A DNA stretch of 64,000 bases from Diphasiastrum complanatum (Eukaryota > Streptophyta > Lycopodiopsida > Lycopodiales > Lycopodiaceae): contig CM055111.1 in the NCBI GenBank assembly GCA_029204225.1, positions 15,451,497 to 15,515,496 on the forward strand. The letters run 5' to 3'. Below, piece by piece: positions 1 to 64,000 of the stretch (position 1 is the stretch's first letter; each line of letters begins with the position of its first letter). The notes under the pieces are model-generated. The model had not been told where the DNA came from. It saw nothing but the letters and a program-made list of their open reading frames with translations, and did no database searches. Made by a program: the position numbers and the translations under genes.

Positions 1-422
1 TCATGCCGAATGAAGTCAATACTGGGATGTAGAGTCTCTCTATACAAGCAGGCGACCCCACCTGAACCTCGGCCGCTGGCAGATCTAGTCTCTCGTCGGA
101 ATACTGAGTCCCATCTATATCCAGGAAATGAAGGAAGTCCTTGCTCCAGGCTCTCGTGTGTCTCCATGAAGAATAATATATCTCTCCCTGTAATGAAATC
201 AACAAGGTCCCCTACCGTAGAAAATGAGTGGATACCAGCACAATTCCACACTCCAATCCGAAGATGGTGTGGATGGGGCCCCGGGGTGCTCCCAACCCCG
301 GGCACCCCAATCCTAGCACTGGGAGCTGCTAGGCGCGCCATCAAGAAAGCGCACCCGTCCATCTCGATAAATGACTCGTCTGCCAGACTCGCGGGCTGCC
401 TGAAAGGCCGTACGCCTCTCCT
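1..422 (-). CDS. L1-like LINE (copy B), ORF2 endonuclease N-terminus, runs off the window
   Basis: Read on the minus strand this stretch is open from about 422 to base 1. It encodes the start of an apurinic-type endonuclease/exonuclease/phosphatase domain: a first strand with VWNCAGI, then ILFFMETHE (metal-binding E and the T-H region), then GRGSGGVACLYRETL. These are the usual opening motifs of plant L1 ORF2 endonucleases, which nick target DNA for target-primed reverse transcription. Reverse transcriptase would lie to the left, outside the window. An in-frame TAG sits at 423-425. The ATG at about 330 would leave a short leader before the domain. It lies just downstream of the ORF1 entry and matches the endonuclease pieces at 4,258-4,791 and 4,765-5,216, so all belong to one family. 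Identity as a LINE endonuclease is secure; activity cannot be judged. Confidence 0.8.
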
Positions 423-429
423 CTACCTA

Positions 430-1684
430 GATATATGTGACGTCGTCATCCATTAGATAGTGGTGTCGCGTAGCTTAGACCTGCACCGTAAAGCATCTCG
501 GCGACTCTCTAGGGAAGTAAAACGGATAATGAGTGTGGTTGCATCTCTAGTGGTCCTCCATGCGGTATCTAACCCATTTGTCCTGTGCCCGAGAGTGGTG
601 TCGAGAAAGCGTCTGGCTTCAGCCAAAGCATCCTGTGTATCCGGGATCCCGTGAACTCTAATGTTGTGGGCTTTTTGGTCTCGAGATTTCTCTTCCGAGA
701 TGGTGGCTGAGATAACTGAGGAGATGGGAGCGCTTGGTTTGGTGCCTTTTTTCAGAACCGATGCCCAAGAGCGGGCCTCTTCTTGCTGCTTCTCAATCCT
801 GGTTTCTCACCCGTATCATATTGGTGGTGGATTCCGAAGTTGCAGCCTGCTTGATCCCGATGGATTGTTCGAGTGATGCGACTTTGGATTGCAACAAGTT
901 CTTCTCATTGATCAAGGAGGTAACCGTTCCTTTCAGCTCTGAGATTTCTTGTCGCAGGATCTTGAAATCGGCCTTGATTTGATCGATCTGCCAAGAGGAA
1001 AAAAGCTCGGTTGATTTGGAGGGCGTATATGGGATACTTGCTGTAGATTGTGGCGCCGGAGGGAAGAGGAGCTAGCACTGATTGGGGTGGGGAGGATGGG
1101 AACAGAGTCGGGAGAAAACGGCGGGATCGGTGGGCACAAGCGGGCAAGATCTGTTGCCATGCAGGCAGACTGCTCTGCATGCGTAGCATGGGGGGTGCCA
1201 CCTCAGCAGGCAGCGTTGCCTGCGTGGCAGGCAGCACTACCACCTCAGCAGCGTGGGTAGGCAAAGTCAGGTCGGCGAGGGGGGGGGTAGACAGATCAGC
1301 AAGGGGGTGGGTATCAGCATGGGTAGGTAGATCAGTGAGGGGGTTAGCGTGGGTAGGCAGCATCGGGGCAGGCGGATCAGGGGTAGACAGATCAGGAGAG
1401 GCAGGCAGACCAGTAGGCAGCCCTTTGCCAATAGGCAGATCCGCGAGGGGGGGTAGTCGCGAGGGGGGGATGCGATGGCAGGTCCGAGAGGGAAGGGGTA
1501 GTCGCGAGGAGGAACTAGTTAGATCAGCGAGGGGGGGGGGTACACAGCATGATGAGTGCGATGACAGATCCGAGAGGGGGGGAGTAGTTAGATCAGCGAG
1601 GGGGGGGGGGAAAGGGAGGTGGTAGCGAGGGTGGGGGGGAGCGCGATGGTCTGCGGGCAGGATTGGAGCGCGGAGGGGCCATAG

Positions 1685-1687
<3 letters not shown>
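430..1687 (-). pseudogene. L1-like LINE (copy B), ORF1: proline-rich N-terminus, coiled coil, RRM
   Basis: On the minus strand three parts follow one another. From 1,687 to about 1,010 is a Pro/Leu/Ala-rich segment with a recurring PLADL motif, beginning at an ATG just after a (CT)n tract. From about 1,000 to 840 comes a heptad-rich coiled coil (QIDQIKADF, LRQEISELKG, EKNLLQSKVASLEQSI). From about 690 to 460 comes an RRM-like domain starting NIRVHGIPD and continuing LIIRFTSLESRRDALR. This order is that of L1 ORF1 RNA-binding proteins, which coat element RNA. The coiled coil and the Pro-rich part lie in different frames, so at least one frameshift near 1,000 and another near 420-460 break it. 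The opposite-strand Gly/Arg-rich reading frame is a shadow. Confidence 0.72.

Positions 1688-1737
<50 letters not shown>
1687..1737. repeat. (AG)n dinucleotide microsatellite
   Basis: About 25 uninterrupted AG units. On the minus strand it is (CT)n lying between the 3' UTR of LINE copy A and the ATG of copy B ORF1, so it may be a 5' UTR tract of copy B. Serine-leucine repeat frames across it are not genes. Confidence 0.95.
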
Positions 1738-1739
<2 letters not shown>

Positions 1740-4700
1740 TATTAATGTTTGTTGAATGCCCAAGGGCACACAAGACAGAATAAATAAGTACATATCTCGT
1801 AGGATCACTGTCCATGTGGGACAACATAAAAAAGAATCACTAGTCTAAGAGGAAAAGACAATATAGAACTCTCTCTAGTTAGTTAAAGACACATCTAACA
1901 TAGAGTCATAAAAAGCATATAAGAGCAAATATACAGAGCTTAACCTCCAGCTTTGAAGAGGGTACAGGTGCAAGAGCTTAACCGCCTGCTCTGTTGAGGA
2001 AATAAAATATCAATCTCGAAAAAAACGTTGATACTCATAGAAGATGTGATCTGCAGTCGAGGAGCTCTGGTAGCTCCGGAGGCGCGTGTAGATCTGACAA
2101 GAGGTGGTGGCTGGGCATGCTGGGCCTTCGCCCTCACCGATATGACTGTCTCATCATCTGATAGGTCATCGCGCTCCTGCTTCTGAAAAAAGCTAGTAAT
2201 GAGATGCTGGCCCGAATCAGTAATACTCTCCGATGGTAGCAAAGAGGCTCTCAACATAAGCATCTCTTGTAGTAAAAGGCCGACACATCTGGGATCCTGA
2301 TACTCCAAAAAGGTACTGAGAGTAATAGGGGTGTCTCGATATAAACAATGATATCGACCTCGTATCTCAAAGTATGTAGGGCAGATGAAGATAAAATGGA
2401 ACTCATCCTCCACTACACCCAATGTGCATACCTGGCATATCCGATGCTCTCTCAAAATGCCTGAATATCTACCTGTCTCAATAGCAAGCTGATGCAAAGA
2501 GACTCGTAGCTGACCCAATCTGTATCGGAGCCCAAAAGAAAGAGGAAGAGATAGATATAAAGGTCTAATAGGAAGTCCCAAACTGTCTCTGCGTAAGATA
2601 TGTGCGCCATAAAAGGTAAGCTTGACTCTCCCATGATCAGGACTATCCCATACTATGTGACAATATCTATGATATAGCTGTTGTTTGATAAATGCATGAG
2701 TTCCCTGTGGGAGATCCAACATCGAGAAGCCCCATGACTGGAAGAAAGCCGTCACATCACTGTACCAAGAAGATCTAGCCTGCTGTCCAGCTGTAGTTTG
2801 AGAAGAAGTAAGTGTTGCCATCACGAATCTGTGAGAATCCATGGTCTCAATGCGATGTAGAAAGGTAACAATCTGAAACAGAGCCTCAACCACCATGGGG
2901 AGTGAGGCGAACTCCGCTAAAAGAATCTCATGAGGAACTGATGGCTTCGTACGGATCATCCTTCCTAACATGGTGACCTGCAGGCGAGTGATGTCTCTCC
3001 AAGTACCCTGAGATATCCCTGGGCACCAAACCTCCGCCGAGCGTATAGCCACTGGTGAGACCACTGTAGAGAAAAGGTGGTCTCTAGTAGCAGGATCATG
3101 GATATGGTAAGTTGTACACACTCTCTCCATATATACCAAGGCAGCATGCCCCTTACGCAGTAGAGCAAAAAGTGAGTAAGGGGCCGGTGAACAGTACACC
3201 TAGTTAGGTGTAAGAGGTAACAATCTCCAACAGTTGTCCATCATAATAAAATGCGTCATCTCTCATGTGCTGCCGATTAGTATTAAACACCATTACCTTG
3301 GTCTTAGCAATATTCACCGTCAAGCCCCACACTAAGCAAAAACCATATAGAGCATCAAGATGTCGCTGTAATCCAGCGGTTGTAGAAGATAACAATGCCA
3401 CATGATCTGCATATAATAGGATAGGAATAATAACATCAGCAAGTGGACATGCATCACCACCCTCCTCCTTGATGATCCGCTCTAGGTCATCAATGTACAA
3501 TGCAAAAAGTGTGGGAGAGAGTGGACATCCCTGCTTGACCCCAACTGTGCTCTGGATAGAAGCCACCAGCTGCTGCCATCTCTGAAACGTGCTAATACCC
3601 TCTCATATAAGGTGTTGATAGCCATGATGATATCCTGTGAGAAGCCAAGTGAAGATAAGCGCTGAAGTAGTAGGTGCTGTGGAACTGAGTCAAAAGCCTT
3701 GTGGAAATCCACAAAGTAGCAGTATACTCTCCATCTCCGATGTCGAGCTCGTCTATGATGCAGCGTAGGACAAATGCATGATCAATAGTAGAATATCCGG
3801 GTCTGAAGCCAGCCTGTCCAAGAGCAAATAACTCATCTGATTCTGCCTGGGATCCATAGACTGCAGAACCGAGCCATAAAGCTTCGCCATCGTGTGACTG
3901 ATCATGATAGTGCGGTAGTTATCGACGTTCATTGGATCACCAACCTTGAGAATGGGATGGAGAAGATTCGTGCACCAATTGGTGGGGAAGCCAAAGGTAA
4001 CAGACATGTTAAATGTGTGGGCAATGTAATGAGAGAGAAGTTGGGAGACAGGTTTGAGGAAGTCCGAGTTAAGTGAGTCGACGTCTTTCGCTTTTATGGG
4101 GTTGGGCTTTACAAATCGCGGATTCAACTTGGTCAGAGTAAAAAGAGAAAATGTAGCAGGTTGAGAGATAGGGATAGGGGGAGCATCTGTAGTGTATAAT
4201 CGAGTAGCATATTCCACCCAAGAGTCGACATCAATAGGTGAAAGTAAGGAAGATTTCTTAAAAAAGATTTTCCAGAATAGAGAGGAGGAAGAGAAAAGGG
4301 AGTCTATGAGTTTCTGACCATCTCTTGTTAGAATGGGTGGGAGAAAGAATGGTAAAGCTGTGAATGAGAGGAATCAAGGCTGGTGAGCCAATGAAGTAAT
4401 CCACCACACTATGTCCGCCTCCATGTGGATGACAAGTGAACGCTATTGAATCTGGCCACTGTGATAAACCGTTCAGAATGACCAAGGAATGTGCCTCGGA
4501 GATCCTGAGTAACTGCTCACCAAATGTAGTAGAAGGGGTAGCCTCATCATGAGATGTCCGCTCAAAACCTGTATCCAAAACATGAAGCTGGAGATAGTCC
4601 GTCATCGCATGAAATTCTGTCTGTCTGGTGGCCGTCCGGGAGTTAAAGTCACCTGCTAAAAGTACATATCCTTGGGGAGAAAAGATGGAAATATCCTCAG

Positions 4701-4791
4701 ACAAAACCTGAAAAGGGTCCCACCATAATCTGCAAATGTTGAACTCTGAGTCTTCTGCACATTTTTGGTTTTCAGTGGAATTCTGCTCCAC
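1738..4791 (-). pseudogene. L1-like LINE (copy A), ORF2 endonuclease-RT-zinc knuckle, 5' truncated
   Basis: Minus-strand ORF2 remains in several frames. At 4,791-4,258 is the second half of the endonuclease (YVLLAGDFNSRTA, then GGGHSVVDYFIGS, the usual HSVVDY block). At 4,217-3,204 is reverse transcriptase: DNYRTIMISHTMAKLY, DFHKAFDSV, VGVKQGCPLSPTLFALYIDD and the catalytic box, read here as YADH near 3,403 instead of YADD. At 3,199-1,940 is the C-terminal domain ending in a C-x2-C-x9-H-x4-C knuckle (CQVC...H...C) near 2,400. The product would copy element RNA at a nicked target. The first half of the endonuclease is lost at about 4,790, where the opposite copy C begins. The 3' UTR (1,738-1,939) shares GATATGTACTTATTT with copy C. 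Frameshifts near 3,570, 3,720 and 4,230 and the changed catalytic Asp mark it as dead. Confidence 0.85.
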
Positions 4792-6597
4792 GAACTATGC
4801 TATAGGGCAGGATACTTCGGGCCTCTTGTGGAGTTGCATGTTTGTACAGGTCGGTGTATACTCCTTCTATTCGGTTGGTGTCTCAGGATACTTATGGTCG
4901 TTACTTATGGCTTCAGATTACTGCATCCTTCTTGGGGCTGGACCAAGACTTCTTTGTTGCAGTGTGCTACTTTGCTCCCCACACTTCAGTGTTTATGGAT
5001 TTGGGAGGTGATCCTTTTCAGGCCCTTTTTGACGGCGTTGCTAGACTCTCGCTACAGGGTTACATATTGCTTGCAGGGGACTTTAACGCACGTACAGCCG
5101 CTCGCCAGACTGAGTTCTATGCTGACACACTCTCTCTTCATCCGTTGGATACCTCTTATGCCCGTTATTGTCAGGACTCATCAGCGACGATTACTCTTTT
5201 TGGGGAACAGCTCTGAGGTTGGCTCAAGCACATGGTCTCATTATCCTTAACGGTCTTGTTCAGTGGCCATCCTCCTGTGCATATACTTGCCACCCATTTG
5301 GTGGCGGTCACAACGTAGTGGACTATTTCATTGCATCCTGCTTTATTGCCCCGCCTGGCATCCTTCACCATCTCTACCCCGGTGCTCGCTGATCACCCTC
5401 TGCTCTACCTCTCCTTCTCCCTAGCGCCAAATCTGCCTTCTCCTCCACCTTCCGTCTTTGTTCGCCCCATACGCTATCGTATATCTCCTCATAGGGTTTT
5501 TTTTGCCTTATTCTTTTTCTTCAGCTGATTCAGGAGATTCGTGCATCTCACCCGGATAGATACATAGTTGTTGCGGTTACTTCTTCACGTGTCCTAGCTG
5601 ATTCCCATGCCAAGCTCTCCTGGTACTAGCAGGCGTCTGATCTCTTACGACATCTGGGCATCTTTATCATGGATCTTCCTCGTGGTATGCATTCATGTAT
5701 CTGAGGCTATTTATTCTGTCGATATAAGCAGCAGACTTGGAGCTCCCTCCCACCGTCCCGCATTCGACTGAGCTATTACCAGACACACTTCCCCTCTCTA
5801 GATCCTTCTGGTTTGCCATTGTTGCCGCTCTATCTCTCATAGCCCCTATCACACAGCCTGCGCTATCGTCTTGGCAGTTGTGCATTTCCTCTCATCAGCT
5901 TGCTATTGAGGCAGGTCGTGCATGGAATATCCCCCGGGAGCGTCGTCTATGTCGCTTGTGCTTGTTGCAGGAGGTGGAAGATGAAGCCCATTTCCTCCTC
6001 AGATGTCCATTGTATTATGAGATACGGGGGGGGGGGGGGGGGTATTATTGTCTCTTTCGCGATAGCCTGCATACACTTCGAACTTTTGTCTCCTATCCTG
6101 ATGCTCGTTGCTTGGGACTTCTTGTTCGTGAGATGCTTAGTCTTCGTCAGTCTCATCTGCCTGTACCAGATCACGTTAGCCTCTCAGCAGTTGCTTCTCA
6201 TTGGCTTCTTTCGGACTCGAGCACATGCTGATGACTCCGATGATGAGATTCCTATCCCTGTGCCACCACCAAAAAAGCCCAAATGTAGTCACCACTTGCC
6301 TCCATCAGGGCCCACTGCACACTCCACTCAACAGACACTTCACACTTACTTTCGCTGATATGTACTTATTTTCCACCTGGCCCGGGCTGTGGGCATTGGT
6401 ACTTTTTCTGTAGTTTTTTTGTTATACCTGGCCCGGGTTGTGGGCTTATTTCACTTCTGCTTTGTTCTACTTTCATTTGTACTTTATAGCATTTTACGGC
6501 CACATCCTCCTATGGATGATGCTCCCACTGTTGCTTGTACATATTTTCTTTTTGGTCTTATGCACCCACGGGTGCCCAAAAGACGTTAAGAAAGCTT

Positions 6598-6600
<3 letters not shown>
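4765..6600 (+). pseudogene. L1-like LINE (copy C), ORF2 with the RT core deleted
   Basis: Plus-strand relative of copy A. The endonuclease runs 4,765-5,400 in two frames (GVACLYRS near 4,826, YILLAGDFNARTA near 5,063, GGGHNVVDYF near 5,305). At about 5,530 it jumps to the far C-terminal part of RT (SWY..., then MDLPRGMHS), skipping all catalytic RT motifs present in copy A. The C-terminal CCHC knuckle is at about 5,950-6,010 (CRLC...H...C) and the frame stops near 6,358. The 3' UTR follows to a (CT)n tract. A run of 13 or so G at 6,028 shifts the frame. The 5' ends of copies A and C face each other at about 4,780, so the pair is an inverted arrangement. It cannot make a functional RT. Confidence 0.8.

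Positions 6601-6675
<75 letters not shown>
6601..6675. repeat. (CT)n dinucleotide microsatellite
   Basis: About 37 CT units directly after the 3' UTR of LINE copy C. It is followed by CCCATGGTCCCTCC, which resembles the TGCTATGGCCCCTCC that follows the (CT)n before copy B ORF1. This suggests the tract and the ATG once began another LINE copy. Confidence 0.95.
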
Positions 6676-6677
<2 letters not shown>

Positions 6678-7137
6678 ATGGTCCCTCCTCCCAAAAAGAC
6701 TTCCTGTTATGAGACCATAATTGTATCGACTCAACAACACTTCTAGGTGCAGCTAACCACCGAAGGACAGAGGACAGTGTGAGTTATTGGCATGCATGCA
6801 TACCATGCAGTAAGTATGAGGGCCAATAATGCCCATGCAGACACATGCATGACAATTGGGGGCTATGCAGTCCTTCAGAAGTGGACTGGGACTCATGTAT
6901 CAGTAACCCATGCATGTAGCATGACCAGTGGTGTTAGCAACAACAACCACCTACCACATGCAAACTCACATTGGGCTTGGAGGGGCATTCTTTAAGAGAG
7001 TGCATTGGTTGGGTGGATCAAACTAGCTTTGCCTTCCTTGTAGTTATGTTGTCTTAACACTCCCCCTTGCTCCGCCTCTCCACCTATTCCACGATCTTCC
7101 CCGCCCCTTCTGAATGTCCTCCAACCCTCGCTCCACC
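6676..7137. other. Intergenic, CATGCATG-rich
   Basis: The first 70 bases could be a short remnant of a LINE ORF1 start (ATGGTCCCTCC and a brief open frame). Then come several CATGCATG or ATGCATGC words between 6,790 and 6,915 with no open frame of note. The last 100 bases are C-rich. No gene recognised. Confidence 0.5.
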
Positions 7138-7142
7138 CCCAC

Positions 7143-7740
7143 TGTTATGTACTTACATTCTTGCCTCAGTGTGAACACGTCAGACTTGTAAATTGTAAAT
7201 TTGTAAATATTAAAATGGCTCACACCGGCCTGTGGTGTTCTGTAAAACTGTAAATAGCAGGTTTTTGGTAACTTGTTGTCCTGCATATATTTGGTATAGG
7301 GTACTAGGTCTTAATTTAGAGGCTGCTAGACTGACCTCCTAAAAAGTAGGAGAGTTCACCGGTCAACGGGACACGTGTCATATGCTCATTGGGACACTTG
7401 GTCCACTGCATGAGTGACACGGGTCGCGACGGTCCTCCTACTCGCTTGCCAATTAGGGTACTGCCAAGTGGCAAGTGTCTATTGTGCATGGGGCTTGCCA
7501 TGTGTTGACGATAAGAAAGGGTCAGGGTTAAGTGGTTGCTTGAGGATTGTGTATAAGTGAGCCTAGAGAGAGGCATTCCTCATCATAATCTATGTAGCAG
7601 GTGGCTGGGAGGAGACTTAGCAACAATGCTCTTATGTGTTTATGTGGATAGTTTGCCATGTACTTTGAAGAGAAATCAATAAAGGATATTTGGTGCCTAC
7701 TTTGGTGTTTTTTGGGTTGAATTCAGATAGCTTTGTGATA
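7143..7740 (+). mobile_element. Probable solo LTR
   Basis: The stretch begins TGTTATGTAC, the same ten bases as the gypsy LTR at 9,054. It has an AATAAA signal near 7,676 and is flanked by CCCAC on both sides (7,138-7,142 and 7,741-7,745), the 5-bp duplication expected of LTR-element integration. No coding DNA or primer site follows. The right end (GTGATA) is not the usual CA, so the exact boundary or the solo status may be wrong. Confidence 0.45.
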
Positions 7741-7745
7741 CCCAC

Positions 7746-8125
7746 CCCTCGCTCCATCTCCTCCCGACCCTCTTCCACTCCCCACTCCCTCCCAAAATGT
7801 TCCTATTGCTGTAGCAATCTGATGCTGCGCAGCAGCAGCAACAACAATCATCTACTGCTACTGATACGTAGCAAAAACCTCCCTTTCCTTCTCTACCCAG
7901 CTTCTCCTCTTCTTCTTCTTCATCATCCTCATCTTCTTCTTCATCGTTATCATCATCACATTCTTCCTCCTCCTCATCATCATCATCACCCTCTTCTTCC
8001 TCTTCTTCTTCCTCTTCTTCTTCTCCTTCTCTTCATTATCTTCTTCTTCTCCCTTATCTTCTTTTGTTTCTTCTTCTTTCTGTTCCTCTACTGCCTTTTC
8101 TTCCTCTTTTCATATCAGTAACTTA
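7746..8125. repeat. Pyrimidine-rich low-complexity tract (TCT/CAT/CTC repeats)
   Basis: From about 7,880 to 8,110 the plus strand is almost entirely pyrimidine with scattered A, made of imperfect TCT, TCA and CTC triplets. The Leu/His/Phe-rich open frame across it is compositional and not a gene. Confidence 0.8.
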
Positions 8126-8239
8126 ACTCCCCTTACTTTATATCTCAATAACCTTACATTCCTACAAAGGCAATGGGGTGCTATATTGCATCCAGCCTGA
8201 GTGTATTATTGCATGATTTTCAAGGCCTCAAGACATAAT

Positions 8240-9050
8240 TACATATGGTTAAAACAAGGATGTCCTATCTCAAAGAGGCTAATGCCAAGCTGAAACAAAA
8301 ATTGAGAAGTAGAAAGAAGAAGCTTTTCGTGGGTGACAATTTTCAAAAAAGCTAGTAAGCCAAGTGTCCATAATTTTTCAGTTATTTTTGCTACTCTTTT
8401 AGAAGAGAAATCTAGGGATAAGAAAGCATTTAGAGTAAGCAGCAATCGCAGATACTCAAAACACCATTGAAGAAGCAAAAAAATTTCCTTGAAACTACTC
8501 TTGAGTACCATACTAGTGATCTATATTTAGCTTGGAGAACAACAAGGGATTCGCTTTGGATCCCTAGAAAGTCGTCAAGATGCGTTACGTTGTAGAGCCA
8601 AGTTACAAGGTTCTCAAATCTATATAGATGATGATCTTACGTACATACAGGTTGAGGAGAGGCGTAAAGCCTTCCAAGACATCTTTATTGCATCTTGTTA
8701 TCTCCTCCAGTGTCCTCTTCCTTTGTGGAGGGTGTAGGCTCACCTTACATTGATCTTTCTATTGATATTATCAGGTATGCCGAACGAGGTTACGTCTTTC
8801 TTATTGGTGACCATAATGCCAGGACAGCTTCACAACAGACAGACTTCTATGATCTTATTGACCAGCTTTGGGTGCGTGCCCTTGCTGGAGATGACTTGAG
8901 ATTTACCAAGACCTCAGAGGATGTTTCGGCCCTTTCACCACTTATGGAGGGTACTTATTGTAGCTAAGAGAAGCTCACGAGTTGGCCATTTTAATGGTCT
9001 AGCTTGCTGGCACGACTCACGTATATATACTTATCATCCTCACAGTGGCA
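8240..9050 (+). pseudogene. L1-like LINE (copy D), ORF1 end and endonuclease fragment
   Basis: Plus strand, several frames. The first part, to about 8,510, resembles the ORF1 segment before the RRM. Then FGSLESRQDALRCRAKL (about 8,550-8,600) and IYIDDDLTYIQVEERR (about 8,620-8,665) match the end of the ORF1 RNA-binding domain of copy B. From 8,690 to 8,965 a frame with YVFLIGDHNARTASQQTDF carries the endonuclease block, where copies A and C read LLAGDFN. The region between them is deleted, and no RT follows because the gypsy LTR starts at 9,054. It is a decayed truncated copy. Confidence 0.7.
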
Positions 9051-9053
9051 GAC

Positions 9054-9562
9054 TGTTATGTACCCATAAGGGCATGCAACAGGAAACTTGAGGTGACAGT
9101 CTCATTTATGGGACGAACGCTGATCTGGAGCTATAGGTCTTTTGGGTGCCACGTGTCAATGTCTTATTGGCACACGGTGACTCTTTGTTATGGACCCGCG
9201 TCAGTGTGCACAACTGCTGCATGCGTGACTCCTATGGTTGGAGATGACTCCACCTAGACTATGTGTATAGAGGTGGATCTCCAAGAGCTTGTCATTCATT
9301 CTCTCTTGGAAAATGAAGAGCTCTTCCACTGGTGGTCAGGTTAGGACGTTTATCTAGGCCTCAGGATGTAGGTAGGCGTTGAGGGTAAGGAACGGTGGTA
9401 CGGGAGACCATGGCTCATCGGAGATCCGAGCTTGCTTGACGGTGGTCTATAGCTCCAGTGCACGGAGGAGAGGTGGCAGTACCTCTATGGTTGGTGGTAA
9501 CGTAGCGTTCGTGACTTGTTTGTGCTTTAGCAATGACTGGATCGACGATGGGAGTTCTAACA
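9054..9562 (+). repeat. 5' LTR of gypsy-1
   Basis: It begins TGTTATG and ends TTCTAACA, so the tips form the inverted TGTTA/TAACA pair typical of LTRs. A primer binding site starts within two bases of its end. Length is 509 bp. No matching 3' LTR is present in the window to confirm it. Confidence 0.65.
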
Positions 9563-9563
9563 T

Positions 9564-9579
9564 TTGGTAGCAGAGTCAC
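9564..9579 (+). promoter_or_regulatory. Primer binding site, initiator-Met tRNA type
   Basis: TTGGTAGCAGAGTCACG follows the LTR almost directly. It differs at few positions from the plant consensus TGGTATCAGAGC, complementary to the 3' end of initiator methionine tRNA, which primes minus-strand DNA synthesis. Confidence 0.65.
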
Positions 9580-11085
9580 GATCATTATGTATAAGGTGCA
9601 ATCATTCTTACTTAAGTTTTTGGTTGGTTTAAGCTTTTGGTTGATGTTTAGAAAGACTTAGTTGTTTTCGTTGAATCTAGATGAACAACTTTGCTTTTTG
9701 GTTCGTTTGAATCCAAGGTCGTTTGGATAGAAAACGAGCCACCTTTGCTAGCTATGGTAGAAGTTTAACGGTTTTATAAATATTTTTTAGCCGTTTTCCC
9801 TTGGCTGTTAAAATTTTAAGAAACTATTTATGTTTTTTGACCTTGGTTGGGAGTCAGAATCGTAAAAGAAAACTTGTAAATTTTGACTGTTATTTTGTTT
9901 ACAGACAGTAAAAAAAAATTAGAGGTTTTTTTTATGGTTTGGAAGTCCGACTAACTGTCCGTATAGTTGTACGGATAAATTTGGTGGTTACTTGCGAGCG
10001 TGTCCTGCGCGCGGTGCGCCTTCCCAGATTGGGAGCGGACTCCCTGGTAGAACCTCTGCCTGCGGACTATAACGCAGTTGGAGGAGTGGGAATCTTCAAA
10101 AGACATTCAGAGCTTGTTGAATAGTACTTTTCTAGCTACTGAAAGTACATTCATGACCTTTGTCTTAACTAAAAGTGTGCTTTACTTTGTAAACACTTTA
10201 AGCTTTGAAAGCCTTGTGTAATCTTCTCTTTGAACGTAAGTTCTAAGCTACAAAACTTGTTCTTGTACTCCAGAAAGTACATAGTAAACTTTGTTAACAT
10301 TATATACAAAGTTCTAAAGCAAACTTGACTTTTAAAGTTTGCAAACAACTTTTTAAGTTTGCAAAGTTTGTTTTACAAAGTTTATAAACTTCTAAGCTTA
10401 AAAAGCTATCTTAAAAGAATAGCTTTGCTTCTAATTTTTTAAAGGGGAGAAGGGTAAGGAGAAGTACACACAACCTATACTTGTAGGTTGTACTTGCTGC
10501 AAGTACAGACCTGTGTGGCTTTGTTCTCCTCTTCCTTAGCCTCTTCTTTTGCCTCTTTCATCCTCCTTGTAAAGTTTCACCTGCTCATACAAAAAAAATT
10601 TGCAATCCAACCATCCTCATCACTTTTTGGGAGGAAAAGTAAACTTTTTTCCTCCACCTCCTCCTAAGTCTAAGGACAAGCCTTAGAGGAGATTTAGGTG
10701 CTTCTATGGGCCATAAGGCCAAGAGGTCCAGGTGGTGACCCAAAAGGTAGGTGAGGACGTGACCCAAGTAACCCTTGAGTGAGGTGGCATAAGGAGGGTG
10801 GTGGCCATGTGTCTTGAAGGTAGGTGGACCCCATAAGGGTATGCCACTTGTTTTTGGGCCCATGTGCTTGCTAGGTGGCGTCCATAAGGCCCGCCACCCA
10901 GCATGGTCAAAAAAGAAGGAAAAGGTGTGGGGTGGGGGGTAAAGGCTCCATCTTCACCATTGAGGAGCTTAATTGTGGCCTAGCCTCCTTGAGTTGTAGT
11001 CTCAAGCTCCCTAAGCCATTTTGTCGCGAAGCTCTTGCCGTTTTTCCTTTGCCCTTCACCTTAGTGTGCATGGACGGACCCTGTT
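9580..11085 (+). other. Gypsy-1 leader, no gene seen
   Basis: About 1.5 kb between the primer site and the first coding frame. From 10,140 to 10,440 it is rich in imperfect repeats of AAAGTTT/AAACTTT words (CTTTGTAAAC, TTTGCAAAG). From 10,680 to 10,910 the sequence is G/A-rich. Short open frames occur but none resembles a known protein. Confidence 0.5.
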
Positions 11086-12168
11086 ATGCCTTCGGGTGAA
11101 GGACAATCTTCACCACCTCCTCCTCCTGACGTAGATACCAATCAACTTGTACAGGCCTTGAACATGCTGCAAAACCAAATCCTGGATATGCAAGCTAAGC
11201 ATACTGCGGCCGAGCAAGAGTGGAGTTCTTCAACGCACTTGCGGTCCGTTGTCCTTTATCCTATGTTTAATCCGAAATTTCTACCTCCCCATAGGAGTGT
11301 TGACCATCAGATAGAGTTGCTTCCTGGAAGCCAACCTGTATCTCTTTTTCCTTACAAGGTTAGCATCAAGAAAGAGGATGAAATTTCTAGGCAGTTACAA
11401 GAACTTCTTAGGATGGGCCATATTCGGCCTAGTAAGTCCCCTTGGGGAACACCAATCCTTTTAGTTAATAAAACGGATAGCGGCACATGTTTGTGCGGTG
11501 ACTTTAAAAAGTTAAATGATGTAACCCTCAAGAACAGATATCCCTTACCTACGATGGATGATCTTATGGATCATTTGAATGGAGCTAAGTATTTCTCCAA
11601 GATTGATCTTAGATCAGGATACCATCAAATAATTATCAGAATCGAAGATGTTCCTAAGACTGGATTTCAATCTAGGTACGGCCATTATGAGTTTTTAGTG
11701 TTACCTTTTGGACTCACAAATGCACCTGCCACTTTCCAGCAGATGATGAACGATATTCTTCGTCCATATCTGGGAAAGTTTGTGGTGGTGTATTTGGACG
11801 ACATATTAATTTATAGTCGGACCCTTGAGGAGCATGAAGAGCATCTTCGTATTGTCTTGGATCTTCTAAGACAAGAAAAGCTCTATGCTAAAGAGTCAAA
11901 ATGTGAGTTCTGCCAAACTAAACTCAAGGGCCATGTCATATCCGATAAAGGTCTTGAAATCGATTATGACAAAGTTCGTAAGGTACGAGAATGGCCGCGA
12001 CCTCAGACAATTCGTGATGTGAAATTCTTTTTGTGCTTCACCGGATTTTTTCACAGGTTCATTTTGGACTATGCCTTGATAGCATTGCCCTTAACGAATG
12101 TTCTTAAGGGGGTGAAGAAAAAAAGTAGCCGCAGAAAAAGTCCATTGATAACATGGAGAAATGTATGA
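11086..12168 (+). pseudogene. Gypsy-1 gag remnant fused to reverse transcriptase
   Basis: One 360-codon frame. Residues 1-45 look like the start of a plant gypsy gag (acidic, then LVQALNMLQNQILDMQ). They pass straight into the region just before RT, so the rest of gag, the zinc knuckle and protease have been deleted in frame. RT is well preserved: WGTPILLVNK, KIDLRSGYHQI, then FLVLPFGLTNAPATFQ and the catalytic YLDD near 11,791-11,802. GH-ISDKGLEID near 11,930 opens the connection domain. The stop at 12,166 is a frameshift, because the RNase H frame continues from about 12,161. The internal ATG at 11,086 is the natural gag start. RT chemistry could be intact, but without gag and protease it is non-autonomous. 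Confidence 0.85.
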
Positions 12169-13285
12169 GAGTTTTGAGACTCTCAAGCACTGTGTTTCTA
12201 CGGCTCCAATTTACACATTGTCGATCCTAACCGACCGTATCGTGGTTGCTACGGATGCTAGCGACTTTGTTGTAGGAGCGGTCCTTTATCAGGATGGTAG
12301 ACCAGTTGCTTTTGAAAGCAAGAAGCTGGATCCTGCTCAAACAAGGTATTCTACCTATGAGAAGGAGCTTTTTGCAACATTCACGCGTTAAAAATCTGGA
12401 GGCAATATCTTTATGGTGCCAGATTTACGGTGATGACTGATCACCAATCCCCTTTGCTGAGATCCAATCTAATTTGTATCTTTCACTTCGGGATCTTTGT
12501 CAAACCGATGGGTTTTTCGGTTGCGTTTGGCTAGATGTCCTGACGGAAAATTCTAGATCTAGTGATGACCTTGGGATGCAAGATCCCAAGCTATACTTGA
12601 AGACTATTCCATAAGGAATGGCTTGCTTTTCCATAAGGGAAAGGTTTGTGTGCCAGATAGGAAGGACTTGCGAGCCCGAATCTGTAGCAGTGTCATGACA
12701 ACCCTTGTGCTGGTCACCCAGGCATATAGAGGACACTTGACCTTGTCAGGCAGAATTTCTTCTGGCCAAAGATGAAAGGTCATGTCGAGGCATACGTTCA
12801 AGGTTGTGAACAGTGCCAGCAAAATAAAGCAGAAAGACTCAAAGTTGCGGTCTTCTACATCCCTTGGAAATTCCCAACAAGAAAGTATTTCAATGGATTT
12901 TGTGATTGGATTCCCTAAAACCCGGAGCGATCACAATGCCATTTGGGTGGTGGTCAGTCATCACCGTAAATCTGGCGCAATTTATACCAACTAAATCACC
13001 AAGATGGCGCAATTTATACCAACTAAATTAACTGTCAAGGCATCTGAACTAGCCCAGCTTTTCGTTGAAAAGTTGTTCAGATTGTATGGCTTGCCGAATG
13101 ATATTGTTAGTGATCGTGATTTCAAATTCACTGGCAAGTTCTAGCAATCAGAATTTGAAAAACTTGAAACAACCCTTAGTCTTAGTTCTTCAAATCACCC
13201 AGAATTTGATGGGCAGACTGAACGTGTTAACCAGACGTTGGAAGATATGCTTAGAGCATATGTTTCTCACTTACAGTTTGATTGG
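12161..13285 (+). pseudogene. Gypsy-1 RNase H and integrase, broken
   Basis: Several frames. At 12,161-12,500 is RNase H (VVATDASDFVVGAVLYQDG, SKKLDPAQTRYSTYEKELFA, then TDHQSPL). At 12,600-12,850 is a damaged integrase zinc-binding region. At 12,890-13,285 is the catalytic core (SMDFVIGFPKTRSDHNAIWVVV, LYGLPNDIVSDRDFKFTGKF, then [22 protein letters not shown] with the D and E of the DDE site). A short direct repeat (GGCGCAATTTATACCAACTAAAT) near 12,975 and 13,008 duplicates part of the core. The protein stops at the hAT insertion; its continuation is at 25,917. Confidence 0.82.
13278..13285. repeat. Left target-site duplication of the hAT element (TTGATTGG)
   Basis: TTGATTGG here is repeated at 25,917-25,924. 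Eight bases is the length made by hAT transposases. With one copy removed, the gypsy integrase frame is continuous across the junction. Confidence 0.85.
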
Positions 13286-13396
13286 GAACAAAGTTGCATG
13301 AATCGTGATTCAAACCGTTCGAACTATTCGGAGCCGGTTCTAACCGGATTTTTAAAAAAAAAAAAAAAAGCCAAAAAGTCAAAAAAAACGTTTTGG

Positions 13397-13420
13397 AATA
13401 TATATATATATATATATCAT
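13397..13420. repeat. (TA)n tract at the left edge of the palindrome
   Basis: About ten TA units just outside the left arm. A longer AT tract is at the mirror position 25,808-25,855. Confidence 0.9.
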
Positions 13421-13495
13421 AGGTCCCGCGGTACTGGGTAACCGCGGGGACCATACTGGTACCGCGGTACCATGATGGTACCGCGGTACCACAAT
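13421..13495. repeat. Left subterminal array of GGTACCGCGG-type repeats
   Basis: Overlapping copies of GGTACCGCGGTACC and variants (GGTCCCGCGGTACT, GGTAACCGCGG). The mirror array at 25,722-25,804 has one extra unit of about 14 bp. Related words fill the centre at 19,511-19,650. Subterminal repeats of this sort are where hAT transposases bind in known elements; here that role is inferred. Confidence 0.75.
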
Positions 13496-13777
13496 ATAAT
13501 AATATATTTATTATTTAATATTTTTTTTAATTTTTTTTTAACCTAAACCTACCCGCCCCCCTCGCATTTCCTCTGAAATTTTTTTGAGCCCTCTCCGCCC
13601 TGCCATCGCTGCTGGTTTTTCTTGCCTGCCTTTGATTCCTTGCGTCGCCCATCGCCCACAGCAACGCCCTGCCTTGCATCTGATTTCCTTTGCCCTGCAT
13701 TCGCCCATTTTCAGCGTCTCTCCAACAGTGAACCCTGCTGTTTTTTTTCCAGCAATCCATCCCTCATTTCATCTGCA

Positions 13778-16700
13778 ATGGTGCAATCCGACCTTTCCGG
13801 TCTGTGGGACGAGGTAGACATTGTTAGGCGGGTTGCCGACAAGGCCAACAAGACCGGTCAGAAGATCGTGCGCTGCCGATACTGTCTCGTCGAGTTTGCT
13901 GCATCCCTCACTCGCCTTAGTGCACGCGCCAAAAATGGTGCCACCTTGAATGCTGCCCCTTGTGGCAGCATGACCGTCCCCGACAGGCAGCGACTACTGG
14001 ACACCTACGGGCCGCGGCTCGTGGCAGGGGAGAACACCATTTCGGAGGGCGTTCTCCGATTTTGCACCGCTCCTTATGTGACTAACCCAGAGTTGCTGCC
14101 TGCTTGGCTGGCACGCACGAGGAGAGGGAGTGCATCCTCCTCTGGTCCCTTTGCCCCTCAGACAGCTCTGCCTCATGCACCCCCATCTGCTCAGATTCCG
14201 GTGGATCCCGTCCCATCGCGTCCGACAGTTGCCACTGCGGTTCCACCACCACCCACTGTTGCTCGCACTCCACCAGTCTACGACTTTCTCATGGACTCTC
14301 CGCCACCCGAGCAGGCCCAGGATGGTACTGGGCGGGCCTTCGAGGATGTGGAAGAGATCCTTCTTCCTTCCCTTCCCATCCGGATGACCTCCTCAGCCAG
14401 CAGTTTTCGTACCCCATGCCAGATGTTGCCCCTCCACCAGTGCACCCCACCTATGCTGCTGCACCCATCCCTGCCAGTGCATCCCACTCTCCCCATTCCA
14501 CGTCTACAGCCGATGCATCCACCAGCGCCCAGCCTGTCGCGTCATCGTCCATTCCCGTCACGGTTGGTGCACCGTGCTGGAGGTCCACCACCCGTCGTCC
14601 ACCAGGGAGAGCCTCGTGCAGCAGACCATTCGCGGCGCGCATCAGCCGCACATGGACAGAGAGGCCACACAGGCCGTGGCCAGTCTGGTTTACGAGCTGA
14701 ACCTGCCCTTTGCCATCACCGACTCTGAGCCCTTCAGAAGGGCCTTCCGCCTTGCACAGTCTGTCAGCCCTAGCTGGAGAGTCCCTAGTTCAGAGGTTGT
14801 CCGCACACACATGCTGAGGGATAGGGTCGAGTCCTTGTCTAGAGAGATGGAGCCTCTGCGTCGGCACTGGGCCACTTACGGTTGCAGCATCATGTCCGAT
14901 GGCTGGACTGATGTCAGGAGGAGGCCGATCCTCAACATACTGGTCTCCAGCTGCATGGGCACACAGTTTTTGAGGGCAGTGGATTGCAGCAGGGGGGGGG
15001 AGAGTCATATCTGCAGAGTTCATGTTTGATGTCATCAGGTCTTCCATCCTAGCCATAGGCCCACAGCATGTCGTCACGGTGGTGACGGACAATGCCACGA
15101 ACTGCATTCAGATGGGTGTACTGCTAGAGGCCGAGTTCCCTCATATTGTTCATACCCCCTGTGCAGCCCACGGCATAGACCTTTTGATGGGGGACATTGG
15201 AGCACTTCCCTGGGTTAGAGCCATCGTCCGGGAGGCCCTCTTCCTGGTGACTTTTGTCACCAGAAAGAGGCGTGTTCTTGCCATGTTCCGGGTGTTTAGC
15301 CATCTGGACCTCCGTAAGCCAGCCCCCACGCGCTTTGCATTCGACTTGGTGGTCATCGACCGTTTGATCAGGTGCAGGGCCCAGCTTCTACAGATGGTTG
15401 CCAGTGATCTTTGGGGTGCCAGTACATTTCCGCACACTGAGGATGGGGAGCACTTTTCTTCCACGGTGAGGGGAGACCAGTTCTGGAGGGATGCACAGAC
15501 ATTGTCAGGACTGCTTCGACCACTCTACATTGTGCTCCGCATGGCTGACAGCGAGGGGTCGACACTTGGACTGGTGTATGAGCTCATGGACCGGATTGGA
15601 CAGTTCCTGCAGCTGCCCATCTTGCAGCCAGAGAGGTAAGCGGTACAGTGTTGCAATTGACCTTTATCTTTTCAGTACTTGCTAGTTTGTTTTTCTGTCA
15701 ATGTTAAGCTTTTTCGTAATGCCCTAAACCACATGCCCCTCACCTGCAGGATGACAGAGCTGAAGTTCATATGGGAGACGCGATGGAACTACTTCCACAG
15801 GAGTATCCACAGCGTTGCACACATGCTGCATCCCCTCTTCCTCTCTCCGACACAGATCGCAGACAGGGAGCTCGAGGCCGATTGGCTTCAGTACATTCAC
15901 AGGGTGGGTCCACACATAGGTTTGGATCCTATCAGGCTCATGGAGGAGCTCGCTGCATTTTGTTTCGGCATGGGCACATTCGGCCACCCGGCTGCCCAGG
16001 ATCCAGAGAGGAGGCAGCTACCCATTACCTGGTGGACCATGTTCGGTAGCACATACCCATCTATACAGCGTCTTGCACTGCGTGTCCTTTCTCAGGTATG
16101 CATCTCATTTTATCCTCCATTTTTTGTGTTTCGTTGAAGTTTCACCTCTGCCACAATGTGCTGAAGTATTTCAATGCACGCACCACAGGACTGTGCTGCC
16201 TCCGTGTGTGAGCGTAACTGGAGCACATGGGCACTCATTCGCACGAGGAGAAGAAACCGGTTGTCAGTGAGTCAGTTGGAGCGGTTGGTGTTCTGTAGCA
16301 CCAACGCACGTCTCGCCAGGAGGCTTCCGACCATTACGAACGCATTGCAGGTGATAAGCTAATCTTTCATAGCATGTTGGTTGACTCCTGGTATGTTGGT
16401 TTCATTTCTTGATAAAGTTGTCTCTCTGACATGCAAATTTTAAACCTTGCAGACGAAGATATCTGATTTGGAGCGCCAGGTTGACTTGCCTACGGACAGC
16501 ACCCATCCCATGCCTGCAGATGACCTGGGCACACAGTTGATGGCAGAGAGAGAGAGGGAGCTTGCCGAGATGAGAGAGAGAGAGCTTGGGCTTGAGCACA
16601 GAGAGCCCCCATTGTATGAGGCAGATGAGCCAGTGTCAGAGGATGAGCATGATGAGGATGAGCCCATTCGGGTTGTGTTTGCCAGACCAGAGAGGGATGA

Positions 16701-18081
16701 GGCAGATTATACAGGTGCAGGGCACACGCCACGGGCAGGGGTCACAGGTGCATCACGTGGCAGAGGTGGGACACATGGCACAGGTTATACCGGCAGACAG
16801 GCAGGGCACACAGGGGGGGGCAGTGGCATACCTACCTATGTCGACATGATGGAGGAGGCTCTTGATAGAGGGCAGAGTGGTTTAGATGCCGGTCTCGCAG
16901 ATGTTTGGATGCGTGCAGCACAGAGTCATGGCCGTTACTACGACAGCACACCAGAGGAGGCACCTGATGACTTTCATTGCACAGATTGGGAGGCCATGCA
17001 GGGTCTACAGGGTGCACATGATGAGGCACGGGATGAGGCTTGGGTTGATTCAGGGGTTGGTGCACAGGATGATTCCGAGGTCGGTGCACAGGATGATTTA
17101 GAGGCTGGTGCACAGGATGAGTCCCAGAGCCCAGAGCATTTGTATTCGGATGCCCAGCTGGCCGACTTGGTTGCCACATTGGATTCAGAGGCCCAGCAGA
17201 TGCCGAGTGTCAGGGCGCCCCCATCATCTCTTGCCAGCATGCCACACACAGAGTCCCAGCCAGAGCAGCCGCATGAGGTGCCTACAGTTCCTCCAGCTCC
17301 TCAGAGGGTGTATGTGCGTCGCACAGCTCCTCCAGTGCCACCGATGCCATTTAGGCCTGCAGCCCCTCCATCGCCGTCCACTTCTGCAGCACCAGGTCTC
17401 CATGGCAGGCCACCATCTGTGCCCAGGTTTTCTCTTGCAGCGCCCACATCCACAGTGGCTCCTCCAGTGGCAGCACGCACGTCACATCCTCCTCCTTTGG
17501 CAGCACCCAGGATGTACCAGTACCGGCCACCACAGCGCCCCTTTCAGTACATATCGCCACTGTACTCGCCTCCTGCACAGCCAGTTCCTCCACCTGCAGC
17601 AGCCCCACGGGCACACACTCCACGAGCTCATCCTCCTCGCTCAGTTGCACAGGGAGTTCCCTCTTTTGCTTCCCTATCCCAGCTGGCCTCAGCTTGGGCC
17701 CAGCCTAGCCAGCCAGGTGATTTGCATGGGGGTGACTAGGCATTGACAGCTCCTCTTGTCCGCAAGAGACCAGGCAGGCCCAAGGGTGCACCGAACAAGA
17801 AAGGCAAGGCACAGAAACTGCCAGGGAGGAGAGGACGACCACGCAGGGCTCCAGGTACAGGTAGAGGTGCAGTATCACAGCCAGTTGGAGCAGGTGTTGT
17901 TGGTTTGGCCTGCTTGGGGGCTGATGCGGAGGCTGATTGGGAGGATGAGGATGACGAGTCTTCCCCCTCGGATACACAGCCCATGCCAGTTCCAGACAGG
18001 CAGAGATATCGGCTGCGAGAGTCAGCTCGTGGCCCTGAGTTGTCTCCAGAGCATTCGTCTGAGTCAGAGCCAGAGCATTGA
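13778..18081 (+). pseudogene. hAT transposase, left arm (BED finger, DUF659, dimerisation domain, AT-hook tail)
   Basis: The start ATG at 13,778 opens WDEVDIV and a BED-type finger (VRCRYC). The usual RLKGHLLG is shortened here by 15 bases, so KGHLL with the zinc-binding His is missing; the right arm keeps it. A Pro/Ser-rich linker follows. The DUF659/catalytic core begins near 14,620, with CSIMSDGWTD (14,880-14,911), VVTDNATN (about 15,080) and CAAHGIDLL (about 15,160). Introns with GT-AG ends are visible at 15,635-15,749, 16,097-16,188 and 16,351-16,452. CERNWSTW near 16,210 is the C-terminal hAT dimerisation signature. The tail is acidic, then Pro-rich, then has AT-hook-like KRPGRPKG and GRRGRPRR (17,765-17,850). 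A ninth G at 14,992-15,000, lesions near 14,370 and 14,570, and TAG at 17,737 break it. The role would be cut-and-paste transposition. Confidence 0.8.
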
Positions 18082-18611
18082 TTGTGGCTCTGTTGTTTTA
18101 GTTTCAGTAGTTTGTCTCTAGCAGACGGTCTACCATTGTACTCAGATGATTTTTCACATTATATACAGTGTTTGGCCTACATTATTTGCTGCACATTGTG
18201 CGTATGTCGCTCTGTACATGTGATGCTTTATTTTATGTTGAAGAATTATATGTGCGTGTGTGAATCCTATTTTCATTTAATTTCGTTTGAAGTGAATGCT
18301 AGCTTCACATATATGCACCTACATCATGAGCACAGCAATCACCCCTACACCCCAAACGACATTGAATAAACACATGTAATACATCTGCATTTAAAAAATT
18401 TACAAACATTGCATCTTACATGACCAGGCTCGCGTTGCACAAAAAACAACTATGTATATATTCAACCGTTGTATCAGGATAACATCACATATACTGTCAT
18501 TTTTTTAAGCAGCCATCTAGTTATTTGCTGCACCATAAACTGCCGAAAACTACATAGCAACAGTCCGCCACATACGGTGGACCTCATCTATTCTAAACAT
18601 CCCTCACTGAT

Positions 18612-18961
18612 CCTCCACCAACTCCTCGCCCTCGTCTGGTGCATTGTTTTGTAGCTCTTGCTCTGCCTCCCGGTTAGCCCGAGCTGCCCTCCTGGTTAGC
18701 CCGACGTCTGGCCGCCCTTTCCCTGACCATGATGAGCTGCCGTCGTGTGAAATTCATTCCGATCTGCTCATCCAGATCCAGCTCAACAGGATCCACAGCG
18801 GGGGCGGGTGGCTCCGGTTCCGGATTTCTCTGTCGAGTCTGTCGCAGCATCTCTCGGATATCTGCCTCTTGCTTCCGATGCCTCTCGTTGTGCCTTCGGA
18901 TATCTTCCTCAAGCTTTCTCCTGGCTTCGCCCTCGGGCTTCGGTGGTATTCGCTCAGCCAT
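18612..18961 (-). pseudogene. Small accessory gene of the hAT element, left arm
   Basis: Minus strand, convergent with the transposase. The ATG at 18,961 opens MAERIPPKPEGEARRK. A charged helix follows (LEEDIRRHNERHRKQEADIREM), a Pro/Glu hinge, then DLDEQIGMNFTRRQL and a basic helix (MVRERAARRRANQE). An extra G near 18,690 shifts the frame, giving an early stop; the right arm keeps the original end. Unbroken it would be about 120 residues, highly charged and probably helical. I recognise no family. Its retention in both arms and conserved position argue that it is a real element gene, perhaps a DNA-binding or regulatory partner like second genes of other plant transposons; that is inference. 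Confidence 0.55.
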
Positions 18962-19129
18962 CTCGATCGACCTTCTCCTCACAGCACCCTGATCCTTGAA
19001 CACCCTCTCACAGCACCCTGGCTCTCAAACAACCTCTCACAGCCTGTCACCGGCTCTCGCTTGCTCTCTCACTGTCTATCACTAGCCCTCTCACAGCCTC
19101 TGAAAATGCCGACCACAATGGCATTGTGA

Positions 19130-19370
19130 GTGCCTATTTATCCCCACAGCCTGATCGGCCATGTGGATCCCCATCATCCCTCCATGTGCCTCCGTACCTG
19201 CCCCCATGTGATGCTCCCCCCTATGTTGGTCTCCCATTGGGCCCATGGTCTGCTCACCCACAATGCCCATGTGCCTCTGTACTTGCCCCCATGTGATGCT
19301 ACCCCCCCTGTGTTGGTCTCCCATTGGCCCCTCGGTCTGCTCACTCGCAGTGCCCATGTGCCATTGCAAC
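19130..19370. repeat. Tandem repeat of about 88 bp, left arm
   Basis: Two units and a partial third upstream of the small gene, each with CCCATGTGCC, GTTGGTCTCCCATTGG and TCTGCTCAC. The same array lies in the right arm at 19,795-19,990. These could be regulatory or transposase-binding repeats. Confidence 0.7.
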
Positions 19371-19510
19371 AGTCCCCTGCATCATGTACTGTACCCTCTT
19401 TTTTTACACCCAGAACCCCCCTTTTTTACTTTTTTTGTCCTTTTTTGGTAGTTAATATGCAAAAAAAATTACTGAAAATATATTAAAAAATAAAAAAAAA
19501 ATATTAAAAA

Positions 19511-19650
19511 TGGTACCGCCCTGGTACCGCGGATCCCAGGGCGGTACCGTACCGGCGGTCTGGTACCGCTGGTATGGTACCGCCGGTACCATATCAGTGG
19601 TACCGCCGGTACAGGTACCGCCCTGGGATCCGCGGTACCAGGGCGGTACC
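19511..19650. repeat. Centre of the palindrome, GGTACC-rich hairpin
   Basis: About 140 bp made of GGTACCGCC, GGTACCGCGG and GGATCC words, symmetrical about 19,580. TGGTACCGCCCTGG on the left is answered by CCAGGGCGGTACCA on the right, and the middle is GGTACCGCCGGTACC. There is no unique spacer between the arms, so the centre can form a cruciform. Confidence 0.85.
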
Positions 19651-19794
19651 ATTTTTAATATTTTTTTTTTATTTTTTAATATATTTTCAGTAATTTTTTT
19701 TTGCATATTAACTACCAAAAAAGGACAAAAAAAAGTAAAAAGAGGGGGTTCTGGGTGTAAAAAAAGAGGGTACAGTACATGATGCGGGGACTGT

Positions 19795-19990
19795 TGCAAT
19801 GGCACATGGGCACTGCGAGTGAGCAGACCGAGGGCCAATGGGGAGACCAACACAGGGGGGTAGCATCACATGGGGGTAAGTACAGAGGCACATGGGCATT
19901 GTGGGTGAGCAGACCATGGGCCCAATGGGAGACCAACACAGGGGGGAGCATCACATGGGGGCAGGTACGGAGGCACATGGAGGGATGATG
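19795..19990. repeat. Tandem repeat of about 88 bp, right arm
   Basis: Units starting GCACATGGGCA at about 19,802 and 19,889 and a partial one at 19,973. Each contains GAGCAGACC and GGAGACCAACACAGGGGG. Mirror of 19,130-19,370. Confidence 0.75.
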
Positions 19991-20203
19991 GGGATCCACA
20001 TGGCCGATCAGGCGTGTGGGGATAAATAGGCACTCAACAATGCCATTGTGGTCGGCATTTTCAGAGGCTGTGAGAGGGCTAGTGATAGACAGTGAGAGAG
20101 CAAGCGAGAGCCGGTGACAGGCTTGTGAGAGGCTGTTTGAGAGCCAGGGTGCTGTGAGAGGGTGTTCAAGGATCAGGGTGCTGTGAGGAGAAGGTCGATC
20201 GAG

Positions 20204-20571
20204 ATGGCTGAGCGAATACCACCGAAGCCCGAGGGGCGAAGCCAGGAGAAAGCTTGAGGAAGATATCCGAAGGCACAACGAGAGGCATCGGAAGCAAGAG
20301 GCAGATATCCGAGAGATGCTGCGACAGACTCGACAGAGAAATCCGGAAACCGGAGCCACCCGCCCCCGCTGTGGATCCTGTCCCCGCTGTCGAGCTGGAT
20401 CTGGATGAGCAGATCGGAATGAATTTCACACGACGGCAGCTCATCATGGTCAGGGAAAGGGCGGCCAGACGTCGGGCTAACCAGGAGGCAGCTAGGGCTA
20501 ACCGGGAGGCAGAGCAAGAGCGACAAAACAATGCAGCAGACGAGGTCGAGGAGTCGGTGGAGGATCATTGA
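20204..20571 (+). pseudogene. Small accessory gene of the hAT element, right arm
   Basis: Mirror copy of 18,612-18,961. The ATG at 20,204 follows a GA-rich leader with repeats of GTGAGAG. An extra G near 20,233 and an extra A near 20,346 break the reading frame early. A 9-base duplication (CCCGCTGTC) near 20,382 adds PAV residues. The second half is intact and ends RRANQEAARANREAEQER, then VEESVEDH and TGA. The gene would make about 121 residues: two charged helices joined by a Pro-rich hinge. Family unknown. The left copy keeps the start and this one keeps the end. Confidence 0.55.
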
Positions 20572-21097
20572 GGGATGTTTAGAATAGATGAGGTCCACCC
20601 GTATGTGGCGGACTGTTGCTATGTAGGTTTTCGGCAGTTTATGGTGCAGCAAATAACTAGATGGCTGCTTAAAAAAATGACAGTATATGTGATGTTTATC
20701 CTGATACAACGGTTGAATATATACATAGTTGTTTTTTGTGCAACGCGAGCCTGGTCATGTAAGATGCAATGTTTGTAATTTTTTTAAATGCAGATGTATT
20801 ACATGTGTTTATTCAATGTCGTTTGGGGTGTAGGGGTGATTGCTGTGCTCATGATGTAGGTGCATATATGTGAAGCTAGCATTCACTTCAAACGAAATTA
20901 AATGAAAATAGGATTCACACACGCACATAGAATTCTTCAACATAAAATAAAGCATCACATGTACAGAGCGACATACGCACAATGTGCAGCAAATAATGTA
21001 GGCCAAACACTGTATATAATGTGAAAAATCATCTGAGTACAATGGTAGGACCGACTGCTAGAGACAAACTACTGAAACTAAAACAATAGAGCCACAA

Positions 21098-24000
21098 TCA
21101 ATGCTCTGGCTCTGACTCAGACGAATGCTCTGGAGACAACTCAGGGCCCGAGCTGACTCTCGCTGCCGATATCTCTGCCTGTCTGGAACTAGCATGGGCT
21201 GTGTATCCGAGGGGGAAGACTCGTCATCCTCATCCTCCCAATCAGCCTCCGCATCAGCCCTCAAGCAGGCCAAACCAACAACACCTGCTCCAACTGGCTG
21301 TGATACTGCACCTCTACCTGTACCTGGAGCCCTGCGTGGTCGTCCTCTCCTCCCTGGCAGTTTCTGTGCCTTGCCTTTCTTGTTCGGTGCACCCTTGGGC
21401 CTGCCTGGTCTCTTGCGGACAAGAGAGCTGTCAATGCCTCGTCACCCCCATGCAAATCACCTGGCTGGCTAGGCTGGGCCCAAGCTGAGGCCGGCTGGGA
21501 TTAGGGAAGCAAAAGAGGGAACTCCCTGTGCAACTGAGCGAGGAGGATGAGCTCGTGGAGTGTGTGCCCGTGGGGCTGCTGCAGGTGGAGGAACAGGCTG
21601 TGCAGGAGGCGAGTACAGTGGCAATATGTACTGAAAGGGGCGCTGTGGTGGCCGGTACTGGTACATCCTGGGTGCTGCCAAAGGAGGAGGATGTGACGTG
21701 GGGTGCTGCCACTGGAGGAGCCACTGTGGATGTGGGCGCTGCAAGAGAAAACCTGGGCACAGATGGTGGCCTGCCATGGAGACCTGGTGCTGCAGAAGTG
21801 GACGGCGATGGAGGGGATGCAGGCCTAAATGGCATCGGTGGCACTGGAGGAGCTGTGCGACGCACATACACCCTCTGAGGAGCTGGAGGAACTGTAGGCA
21901 CCTCATGCGGCTGCTCTGGCTGGGACTCTGTGTGTGGCATGCTGGCAAGAGATGATGGGGGCGCCCTGGACACTCGGCATCTGCTGGGCCTCTGAATCCA
22001 ATGTGGCAACCAAGTCGGCCAGCTGGGCATCCGAATACAAATGCTCTGGGCTCTGGGACTCATCCTGTGCACCAGCCTCTAAATCATCCTGTGCACCGAC
22101 CTCTGAATCATCCTGTGCACCAACCCCTGAATCAACCCAAGCCTCATCCCGTGCCTCATCTGTGCACCCTGTAGACCCTGCATGGCCTCCCAATCTGTGC
22201 AATGAAAGTCATCAGGTGCCTCCTCTGGTGTGCTGTCGTAGTAACGGCCATGACTCTGTGCTGCACGCATCCAAACATCTGCGGGGACCAGCATCTAAAC
22301 CACTCTGCCCTCTATCAAGAGCCTCCTCCATCATGTCGACATAGGTAGGTATGCCACTGCCCCCCCCTGTGTGCCCTGCCTGTCTGCCGGTTATAACCTG
22401 TGCCATGTGTCCCACCTCTGCCACGTGATTGCACCTGTGACCCCTGCCCGTGGCGTGTGCCCTGCACCTGTATAATCTGCCTCATCCCTCTCTGGTCTGG
22501 CAAACACAACCCGAATGGGCTCATCCTCATCATGCTCATCCTCTGACACTGGCTCATCTGCCTCATACAATGGGGGCTCTCTGTGCTCAAGCCCAAGCTC
22601 TCTCTCTCTCATCTCGGCAAGCTCCCTCTCTCTCTCTGCCATCAACTGTGTGCCCAGGTCATCTGCAGGCATGGGATGGGTGCTGTCCGTAGGCAAGTCA
22701 AACCTGGCGCTCCAAATCAGATATCTTCGTCTGCAAGGTTTAAAATTTGCATGTCAGAGAGACAACTTTATCAAGAAATGAAACCAACATACCAGGAGTC
22801 AACCAACATGCTATGAAAGATTAGCTTATCACCTGCAATGCGTTCGTAATGGTCGGAAGCCTCCTGGCGAGACGTGCGTTGGTGCTACAGAACACCAACC
22901 GCTCCAACTGACTCACTGACAACCGGTTTCTTCTCCTCGTGCGAATGAGTGCCCATGTGCTCCAGTTACGCTCACACACGGAGGCAGCACAGTCCTGTGG
23001 TGCGTGCATTGAAATACTTCAGCACATTGTGGCAGAGGTGAAACTTCAACGAAACACAAAAAATGGAGGATAAAATGAGATGCATACCTGAGAAAGGACA
23101 CGCAGTGCAAGACGCTGTATAGATGGGTATGTGCTACCGAACATGGTCCACCAGGTAATGGGTAGCTGCCTCCTCTCTGGATCCTGGGCAGCCGGGTGGC
23201 CGAATGTGCCCATGCCGAAACAAAATGCAGCGAGCTCCTCCATGAGCCTGATAGGATCCAAACCTATGTGTGGACCCACCCTGTGAATGTACTGAAGCCA
23301 ATCGGCCTCGAAGCTCCCTGTCTGCGATCTGTGTCGGAGAGAGGAAGAGGGGATGCAGCATGTGTGCAACGCTGTGGATACTCCTGTGGAAGTAGTTCCA
23401 TCGCGTCTCCCATATGAACTTCAGCTCTGTCATCCTGCAGGTGAGGGGCATGTGGTTTAGGGCATTACGAAAAGCTTAACATTGACAGAAAAACAAACTA
23501 GCAAGTACTGAAAAGATAAAGGTCAATTGCAACACTGTACCGCTTAACCTCTCTGGCTGCAAGATGGGCAGCTGCAGGAACTGTCCAATCCGGTCCATGA
23601 GCTCATACACCAGTCCAAGTGTCGACCCCTCGCTGTCAGCCATGCGAGCACAATGTAGAGTGGTCGAAAGCAGTCCTGACAATGTCTGTGCATCCCTCCA
23701 GAACTGGTCTCCCCTCACCGTGGAAGAAAAGTGCTCCCCATCCTCAGTGTGCGGAAATGTACTGGCACCCCAAAGATCACTGGCAACCATCTGTAGAAGC
23801 TGGGCCCTGCACCTGATCAAACGGTCGATGACCACCAAGTCGAATGCAAAGCGCGTGGGGGCTTGGCTTACGGAGGTCCAGATGGCTAAACACCCGGAAC
23901 ATGGCAAGAACACGCCTCTTCTGGTGACAAAAGTCACCAGGGAAGAGGGCCTCCCGGACGATGGCTCTAACCCAGGGAAGTGCTCCAATGTCCCCCATCA

Positions 24001-25433
24001 AAAGGTCTATGCCGTGGGCCTGCACAGGGGGTATGAACAATATGAGGGAACTCGGCCTCTAGCAGTACACCCATCTGAATGCAGTTCGTGGCATTGTCCG
24101 TCACCACCGTGACGACATGCTGTGGGCCTATGGCTAGGATGGAAGACCTGATGACATCAAACATGAACTCTGCAGATATGACTCTCCCCCCCCTGCTGCA
24201 ATCCACTGCCCTCAAAAACTGTGTGCCCATGCAGCTGGAGACCAGTATGTTGAGGATCGGCCTCCTCCTGACATCAGTCCAGCCATCGGACATGATGCTG
24301 CAACCGTAAGTGGCCCAGTGCCGACGCAGAGGCTCCATCTCTCTAGACAAGGACTCGACCCTATCCCTCAGCATGTGTGTGCGGACAACCTCTGAACTAG
24401 GGACTCTCCAGCTAGGGCTGACAGACTGTGCAAGGCGGAAGGCCCTTCTGAAGGGCTCAGAGTCGGTGATGGCAAAGGGCAGGTTCAGCTCGTAAACCCA
24501 GACTGGCCACGGCCTGTGTGGCCTCTCTGTCCATGTGCGGCTGATGCGCGCCGCGAATGGTCTGCTGGCACGAGGGCTCTCCCTGGTGGACGACGGGTGG
24601 TGGACCTCCAGCACGGTGCACCAACCGTGACGGGAATGGACGATGACGCGACAGGCTGGGCGCTGGTGGATGCATCGGCTGTAGACGTGGAATGGGGAGA
24701 GTGGGATGCACTGGCAGGGATTGGGTGCAAGCAGCATAGGTGGGGTGCACTGGTGGAGGGGCAACATCTGGCATGGGGTACGAAAAACTGCTGGCTGAGG
24801 AGGTCATCCGGATGGGAAGGGAAGGAAGAAGGGATCTCTTCCACATCCTCGAAGGCCCGCCCAGTACCATCCTGGGCCTGCTCGGGTGGCGGAGAGTCCA
24901 TGAGAAAGTCGTAGACTGGTGGAGTGCGAGCAACAGTGGGTGGTGGTGGAACCGCAGTGGCAACTGTCGGACGCGATGGACGGGATCCACCGGAATCTGA
25001 GCAGATGGGGGTGCATGAGGCAGAGCTGTCTGAGGGGCAAAGGACCAGAGGAGGATGCACTCCCTCTCCCTCGTGCGTGCCAGCCAAGCAGGCAGCAACT
25101 CTGGGTTATGTCACATAAGGGAGCGGTGCAAAATCGGAGAACGCCCTCCGAAATGGTGTTCTCCCCTGCCACGGAGCCGCGGCCCGTAGGCGTCCAGTAG
25201 TCGCTGCCTGTCGGGGACGGTCATGCTGCCACAAGGGGCAGCATTCAAGGTGGCACCATTTTTGGCGCGTGCACCGAGCAGATGGCCTTTAAGGCGAGTG
25301 AGGGATGCAGCAAACTCGACGAGACAGTATCGGCAGCGCACGATCTTCTGACCCGGTTCTTGTTGGCCTTGTCGGCAACCCGCCTGACAATGTCTACCTC
25401 GTCCCACAGACCGGAAAGGTCGGATTGCACCAT
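21098..25433 (-). pseudogene. hAT transposase, right arm
   Basis: Mirror of the left-arm gene with ATG at 25,433 and stop at 21,098. It keeps features the left arm lost: the complete finger helix RLKGHLLG (about 25,275-25,300), the correct eight-G run near 24,190 (SRGGRVISAEF), and GAG instead of TAG near 21,442, so the AT-hook tail is read through. It has its own lesions: two extra bases near 25,350 within the finger, an extra G in CAAH near 24,027, and further single-base changes near 23,630-23,900 and 22,170-22,430. Neither arm encodes an intact protein as read, but they are broken at different places. Many differences are one-base homopolymer changes, which could be errors in long-read sequence. 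Confidence 0.8.
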
Positions 25434-25721
25434 TGCAGATGAAATGAGGGATGGATTGCTGGAAAAAAAACAGCAGGGTTCACTGTTGGAGAGACGCTGA
25501 AAATGGGCGAATGCAGGGCAAAGGAAATCAGATGCAAGGCAAGGGCGTTGCGTGGGCGATGGGCGACGCAAGGAATCAAAGGCAGGCAAGAAAAACCAGC
25601 AGCGATGGCAGGGCGGAGAGGGCGCAAAAAAATTTCAGAGGAAATGCGAGGGGGGCGGGTAGGTTTAGGTAAAAAAAAATTAAAAAAAATATTAAATAAT
25701 AAATATATTATTATATTGTGG

Positions 25722-25804
25722 TACCGCGGTACCATCATGGTTACCGCGGTACCAGTATGGTCCCGCGGTACCGGGATCCGCGGTTACCCAGTACCGCGGG
25801 ACCT
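25722..25804. repeat. Right subterminal array of GGTACCGCGG-type repeats
   Basis: Mirror of 13,421-13,495 with an additional CCGGGATCCGCGG unit. It ends at the AT-dinucleotide tract 25,808-25,855. Confidence 0.75.
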
Positions 25805-25805
25805 A

Positions 25806-25844
<39 letters not shown>

Positions 25845-25916
25845 TTATATATATACTTCGGTTCAAACCGTTTTTTCAGTTCGAACCAGCCTGGCCAATC
25901 GAATCGACTTGTAACC

Positions 25917-25924
25917 TTGATTGG
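25917..25924. repeat. Right target-site duplication of the hAT element (TTGATTGG)
   Basis: Identical to 13,278-13,285 and directly followed by the rest of the gypsy integrase frame (GKYLPMVEF). Confidence 0.85.
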
Positions 25925-25979
25925 GGAAAGTATCTCCCAATGGTTGAGTTCGTGCACAAGTCGTCGGTCGCTCACGTCG

Positions 25980-26294
25980 GGAAATTGAGGTCAGAACCTG
26001 GGTGTATCTTAAAATCCCTAAGGATTCAAAGGTACTTCGGACGAGAAAATGTAGTATCCTCAACATCAGAGATATTAGGGATGATGTCCCTCTGCAAAGC
26101 ACTAAGCGCAGCACGAAGAGAAGCAATTTCAGGTCTGTTGAGCGTCAATCGTGGCAGTCTTAGTAAGCAAATCCGCACGAAGTTCATTGAGTTGTGAAAG
26201 GAAAAGCAGCAAATTGCTTAGAAATGTACTCATTCAGTGAGGAGATGTTCTCAGGAGTGGTGTGCCGCGTGTAGGTGTGGTGTGTGTCTCCCAT
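25980..26294 (-). pseudogene. Coiled-coil gag- or ORF1-like fragment
   Basis: On the minus strand a frame opens MGDTHHTYTRHTTPENISS at 26,294 and continues through QLNELRADLLTKTATIDAQQ. After a one-base shift it goes on EIASLRAALSALQRDIIPN and fades near 25,980. The heptad pattern suggests a coiled coil, as in the first ORF of LINEs or in plant gag proteins. A (CT)n tract lies upstream on this strand, as before LINE copy B ORF1. No domain is certain. Confidence 0.4.
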
Positions 26295-26470
26295 AGCAGC
26301 TGAGGGACGAAGCAACGACCTGTGGTGGTCGATCGTTGACAGAATCGATAGGCATGGTGGATGCAATTTCCAAAGTACGAAAACGTTTATGAGAGCCTGT
26401 AGACATAAACTTCTTAGCACACTGTGTGCGCAAGACAAAGCCTGGAGGCAGGTGAAACGAAGCCGTAGGA

Positions 26471-26475
<5 letters not shown>

Positions 26476-26526
<51 letters not shown>

Positions 26527-26535
26527 TTGAGAGAG
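26476..26535. repeat. (GA)n microsatellite, interrupted
   Basis: About 22 GA units, then GGGAGAGATTGAGAGAGA. The open frame across it is compositional. Confidence 0.95.
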
Positions 26536-26776
26536 AGATTTAAGACACTATTGAAGAAAGTTGAAAGAAACAACCGAACTTCTATTTTTGCCTTATAGAC
26601 ATCTAGAAAGCCTTCACAACAGTTTCAAGGCATAAACTATGGGAAGAACGAAAGAAATTGATATCCGTAGGGATCTCATGCACGCAATTGAAAAGCATAA
26701 TAAAAGAAGTGATGCAAAGGTGCATCCTTTGAAGGGATTCACTAATGAGATTTTCAGCAACATTGATGTTTAACAA

Positions 26777-26960
26777 GGTTGTCGTCTATGCCCTATTATT
26801 TTTGGTTATTACAATGACAACCTTAAAGATTTCCTCAATGAAGAAAGTTGGGGTGGTGCCAAGCTCCTTCGTTATGTTATCAAGCTTCTTCTTTATGCAA
26901 ATGATGTGGTTCTTTTTGCCACCACTTTAGATTGCATACAACAACATTTTGATGCTCACA
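26777..26960 (+). pseudogene. LINE reverse transcriptase fragment
   Basis: One uninterrupted frame of about 60 codons: GCRLCPIIFGYYNDNL, then KLLLYANDVVLFATT. This spans the palm motifs QGCPLSP and the catalytic box, with YAND in place of YADD. It belongs to a LINE different from copies A-D. Flanks do not extend it. Confidence 0.65.
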
Positions 26961-26973
26961 AGAAAATGTGAGG

Positions 26974-27920
26974 AGAGTAAGAAGCTCACTCATGCATAGC
27001 TAAAGTATCCAACACATGTGCAAGAATTGTATGCAATAGTTCATGCCCTTAAGGTCTGGCGACTCTATTTCTATGATGTTGAACTTTATGTATACAATAA
27101 TCATAGCATCTCGAGGAATTTTGCGATCAGCCAGAGATGAGGGTCACCCAACTGGATAGGCCGAGCTAATGCAAGATTTTTTAGTATGAAATTCCAATAT
27201 TGGACAATTAATGAAAGGACCAATGTGAAAGGAACAATGTGCTCACTGATGCACAACAAGCATGTATATTGTATCACATGAGCTTGGTTGAGATAGGCAA
27301 GGATCTCAAGAAGATCAAAGGAGCTTAACAAACAATCCACATTGTTGGTGTGTGTGGCCTTTAGAATATAAGTGTTCAAGGAGGTCATGCGGGAGAATCA
27401 ACTTTGATGGTCACTTTCATAAAGGCACACACCTAGCTAGCATAGACCAACCAGGAAGGTGTGCTTAGAGAAACATATATGAGGTCATGCCAGAAATAAA
27501 TGGACTTATCTATAAGGTCCTTCACAAGTGCTATAAAAGTCCCTACGCAATGTTGCTCTCAAGTATGAGTTGGGAGTTTTTGAATCTAGTAATGAGTAAT
27601 AGATCTAAACCATGACTACAATGAGTTGTTAGAGAGTACATCAGCTGTGTATTCCTTGTTGAGTGAACAAAGACCAAGTAAGTCCTTTGGATTTGTGCGC
27701 TACAAGAGGTACCCATAGTATATTGGAAGGCATATATCTGGAATCACTGATTGGACTACCAAAGACCCAAGTGGGGTCAGACTTTGGATTCATTTTAGTG
27801 GATTGACCAAGAAGGCCTAGTTGACTGTAGTTGTCTGACCTAATATGGTGAAATTGTATGGACTCTCGAAGCCCATAATTTCAACTAATATCACAAATAG
27901 ATATTTGCCAAATGAGGACA
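26974..27920 (+). pseudogene. Decayed gypsy RNase H and integrase
   Basis: Plus strand with stops and shifts. SKKLTHA and LKYPTHVQELYAIVHALKVW (26,974-27,060) match the end of gypsy RNase H. Near 27,650-27,860 a zinc-binding/core stretch resembles CQRTKPSKSFG and later SGLTKKA. KLYGLSKPIIS near 27,850 corresponds to the integrase block KLYGLP-IVSDRD. It is a second gypsy copy, not the continuation of gypsy-1, since RNase H occurs again. Confidence 0.55.
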
Positions 27921-30300
27921 CAATCTTGACTTTGTAGTGGAAGCTTTACAACATCCACCCCACCTTTATAAAATCTGATGTCCTTATCAGATGTCAGATT
28001 AAAGTAAAGGTGTCTCCCAATTGAAATAACTATGCATTTAAGCTACTTGGCACAGTACTAAATTGACTGGCCACTTTTTATTATTAACTTTGAAGCTGGC
28101 ACACCACAAGTCGGAGGCTCAACTCTTTGTACTGAAAAATTACATAACTTGAAAATCTCTCTTTGTCTGGGAAAAGCGTAGATTTATATATCGCTTACGT
28201 AAAACCCAAGAACCTTATTAACTGGTGACAGAGGCCTTTCTGTGAAATGTTCTACCCTGTCGCTTCCGACTTTTGACTTTGGAACTCCTTTGAGCTCCTG
28301 ATTTGTCCTTGATGCACTTTGTGTTGAGCTCCCGGAGCTCCGGATCTGATCAGTTCCGCACAGGTATCAAGGCTCCCTGAGCCGAAGGATTTATCGTTTG
28401 ATTGCCCACTTTATGGTCCACTCCGTGCCTTGTTGCTTCCCCGTCTGAGTTTCTCTCCTCGTCCCAGCCTGATCTTGATACTTTTCCTTCTTGGCTCTTT
28501 AAGGTAGGCAAAGATTGAGTACTCCGCAATGCACCTCTCACTTAGCTTGAAGTAGCTCTTTGAATCAGCCCAAATGTAACCGTTCACCTCCTGGAGAGCC
28601 AAAGGGTCGCACCAGTTTGATCCGCATACCGAACTATCTCTTCGCGTTCGTTTGAGGCGCCATGTCCGTCGCGCAAAACTTGACTTTCACAATTCCATCA
28701 CTGGTCAGTTGCCTCACAGTCAAAACAAGAAGTGTACATCTAGCTTGGCTTCAAGTAGCTCTCTTTGAATCAGACACGTGCACCCAGAGTTTGCACTCGT
28801 CCGATCTCAACACGAACCGTCCCTTGGCGTCCCTTCGAAGTACCAAGTCTCTCGTGCAAGACTCAACTTTCACAGTTCCTTCATTGATCAGTTGTCTTAC
28901 ACGTAACACAAGTCAGCGTACTCATTATGTCTCCTCATCATTGCCGGTCCAGAGAAAGCCTATAACACCACAACAAGAAACTTGTCGACTTATTAGGTCC
29001 AAAGTTCGCCAGTCTCCTCGTGTGAGTATGGCTAGCTCACCTTGAATTTGCCCCCGTTTTGATCAACTTTCAATCAGAATTTTCCCCAAGTGAGAGGTGT
29101 GTTGGATAGTTCCCCTCCACTTAACAAAACAGTTGATCGGACTTAGAGTAGAGTTCTCAGACAAAAAGCCTTTGCAACACTTTGCTTCCCATCTGCTAGG
29201 ATTATGGCTCGATCCAACTTGTTGCCAATCTCTTAAAAGGATCCCAGTCTTTCCCCTTTGAGGAAAAACCCAACTGATACTGGATATCACCCATGCTCAG
29301 TTCCGAAGGTGGCCGTCCTAAATGAAAACCAACTGCTCCATAGAAGATCTCCCCTGAAACTGCACTTTCCAACTTTTGACCTCCTGCTTGCGTCTGGTGG
29401 GCGTCGTCGCAAATGAACTAACCCAAGAAACAGGCTAGCCATCCATCCTTTGCAAACATTGAGTCGTTTCGTTGCCGTTCGCGTGCGAGTACTTGAACTG
29501 CAAATCCGCCGCGCAGATTCTGTAGTCCTTCTTTGTTTGATGGTATCAGCCTTCAAAAGAAAAGTTCCTTCTCGAGCCATCGGCTCCTTGTGTCACGAGC
29601 AATCATGCGAACCAGACAAACCACGAGTACTAAGACTCACCACGAATACATGAAAGCACGACACTCAGGCAGGTTTACCAATAGGTAACAAAGACAAGGT
29701 CCCCCTTTGAGATAGTCCTGCCAAAGGACCTTTGCCTGGCCTCGCCCATACAGATCGATCACAGAATCAGCCCATAGAGAACACCCCTCCAACTATCCGT
29801 ACTTTCACCAATAAGCAGCACATTGCCTCGGCCACGCACCACCACTTTTTGGTCGATAGCCCTTATAGCTAAACGATCGGCGGCGGCTATCTGTAGCGCA
29901 GGCATCCCAAAGGGAGCCGGGAACCGCGACTTAGCTTCCCAGCCTTCAACTCTTGGTGTCCAAACCCACTTGACATACAAGCAGCCAACTCGCCAACAAC
30001 GATCAGACTTAACCAACTGGAAGTTCAGAAACCAACATTGAGATCCAAACTGGCGCCGTGCCAGATCGGGGGTCCCGATGTGGGTGACTTCCCTCCAAGC
30101 AAGTCGCCCGACATACGTCAAACTTAACCAACTCGAAGCTTCGTTACAAACGAGTAACATGCATGCTCTGACTTACATCAGACTTAACCAGCTGAAAGCT
30201 TCGTCACGAGCGCTGGAAGCCAACCTGGCGCCACGCCAGACTGGACAGCCATAAGCAGGTACCTTCCACCCAAGCAAGCCATCCAACTCAGCCGCATTCT
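27921..30300. other. Unrecognised repeats, possible LTR/leader modules
   Basis: No convincing coding frame. Two sets of imperfect tandem units are visible. One at 28,540-28,940 repeats AGTAGCTCT-TTTGAATCAG and CTTTCACA-TTCC-TCA-TG-TCAGTTG about 190 bases apart. Another at 29,995-30,290 repeats CAGACTTAACCA-CTG and a TGGCGCC core about 170 bases apart. TGGCGCCGTGCC near 30,052 resembles the primer binding site used by Tat/Athila-type gypsy elements, so a decayed element may lie here. Confidence 0.35.
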
Positions 30301-31389
30301 CAAAAAGCTGGTTTGAATGAAAGGGCCAATCGCTTTTGAAAGATATGTTTTGCACATATCTTTGTGTCATTTAGACTATATAGTGGACATGTGTCTCTTT
30401 CATGATGATTCATGAAAGAGACACATGTCAGAGTTGAGATATGATTGAGGCCAACTAACCTAGTAACCATGATTATCTTGTACACAATACCTAATGAAGC
30501 TAAGTTTATGACTCAGATGTAGTAAATTTAATCGTTAGCTCATCAATAACTATCCAAGGCTTCAGTCAAGCAACGAGCTATGCACAAGATTTGTATAGAT
30601 CAAAAAAATTATAGGACATACGATCTTTCAATTAGTATATATGAAGTTAGAGCAGTCAGCAATAGGAAAGTTCCACCAAGATATCTCCTAGGCATTGAAA
30701 TCGTGATAGATTATAAGTTAGACTCCTCGATCTATCTTCTCTATATGGATAACAATCTATCAATGCATTGGCTAGACCACTAATATGTACTTTGTGCCTT
30801 GACCTGATTAAAAGGTGTGGCAACTATAAGCCACACTCGTGCACCATCGTGCCTTGATTATATTTGGACCACCCCTGCATACTCCCAATCATGGTCACAG
30901 TTCAGTCTACTTACAAACATAATGGCTACGCTTATTCACGTTCTCGCATGATAACTAATGTCGTACGAGCATACTACTTGACATCTAGCAACACAACTTG
31001 CTCTCTAATAGATGTCTAGTTTGATTGTTGATTATGACGACATATGTCGGTCATATACCCTCTTAGCAACTAGTACTTTCAAGAGCATGTTTGGTTGATT
31101 ATCAAACCCCAACAACAAAAGCAAGTCAGTGATGTAGTTTCCTAGTTGAACTATCAGAGGGATGTAGAGAAAATCTAATATTGTAAGAGCAGATTGTAAC
31201 TTAAGTCTCAAACTTGGTTACATGACAAGAGCAAGGTACATCAAATCGTAGATTGAAGCAAGTACTAGTAGGGAGTACTTATGTGAGGACCAAGACTACC
31301 GTAGAATCATGCCCTCCAAGAGCAGCTAAGAGTTAATTGTACTAGACCAGAGACTAAGGCCAGTTGAATAGTGTGTAGAAAAGATTAAT
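30301..31389. other. No gene seen
   Basis: AT-rich DNA with short open frames only. A perfect 14-base inverted pair (TCTCTTTCATGATG... and mirror) sits near 30,392-30,425. Possibly the decayed upstream part of the copia remnant that follows. Confidence 0.4.
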
Positions 31390-32190
31390 GAAACCAAGAT
31401 TGGCCTAAGTAGACAATTCAAGATGCAAGATCCTGATCTCATGCAATGCATTTTAAGGATTGAAGTAGTTAAAATTTCTAATTGTAGTTTCATTTTTCAA
31501 TTAGAATATGCTTCTACAATCTTTGATAGATTTGGCATGTATCATTGCAAAAGTATAGACACACCTATGGAGCAAAATGTAAGAGATTCCATGAGAGAGG
31601 GTGAAAACTCCTTTGAGGACATCACTCTCTATAGGAGATTTATAGGTCCTTTGATTTGGCATACAATCTCAAGGCCCGATCTAAGTCATTATGTAGGTAC
31701 CTGGTAGATTGAGTCAATTCCTATTGGAAGATGGCCAAAAGAGTGCTTAGATACATTTTGGGCACAATATATCTTGGCATACTTTACAAGGGTAATCACA
31801 TTGACTTGATTGGTATTTTAGATTCAATTTTGCAGGTGACAAGATGGATAGAAGATCGATATGTGCTTATGCTATGTTCATTGGCTCTCCAAGAAGCAAG
31901 AAACCGTTTTTTGTCATTAACGGAATCTAGTACAAAGAGCTCACTACCACAACAAAGGAGATGCTTTGGATCAAGAGGCTTTTGGTGGAGCTTTATGTAT
32001 TGTAACCTTCTTTTGTGATAACCAATTAGCACAATGCCTCCATGCAAGGAGTAGACATATTGACATTGCTTATCACTTTGTGAGGGAAAAGATTCAAGCC
32101 AAGGAATTGAGACTTCAACAAGTTTCATCTGCAGATTGTGTGGTTAATATATTCACCTCCTTTGGGAAAGGCTTCATCCACAAAGCGTAG
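31390..32190 (+). pseudogene. Decayed copia RT/RNase H
   Basis: Plus strand, frameshifted. CKSIDTPMEQNVRDSM and ITLYRRFIGPLIWHTISRPDL (31,550-31,690), MAKRVLRYILGTIYLGILY (31,731-31,790), and HARSRHIDIAYHFVREKI (32,040-32,095) with a weak LTKPL-like end near 32,150 follow copia order. They match the copia element at 60,318-63,693 closely enough to be one family. A purine run GAGAGGGAG near 32,278 may be its polypurine tract. Confidence 0.7.
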
Positions 32191-32804
32191 ATCAGCCCTA
32201 GGTGTTGTAAGTGAATCTATGTTACATACATCAACCTAGTCCATGAGTCCTACACCTCTTGTAAATGTAAAGCATGTGAGAGGGAGTCAATTTGTACTCA
32301 ATTTAGATTAGGTGGAAGAGGTAGATCTGAGGTATCTAAATTAGAAGGTTTTCTAGGTAGGTGGAAAATCTTGTCACATGCCTTAATCTTGTGGATCCAA
32401 GCTATCATATATGTATGATACTTCATTATGTGAAGATATGTTGAGTAGAGATTGAAGCATTGTGCTTTTCTTACATTTCTTGCTATTCCAAATCGGTGTG
32501 GTGATATTACTCTTGATGATTGATGTATTGGTGCATTTCTGTTCTTTGACGCTCTTGTCCAGATAGATCAATATTGATGCTGTCTAGCTATTTTTGATGC
32601 CATTCACTTTTTGGGTAATCTTGTACAAACATCATTGCTTGTGAATCATTTTTATTCATTCTTGGTCCTTTTTCAAAGACTAGCAGCTACCATTTTCATG
32701 GGCATTGTGATCAATTATTCTAAAAAAAAATTATGTGTTGCAACATTTTTAACTAATCACTGTTTTGATTGACATTGCTATTGATAGTTTATAATGTCTT
32801 GTAG
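32191..32804. other. Probable intron sequence of the host gene, with a copia 3' remnant
   Basis: AT-rich with no open frame of note. It ends in CTTGTAG just before the exon at 32,805. Confidence 0.4.
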
Positions 32805-35800
32805 ATGTGTTGGCATAGCAACTGCTGCTTTTGCTAGAGCAATCTTGGAAGGAAGCACACAAGCAGGTGTCTGGTTTCCAGAGGAGGTGTGTAGCTGGAT
32901 TTATTGTTTGTATTGTGCTTGGAGGGTTATATACCATTATTTTCATTTTTGTTCCATTCCATGGCTAAAGACATGTATTCCTTACAACCCTAAAAGGCAA
33001 TGCATATATGAGGACAATGTCAGTGCATAACAGTAGCTCATCCCAAATTCCACATTCTTTACACCAAACTAGTATCTTAATTTGGTTGCATGTTTCTGGA
33101 ACATTTTTCAAACTTGTATAAATAGTGGCCCTTTTGAATCAGTTGAGTAGATGATCATGCAAGTTGTAGCATGTTTGCCATTAATATTTTATTAAGAGCC
33201 ATGCAGCCGACGCACAACGGTTTGGTACCATCCTTATTATCAACACGACGATCTAAACATACAACTCTGGATCATCCTTATTGGGCTCATATGTGTGGAG
33301 AGTAGATGTGCCCCTAGGAGGTTTTTTACAACCCTTAGACTGATTGTGTGGGCTATTACACTAAAAATTAAGTTGTTCGATTGGATATTGGAGTATACCA
33401 TTGAAAGAATGTAGCTCTAGAAACAGCAGGAAAGCAACTAGCATACAGCATGACATAACTTATAAGCATATCATGCTACCAAGGCACACACCGAAGGCTT
33501 GGATGCTAAATATCTTATTGTCTTTGGATCAATGTACTTCTGCTCTAGGGTAGCAGCAAGTGAGGTGGTTGTGACAAGTGTAAGGGATATACAGAGACCA
33601 CGTCATACTCCAGAGGCCCCTTCAAAAGTCCTGAAATAAAGACCAGGTGAAGACATGATAACATCAAATCTATCAATACTTATAGATAGTACCTGGCTGC
33701 TGTAAAGTGTGAATGAACTCTCTATGTACTAACCTTCATTGAGACTGTTGTAGCAGCCATTATATTGTACTCCTCAGGAATAATTTTCAAACTGCTTTAG
33801 CAGGGCATCAGCTACTGATAAAGGTAGCTGTTACTAAGGCTTCACCTTGAAAGGAATTTGATAGTTCACTATCGTCCAACTTGCATTTCAGCATTTCCTT
33901 TAAAATTATCTCTCCCCTCAGCCAAACCATTGTACCAAGGACTGGAAAGCATGGTGTTCTGTTTCTCAATGTACTTTAAGTTACAAAGAATCTTGGATTT
34001 GATCTACATTCTCCACCATCATTTATTCTAATTGCCTTATTTCACCTGCTCTTTATTTTATCCAAAGCTTTGAAATCTCTGAATTTTCCAAATACCTCAG
34101 GTCTCTTGCTTATCAGATATACAAGCACCTTTCTAGTACGTCATCAATGAAGTTAACAAATTATTTTGCATGACTTAAAGCTGGAATTTACATGGGACCA
34201 ATTACATCTGAGTGGATCGAATTGAGGGGTTGTGTCTACTTGTATCTTGATTGAAGGACTCTGTTGTTTTTTTTTCCATTCACTCAACTTTGACAGATAT
34301 GGTTGTTAGTGAACGAACGGTCTTCAATTTTGGAAACGATCCAATTCCTTTGCATCATGTCTCGAGTTTTACGTGTCAAGTGACCAAATCTTTGGTGCCA
34401 TGTTGCTCCTTCTGCAATCGCTACGTTTGAGGCAATGTCGGAGACTTTGTCGTATAATTTTCCCTTTCTTTGACCTCTCTATCTGATCTGGAATCCCGTT
34501 CTACCGATGTTTATCCATGTCATTCTTTCAAAGGTACTAGGTAGGGTACAGATTTCACAACATCTATGGTCACATCTTTTGTGGTGAATGGTACATTACC
34601 AACTCTTACTGTCTGCAATGTTCCATTTTGATGCACGCTAGTGATCTGTGTTAATGGCTTTCAATTTTCAATGAGGTCTCTAATGGGTGTCATATGCTGT
34701 GTGGCTCTAGAATCTGTGAATCAACTCCTGTCATCAAATTCATTGCCATAGGGAGAAATTTTTCCTTTTCTTGATTGTACATGAGCTTTTGACAAGTTGA
34801 TCATGCATTCCTAGCTATATGTCTTAGCCTATTGCACATGAAATACCTGATCTGTTTTGGTCCTCATCCTCTGCTTAGAAATTGTCCTTGATGTGGATCC
34901 CTTATTGTTCACTTGAGCTTTGCCTTTTCCTATTGACAGTGTCTCATTTATGTCCGTACAGTGTCTCCAGCTCTTGGTTTCCTCTTGCATTATTCTGGCC
35001 TCAACAAAATCCAATCTCAAAGTCTCTGTCCTTGTTTCAAATGCAACTATCCATGTTACAATACAAGAAAGCTCAAGAAGTGTGGTGGTAATATCCTCCT
35101 CTGATGCTGGAGCTCCCACATCTGTCAGTTCATCTATGTATCTGAAGTTCATCATGCTTGAAGTGGCTGCCATCCTCCTTGGATCTACAAATTATTGGTA
35201 GTGGGCCCATAACCTGCTGTAGAAACACAGTAAACTGATCCAATGGACTTTGCTATGTGTATCTCTGTGGTTTACTCCTCCCCTTAGGTAAACAACTGCT
35301 TAGTAGCTATACCAAATGGCAAGACCATTCAAAGCAAACTTCAACACACATTCATTGAACCAATGTGTATCTAGTGGATGTAAAGAAACTCCAAGAAACT
35401 CACTCTATTGAATGCAATTAATTTGAAAGGTGGGCCGAGCAAAAGTCTCCTTATTTTCTATGACTTTTTGTTCTTTTCTACCAAAAAGAAAGGTTAAGAG
35501 ACTGAATTTTCACTATCCATTGAACTCTAACTAACCCGACCTAACTAAACTAGCTTGAGGACATGGTCTCGAGGCCTAAGTTTTCATATTTCTAACACCT
35601 TGGGGCTCTAAATCAGTTTGTTTCATAGATGATTAATGTTTTACCCAATTGAAACTTTTTAAATAAATCAGTGGTCATATTCTCTATTTCACAACATTAT
35701 AGGCATATTTCTTGACATTAAATTACTTATTTCAATTGACATTTTATGTCAACATATTTTTTCCTCTTGTTGAGTAGGTTTGTCTTCGTCAAGGGTATTG

Positions 35801-37319
35801 TTCCTTGATTGGTTTCCTAATAGCATAATTCAGCTCCTCTTATTAGTTTGAACTTTGCTTATTCAAAGGCATTTCTAGTTGCCTCCACCAATGATATTTG
35901 CTCCGAATCTACCATGAAAAGTGCACCAATGGTTAGCTTGCTTTTTCATTATTGTAACTCATATTGTGGTGCATGTAGAACACTCATGTAGGAAAACCTT
36001 GAGAGGAGCACAAGGCTCGACCCTTGATATGGAATGAACTACTAGATATGCTTCAACTATGAATATATGTGGATCACAATATTAATCCATATTTGACTCA
36101 ACAATAGTTAAAACAACAATAGGAACTTGATCTACCTTATATTTTAGATCAGTGTGATAATGTGACTTACCAACAATAGGATTAGTTTCTCCCTCAGTGT
36201 GAACAACTTTATCTAAGTGCTCTAGATATGCATGCACCGGAGTTCGCAATATATAGGGTAGGTGGCTTCACATTTGGTAAGTCATGATGATTCCATGTTT
36301 GGTCCTCATTTAGAACAAATTTTGTCCTTGTTGTGATAATATGTTCCTCATGATATACACCTTGTACTTTTGTTCTACGTGGAAAACTAGAAATTAGGTA
36401 AGGCCTTTGATGATGTAACCTCTACGTGTGTCTCATTTTCACATTTTGCCCATTTGAATTTTCCTTGTAGATCAAGCATAGCAGCCCTGATAGCCTAATA
36501 AAATACCTTTAATCCAAAAAACCATCGAAATGTACATTTATTTCGGATTGTGGTTATACAGTAATTTTTTTCAAAATAACGGAGGGTGTATCTCATAGTT
36601 AGCCAACAAGACCTGAGATTTTTTCTTTAACAAACAATAGCAAGACTTACCTCATCCTCATCAAGTTGTGGATAAAGCATAAAATTTTTGACAATCGGAG
36701 CCAACCAATTTTCAACTTCATTCCCATCTGATGAACAAGAGGACATAGTAACTTGGTGGACGACATATGAATATGCAGTCTGTTCTTAACAAATAGCTAC
36801 TCCATATGATCACACAACTGTGAATACTATCTTAAAAAATTGTTCTGGGACTCAAAATATAAGGTTTGAAATTTTTTGACCTATTCCATAAAGACAATAC
36901 ATTTGTAAACTGGAAGTAAGGCCAGTTTTTGTTACTTCTATTTGACTTTTTCTAAGACATCTTTTTTAAGTTGATTGGCCACTATGAGAATGATGGGTCT
37001 TGATGTTGCATGTTTCACAGGATGGAGCCTTGGATGTACCTTCTCGACAAAAATTGCTAGATCGAGCTTCACAAGGGGCATTCAACTTTTTGATGAACAA
37101 GTATGTTTACTTAATTCATTATCCTAAGAAAAAAACATGAGCAAATTCAATATGCTAGCAGTATTGAAAGATGGATATGCTATAATTGACTTATGAGCTC
37201 ATTTTGCAATTAATTTCAAGTTTTGTTATCCTAATAAGAATATGTTTGTGTGATGTAGACCACCATGGATGGTAGAGACTGTTGCCAAGGAGATAGGGTT
37301 TGGCATTTTTTTGCAATAA
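32805..37319 (+). CDS. Host gene, last three exons; oxidoreductase-like C-terminus (tentative)
   Basis: Exons at 32,805-32,886, 37,021-37,100 and 37,259-37,319 join in phase. The first opens after TTGTAG and reads CVGIATAAFARAILEGST, then GVWFPEE, followed by GTGTGT. The second follows TTTCACAG, reads DGALDVPSRQKLLDRASQ then AFNFLMNK, and splits a Lys codon at GTATGT. The third follows GATGTAG and reads PPWMVETVAKEIGFGIFLQ then TAA. The compatible phases, clean splice sites and stop make a real gene end likely. The block GVWFPEE...PPWMVE...KE-GFGI recalls the C-terminus of plant saccharopine dehydrogenase-like oxidoreductases (At1g50450 type); I am not certain of this name. Upstream exons were not found and may lie beyond the transposon cluster. 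The 4.1-kb intron contains a decayed copia element. Confidence 0.6.
33600..35215 (-). pseudogene. Decayed copia gag-protease-integrase inside the host intron
   Basis: Minus strand. At 35,173-34,829 is the end of gag (MNFRYIDELTDVGAPASEED, then ALETRTETL-like and ARIMQEETK). A damaged zinc-knuckle and protease region follows at about 34,830-34,600, with ATQHMTPI near 34,700. The integrase start (HSDVIGPM-like, then FVNFIDD) is near 34,200-34,130. Further left there are only traces to about 33,600. It is antisense to the host exons around it. RT and LTRs were not recognised. Confidence 0.6.
35216..37020. other. Intron sequence, nothing recognised
   Basis: AT-rich with many stops in all frames. 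The only clear point is the branch/acceptor region TTGCATGTTTCACAG at its right end. Confidence 0.45.
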
Positions 37320-38329
37320 TTCAAATTAACTCCAAGGTTATTCCCTTGCCACTCAAGTTCATAAAGTTTTGTGGATTTGAAGTCTTTTTTGATGGTTGAT
37401 GTTGGCCTTTATAGGGCTTTTTATCTTTTTAGCTCAAAGCAATGAGCTTCTCAGTATTTTTTGCTCTTTTCGTGCATTTGCAATTCTGTTAAAAATTCTT
37501 CTTTATGAAAGCTTCAAAGAGATGAGCTCTACTGTGTTATGGAAACTTCAAAATGCCAATATGGCAAATCCTATTGTGTATTCAATCATAGCTATTGGCA
37601 TCAAATGAAAGCTAAAGCCAGCAAATAGCATTTGCAATGCATTATCCAACTAAGAAAAGTTAATGAAAGACAACAATTGCCTATAGCTCAAGTCGATCTC
37701 CAATTAAGGGTTTTGAAAAATAGCTCTCTCTAACAAAGAGCTCAAGATGCCAAACTCAATAATTTGGAAAATGAGAGTCTATTCACGAGCATCTTGGAAG
37801 GTTCTAAAAGGGTTCTTTCTATATTGCACCTTTTAGGGCATTTTCAATTTATACAGTCTCATTTAAAAAACGAGGCCCATAACTTAAAAAAATAGTACAA
37901 AAAATAGTTGAGTTTGTATTTTTGCTAATACATTTCTAATCAATTCTAATAATTAGAAATGGGTCGAGCAAAAGCTTGTGTAAGATACTCGTCAAATTTG
38001 AATTTAAAATTGTCTGATAATATGAAAGGGCCAGACAGAATGAATGAGGACTGGATTCTTTATCTAGACAAAGGAATTTTGTTGGGTACAATATAAGAGT
38101 TGCTGAAATCCGATTTGAGAATTTCTTGTTAATGTAATTTCATATTTTGAATCTATGAGAGTTTAAAAAAGTGATGGAGTAATGCCATGCCAGTTAGTAA
38201 AAAGAAAAACAGTCTAATGATTTCATTGGAAAAATTGTAAGTGATACGAATTGTTTAAAGTTGGAAAATCGAAGTAATTTTCTGAGTTTAATCTTATGGT
38301 TGAGTATATGAAAATGTTTAGTTTAGTGC
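37320..38329. other. Downstream of the host gene, no gene seen
   Basis: The first few hundred bases are T-rich and may be the 3' UTR. A hydrophobic 70-codon frame at 37,396 is probably chance in AT-rich DNA. Confidence 0.4.
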
Positions 38330-38760
38330 TATTATGCATGTATGTGGATGATTTTTGTGTATATGTGGATTCAACCTAGTTGTAGGATAACGTGATCATG
38401 GAAATGAATGTTTTCAAACTTTTTCATATGATTAGAATAAACATAATATTTACTTTATGTCTTTGAATCTTCTTTGTGCCTTATTGGAATGAAATTTTTG
38501 GGGGGACAAAAAATTCATAAGGGGGGAAGTAAAGAGGACAAGACGGGTAGTAAGTGTATTTTTCAATCAGGTTTTTTCTTTGGAAATCCCTGGGAATAAT
38601 TGCGTAGTACCAATTAGGAATCTTTAAATTAGAATTCATTTAGTGAATTCATAAAAGATATCTTCGGATGAGAAGGGAATTCAGAAGCTTATCACTTCTT
38701 GGAAGGGTTGGTAATGTGATGTTCAACCATGTTGATCCTTTTACTTAAATCATAGAGTCT
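38330..38760 (+). pseudogene. Possible remnant of a gypsy RT
   Basis: A short frame near 38,333-38,375 reads LLCMYVDDFCVYVDST, resembling the RT catalytic box YVDD with its flanks. KGIQKLITSWKGW near 38,680 may be the connection region (KGIQRFLG). The rest is too decayed to follow. Confidence 0.3.
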
Positions 38761-41340
38761 GTGTGGATCTTGTATATCCATCTGAATGTCATATTAGACA
38801 TCCAAATAAATAAATTCTCCTTTTTTTAGTAGTGAAGGATACTTTTTCTATAAAAATTATAGGACATCTAGATTGATCTGTGGGATTTTTAGAAAAGTCA
38901 GATTAAGAGGTTATGGATCTTTTTGGAGGGAGAGCTGGTGGTATGGGTTAGTAATCTCGTAGGGGAGGTTCTAGGACCATAAGGATCTGATTGAAAATGG
39001 GAGATTTTGATAATTTTTTGATGCCGATCTAAAACCATGGGTTAAAGGTTATGGGGTATTTTGTGAAATTCTGAAATTTAGTCCAAATCCCAACTGGGTA
39101 TCTCATAATTTACAAAATCAGAAATCCTTAAATCTATTTATCACTTTCTTGAACCCTTCTTAGAAATTTTTCAAATACTAGACATCAGATTGACTTCATA
39201 TGATTTCTTCCAACTTGAAGCTATCTTTTTTGAAAGACTGTCATCATCATGTGAATTACTACTTGTATGAGTAAGGTCCATGAAAATTGTGTCTCAATTT
39301 CTTAAACCCAGGTTGTCTCTTATGCATGGTTGGATTTTAGATGGATGATGGTTACTGTTACTCGAGTTGAAAATGTTTGAAAGAAAAGTCTTGGTTGTAA
39401 TAGAGTGAATTCTTTGTGGAAGACATTTATTATTACACGATTCTCAATGAGATATGTGTGTAACATATGCGGATTTTGGAAGAATCTTGCAGATAAGGGT
39501 CATAGTGAGATCATACCATATGTGCATGATCAAATTTGTATGGATTTACTATGTACTCTTGGTTATTGGATCTATTTGGTGCACTTAAATTAGTTGTTCA
39601 CAATTTAGATATATGGACAAGTATTGTTTAGAACAATTACTTGCAGGTTAACAAATTTTTTTATGGACGATTTATTTGTTAACTTAGAAATGATTTGGAT
39701 AAGAATCTAAATGGGGTGTTGTACTTGATTAAATGAGTAGTGTGAAGAGAATTCACCAGAAATCATTTATTATAAATTGTATTGTTTGGAGACGCATGAT
39801 TTGTGAATCATCAAGATTCATCAATAAAATTTTGTGCTTGGAATATATAGTATTCTTGGTTTAGAGTATTTCTCAGAGGAGAAATAGACTCAATTCATTA
39901 ATGATTGTATCCTAGAGAGCTCAATTGGATAGCAGAGATCTTAATGGTTCCAAGAATGATAACTAAATTTCTTTGGAATTCAGCAGAATTTTAAGTGTGT
40001 AGATTCAATTCTAGATAGTAATCTAAAGTTTTTGTAGTTGAAGATAATTATCAGTACTTTGTTTGGTAAGCCTTCTTTTTTTGATTACCTGATGAATGTA
40101 GAACTTGGATAACTCACACTTTTGTTAAGAGTCTAGTTTGAAGAATATTTTTAAAATTTTGTATTTTTTCCTAGGGAAAAAGATTTTAGAATGATTTCCT
40201 AAGTTGTGTGTTGGACATATACTCCGGTATCCTTTAATGATTAAATATGGTTTTGGAAACCAGTGAATTGTGATTGACGAATCATAAGAGTCTAAATTTC
40301 TGTGATCGACGACTTATAAATAGGTACGTAACTATTATTAATGGATTATCAGGAAATGCAACGATTCTCAAGTATGGAGTAATTTTTGATTTAATGAATG
40401 AGTTAAGAACTTAGATCAGTATGTTGAAAATCTAAATCTCTTACTCTAGTGATTTGAAAACGTATGTGTTTCATAAGCATTCTCGTTGAATAAATTATTT
40501 TTACCTATGGGGATTTTGTTTATTTTAGTGGATCGTACTTTGCTACAAGTTATGTTCTATTAAGTGCTTGTGTACGGAGTTCAGCCTAGATCTTCGGTTA
40601 TTTGGGAGATAGACAAATCTATTGAGATGGGATGAATATTTATCTCAAGTGAGTATTTGGGGTACTAAGAGTTGAGTGAAAATCATTTTTATCTTGATGA
40701 ATCTCTTAGATATTCTAGTTGAATGAACAGTTTTGCCTTAAGGTTTTGGATGTTCTAAGAGGTTTTGTACCAAGAAGCATTCATGATTGATCCACAAGAA
40801 ATTATGGATAGTTTTGGATTATAACTGCTAGTTTTTTTTTTTAATTTTGTAACTTTTATTTTTGGTATTAGGTAATAACTCATCTAGTGTTTCATGTAAG
40901 CTATTTTATATGAAGGTGATGTTATTAACTTATAAAGAGTGAAACTTGATTGGAAAATTTATTGCTTTGTGTACTTTTTAAATCTGATTTTGTACTCTAG
41001 ATCTGAGATAAACAATTGAAATATTGTTCTATCTCTAAGTATTTTTTTGATATTTGAAGTGAGACTAATGATAATGATTTTTTAAGTAAGTGTTGGAAGT
41101 TAAAAAAATGGTTTTTGGTTTTCTTTTCTGTTCTAAGGACAAAACCTGTTCAAGAGGAAAGTTGTACATGGGATTATTGTTATAGTGTGCAAGTGGTTAT
41201 TATAGATAGTTGGTTGGGTTCATGCTCTATAGATGCGTTTGTCAATGAACTAATTGAAAATTGTGCTTATATTTTTTGATCAAATTTCTTAGATATTTTA
41301 TTGTTGTTAGAGGTCCATTGCTCGATAAACCTTTCATTTT
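38761..41340. other. AT-rich DNA, no gene recognised
   Basis: No frame longer than about 62 codons. A frame at 39,405-39,593 with two Cys (VCNICGFWK) is not matched to any family. Confidence 0.4.
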
Positions 41341-41455
41341 GTGAGGGTCAGGTTGCTCGTGGGGTAGTGCGACCGCTGCTCGAAAAAAAACATGAAAATT
41401 TTTTTCAGAAAAAGAGGGCGCTATCCGTCACAACGTGAGCGCTGTGCGCTACCCG
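41341..41455. other. Small GC-rich island in AT-rich DNA
   Basis: About 115 bp with GTGGGGTAGTGCGACCGCTGC and, 60 bases on, GAGCGCTGTGCGCTACCCGGG. GGGTAG-GCG and CGC-CTACCC form a possible inverted pair. Base composition differs sharply from several kb on each side. Function unknown. Confidence 0.4.
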
Positions 41456-44400
41456 GGAACACTAAAATTTTAATTATGATAGATGCATATTGTGTACAAT
41501 ATGTAGACTTCTAATTGTCCACTCTCGTAGCAATCAAGGTTTGCCAAACTTGCACCATCATGCCATACACAACCAATCTTTATCCCAATTAGTGATTGTG
41601 TTGGACAAAAAAATCAATCACTTTTGATATTAACGTTTATACAAGATTCACAAGATTATAATATATCAAAAGAATCAAATAATTTTTGTTGATTATATAG
41701 GGATAAAGTGTCTTGTATGAAAAATATTTCTGTCTAATTGAATATAAAGCGAGTCAGTTTGAATCTTTTGAGATTTAGGTTGGTGGTTAGCGTAACTCAC
41801 TTGTGTAAGTCTAAAGGTTTTTTATATTTGTTCCTATTGTTTTCTTACATCCGTCAACCTATAGTACTTTTCTATATCCATGCATTGCAAGATGATTTGA
41901 TCAACCAAATGGTTCTAGGGCATCAATTTTCACCACTCATACATCCATGTTAGCTTCTAGAGAATAGGGATCTTCAATTTATCCATCAAGCACAAGCTCC
42001 CATAGTTCAAATGGCCCATCTTACGATGCCACAATTCATACTGAGATTTTTATTTTGAAAAAAAATATTGCACCATATTGTCAAACTTTTTCCAAACATC
42101 CAATTTGAGAAGCCAAGTAGATCCTCATTCCTCAAAATTTTGAGTTGCTTTTATTATCTCTTTCGAAATGACATATTGAATTTTGGATTTGTTCCAAAGT
42201 AGTTTGATAAAAATCTACGAGCTTTTGATCCTCCAATATTCGGTTTGCGTGGAACATTTTTTGATTTACTTGAAATCTTGTCGTCTTTTTTTATTTTAAC
42301 ATGGCTTTTATGTAAGCTTGCTTTAGACAAAGCAACTTCTAATTTGCTTGCTTTGAAGATGACACTGGCTCGGTATTCCACACAAAACAATATGTGAAGG
42401 TGTCTTATATTATACACACATTTGCATGGAGTACAAATATGAAGATTATGTAAGAATCAATAGTACTAGTTTTCAATCTATAATTTGTTGGGTCTCTAAA
42501 TATTCATGTACTCTTTATCGTGTCTTTTGTTGTATGTAATACAAACAAGGGTGATTTGAATTTGTTCCATGAAAAATATCAAAGAGACATTTTAACGCTA
42601 GATCTCCAACCAAATGCCACTCTATGGTGAATTTGCCAATTCTAGGTACATTTAGTAAAACTCTCTCCATGTGATTTTTGATGATAGCAGGATAGGAGGT
42701 TATGCTAAACACATGAAAGAATGATGTCGTCTTCTTTCAAGACCTATAAAAAAAAACACAAATCTTATATTATAATATTAAGATAAGGACTATTGTGTGA
42801 AAATTATAAAAAACATGATTAATTACATAGTTGTAATGAAAGAAAGAAAAAAATCATTCATAAAACTTCGAATATTTTGAAGTAGGATTTAAAGTCTAGC
42901 AAAATGACAATGACATTATAAGTTACGTATCTGTAATGATTAAGAACACGAATAATGTAAAAAAAATGTGAGGAAGACATACATACACATGCACAACGTA
43001 TAATTAAAATCAAAATATTTCAAAATCAAAACATAAGAATCAATATTTTATAAATTAACTAATTTTATGTTGTGTTTGTGCACTATCACATGAAGATGAA
43101 TTGCATTTAGATTAATCTAGTGACGAAGACACTCAAGTCACCAAAGTAAATGATATATATGTTTTATATTAATAAGCAATTTGTTGGCTAATCTAACATG
43201 ATTTAAAATAAGTTGGTCCAATAACATATACTTGATTTTGATATTTGCAAAAAAATAGTATTTAAAACAAAATATAATACACGTGTTAAGTGCAATGGAC
43301 AAAAGATGCATGAAATATGCATTATATATAGAAAATCATTGTAAAAAATTGGATAAAATTATGAGAGCCAATTATCAAGTCTAGAATATATTGAGGTTTG
43401 TATTGAAATTATTATTCTTTTAGAATCTATTGCAATGCTTATCACCCTCTTATATTTTTAATGTGTGTAGGCAAGAAATCGAATGCCATTTCACAAAGTT
43501 GATCCATTTGTAGCCAATTACAATCATCATCAGGTTTTGATATGTATGAGAGAACTAAGGATGAAACAAATTAAAGAGGCAGATGCAATTGCTTAAAAAA
43601 GTGATGATATCAATTTTAATTATGATGAGACACAATATGAAGAAGCAATGCATAGTATGCTTGAATTTTATTTTGAAACAAACAATGACTCTATGCACAC
43701 ACTTTTTTAATGATGCAGTCCATCAAAAAACCTATATGGATGAAGACGAGAATTCATTATGCAAAGAGACATACTTTGAATCCAAAAGCATCAATTTCTC
43801 AATTATTTAGTCATACACCTAATGTGTAACACGATGTAGATATATTATAGCTTATTTATAAGTTTGGTTTTCTTTTTCTTAACACATTATTATTATATTT
43901 TAATTTATTTGCAAAGAATACTTCTGAAAGAAAATGTGATATCTAAAAAGAGAAACATGAAAAATGATGAATATGCTTGAGATGGACTACGAGACAATAT
44001 ACGCGTGCCTAAAAAGTCATATTTTACATCAAGGTGAGCATTCAAAAAAGCTATAATGTCCAAGATGTAATTAATCACATTACAGAGATGACGTACAAGG
44101 ATATAAGTGCCACAAAAAATGTTATGTCAATTTTCAATTATTCCACAATTGCAACGTCTGTTTCAATGCAAGTCCTTGGCGTAGTTAATAGATTGACATG
44201 TCAAAAAACAAATTGATAGTGTTCTCCAAATTTAGTTATGAGCTTCTATAATCTATGTTCACATCATGGAAAATTGTGCAGATTAGTTTATTTACCTTAG
44301 TTGTGGATAGTTCTAGACCTGTCCAACAAAGGACAACTAGAGTCTATGTTCACATTATGGTGAGTCATGCCACGTTACGTAATGACATACATGGACACAC

Positions 44401-45100
44401 ATTATTGGGCCATGTGGACATAGAATAGTTAAAAATTAAAAAAGGATATCTTTACAAAGAGTCTTTTTAGGGTCGAGAGTTTTTCTAATGATAACTTTTT
44501 AGGTATAGTTGAGCTTTTGTGAATTCCATATGACTAATATGTGAAAATTCACACGTGTGGGAATGCCTTGATGTGTGATTTAGATCTCCTAAGCTTTGTT
44601 CTTGCACTATAGATCAACTATAGATTGAAATCCAAGATCTATGTCAAATTCTAAGGCAAAAAGACAAATCTACATGCATACATTCATCACCAAACTGTTT
44701 CACACAATGGGAAGACTTCAAGCAAAAAATAAGTACAAAAAGTTGTTGCTCTCGGGTAGAGAGAGAAAGCAATTAATTGCCCTCGGGTAGAGAGAGAGAG
44801 CGAAATACACACAAAATTGAATGATCTCAAATTGCTCTCAAAAACTCACATAGAATAATGAAGGAAATCAAAGTAACTCGAGGTGGCCCAAGCTCAATCC
44901 TATTGGGAAAAAATATGGAGGGAGAGAAGTGAGTTGGTTTGACAAGTCGAAAACTATAAACGACTTATCGAGTGCAGAGCAATTTTCCTCCTTTCCTAAT
45001 GCATGACTATGCCTATCAATATTAAACAAATTGTAATGACAGAAGTAATGTTCAATCTCTTAGCAACTAACTTTGAAATCGTCAGCACTAAAGTGATTTC
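41456..45100. other. AT-rich DNA, no gene recognised
   Basis: Frames of 60-87 codons occur at 41,738 (+), 42,154 (-), 42,515 (-), 43,583 (+) and 44,034 (+) but none resembles a family I know. A CCTCGGGTAGAGAGAGA motif is duplicated near 44,753 and 44,783. Probably old decayed transposon DNA. Confidence 0.4.
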
Positions 45101-45149
45101 ATAGCCAAACAATGAAGTATTGAATTATTAGACAAAAGCGATATGAAAT

Positions 45150-45900
45150 TTATCAGTTACAAAACAATCACGGAGATGCATACATTCTGATATAATACTG
45201 AACGCAATGAAAGGATAGATTGATTCAGCATGTAGCATGTACAAATCAGATGATGATGAGCACAATACAATTGCGGATGGAAACTGCGTACTCTAAGCTA
45301 TCTTTGAGGAATTAAAGACTCTGCTTGATGCACTTCTGCTAATAAGTGTGAGAGATTTCAACTAGTTTAGTCTAGTTTAGTCATATTTTGGTACATTGTC
45401 AATAAGAGGCCAAAACTCATTTTAGACTTAGAAATAAACTTTTTGGAGTTATATTAGTTTAAAATACATTCAATAAACACTTTTTGAAAGTGTGAAAAAG
45501 TTGGTAGTCGAGTTTGAGAGAGATTCAAATTTGAATGTTGGGTACTTTGAATCTAAACCCAAAAATAGTAGGGTTTACATTTTGGAGGGAAATCCAAGTG
45601 GCCAAATAGGGTTTGGACATTCTATAAAAGGATGTAAGTCGTGGAGAGACACACCTTCTCTCTTCTCTCTCTCATTTCATCATTATACATGGTTCTCTTT
45701 TGGTTCTACTACTCATTGGTGCACTATCTTGGTGATATCTTGCAATCTTGTGTGTAGAATGCTCATATTTTGCTATTTTTGGTTCCACACGTGTGAAATA
45801 TAGTAGGTACTGTAATTGTACGGACAAAAAACATATTTTATGTTTTGGTTCATGTTTGATCAGTATCTCTTAGAGTTTGCATCTCATTTTGTATGTAGAT
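45150..45900 (+). mobile_element. Possible LTR fragment
   Basis: It has a TATA-like TCTATAAAAGG at 45,621, a pyrimidine-rich leader and T-rich tail, as in plant LTRs. The part at 45,190-45,330 (CTGAACGCA, then GCACAATACAATTGCGG and CTGCGTACTCTA) resembles 63,740-63,860 (CTGAACGCA, GCACAAGACAATAGCGG, CCGCATGCTCTA). Both may be copies of one LTR family. Boundaries are unknown. Confidence 0.35.
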
Positions 45901-47202
45901 GCTGATTTTTCTACATTGGCAGGATTGTTGGTTTGCTCCGTCGTGCTATACCAACAGGGTTAATATAAATTTTGTAGTGAAACGTATCGTTCCCACAAAG
46001 GATAGCGTTAGAAAGTTATGTTTTTGGTGTAATTATGGCAGGTGGTTTCGAATGTTATTCTGGTTGTCGACAAACATTAAAAAGTAACCAATATTACTTA
46101 TCTTTGGAATAGGTAATGTTAATGAATTCAGAACAACAATCTGGCTTCTATCGAATTGAAGAAAACGCGTTCTACAAATGAAATGTTATCAGAGTAGTAC
46201 ATCAGACTACACTTTGGCTGACTAAGGTGTCAACAGAGAATCGTTAATTGTTCGATGTATTCGCGACTGCGCAGACAATCAATTAATCGAGTTTGCGAAC
46301 TATTCGTTCCTAGACAATAGTCCTCAACAACTAAAGCCCAACTTAATGGTTAAAGAGCACGAATGGTTTTAGAGCACGTTAGAAACTTATGTCAATGCCA
46401 AATCAGGAAAACAGATCAGAGACTCAATTCTTCAGACAGGGACTGTCATCTCATTTGTATACATACAACTTAATTCAATGATCGTGCTAGACTGCACAAA
46501 GATAGACATTATTCGAGTGTCGAAAAGAAAGTATTCGCGACAAACGAATAAGATGATTTTAAGACAGTTCTTTAGAGCATGCTTTACGAAAACACAACAA
46601 ACGACTGTAATGCACTAGAGCGTCTGTTTGATCAGAGAGTAATTCACGAAATGCGTTAGAGATTGTTAGCAGACTCAAGATTACTCACACTCAACAGTGC
46701 GAAGAACAGAGATAAGGGAGAATAACTCACAGAACTCTATTCACTTCTTCATTATCTTACATAAGCATAAACTCTTCTCTCTCGATGATTGAGACTGAAG
46801 TGTGAGATTAATATATGTTCTACGGGACGAACAAACACACCTCTTAAACAATAGGTGCATCGCTCCCGCGAAAGGGTCTAGTTAAGAATTAAATTGAAAA
46901 TACGTTCAACTATACCATAAGAGGTGTACTTAACTATGAGTTAAAGTTACTCTAGTTTAACATGTCTTTTCATAACTAGTCGTTTCGTATGGATGACCTA
47001 GTTAAGGGTTATCCAAGGCAATGTCTTTTCCTATTAAAGGTCTAGCCCTTAATTTATAAGACAAGTACCTAGGAGATATATTCTCGAAAAATGACTTAGG
47101 CCTCTTCATGATTTATACTTAACCAGCTCATATCTTCATTTTCGAGTATATTATGCCATATTTATATTGATATTCAATTTTTGACATTTGCGTGGCATCA
47201 CA
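45901..47202 (-). mobile_element. Probable 3' LTR region of gypsy-2
   Basis: On the minus strand a purine run AGGAAGGGGATA (47,203-47,216) precedes TGTGATGCC at 47,202, the expected polypurine tract and LTR start downstream of the gypsy-2 coding region. The far end of the LTR was not located. The region contains no coding frame of note. Confidence 0.4.
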
Positions 47203-47216
47203 TATCCCCTTCCTCA
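47203..47216 (-). promoter_or_regulatory. Polypurine tract of gypsy-2
   Basis: On the minus strand GAGGAAGGGGATA lies just before a TGTG LTR start, as expected for the plus-strand primer of an LTR retrotransposon. Confidence 0.45.
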
Positions 47217-47801
47217 AATGTGAAACGTCCTCGTGAACATATCATCTTGGTTTTGAGGATTATTCGAGAAACATTCTTGTTCGTCAGATTTTCGTTGAGG
47301 CGAATTTTTTTTTTTTTCATATGATTCGTCCTTTAGATATTTCTTCAGAGAATATGTGTCTTGTTGTTGCGTTGAGTAGGTTGATTTTGAGTTGAAATTG
47401 TTTGATGAAAACTGGAATCAAACTTCAAAACATCTTCAAACTGCAAGGATCTAGCTTCAGTATCACAGATAGGCATCAACATGACAAAGACATGAATAGT
47501 ATTTATGAATTATTCAATTCTTCATATAGTTTCGGAGCTAGTTCCAAGTTCTGTTGAGCTTCGATCAGTAACAAATCTTCTTTGGATTTTGTATATCGGC
47601 CAATTGAGAGGTTGCCGAATTCTTCTAGTTTAATAGAGAGTAATGTTCCATCGAACAACTCCTGAGTCAACTTTGTATCTTCGTCTGAATCACTTCGTAG
47701 AGTGATTTCTTCAAGTATCGAGATGAGAATCTAATAAAATTGCTTTTAACATAAAGATTCTGAACAAAAAATAATGTCTTTTTCGCAAAGGTACCAAACT
47801 G
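47217..47801. other. Spacer between the gypsy-2 ORF and polypurine tract
   Basis: No coding frame recognised; it would be the 3' untranslated part of gypsy-2. Confidence 0.4.
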
Positions 47802-50155
47802 CTAAAATGAATATGTACAAAATTGCTTATATCTGAATGACTTCCTTCTATCCTGCAGATTATGTCGAATCTCCACAAAATGTTCTACAAGGTTTCGCTC
47901 CCAATCCACATATAGACTGAATAATTCTGGATACGCCATATTAATGTTGATCAGCAACCCTGCATCGTCGAATGCGCCTAAATTTGCAACAGCTTTGGGT
48001 TTGTATAATTGAAACTGCGACTTTCGCTTCCAAAAATGTTGCTTATTGTTTTCGTTCTGCAAAAATTGAAGTTCTTTGATGTGAATGTATTCGAGAGCAT
48101 ACATAGCCGAAGAGCCTATGCATAACTCTGTTGTCCCGAAAGGTAGGACTTTAAACTTTCCATGGATTATGCCCCAGCAGAGACATCCTTTCTGCTCGAT
48201 AGAAAGCTGTCGCTTCCAATCGTTGAAGACGATGCCTACTGCGCCTGGTAGCATCATATAATCCATACGTCATTGTAATTCAATGTTAAAAGCAGGTGGA
48301 CACCATTTTCAGAAGCGTTCAGCAAATGCACGGAATTCGTCAGCACATACCTTCGACGGATTCTGCCACATTCGCTTTGGCTGTGTAGATGCAGTTGCCA
48401 AGTCCTGAGTTTGCAACTCAACAGCTAGCTTCTGATCTTCCATTTGTTGTTGGAGATCTCACAGCTCCTGTTCGAGCTTGTCAATCTTTACGATTGCTTC
48501 TAGATACTCGGGATGGTCTGAGGCTCTGGTGCAGGCATGCACAGATGGAATTTGTTGTGTAAGGTCATCAATTCTGAGTAAGGCCTGAAAGTACTCGTCG
48601 TGTGCATCTGGTCCGCTGCAAGATGGGTTAGCTTCACTCGAAAACTCCATTAGCTCTGCCAATTCTTCCTCGACAAGAGCCTTCGAATCCTCGAGTGGTT
48701 GTAGGAACTCAACTCGAAAATTGTCGAGCATCTGACCTTGGAGCTGGTTTAGCTTCGTGAGGTCGACTGTAACGAACCCTGCATTGGTGCATATAGAGAG
48801 AGCAACTTTTGCCTTTAGTCTTCTCATTCATTCCTCTTGGAAATGTTTCTGGAGCGCGACATTATGTTGATTTGCAGTTGTCAGTTGCTGCTTTAAAGAA
48901 TCATTTTGAGTCTGATAATTATCAGACTTGGCCTCAATCGCCTTATTGATCTGTTTTAAAAAATTAGCTTCCTTTATTAAGGTTTGAAGCTGTGTGTTGA
49001 GAGAATGATTTCGTTCAATCAGCTTTGTGTTTTCTGATTCGAGCGAATCAATCTTCTCGAAAGACGCCTTGAGATCCTCTTGGCATCTCCTTTCTGAGTT
49101 GACAAATTCCATCGTAATTTGCTGGTGGTACTTGTTCAACTCATACACTTCAGCCACTAGGTTTTTGGCTTTCTCGGTCATAGTGCGAAACCACTGGGGC
49201 TGGTCGTTTGGTTGTTCTTCATTTGCCACATGTGCCCCAGTGTCGCCTTCAGCAGTTGTTTGTCTTTTTCTGATGTATCAGACTGAGTTGCGTCATCATC
49301 AGAGGAGGAGGCCCTCGTCTGCTTTTGAGATGTGGAAGCAGATGCGTGCTGTGAAGAATCAACAACAGCAGCAGTAGCTCCATCAGCCTCCATCGCCACA
49401 GTTGGGACTAGTTCCGACTGGGATGGTGCAACGTCAATGTCCATAGTAGTGGTAGCTGCTACTTCGACGGTTGGTGCAATTTTAGTAACGAGGCCGGAAA
49501 TATCAATTGGCTTGGAGGCCAACATTCTTCCCGTCAGCAATGTTTTCTCTTGCTCGTTCAAAATGTCAAAATGGACGCATAGCCGAGAGACATGTGCTCC
49601 AACTCCAGAAATTTTTTGGTGCTTGATCCAGCGCAAAAATGCTTTATATCTAATAGTGCCGAAACAAACCGGATTACCCGCAAGTGCGTCTAAGATGTAA
49701 CCAAAATTTTGCACTGAAATTGTCGCATCAACATCCGTCAAAAAGAGTACTTGGTTTGCAAATTTACAAAACATCTTAAATGTGGTATCACGAATCATAG
49801 AGATCTTGTACCCCTTCATGGGTACGAAGCAATTGTTAAGGAAGTGGGCAGCTTCATCCACCGAATCCTTATTTGTTGAGATCATCTTCCCATCCATCGG
49901 TAATCCAAGGGCTGTGCAAAACAAGTCTTCAGAGATAGTGAAGAATTTGCCTCGCACATGGACTTTGAAATCAACCTCCGAAATGGAATGAATGGAGTTG
50001 ACAAACTTTGTACTGACTTCGGAGAGGATGATGGAGGGGTCCACTTTTAAATTACCCAACCTGCATCGATCCAAAAAGGACTGGATGGATGCCAGGCAGA
50101 TTCCTGCGCGTGCTTTCGAGATGATGTTAGAGCTTGAACTGGATCCAGAAGCCAT
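47802..50155 (-). pseudogene. Long ORF downstream of gypsy-2 pol; plant-transposon-protein-like N-terminus, coiled coil
   Basis: On the minus strand pieces at 50,155-49,178, 49,229-48,828, 48,827-48,459 and 48,266-47,802 align end to end. They are separated by a frameshift near 49,200, a single in-frame TGA at 48,828-48,830 and stops near 48,270, implying one former protein of about 750-800 residues. The N-terminus (FVNSIHSISEVDFKVHVRGK, then ALGLPMDGK and LRWIKHQKISGVGAHVSRL) resembles the domain annotated in plants as putative plant transposon protein. Next are an Ala/Thr/Ser-rich region and long coiled coils (KIDSLESENTKLIERNHSLN, DKLEQEL). The C-terminal part is unrecognised. It follows integrase on the same strand, where env-like or other extra ORFs sit in plant gypsy elements. 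Function unknown. Confidence 0.6.
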
Positions 50156-50558
50156 TGTTTGAATTTTTCACGAAAGCTCGTAGATCGCAATAGGTCGCAA
50201 ATGAATGCTTTGATCGCAAAGAGAATGTGCACAGGAAAGCATAAAATCGCAGGCAAAAAGTGTAAGGAAGAAAAATGAAAAATAACTCTGATTTGCAGTA
50301 GCGGTGTGGAAGGGATGATGACGTGGCATGGTGACTTGACATCTGACACTTCCATTTATGGAGTACGTGCATGGGTCAGTGTTTGAAACTATGATTTGAC
50401 AGATCGATCTTTAATGACGGAAGACCGTTTTTGAAAAGAAAACAAATAAATTAAGGAAAAACAATATCTGTTTTGATATGTGAGTGTACACACGTGTGAA
50501 TAATGAGGATCATGTGGCCATCATCTTTAATAGAGGGATGTAAAAAGTAGGTAGATAG
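50156..50558. other. Leader upstream of the gypsy-2 extra ORF
   Basis: AT-rich sequence between the ORF start and the TTCnnGAA cluster. No gene seen. Confidence 0.4.
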
Positions 50559-50958
50559 ATTCTTGAAAGATTCTCAAAAAGGTAGGTTGAGAGATTCTCG
50601 AAGGATACTAGAAAGTTTCTAGAATATTTCGCGAAACATTCTTGAGAGATTCTAGAAAATGATATAGAACTTCACAAAAAATTCTCGACAATGTTAAGCG
50701 TCATCCTAGAAAATTTCTCAAAAAATTAAAGAAAAAAAATACTAAAAAGATTCTAGAAAAATTTTCGAAAGAAAAAAAAATGACAAGTTTTAGTTCACAG
50801 TTAGAGTGTCGCGAAAGTTTCTCGAAAAGTTCTCGAAAATACTTTGAAAAATAATTTAAAAGATTTAAGAGAAGACAAGAAAAATTCTCGAAAAATTCAC
50901 GAAACAGTTTGAACAAATGTTGAACAGTGGTAGAAAAGTTCACGAAAATTTCTAGAAA
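50559..50958. promoter_or_regulatory. Cluster of TTCnnGAA dyads (heat-shock-element-like)
   Basis: Within 400 bp there are eleven TTCnnGAA palindromes, at about 50,560, 50,595, 50,617, 50,628, 50,650, 50,751, 50,819, 50,830, 50,886, 50,897 and 50,950, plus TTCACGAA at 50,939. TTCnnGAA is the core of plant heat shock elements, several of which control heat-induced copia elements such as ONSEN. Here the cluster lies between integrase and the downstream ORF, so it could be an internal promoter. It could also be an expanded simple repeat. Confidence 0.45.
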
Positions 50959-51049
50959 AGAAAAAAAAGTCGCGAACATTATCAGAAAAATACTAGAAAA
51001 TAATAAGAATAAAAATAAATAAATAAAAAAAATTCTGATCAAAGGTAGT

Positions 51050-52058
51050 ATTTTTTTAGTTTGGACCCGTTAATACGTGTAGGTAACAGTTCCCCTTCAA
51101 GTGATTGAAGTTGCACATAACCATTGTCAAACACCTCTATGACTTTAAAAGGTCCAAGCCATCGCATATGGAGTTTTCTTGAGAACTTTTGATGGCGACT
51201 GTCATATATCAGCGCATAATCATCAACTTTAAGATCACATTTTTTTATATGACTGTCATATTTCTTCTTTCTTTGTTCCTAGATTTCCTTCGTTAATTTT
51301 TGTGAAGACTCACAAGCTTCAGCTAGTTCTTCAATATTAGTCAACCTTTCGTTTATACATTCTACATTTGTTCGTTGAGCTTGGATACGAAAAGTTTTGG
51401 CCTCAAATTCAATTGGCAGAATAGGATGCATACCATATGTCAGAAAATATGGTGTCTGTTTCGTCGTGATTTTCTCTGTATTACGATAAGCCCAAAGAAC
51501 TGATGGTAGTTTCTGATCCCAATCTGTTGCGTGTGCAATAATAATTTTAGTCAGGATCTTACATAAAATTCCATTAGCTCTTTCTGTCAACCCGTTTGCT
51601 TTTGGATTATACGGCGTAGTTTTTCTGTGTTTGATAAGGAAATAAGTTGTCAGCAACCGTATAGTGTCATTTAAAAAATGTGTACCTCGGTCACTTACTA
51701 GTTCGAGTGGACAACCATATGTGGTGATAATACTTTTGAATAAGAACGTCGCGACAATTTTTGCATCATTTCTTTTTGTCACCTCTGCTTCCACGTTCTT
51801 TGTAGCATAATCCGTTGCAACTAGAATATATCAACATTTCGTATGTCGGGTAACAGGTTTAATTGGACCGACAAAGTCAATCCCCCACTTCTCGAATGGT
51901 GCAACAGGAAGGATTAGTGTCAACGAAAAATTCATTGATTTTGTAGGCTTATCAGATCTTTGGCATGGATCACATGAACGAATAAAGTTTGATACATCCT
52001 TGAACATTGTTGGCCACCAATACTTGGTAGTCAATATCTTATTAATTGTGTTCTTCAA
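51050..52058 (-). pseudogene. Gypsy-2 integrase
   Basis: On the minus strand the zinc-binding part is at 52,058-51,960 (TKYWWPTMFKDVSNFIRSCD, then CQRSDKP). The core follows, with WGIDFVGPIKP near 51,880, CPLELVSDRGTHFLND near 51,700-51,650 and YNPKANGLTERANGILCKIL near 51,600-51,540. The C-terminal part is at about 51,250-51,055 (LHMRWLGPFKVIEVFDNGYV). The D,D,E residues of the catalytic triad are present. An in-frame stop at about 51,828 and another near 51,280 split the frame. It would join element DNA to the genome. Confidence 0.8.
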
Positions 52059-52163
52059 AGCAAAATGTCCACCAACATCTTCTGAGTGTAAGGCTTTAAT
52101 GACCTTTTTAATGTCTTCGGATTCGAGACATCTTCGAAGCTGATGATTTGCACCAAGCTTGTA

Positions 52164-52604
52164 CTAAACATTGTTAATAATTGTATAAGGTGCTACCTTA
52201 TATTGAAAAACTGTCTTTTGCTCCAAATCATAACCATTCGGATATATCTGATCCTTGAGATAAGTAATGATATCAGAATATAACGAATTTGTAGATGAAA
52301 TCTCGAATAAATGTTCGTCTGAAAAATCATCATTGATAGGGTCTTCAATTTTTCCAGTGCTGAGTCGCGATAGATAATCAGCATTTGTATGATACTTTCC
52401 TTGACGAAGCTCTACTTGATAAGTGAATTCTTGCAGAAGTAGAACCCATCGAGCAATTTGTCCTGATAGATCTAGTTTATTTACAAGATACTTAAGAGCA
52501 TAATGATCCACATGAAAAATAAATGCATATCCCAACAAATAATGCCGAAATTTTTTAACAGTGAAAATTATGCCAAGTGCTTCTCTTTCTGTAGCCGAAT
52601 ACAA
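52164..52604 (-). pseudogene. Gypsy-2 RNase H, cut off by a copia fragment
   Basis: The minus-strand frame begins YSATEREALGIIFTVKKFRH and continues HVDHYALKYLVNK and GKYHTNADYLSRL, the second half of gypsy RNase H. The first half and all of RT are missing: at about 52,605 the sequence changes to copia DNA on the plus strand. An insertion or a rearrangement removed the 5' part of gypsy-2. Confidence 0.8.
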
Positions 52605-52611
52605 TCAGGAT

Positions 52612-52851
52612 ACCACAAGGAGGACCATGCACGATGATGATGGACTCTCAGAGTGCCATTTATCTATCCTAGGATCCATTCTTCCATTCAAAGACAAAAC
52701 ACATACCTCTGAAGTACCATCACATTCAAGATTCGATCTCGAAAGGAGAGCTCCAAGTCCAATACATAAAATTTGAAGACATGATTGCAGATCTGCTCAC
52801 GAAGCCACTCGACAAGCCATTCTTCGCAAAGCTACAAGGTTCAAGATGGAG
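52612..52851 (+). pseudogene. Copia RNase H tail
   Basis: The plus strand carries IKFEDMIADLLTKPLDKPFF near 52,765-52,825, the conserved end of copia polyproteins (MIADLLTKPL). A purine-rich TCAAGATGGAG follows, then the LTR. Upstream coding sequence is lost or scrambled. The junction with gypsy-2 is near 52,605. Confidence 0.7.
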
Positions 52852-53585
52852 TGTCAGAAATGGTGAACTCCTGCAACTTTGCCACGACGCGAAATAAAGC
52901 GAAACGAAATGAAGGTCCAATGGCGAACAATTCGCGAAAGTCAACGTACCTCAAAATCCCTAAGACACAAAATGAAGCGAAACTCGAAGGTCAAATGATT
53001 TTCGAAAGTCAAACATGCATCCAGGACCAAAAAGACATGACACGAAATAAAAAGAAATGAAAGAAAATTTTTTGCACTATCAACTGGCAGCTCAACAGGC
53101 GTGGAGTCTTAAACTTCACACCTAGTTGAAACGACTAGCAATAACGGAGAGTAACTGATTAGTTGATTAGCGTTAACTACTCTTGTAATTCTCTGTTTAG
53201 CTATCTTGTAAACTCCACACAGTGGAGATATAAACTATTTTTCTAGATCAAAATAGATATAGAGAATGTGCGTGAGTAGAGCAAAAAAGAAAAAGATTAG
53301 AAACGAAATAGTTGTGCATGAAAGTCTACCAACGAGTAGAACACAACGAAAGAGCAGAGCGTCAGGCCGCCAACGAGCGAGACACTAACCATCTCGCTCT
53401 AAAAAATTAAACTGATAATATAGTTTCTCTATCTCGTGCATCTCCTTGTCTTCCGTTGTCTTGATTGCTAGGATGAAATCTATTTTGTGATCTGTAGTTG
53501 CGTGTCTAGGCTCTTGTAAGCTTTCGCACAAGAAAATACAAAGAAACAAATACGTTCGCAATACAAAATAAACCCTTTCGCTACA
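52852..53585 (+). repeat. Probable 3' LTR of the copia fragment
   Basis: It starts TGTCAGAAATGG directly after the polypurine-like GATGGAG and ends at CGCTACA, giving TGT...ACA tips and 734 bp. It contains repeated CGAAA-type words and a TATA-like region near 53,230. No second LTR is present, so the right border is a guess. Confidence 0.5.
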
Positions 53586-54299
53586 ATACCAAGTAGCTAG
53601 TTGAAATATACACGATTAAAACTTTTCATACATTACTTAAATACGCTACCCACAAATTGATTAGCATGGCATAAGCCCTAATACAATAACATTAGGCCTT
53701 GGCCTATTGCTAAATACCTTTATGCTGTTTGGGAAGACTAGACTATGATTTATAAATGCTATTTATGTTGTTAAGTAGTATTGCTACATTTGGACGAGGA
53801 TAACAACTGATGCTCAGCTATGACACTTGTCATCTCCACGATACTAGCTCCTGTGGTTTTGTGTTGTGGGATGGTGGCAGGTATCAGCTAGACATCTTGA
53901 AAGTGGCTATGCTTTATGGTGTTTTTTTAGTACTATATTTTACTTTTTATCTCATTGTAACCTTGTTGGAATATGAGTAAAGGCTTCAAAGAAGAAATAT
54001 CTTGGTGCATTTATTCATAACAAAAACTAGTAGGTACATTGATGAAAAAGATATGTACACCCCGAAGGGGAAGTTTAAGCAAAAGTAAGCTCAAACAAGA
54101 GCGAAGCTTGCACTAAAGCTAAGATTAATCCATATCTTGGCATTAAAAATAAAGGTGCAAAAACTATGATGATGTCAGTGGGAGTCTACCAACTGACTGC
54201 AGCAGATCCGAAAAGTGATGAGGTGGTGAGTTGGCTAATGAAGGGAGATGAGATGTAGCAAACCAAACTATCGTCGCCCGTTGTAGGATTGGTAGGGCC
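53586..54299. other. No gene seen
   Basis: AT-rich DNA between the copia LTR and the RLE-type retrotransposon; no open frame of note. Confidence 0.4.
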
Positions 54300-57200
54300 T
54301 AACCACATTGCAGGGCAATGGAAATACGTTGTTTGAAAGAAGCCATGAGAATAGAACTAGGAATACCTTGACGCACTGCCGCCTGATGAGAACACATGCG
54401 AAGAAATTTCTCAAAGCGTCGATGCAAGGTGCCATAAGTCTCAATTGCCAGGGCAATGAAAGCATATCAGTAGGGTGCCTGTTGGAGTAGTTTTTTTTTC
54501 TTCTCTTGTGCTGCCACGTCTATCGCTTCGTCAGGTGTGAAGGCAGAGCAAGGCAATAGGTCACCATGCATGGGATCAGCAACACCAACATTTGCCAAAG
54601 TACGAAGCCCATCCTGGGAGAGGACAATGTCAACACATTTGCGGGAAGAGTGGGTTGTGGTAGAAGGAAAGACATGAGACTGCTCTCTGAAGAAATGGAA
54701 TCCTCCATCTCTGGCTATAGCGGCCGCTGCATCTTTGACAACATCATGCGTAGTTGTGCACTCACTTCCAAAAGGATAGCAGAGGAGGTGGATAGCAAGA
54801 GCATCCATAGGGTGACCACAAACACACCTGGAGAGACCCAAGATTGAAGGATGAGGTAGTCCCAAGCGAAGATGAAGAGCAGTGGTGAGATGGCTGAAGA
54901 CAACCAAAATGAAGGAATAACAGACCAGCCCTTGCAGTTGGACCCGTCGATGCAATGCCGAAAGAGCCTCAGAGAGCATGCTGGAAAGGATTTGCTTGTG
55001 CATGCGCTCCAAGAGGGTTTCTTGCAGGTGATCAGGATTGAAAGTGAGGAGTTGTTCAAAAGGAGGAAGACATGCTTAGACAGAGAGGGAGAGCAGCTCT
55101 CACAGCGATGAGGAGGAGCTAAAAAGGCAGAGAACCGATATCCACATGAGCAATGCAATTTTCCAAGAGAGGACGAAAGCCAAAAAGGAACCGAGAAGAC
55201 AAAGTAGCGGCGACAAGAGCCCATCTCCCAAGGAAAACTGCAATGCAGAAGAAACCATAGAGAGAAAACCCACACTCCCACAAGAAATGGGTAATCGAGC
55301 TTGGTTTTGAGCTGAAAGAGTCTCCACACCATCCAAAGAACCCGGGCCCAAAAGGCGGCCAAAAACATCCATAATAGAGTCGTCAAGAAAGATGCAAAAA
55401 GTCTTGAGTAGAAGGGAAAGTGCGCAATAAGAAGGACACTGGATAAGGCAAGACGTCAAGATGCCAAACGCGACCTGAGTGTCACCCAACTGGGGAAGCA
55501 GATCTGAATGAGCAACATCCTCTTGGAGAGCCTCACCAAGAAAAACAGAGCTGAAGGAAGCAGACCCAAAAGGAACACCTAGAATGCGAATGCCATCCAA
55601 GGGAGCAAGAAAGCCTTGAGAAGGAACAAAGTCTAGAGGAAGACCTACTTGAGACCACACTGAGCACTTGTGAGGTTGAATATACACACCAAGAGAAGCC
55701 AGCTGCTCAGAGAAATGATGAAAGACATGAAGCACGATAGGAGTAGGACCAACAATATGAGTGTCATCAGCAATTGAAGAAATTAACCAGGAGGAAAAGG
55801 CCTCTACAGAAGCTCAAAGGGCACGTAAATGAGCCAGAGTGAAAAGAGGATCACCTTGACGAGCACCCGCTACAGACTGGATAGTAGAAAGATCCCCAGA
55901 GCACACATGGTGATTGTAAATGAGGGGAGTCTCAGTAGCATAGAACAACCGCACAAATGGAATAAGTTGAGACAACTCACGTCCAGCCGCCCACAGCTTC
56001 GGAAAGATTGTAGCTCTAGAAATAGAGTTAAAAGCATTGGAAACATTCACTTGGAGAACAACCTAGTTAGGATGGAAATCAAGTGTGGCACGCAAACCAT
56101 GAATGATAGCTTCATAGCCGCCAAGAGATGCCAAACTGATGAGGGGAGAAAAAAGAGACAAAAGTCTATTGAAACTAAAAATGGATAGAGCGACTTACAA
56201 GACGGAGGAGGACTTTGCCAATAGCGATAGGACGGACGCCAACCGAGGCTTTAGTCATAGCGATCAAACCAGATGCAAAAAAAAGATGTGCAACAGAAGA
56301 AGGAATGTGACCAGAGGCGAGAAAAGAGCAGACCTGAAAGAGTTGAACAAAGCCACTAGCAGAGTTTTCAAGAGGAAAACAATCATGAAGTGTTCATAGA
56401 CCAAACCAGAGGGACCACCAATAGCAAGACGAGGACTACAATGGAAGGCACAAGAGAAAGAATCATGATCAAGCACCAAGTCAATATCAAGCACAAAGTC
56501 CTCCACAAACAAGGGAAGAACATCTTTAGAAGCAGGATGAAGAGCTTGGAGAGCAGCAACAATATCAGCAGCAGGGGGAGCGGGCATGAGAGGAGCTAAA
56601 GCTTGAGCTGCACGAGAATACTCACCAACTTGCCCAAGATGCAGAGTGCGACAAAGGCGACGGTGGAGAGGTGGGGCGCCTTGAGCTTGAGAGTCTTGTG
56701 AGTTGAACAACAAGTGTGTGCTGACAATGACCAAAGTGTTCATCATGAAGCGTTTCCCAGTCTCCTGATAGAAAGCGACAAAGGCGAACATGAGTTTCTT
56801 TATTACCAGCATCTCCACCTCTCGGAGGGAGGACAAGACAACAAAGGGAAAAAAGAAGAAACAAATTCCAAGCCACAATGTCAAAGGGGTCAATAGCCAA
56901 GAGATCAAGGCGAAGGCATAGCAAGTTGAGTTTCACGATGGAGAGTGAGGGAAATATGAAAGTAGAGTCTTGGACGAGGGAAGCCCAATGGAAAAGTGCC
57001 GAGGACGTCAAAGGAAAAAATTTAGACCAAGCTGAAGTAGAGGGCGAATGGGGTTCTGAGAGAGGAGGGCAATCTTGAGACGACTGAAGCAACGTAGGAC
57101 AAGAACGCTGGTGATGGACAAGACCTCCTCTAGGAGAGAAGAAATGACCACAAGCATGACAAGGAACCCGTGCAGGGGGTTGAGAAGGCAATGCAACAAG

Positions 57201-57395
57201 GGTCGAAGGAGGTTCACAACCAAATGCAGTGCCAAGGGAAGAGCTGACCGAAGGAGAAACAAAGGGTGTTGAGACAAGCATGGAACCATCAGCAAAAAAC
57301 ATAGTCTGACATGAATGAGGAGGGAAGTCTAGAGGAGGAGAGACAACAAGTTGTTTTTGACTGAGAGGATAAAGTCGAGAGATGTCTGAAGCCAT
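54300..57395 (-). pseudogene. Non-LTR retrotransposon with restriction-like endonuclease layout (R2/NeSL-like)
   Basis: Minus strand, near full length, in several frames. The start ATG at 57,395 leads to a C2H2-type finger near 57,105-57,165 (VPCHACGHFFSPRGGLVHHQ, then RSCP). A thumb-less upstream region follows, with CRTLHLGQVGEYSRAAQAL near 56,640 and GGPSGLVYEH near 56,410. RT motifs are VGVRPIAIGKVLLRLV (about 56,235), SNAFNSISRA (about 56,030), GARQGDPL (about 55,855) and the catalytic ADDTHIVGP (about 55,765). The C-terminus has a knuckle C-x-C-x9-H-x3-C (CVCGHPMD...H...C, about 54,830) and a PD-(D/E)XK-like stretch ending IALAIETYG near 54,430. This N-finger, RT, CCHC, endonuclease order is that of R2/NeSL-type elements, not of L1. 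Frameshifts near 55,110, 55,800 and 56,260 inactivate it. Confidence 0.65.
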
Positions 57396-57486
57396 GAGAA
57401 CAACTGTACAAAGAGATCCTTGAGATGGACCACCTCACCAACTGACTGAAATCTTTCTTATATTTTTTTATTTTTTTTCACACGGA

Positions 57487-57792
57487 ATGTCGTTAACCTC
57501 GATGGAGCCGTCAACCGATGTAAAGCTATTCATCCTGCTTCTGAACTCCTGCCAATTACCTATGCAACTTAGTGATTGCCGGTCTACTGCGCTGTCGCTC
57601 TTCAAACAAAAACCTCCAATAATCGAGTGTTTTTCATACGCATGTTCATATGGCATGCTTCAGGATGACACATGGATTGCTAAACCCTTTGCTCCTTTCC
57701 ACACTTTATGTGAACTCGATGATAAAATTCCAGCAAGTTCACACGTGTGGGGAATGATTCTCAAGAATGATCTTGTTAAGCTTTGTGTTTAG
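57487..57792 (+). CDS. Unrecognised 101-codon ORF
   Basis: Open frame MSLTSMEPSTDVKLFILL... to LKNDLVKLCV and TAG, uninterrupted in DNA where chance frames are short. It has six Cys and no signal peptide or obvious domain. It lies between the start of the R2-like element and the foldback element. It could be an exon or transposon fragment; I do not recognise it. Confidence 0.25.
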   Translation: MSLTSMEPSTDVKLFILLLNSCQLPMQLSDCRSTALSLFKQKPPIIECFSYACSYGMLQDDTWIAKPFAPFHTLCELDDKIPASSHVWGMILKNDLVKLCV

Positions 57793-57808
57793 CACATAAA
57801 TTGATTCC

Positions 57809-59604
57809 ATTAGGGCCCTTTTTGGACTCAAAAAGGGCCTCTTCCTTGCCTAAACAGGTTTGTTAATCATAATTAGTTTAGTGTTAATCAATCCTACGTG
57901 GCACTTTTACCTTGGGTTACCACATAGGGTGAGCAAGAGTTAAGGGCTAAGTATAGGTCCCATCATCCATAGACTTTTGTAGGTACTTTGTAAGGCAAGA
58001 CTAGCATATTCATTGTCTTGGTTCCAATAGGACAACAACTAGGGCTCTAGGTGGGACATAGACTTGCAGGCCTCATTTAATGCCCAAGTACATTTCAAAT
58101 TTGAAAATTGCTTATGAATTTTAATCAACCCACTTTTGTGTCCCCCTTCACATTCAAACTAAGACTACCTCATTAGTCTTTCACATACCAAATAATTTAT
58201 TTTTTTCAGATGGATATTATTTTTTTCAAAATTGGCCTTTAGGATACATTTTCATTTCACCATGGATTTAGTCTGTTTGACCTCATAACCTCAAAAAAAG
58301 TGTTTATAAGTCAATTTGTTTTTATTAGTTTGCAAACAAAAATATATTCCGGAAGCCAGTTTTTTGTTTTTTTTTGGCCCGAAATCGTGATTTTTGGCCG
58401 TTTCACTTCATCAGAAGGCCAAAAATTGCGTTTCGGACCAATTTTTTTTTTTTTTAAAATCACGGTAAGGCACGATTTTGGGCCGTTTGACTTGGTCAAA
58501 TGGCCCAAAATCACACCTTATCGTGATTTTGAATTTTTTTTTTTTTGGTCCGAAACGCAATTTTTGGCCTTCTAATGAAGTGAAACGGCCAAAAATCACG
58601 ATTTCGGGCCCAAAAAAAATGATATATTTTTGTTTGCAAACTAATAAAAACAAATTGACTTGTAAACACCTTTTTTGAGGTTCTGAGGTCAAACAGACTG
58701 AATCCATAGCGAAACAAAAAAGTATCTCCCAGAGGCCAATTTTTCGTTTTTTTTGGTCCAAAATCGCGATTTTTGGCCGTTTCGCTTCATCAAAAGGCCA
58801 AAAATTATGTTTCGGACCAATTTTTTTTTTTTTCTTTTCAAAATCACGGTAAGGCGCGATTTTGGGCCTTACCAAAAAAAAATCATTAGTCAAATGGCCC
58901 AAAATCGCGCCTTACCGTGATTTTGAATTTTTTTTTTTTGGTCCAAAACGCAACTTTTGGCCTTCTGATGAAGTGAAACGGCCAAAAATCGCGATTCGGG
59001 CCAAAAAAAAAAATGAAAAATTGGCCTTCGGGATACATTTCTGTTTGTAAGCTAATAAAGATAAATTGACTTATAAACACTTTTTTTGAGGTTCTGAGGT
59101 CAAACAGACTAAATCCATGGCGAAATGAAAATGTATTCCAAAGGTCAAATTTGAAAAAAAATGATATCCATCTGAAAAAAATAAATTATTTGGATGTGAA
59201 AGACTAAAGAAAGTGAGGTAGTCTTAGTTTGAATGTGAAGGGGGACACAAAAGTGGGTTGATTAAAATTCATAAGCAAGTTTCAAATTTGAAATGTACTT
59301 GGGCATTAAATGAGGCTTGCAAGTCTATGTCTCACCTAGAGCACTAGCTGTTGTCCTATTGTTGGCTACTAGGTACTGTGTGTAGTATTGTTGGTTACTA
59401 GGTACTTTCAAGTGTATCCATGTAGGATTAATGCTAGAGGTGTACTTTGTGGGCCCACACTTGATTTAATCTACACCATTGAATCTGCCATGTCATATGG
59501 ACCATTTCTGCTCAATTGTCACACTTTTATTGGTACACGTGTCATCATTAACACTAATCCAGGTTAGTGAAGAGGCCCTTTTTGAGTTCAAAAAAGGCCC
59601 TAAT
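57809..59604. mobile_element. Foldback element of nested palindromes, 1.8 kb
   Basis: The ends are ATTAGGGCC-CTTTTTGGACTC on the left and its near mirror on the right; each tip is itself a small hairpin (GGGCC-CTTTTTG/CAAAAAGGGCC). The outer 450 bp on each side are inverted repeats (for example CATTTAATGCCCAAGTAC at 58,074 and GTACTTGGGCATTAAATG at 59,297). The middle holds two further hairpins centred at about 58,493 and 58,880, built from one unit (GGCCAAAAAT, CGATTTTTGGCCGTTT, CGGTAAGG-GCGATTTTGGGCC). TA flanks both GGGCC ends, a possible TA target duplication, but ATTA/TAAT symmetry makes this ambiguous. No transposase, so it is non-autonomous. Poly-Lys/Phe frames across it are compositional. 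Confidence 0.75.
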
Positions 59605-60289
59605 GCTAGATTGAATATCAAGAACTAGTTCTAGTATTTATGACCAAAGCACAATCTAGCATGCTAATAATCAAAGAATGATAGCATTCAATATCAAAAG
59701 AGAAGAAGTACAAGAATTTAATGCATTATCAAAATCCTCTACTCGAGTTAGAGAGAGAAAGAGAGAGCAAAATTCAAGCAAACAATATGATAGATCCAAA
59801 TTGACATGGAATAGTTTCAAAGCTTGGTTCTTCATTAAAAATTATGAGAGAGTCTACACATATTTATGGAGATTGGAGTAGCTCAAGGTAGAACCATCTC
59901 TCTCCTACTTTCATCCACATTTAAAAGTGAAAACAGGCAACCTAGTGACATTTCTCACTTTATATGCATGCATTTGTAACTACTTTTACAAAGTGTCAAA
60001 TTCTAAACTAGAATTGTCCAAATCACCATGCATGTGTCCAATTCACTTTGTGCATGCTTTGCATGTCACTATGGAACACTTACAATCATTGCATGTGATG
60101 TGTCACGCGTTTCTACAAGCCCATTAATGGCATTTCTATGTCTACATTCTATATGCATGTTGTATATGACCAACTAGACTCCAAGAAACCATGTATCTCG
60201 AGTTTCTTCTAGGCCAAATTTGGCATTTACAATATGAAACATTACTAAAACTTTGCCAAAGCCTAAAGTCAAGATAGATGGTTTTTCAT
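59605..60289 (-). mobile_element. Probable 3' LTR of the copia element
   Basis: On the minus strand a polypurine run TAGGAGGAG near 60,300 precedes this stretch, and no coding sequence follows. It includes a tract CTCTCTCTTTCTCTCT and ends against the foldback element. The other LTR is outside the window, so borders are approximate. Confidence 0.4.
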
Positions 60290-60299
60290 TTTTTTAAAA

Positions 60300-63200
60300 C
60301 TCCTCCTAAAAATTAATCTATGTTGACTTGAACATTAATCTTGGAATTAATCCAAGATTGGCTCTATGCTTGATGAAAGAATTTTTGCTCAAAGGTTTGG
60401 TGAGCAAATCTGCAATACAAGATGACGTGTCGATGTGCTCCAAGTAGATTTCCCCTTCAATGAGCTTCTCTCTCATGAAGTGATGTGCAACTTCGATATG
60501 TTTGCTCCTTGCATGAAATATTGGATTGTTGGCAAGGGCTTGTGTTGAAATATTGTCACACATGATCAATGGTAGATCATCTTCCTTGATAGTCTTTAGT
60601 TCCAAAAGCAACCTCTTGATCCAAAGCACTTATTTTGTTGTAGTAGTAAGTGCCTTATATTCAGCTTCACAAGATGAGAGTGATATGGTATCTTGCTTTT
60701 TGGAAAGCCAAGATATTAAATTTCTTCCAAGGTATATGACATATGCACTTGTAGATTTCCGATCTACTTTATCACTAGCAAAATATGAGTTAGAATAGCC
60801 AACAATAGAAAGATCTTCACTTTTGTATAACAAACCATAATCATACATTGAAGATATGTACCTAAGTACCCTTTTGGCCATTTTCCAATGATGAATAGTA
60901 GGATTTTGCAAGCTTGGCTCAACTTATGAACACTAAAACTTACATTAGCTCTAGTTATGGTGAGCCAAATTAAGGAGCCTATAAGACTCCTAAAAAGAGT
61001 GATGTCCACGAAGGATCTTTCATCACCTTTGTTAGGGTCTTTTACAATTTGCTCCATAGGAGTATCAGTACTCTTACAATCTAGCATATTAAACTTTTTC
61101 AACATTGAGAGAGCATACTTGGATTGAAAAACAAAAGCTTTCTCATTATAAAAATCAATCTCTAATGCTAAGATGTAATGAATTTTTCCAAGATCTTGTA
61201 TCTTGAATTCTCTTCCAAGTGCAATTTTGGTTTCTTCAACTAGATTGATACAACTTCCTGTTAGGATAATATCATCAAGATAAACTAGAAGAATGACAAT
61301 ATCACTATCATAGATATTGACATACAAGGAAGGACCATAGTTACTAAGATTGAATCCTAGTGAGATAAGAAAAGTGTTAAGTCGAGAATACCACAATCTT
61401 GGTGGTTGCTTTAGTCCATAAAAACTTTTGAAGAGCAAGCAAACTTTGGTCTTGTCTTGGATGAACCCAAGGGGTTGTTCTATATAAATTTCTTGTTCTA
61501 GATATCCATTTAAAAAAGCATTTGAGACATCTAGTTGAAAAACTTGCCATTTGAGAAAACAAGCAATAGAAATGATGATTCTAATTGATATCATCTTTGC
61601 AACTGGAGAAAAAGTCTTCTCATAATCAAGGCCATAAACTTGAGCAAAGCCCTTTGCACAAAGTTTTGTCTTGTACTTGTTGATTGTGCCATTTTGATTA
61701 TATTTAACTCGAAAAACCCATTTGCAACCAATAGTGTGCTTCTTGGATGGAAGATCCACAAGCTCCCATGTCTTGTTGGCAATCAATGCATCATATTCCT
61801 CCTTCATGGCTAGAAACCATTCTTTTGAGTTGAATGCTTCATATACATCCTTTGGCTCTTCATGTGGAACAAAATATGCATAATTAGTGGAGTTGAGATC
61901 CACTTGTTTGCCTTTATCTCCATATGAGAGCCTCTTAGGCTCGGATCTTTCTCTTTGTGATCTCCTTGGTGAGAAGACTCGAGGTGACTCCTCAATTCTT
62001 GGCCCTATCTCTCCATGATAGTCTTCAAGGGTGATGATAGGAGAATCCTTTTGAGAATCTTTGATCTTGGCCTCATCAAAGATGTATTTTTTATTCTCAT
62101 GAAAAATAACATCTCTACTCTCAATTGTAATTGAAGTTGAGGGAACATAAATTCTATATGCCTTCTTGTTGGATGAGTATCCAACCATAATCCCTTTGAT
62201 TGAATTTGGATCATCTCTTTTCCTTGTTTCCAAGGGTACATGAACAAAGCAAGCACATCCAAAAACTCTAAGGTGATCAACCTTAGGTGTCTTCTTAAAC
62301 AAGACTTCATATGGTGATCTTCTTGCAAGTGTATTGTGAGGTAATCTATTGCACAAATAATTTGCACAATTAATTGCTTCTCCCCAATATTCAATAGGCA
62401 AAGAAGTTTCAACTCGGATTGCTTTAGCACATTCACATAGAGATCGATTTTTTCTTTCGACAACCCCATTTTGAGATGGGGAATAAGCACAAGAAAATTC
62501 TCTCTTAATTTCTTCAACCTCACAATAATCATAGAATTTGTTGGAGATGTATTCACCTCCTCCATCACATCTCAAAGCTTTAACTTTGAAAGAAATCTGT
62601 TTCTCAAATAAGCTTTGATAACTAGGAAGTGTTCAAACACCATAGCTTTTGAAGAAAGAAGGTACAACCAAGTATATCTTGTAAAATCATCAATGAAGAT
62701 AACAAAACAAGCTGCACCACCAATACTTTTTGAGGAAGAAAAGTGAACATTCGAGTGAATTAATTCCAAAGGATGAGAAGTCTTAATAGAAGACTTTTGA
62801 TATGGCTCTCTATGTGATTTTGCAATAGCAAAAGCCTCACATGGGTTGATATCTTTGGAAAGTGATCTTGGTAGGCCAATAGCCTTATCATTCTTGATCA
62901 TAGAAAGCATAGATTTACAGTTGGGATTCCCCAACCTCCTATGCCATAACTCCTTAGACATAAAAGCAATTTCACAAAAGTTTGCTTTCTCATAAGAATT
63001 TAACCTGAAGACGCCTAGATCCATTAGCTAGGATCTCGTCACCTTTCTTAATAAAGCAAGTATTGGCATTGAATTTCACATCACAACCACAATCAAGCAA
63101 CTTTCCAACACTTATCAAGCTCCTTGTAAGATTAGGAACAAAGAGAACATTGGAAAGTGATAGAAATTTAGAAGAAGCAAGTTTTAATGGAATATTGCCA

Positions 63201-63583
63201 ATCCCTTCAATAGAGCATTCATGATTATTTGTTGTATCTTTTTAAGTCCTTTATAAGGTACAATAGAGTCAAAAGACTCCTTTGAACAACACATATGTGA
63301 TGAAGCACCACTATCAATGTACCATGCTCCATCCTTCTTGAAGAGTGTTGAAGAAAAGTTTGACACCATGAGGGATCCTTCTCCTTCACTTGCAATAAAG
63401 TCTTCTTCTTTCTCATTAGAGAAATTTGCTTGTTTGAGTTGATTTTTCTTTTTGAAGCAATTAGAGACATAGTGCCCCTTTTTGCCACAAAAGAAGCACT
63501 TGACTTTCTTCTTCTTGGTCTTGGAAGTAGAAGGATGAGTTGAGTCATCCTCTTCTCCATCTTTGTCTTTGTCCTTGGCGTTG
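60300..63583 (-). pseudogene. Copia polyprotein (zinc knuckle, protease, integrase, RT, RNase H)
   Basis: Minus strand in five frame segments. At 63,500-63,260 are the gag knuckle CFFCGKKGHYVSNC and protease AWYIDSGASSHMC. At 63,024-62,572 are the integrase zinc region (LWHRRLGNPN, then C...AFAIAKSHRE) and core start IHSNVHFSS...FVIFIDDFTRYTWLY. At 62,575-60,764 come integrase DGGGEYIS...YSPSQNGVVERKNRSL, then RT (GCKWVFRVKYN, FQLDVSNAFLNGYLEQEIY, SFYGLKQPPRLWY and catalytic YLDDIIL), then CKSTDTPMEQ. At 60,911-60,318 is RNase H (SLSSCEAEYKALTT, HARSKHIEVAHHFMREK, IADLLTKPL). Frameshifts lie near 63,100, 62,575, 60,900 and 60,630. Gag upstream of the knuckle is replaced at about 63,583 by another repeat. 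This is the best-preserved copia in the window. Confidence 0.85.
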
Positions 63584-64000
63584 ATTTGACAAATAATTTG
63601 TCGCAAATGATTCGCGAAGAGAGAGAAATAGCTCGACTGATAATTAGTCGCGAATGATTCGCGAAGAGAGAGACTCATTACCAAATTGAACAACTGAAAA
63701 ATTCAGACAAAATGAAATCAATCATAGCAATATTGACACAAATCTGAACGCAGAACAAAGAGCTGTTATCAGATTAAGTATATCAAATATACATGTCAAT
63801 AATGCGGTAGAGCACAAGACAATAGCGGGTGAAACCGCATGCTCTACAAAGCTAATTCAATCTGTAAAGGAATGGAACCTTATTACTGACAATAAAGAAT
63901 CAATGCACAAGGCATCTACTTCCTCTATCTCTGATAAGCTTCTGATGCTAAATTTACACACACTTGATCTTCAATATCTTAATCAATGATCAGGTTGAAT
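63584..64000. mobile_element. Fragment of another repeat, runs off the window
   Basis: Starts TGACAAATAATTTGTCGCAA inside the copia gag. It contains a near-duplicate pair CGCAAATGATTCGCGAAGAGAGA and CGCGAATGATTCGCGAAGAGAGA (63,602 and 63,648). Part resembles 45,190-45,330, so it may be an LTR of the same family. No coding frame is seen. Confidence 0.4.

Follow-up and report, generated by a model that had tools for sequence, protein, structure and literature searches.

Background

Is the 12.6-kb palindromic insert that splits a gypsy integrase in the clubmoss Diphasiastrum complanatum one mobile unit, or is it a set of elements lying one inside another? Inverted duplications of whole, gene-bearing transposons are a plausible starting point for the silencing of transposon families in plants, with Mu killer as the well-known case. 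A clubmoss locus in which a full-length hAT is duplicated in this way, with a junction readable at the level of single bases, would make both formation and silencing testable, and the test system would be an early-diverging vascular plant. A nested insertion is easily mistaken for a single palindromic mobile unit. The window analyzed here is the whole 64,000-nucleotide stretch of contig CM055111.1 (GenBank assembly GCA_029204225.1, positions 15,451,497 to 15,515,496), in which an earlier note had described a palindromic hAT-type transposon that could move as one unit.

Results

Extent and symmetry of the palindrome

Self-BLAST of the window identified a single inverted match of positions 13,398–25,827 onto itself, with 97.9% identity over 12,529 columns. 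This is far beyond chance, because the second-longest listed self-match (E up to 1e-10) spans only 631 columns. Aligned globally between CATAGG (13,418) and CCTATG (25,807), the two arms have their centre at 19,583 and agree in 6,113 of 6,245 columns. The near-perfect palindrome of the earlier note was thereby confirmed, although its left start, given there as 13,421, is replaced by either 13,398 (within the (TA)n tract) or 13,418 (at CATAGG).

The global alignment counted 33 substitutions, one of which arises only because the centre base is compared with its own complement, leaving 32. Indels between the arms comprise 56 of one base and five longer ones (14, 15, 6, 5 and 3 bp), and 49 of the 56 one-base indels lie in runs, against a chance proportion of 0.44. 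The substitutions are unevenly spread, with 29 in the inner 2,693 bp (about 1.1%), three in the outer 586 bp and none in the middle 2,886 bp (14,004–16,889); a substitution-free gap of that length was not attained in 100,000 random placements of 32 substitutions. The same middle stretch holds 26 of the 56 one-base indels, and many of the arm differences look like consensus errors. An age estimate from the 2% arm divergence was considered and rejected, since there are more one-base run-length indels than substitutions, and substitutions are absent from the stretch that holds 26 of the 56.

Structure of the arms

The arms and their ends are arranged as follows (exact arm ends are putative):

13,418–19,571, + strand: left arm, a hAT-type element that is nearly complete, with CATAGGTCCCG as its 5′ end and CAGCGGTACC (reverse strand) as its 3′ end
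13,458–13,490, no strand: GGTACC/CCGCGG cluster at the 5′ end of the left arm, four GGTACC
19,512–19,650, no strand: central GGTACC/CCGCGG cluster formed by both 3′ ends, ten GGTACC
19,572–19,594, no strand: 23-bp spacer GTATGGTACCGCCGGTACCATAT separating the two 3′ ends; hairpin with a GCC loop at the symmetry centre
19,595–25,807, − strand: right arm, the copy in reverse complement, with CAGTGGTACCGCCGG as its 3′ end at 19,595 and CATAGGTCCCG as its 5′ end at 25,807
25,720–25,772, no strand: GGTACC/CCGCGG cluster at the 5′ end of the right arm, four GGTACC

With a DUF659 transposase, a second, small ORF, repeats at both ends and matching end sequences, either arm has the appearance of a complete hAT-type element about 6.15 kb long. 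The three end clusters account for 18 of the 23 GGTACC occurrences in the window, and the arm interiors contain none. When the arm 5′ end was compared with the two 3′ ends, scores of 106 and 101 were obtained, against 67 for the best unrelated stretch in 1,672 comparisons with real window sequence, from which the right arm’s own 5′ end (score 143) was left out. The GC-rich part by itself scored 51, with 29 as the highest value elsewhere. Alignment of the 5′ end with the 3′ end of the right arm (CATAGGTCCCG-CGGTAC with CAGTGGTACCGCCGGTAC) had a score matched by none of 18,148 other 21-mers, which were drawn from both strands at one per 7 bases, the CA ends having been picked by eye beforehand. 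The 3′ end of the left arm aligns with the 5′ end more poorly than does that of the right arm. Terminal inverted repeats (TIRs) of hAT elements are short and start with approximately YARNG. Both 3′ ends (CAGTG and CAGCG) match this pattern, the 5′ end (CATAG) departs from it at the third base, and the ends align imperfectly. The exact 26 bases of the 5′ end had no match among viral contigs, a set from which records near the window’s genome may have been omitted, and no Rfam family matched at gathering scores.

The genes carried by the arms are:

13,778–18,081, + strand: transposase gene of the left arm, from MVQSDLSG to EPEH-stop; probably a single gene, with an interrupted frame and likely introns
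18,610–18,961, − strand: ORF2 of the left arm, encoding a small charged protein and oriented towards the transposase gene
20,204–20,571, + strand: ORF2 of the right arm, reading MAERIPPKPE ... ESVEDH and then a stop, in an interrupted frame
21,098–25,433, − strand: transposase gene of the right arm, with DUF659, KGHLLGA retained and more frame breaks than in the left arm

The earlier assignment to the hAT type is supported by DUF659, which exceeded the Pfam cut-off in both arms (2.2e-17 and 6.6e-19 in two frames of the left arm; 1.7e-32 in the right arm), and its statement that both genes are duplicated also holds, as each arm has a transposase gene and an ORF2. In addition to DUF659, the left-arm transposase has a BED-like finger region, a Dimer_Tnp_hAT match below the cut-off (18.5 versus 21.4 bits), a low-complexity C-terminus and two AT-hook-like motifs; near 13,919 it lacks KGHLL, corresponding to a 15-bp gap relative to the right arm. 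DUF659 and the hAT dimerization domain occur together in many homologues, and the DUF659 part has matches in Ceratopteris and Adiantum. Left-arm ORF2, as read, shares 73% identity over 103 columns with a D. complanatum protein, and a composite of the two arms shares 86%. A fern host, suggested by the Ceratopteris and Adiantum matches, was rejected in favour of Lycopodiaceae in view of matches at 86% and 77% to D. complanatum proteins.

The insertion site and the outermost sequence

Outside the arms, the following features were found (the role of the two outer parts is putative):

13,278–13,285, no strand: left copy of the target-site duplication TTGATTGG; 9 bp (to 13,286) if the following G is counted
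13,286–13,397, no strand: probable outer TIR/MITE-like element, left part, outside the palindrome; contains GTTCGAAC and CGGTTCTAACCG and lacks GGTACC
13,398–13,417, no strand: (TA)n tract at the left border of the palindrome
25,808–25,855, no strand: (TA)n-rich tract at the right border of the palindrome
25,856–25,916, no strand: probable outer TIR/MITE-like element, right part; contains CGGTTCAAACCG and GTTCGAAC
25,917–25,924, no strand: right copy of TTGATTGG; a G follows, so possibly 9 bp

The 8-bp duplication was found at the positions previously reported, and the agreement of the next base (G) at both copies makes it 8 or 9 bp long. As had also been claimed, the integrase is cleanly split: removal of the insert and one copy of TTGATTGG leaves 50 joined codons of the gypsy integrase open across the junction. 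The flanks are the two halves of a single integrase, and the right flank is not the reverse complement of the left.

When 13,286–25,916 is taken as one element, no hAT-like inverted ends are found beside TTGATTGG: its ends, GAACAAAG and GGTTACAAG, gave no significant terminal alignment. The outermost 112 bp and 61 bp (13,286–13,397 and 25,856–25,916) sit outside the palindrome. A few motifs are mirrored between them, but neither piece is a mirror copy of the other, their best local score of 28 being equaled in 9% of shuffles that preserved base composition only (p about 0.09). The window has only two occurrences of GTTCGAAC, one lying 31 bp from the left outer end and the other 30 bp from the right one, and the number of mirrored 8-mers was equaled in 255 of 100,000 random pairs. 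When joined, the two pieces fold end to end with (TA)n as the loop, in the manner of a small TIR element; the fold had a z of −6.8 with the TA tract, which largely reflects TA pairing, and −1.9 without it. By local alignment, fold z and mirrored 8-mers, the outer ends are poor TIRs. Neither GGTACC nor CCGCGG is common to the outer pieces and the arms. Directly around the arms there is only (TA)n, where a (TA)4 duplication would look identical to the microsatellite and any 8-bp duplication around the pair of arms would be masked.

Discussion

We consider it probable that the locus is a full-length inverted dimer of a clubmoss-type hAT of about 6.15 kb, joined tail to tail and nested in a small TIR element. 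Because the copies are joined in this way, both outer ends are 5′ (transposase-start) ends. TTGATTGG more likely marks this probable outer element, whose (TA)n would then hold the two hAT copies, because the outermost 112 and 61 bp lie outside the palindrome and fold like a TIR element. The claim of one mobile unit within a single pair of 8-bp duplications is not supported in that form: the arms have hAT-like ends of their own, and the sequence adjoining TTGATTGG belongs to neither arm and resembles a separate small TIR element.

Should the whole of 13,286–25,916 nevertheless be one palindromic hAT that inserted as a unit, TTGATTGG would be its 8-bp duplication and the outermost sequence its ends. 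A duplication of 8 bp is compatible with hAT, the empty site is clean, no sequence other than (TA)n lies between the arms and the outer pieces, and the outer ends have mirrored motifs in common. We regard this as unlikely, however, as the outer ends lack a hAT-like start and show only a weak likeness to each other, against 97.9% identity between the arms immediately inside them, the arms possess matching ends of their own, and the outer pieces pair with each other and lack the GGTACC and CCGCGG of the arms. That two members of one family inserted independently side by side in opposite orientation, with no single duplication event, seems more improbable still. All four element ends are apparently present, and the distribution of substitutions (29 inner, 3 outer and 0 in the middle) is the pattern expected of two copies that differ slightly and have undergone conversion over one tract, but no target duplication was found between the two 3′ ends, and the 23-bp spacer is a hairpin of the family’s GGTACC motif instead of a (TA)n flank.

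We think it very unlikely that the second arm was created by assembly or by long-read fold-back, leaving one real arm. Fold-back artefacts are described for long reads (PMC12870357), (TA)n lies at both borders of the palindrome, and the excess of run-length one-base indels suggests a poor local consensus. A simple fold-back would, however, have given a reversed left flank where the other half of the integrase is found, which led us to reject it, and the arms are separated by 32 substitutions as well as by the five longer indels.

On the preferred reading of a nested inverted dimer, the small TIR element would first have jumped into the gypsy integrase and produced the TTGATTGG duplication, and the hAT dimer would now sit in its (TA)n loop. 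The most likely origin of the dimer is either an aberrant, sister-chromatid-type transposition during replication or fold-back copying for which the GGTACC hairpin served as primer. Since the reverse complement of (TA)n is again (TA)n, the dimer may have formed in place. The identity over a stretch of nearly 3 kb may then reflect subsequent exchange between the two arms. As previously proposed, the inverted arms have the geometry of a hairpin: the transposase genes are convergent, so that a transcript crossing the centre from either outer end contains its own reverse complement. Such a transcript could give rise to dsRNA and siRNA against the family. It is more likely that the palindrome is a by-product than a selected silencer. 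The stronger proposal, in which a full-length palindromic dimer of an autonomous-type hAT is mobilized whole through its pair of identical 5′ ends and, at each new site, silences its family dominantly by hairpin RNA, in effect a mobile Mu killer, appears very unlikely.

Several known systems resemble this locus in part. Foldback elements such as Tetris and Tm1 have very long inverted repeats that form most of the element; their arms are usually rich in tandem repeats, with any coding part lying in the middle. The long inverted arms are alike, whereas each arm of the palindrome is a copy of an entire element, genes included. The double Ds of maize consists of two inversely oriented hAT copies at one site, one inside the other. 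The palindrome likewise has two inverse hAT copies at one site, but neither arm is interrupted, and nesting of the double-Ds type was rejected in the absence of an interrupted copy, the longest gap between the arms being 15 bp. No chromosome-breaking double Ds was detected in B73 maize (PMC3260210). Narrow searches of one open-access library found no paper that combines a palindromic hAT inverted duplication with hairpin RNA, and no tail-to-tail inverted dimer of this kind in the titles and opening abstract lines of the matches listed.

In the Ac/Ds system of maize, hAT ends acting across replicated copies produce inverted duplications and composite insertions (PMC8225341, PMC4270019). Those composite insertions, as described there, carry flanking chromosomal DNA, whereas the palindrome duplicates the element itself, with a 23-bp hairpin as its inner junction; it is a possible product of sister-chromatid transposition.

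The comparison with Mu killer (Muk) made in the earlier note holds for geometry. Muk is a partial copy of the maize MULE MuDR with about 1.3 kb of mudrA inverted, and it silences MuDR (PMC3440606). The read-through hairpin model for Muk is itself disputed; short antisense transcripts accompanied silencing and read-through sense transcripts accompanied its failure, with long hairpins as a possible minor contribution (PMC3440606). In both Muk and the palindrome, a transposase gene is duplicated in inverted orientation with the transposase-side element end on both outsides, and transcripts could fold back. Unlike Muk, a partial MULE copy (PMC3440606), the palindrome is built of a full-length, two-gene hAT of about 6 kb.

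Palindrome structure and insertion site

Self-comparison of the window returned a single dominant inverted match, spanning 13,398-25,827 at 97.9% identity over 12,529 columns; the runner-up in length among the self-matches listed covers 631 columns, at 58 kb. Global alignment of the arms, from CATAGG at 13,418 to CCTATG at 25,807, gave 6,113 identical columns of 6,245 with the centre at 19,583, which bears out the palindromic structure described in an earlier note. The locus is an unusual, well preserved inverted dimer of a hAT element, probably of clubmoss origin, organized as follows.

Main features of the insert
13,278 and 25,917: TTGATTGG, bracketing the whole insert
13,286-13,397 and 25,856-25,916: outer pieces, between the target-site duplication and the (TA)n borders of the palindrome
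13,418-19,571 (+): left arm
19,595-25,807 (-): right arm
From 13,778 (+): left-arm transposase gene, reading from the outer end inward
From 25,433 (-): right-arm transposase gene, mirror of the left-arm gene
18610-18961 (left arm) and 20204-20571 (right arm): ORF2, a second small frame near the inner end, directed towards the transposase gene

Once the insert and one duplication copy are deleted, the integrase frame reads open across the junction, in agreement with the proposal that a gypsy integrase was split. The duplication reported as 8 bp is present, with a length of 8 or 9 bp, as the G after TTGATTGG is common to both copies.

The window contains 23 copies of GGTACC: four at the left outer end, ten at the centre, four at the right outer end and five outside the insert, with none in the arm interiors by this whole-window count. 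Aligned with the two 3′ (inner) ends, the 141-bp 5′ (outer) end scored 106 and 101, compared with 67 for the top unrelated window stretch. The termini pair as CATAGGTCCCG-CGGTAC with CAGTGGTACCGCCGGTAC, an alignment whose score was equalled by 0 of 18,148 sampled other 21-mers, for ends that were chosen by eye and are alike in base composition. The left 3′ end fits more poorly owing to five extra bases. A 23-bp spacer that forms a hairpin around a GCC loop joins the arms tail to tail. In our reading, each arm is a hAT element that is complete or almost so. The idea of one mobile unit spanning the whole insert was not upheld, since the arms have their own matching ends and the outer pieces (13,286-13,397 and 25,856-25,916) contain neither GGTACC nor CCGCGG.

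Coding content

DUF659 exceeded the Pfam cut-off in both arms; the hAT dimerisation domain reached 18.5 bits, under the cut-off of 21.4. The transposase C-terminus is long and of low complexity, with two AT-hook-like motifs. Protein search with DUF659 (7,999 candidates scored) gave 364 matches at E ≤ 0.001; among the 120 of these listed, the closest relative shows 70% identity over 72% of the query, and named relatives are from ferns, seed plants and one Diphasiastrum protein. The C-terminus gave two matches among 7,994 candidates, one of 77% to D. complanatum over 38% of the query and the other of 34%.

A two-arm composite of ORF2 had a single match at E ≤ 1 among 95 candidates, 86% to D. complanatum; as read, the left and right copies match the same protein at 73% (103 columns) and 66% (111 columns). 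The small, charged product had no Pfam match, and ORF2 may serve this hAT lineage as an accessory gene. Judged by these D. complanatum matches for ORF2 and the C-terminus, both genes have relatives in clubmoss (Lycopodiaceae), and the window as a whole probably derives from a clubmoss. An 86-87 bp tandem repeat of 2.1 copies lies upstream of ORF2 near the inner end of each arm (19182-19362 and 19801-19980).

Elsewhere in the window, a smaller inverted-repeat set with arms of ~600 bp, 84% alike and with repeated pieces inside, occupies 58025-59361, and 49181-50167 (-) holds an open frame of 329 aa without a Pfam match.

Arm differences and sequence quality

The arms differ by 33 substitutions, effectively 32 (the 33rd is the centre base opposite its own complement), 56 one-base indels and five longer indels. 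One-base indels thus exceed substitutions, and 49 of the 56 alter the length of an equal-base run (44% expected for a random inserted base). The stretch 14,004-16,889 contains 26 of the 56 one-base indels and none of the 32 substitutions; the most plausible reading would be that the DNA is truly identical here and that the indels are errors left uncorrected in the long-read consensus. Of the two arms, the right seems to have been corrected less, since its DUF659 part needs three frame changes against the closest protein relative (P0001) and that of the left arm needs one. The longer indels may be real, for example the 15-bp indel that deletes KGHLL from the left-arm zinc-finger region.

Substitutions number three in the outer 586 bp, none in the next 2,886 bp and 29 in the inner 2,693 bp; a gap of 2,886 bp was matched in 0 of 100,000 random placements. 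This unevenness suggests gene conversion between arms, or two recombined copies, and the 2% arm divergence is not usable as an age estimate.

The host gypsy element (11065-13277 and 25919-26194) has a reverse transcriptase domain and is decayed or poorly polished, given numerous frame changes from reverse transcriptase to integrase. Outside the palindrome, a copia-type reverse transcriptase frame (RVT_2, 622 aa) is open along 60767-62632 (-), which suggests a good consensus at least there.

Discussion

The outer pieces align weakly at their termini (score 28, equalled by 9% of shuffles). Two motifs are each confined to two sites in the window: GTTCGAAC at 13,317 and 25,879, lying 31 and 30 bp from the respective ends, and CGGTTNNAACCG at 13,335 and 25,859; random draws of window pairs contained as many mirrored 8-mers in 255 of 100,000 cases. 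When the two pieces are joined, the sequence folds its ends onto each other and leaves (TA)n in the loop (by RNA energies, z is -6.8 with the TA tract included and -1.9 if it is omitted), much as a degenerate MITE-like element would. These mirrored motifs and this fold favor nesting, in which a small TIR element would lie within gypsy and the hAT pair within its (TA)n.

The dimer could have been born of Ac/Ds-like transposition using sister-chromatid ends. Alternatively, fold-back copying could have been primed at the GGTACC hairpin, possibly in place; copying outward past the 5′ end would reach (TA)n, which equals its own reverse complement, and the copied (TA)n could anneal to that at the opposite side. 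We prefer neither of these two routes. According to PMC8225341 and PMC4270019, Ac/Ds transposition can involve ends that lie on sister chromatids, with insertion at unreplicated sites, yielding inverted duplications and composite insertions; a tail-to-tail dimer with two outer 5′ ends fits this family of events.

The earlier note also saw a candidate silencer of its own family. The two transposase genes are convergent, so a centre-crossing transcript would hold both strands. A real silencing role seems unlikely to us, and a mobile silencer very improbable. In PMC3440606, short antisense transcripts accompany Mu killer silencing and read-through sense transcripts accompany failure to silence; a long hairpin would therefore be an unsafe model even for Mu killer. 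By the same account, Mu killer carries an inverted duplication of mudrA, and its two TIRs both derive from the mudrA side; it so shares the layout of the palindrome, with an inverted transposase-gene duplication and the same element end on both outsides.
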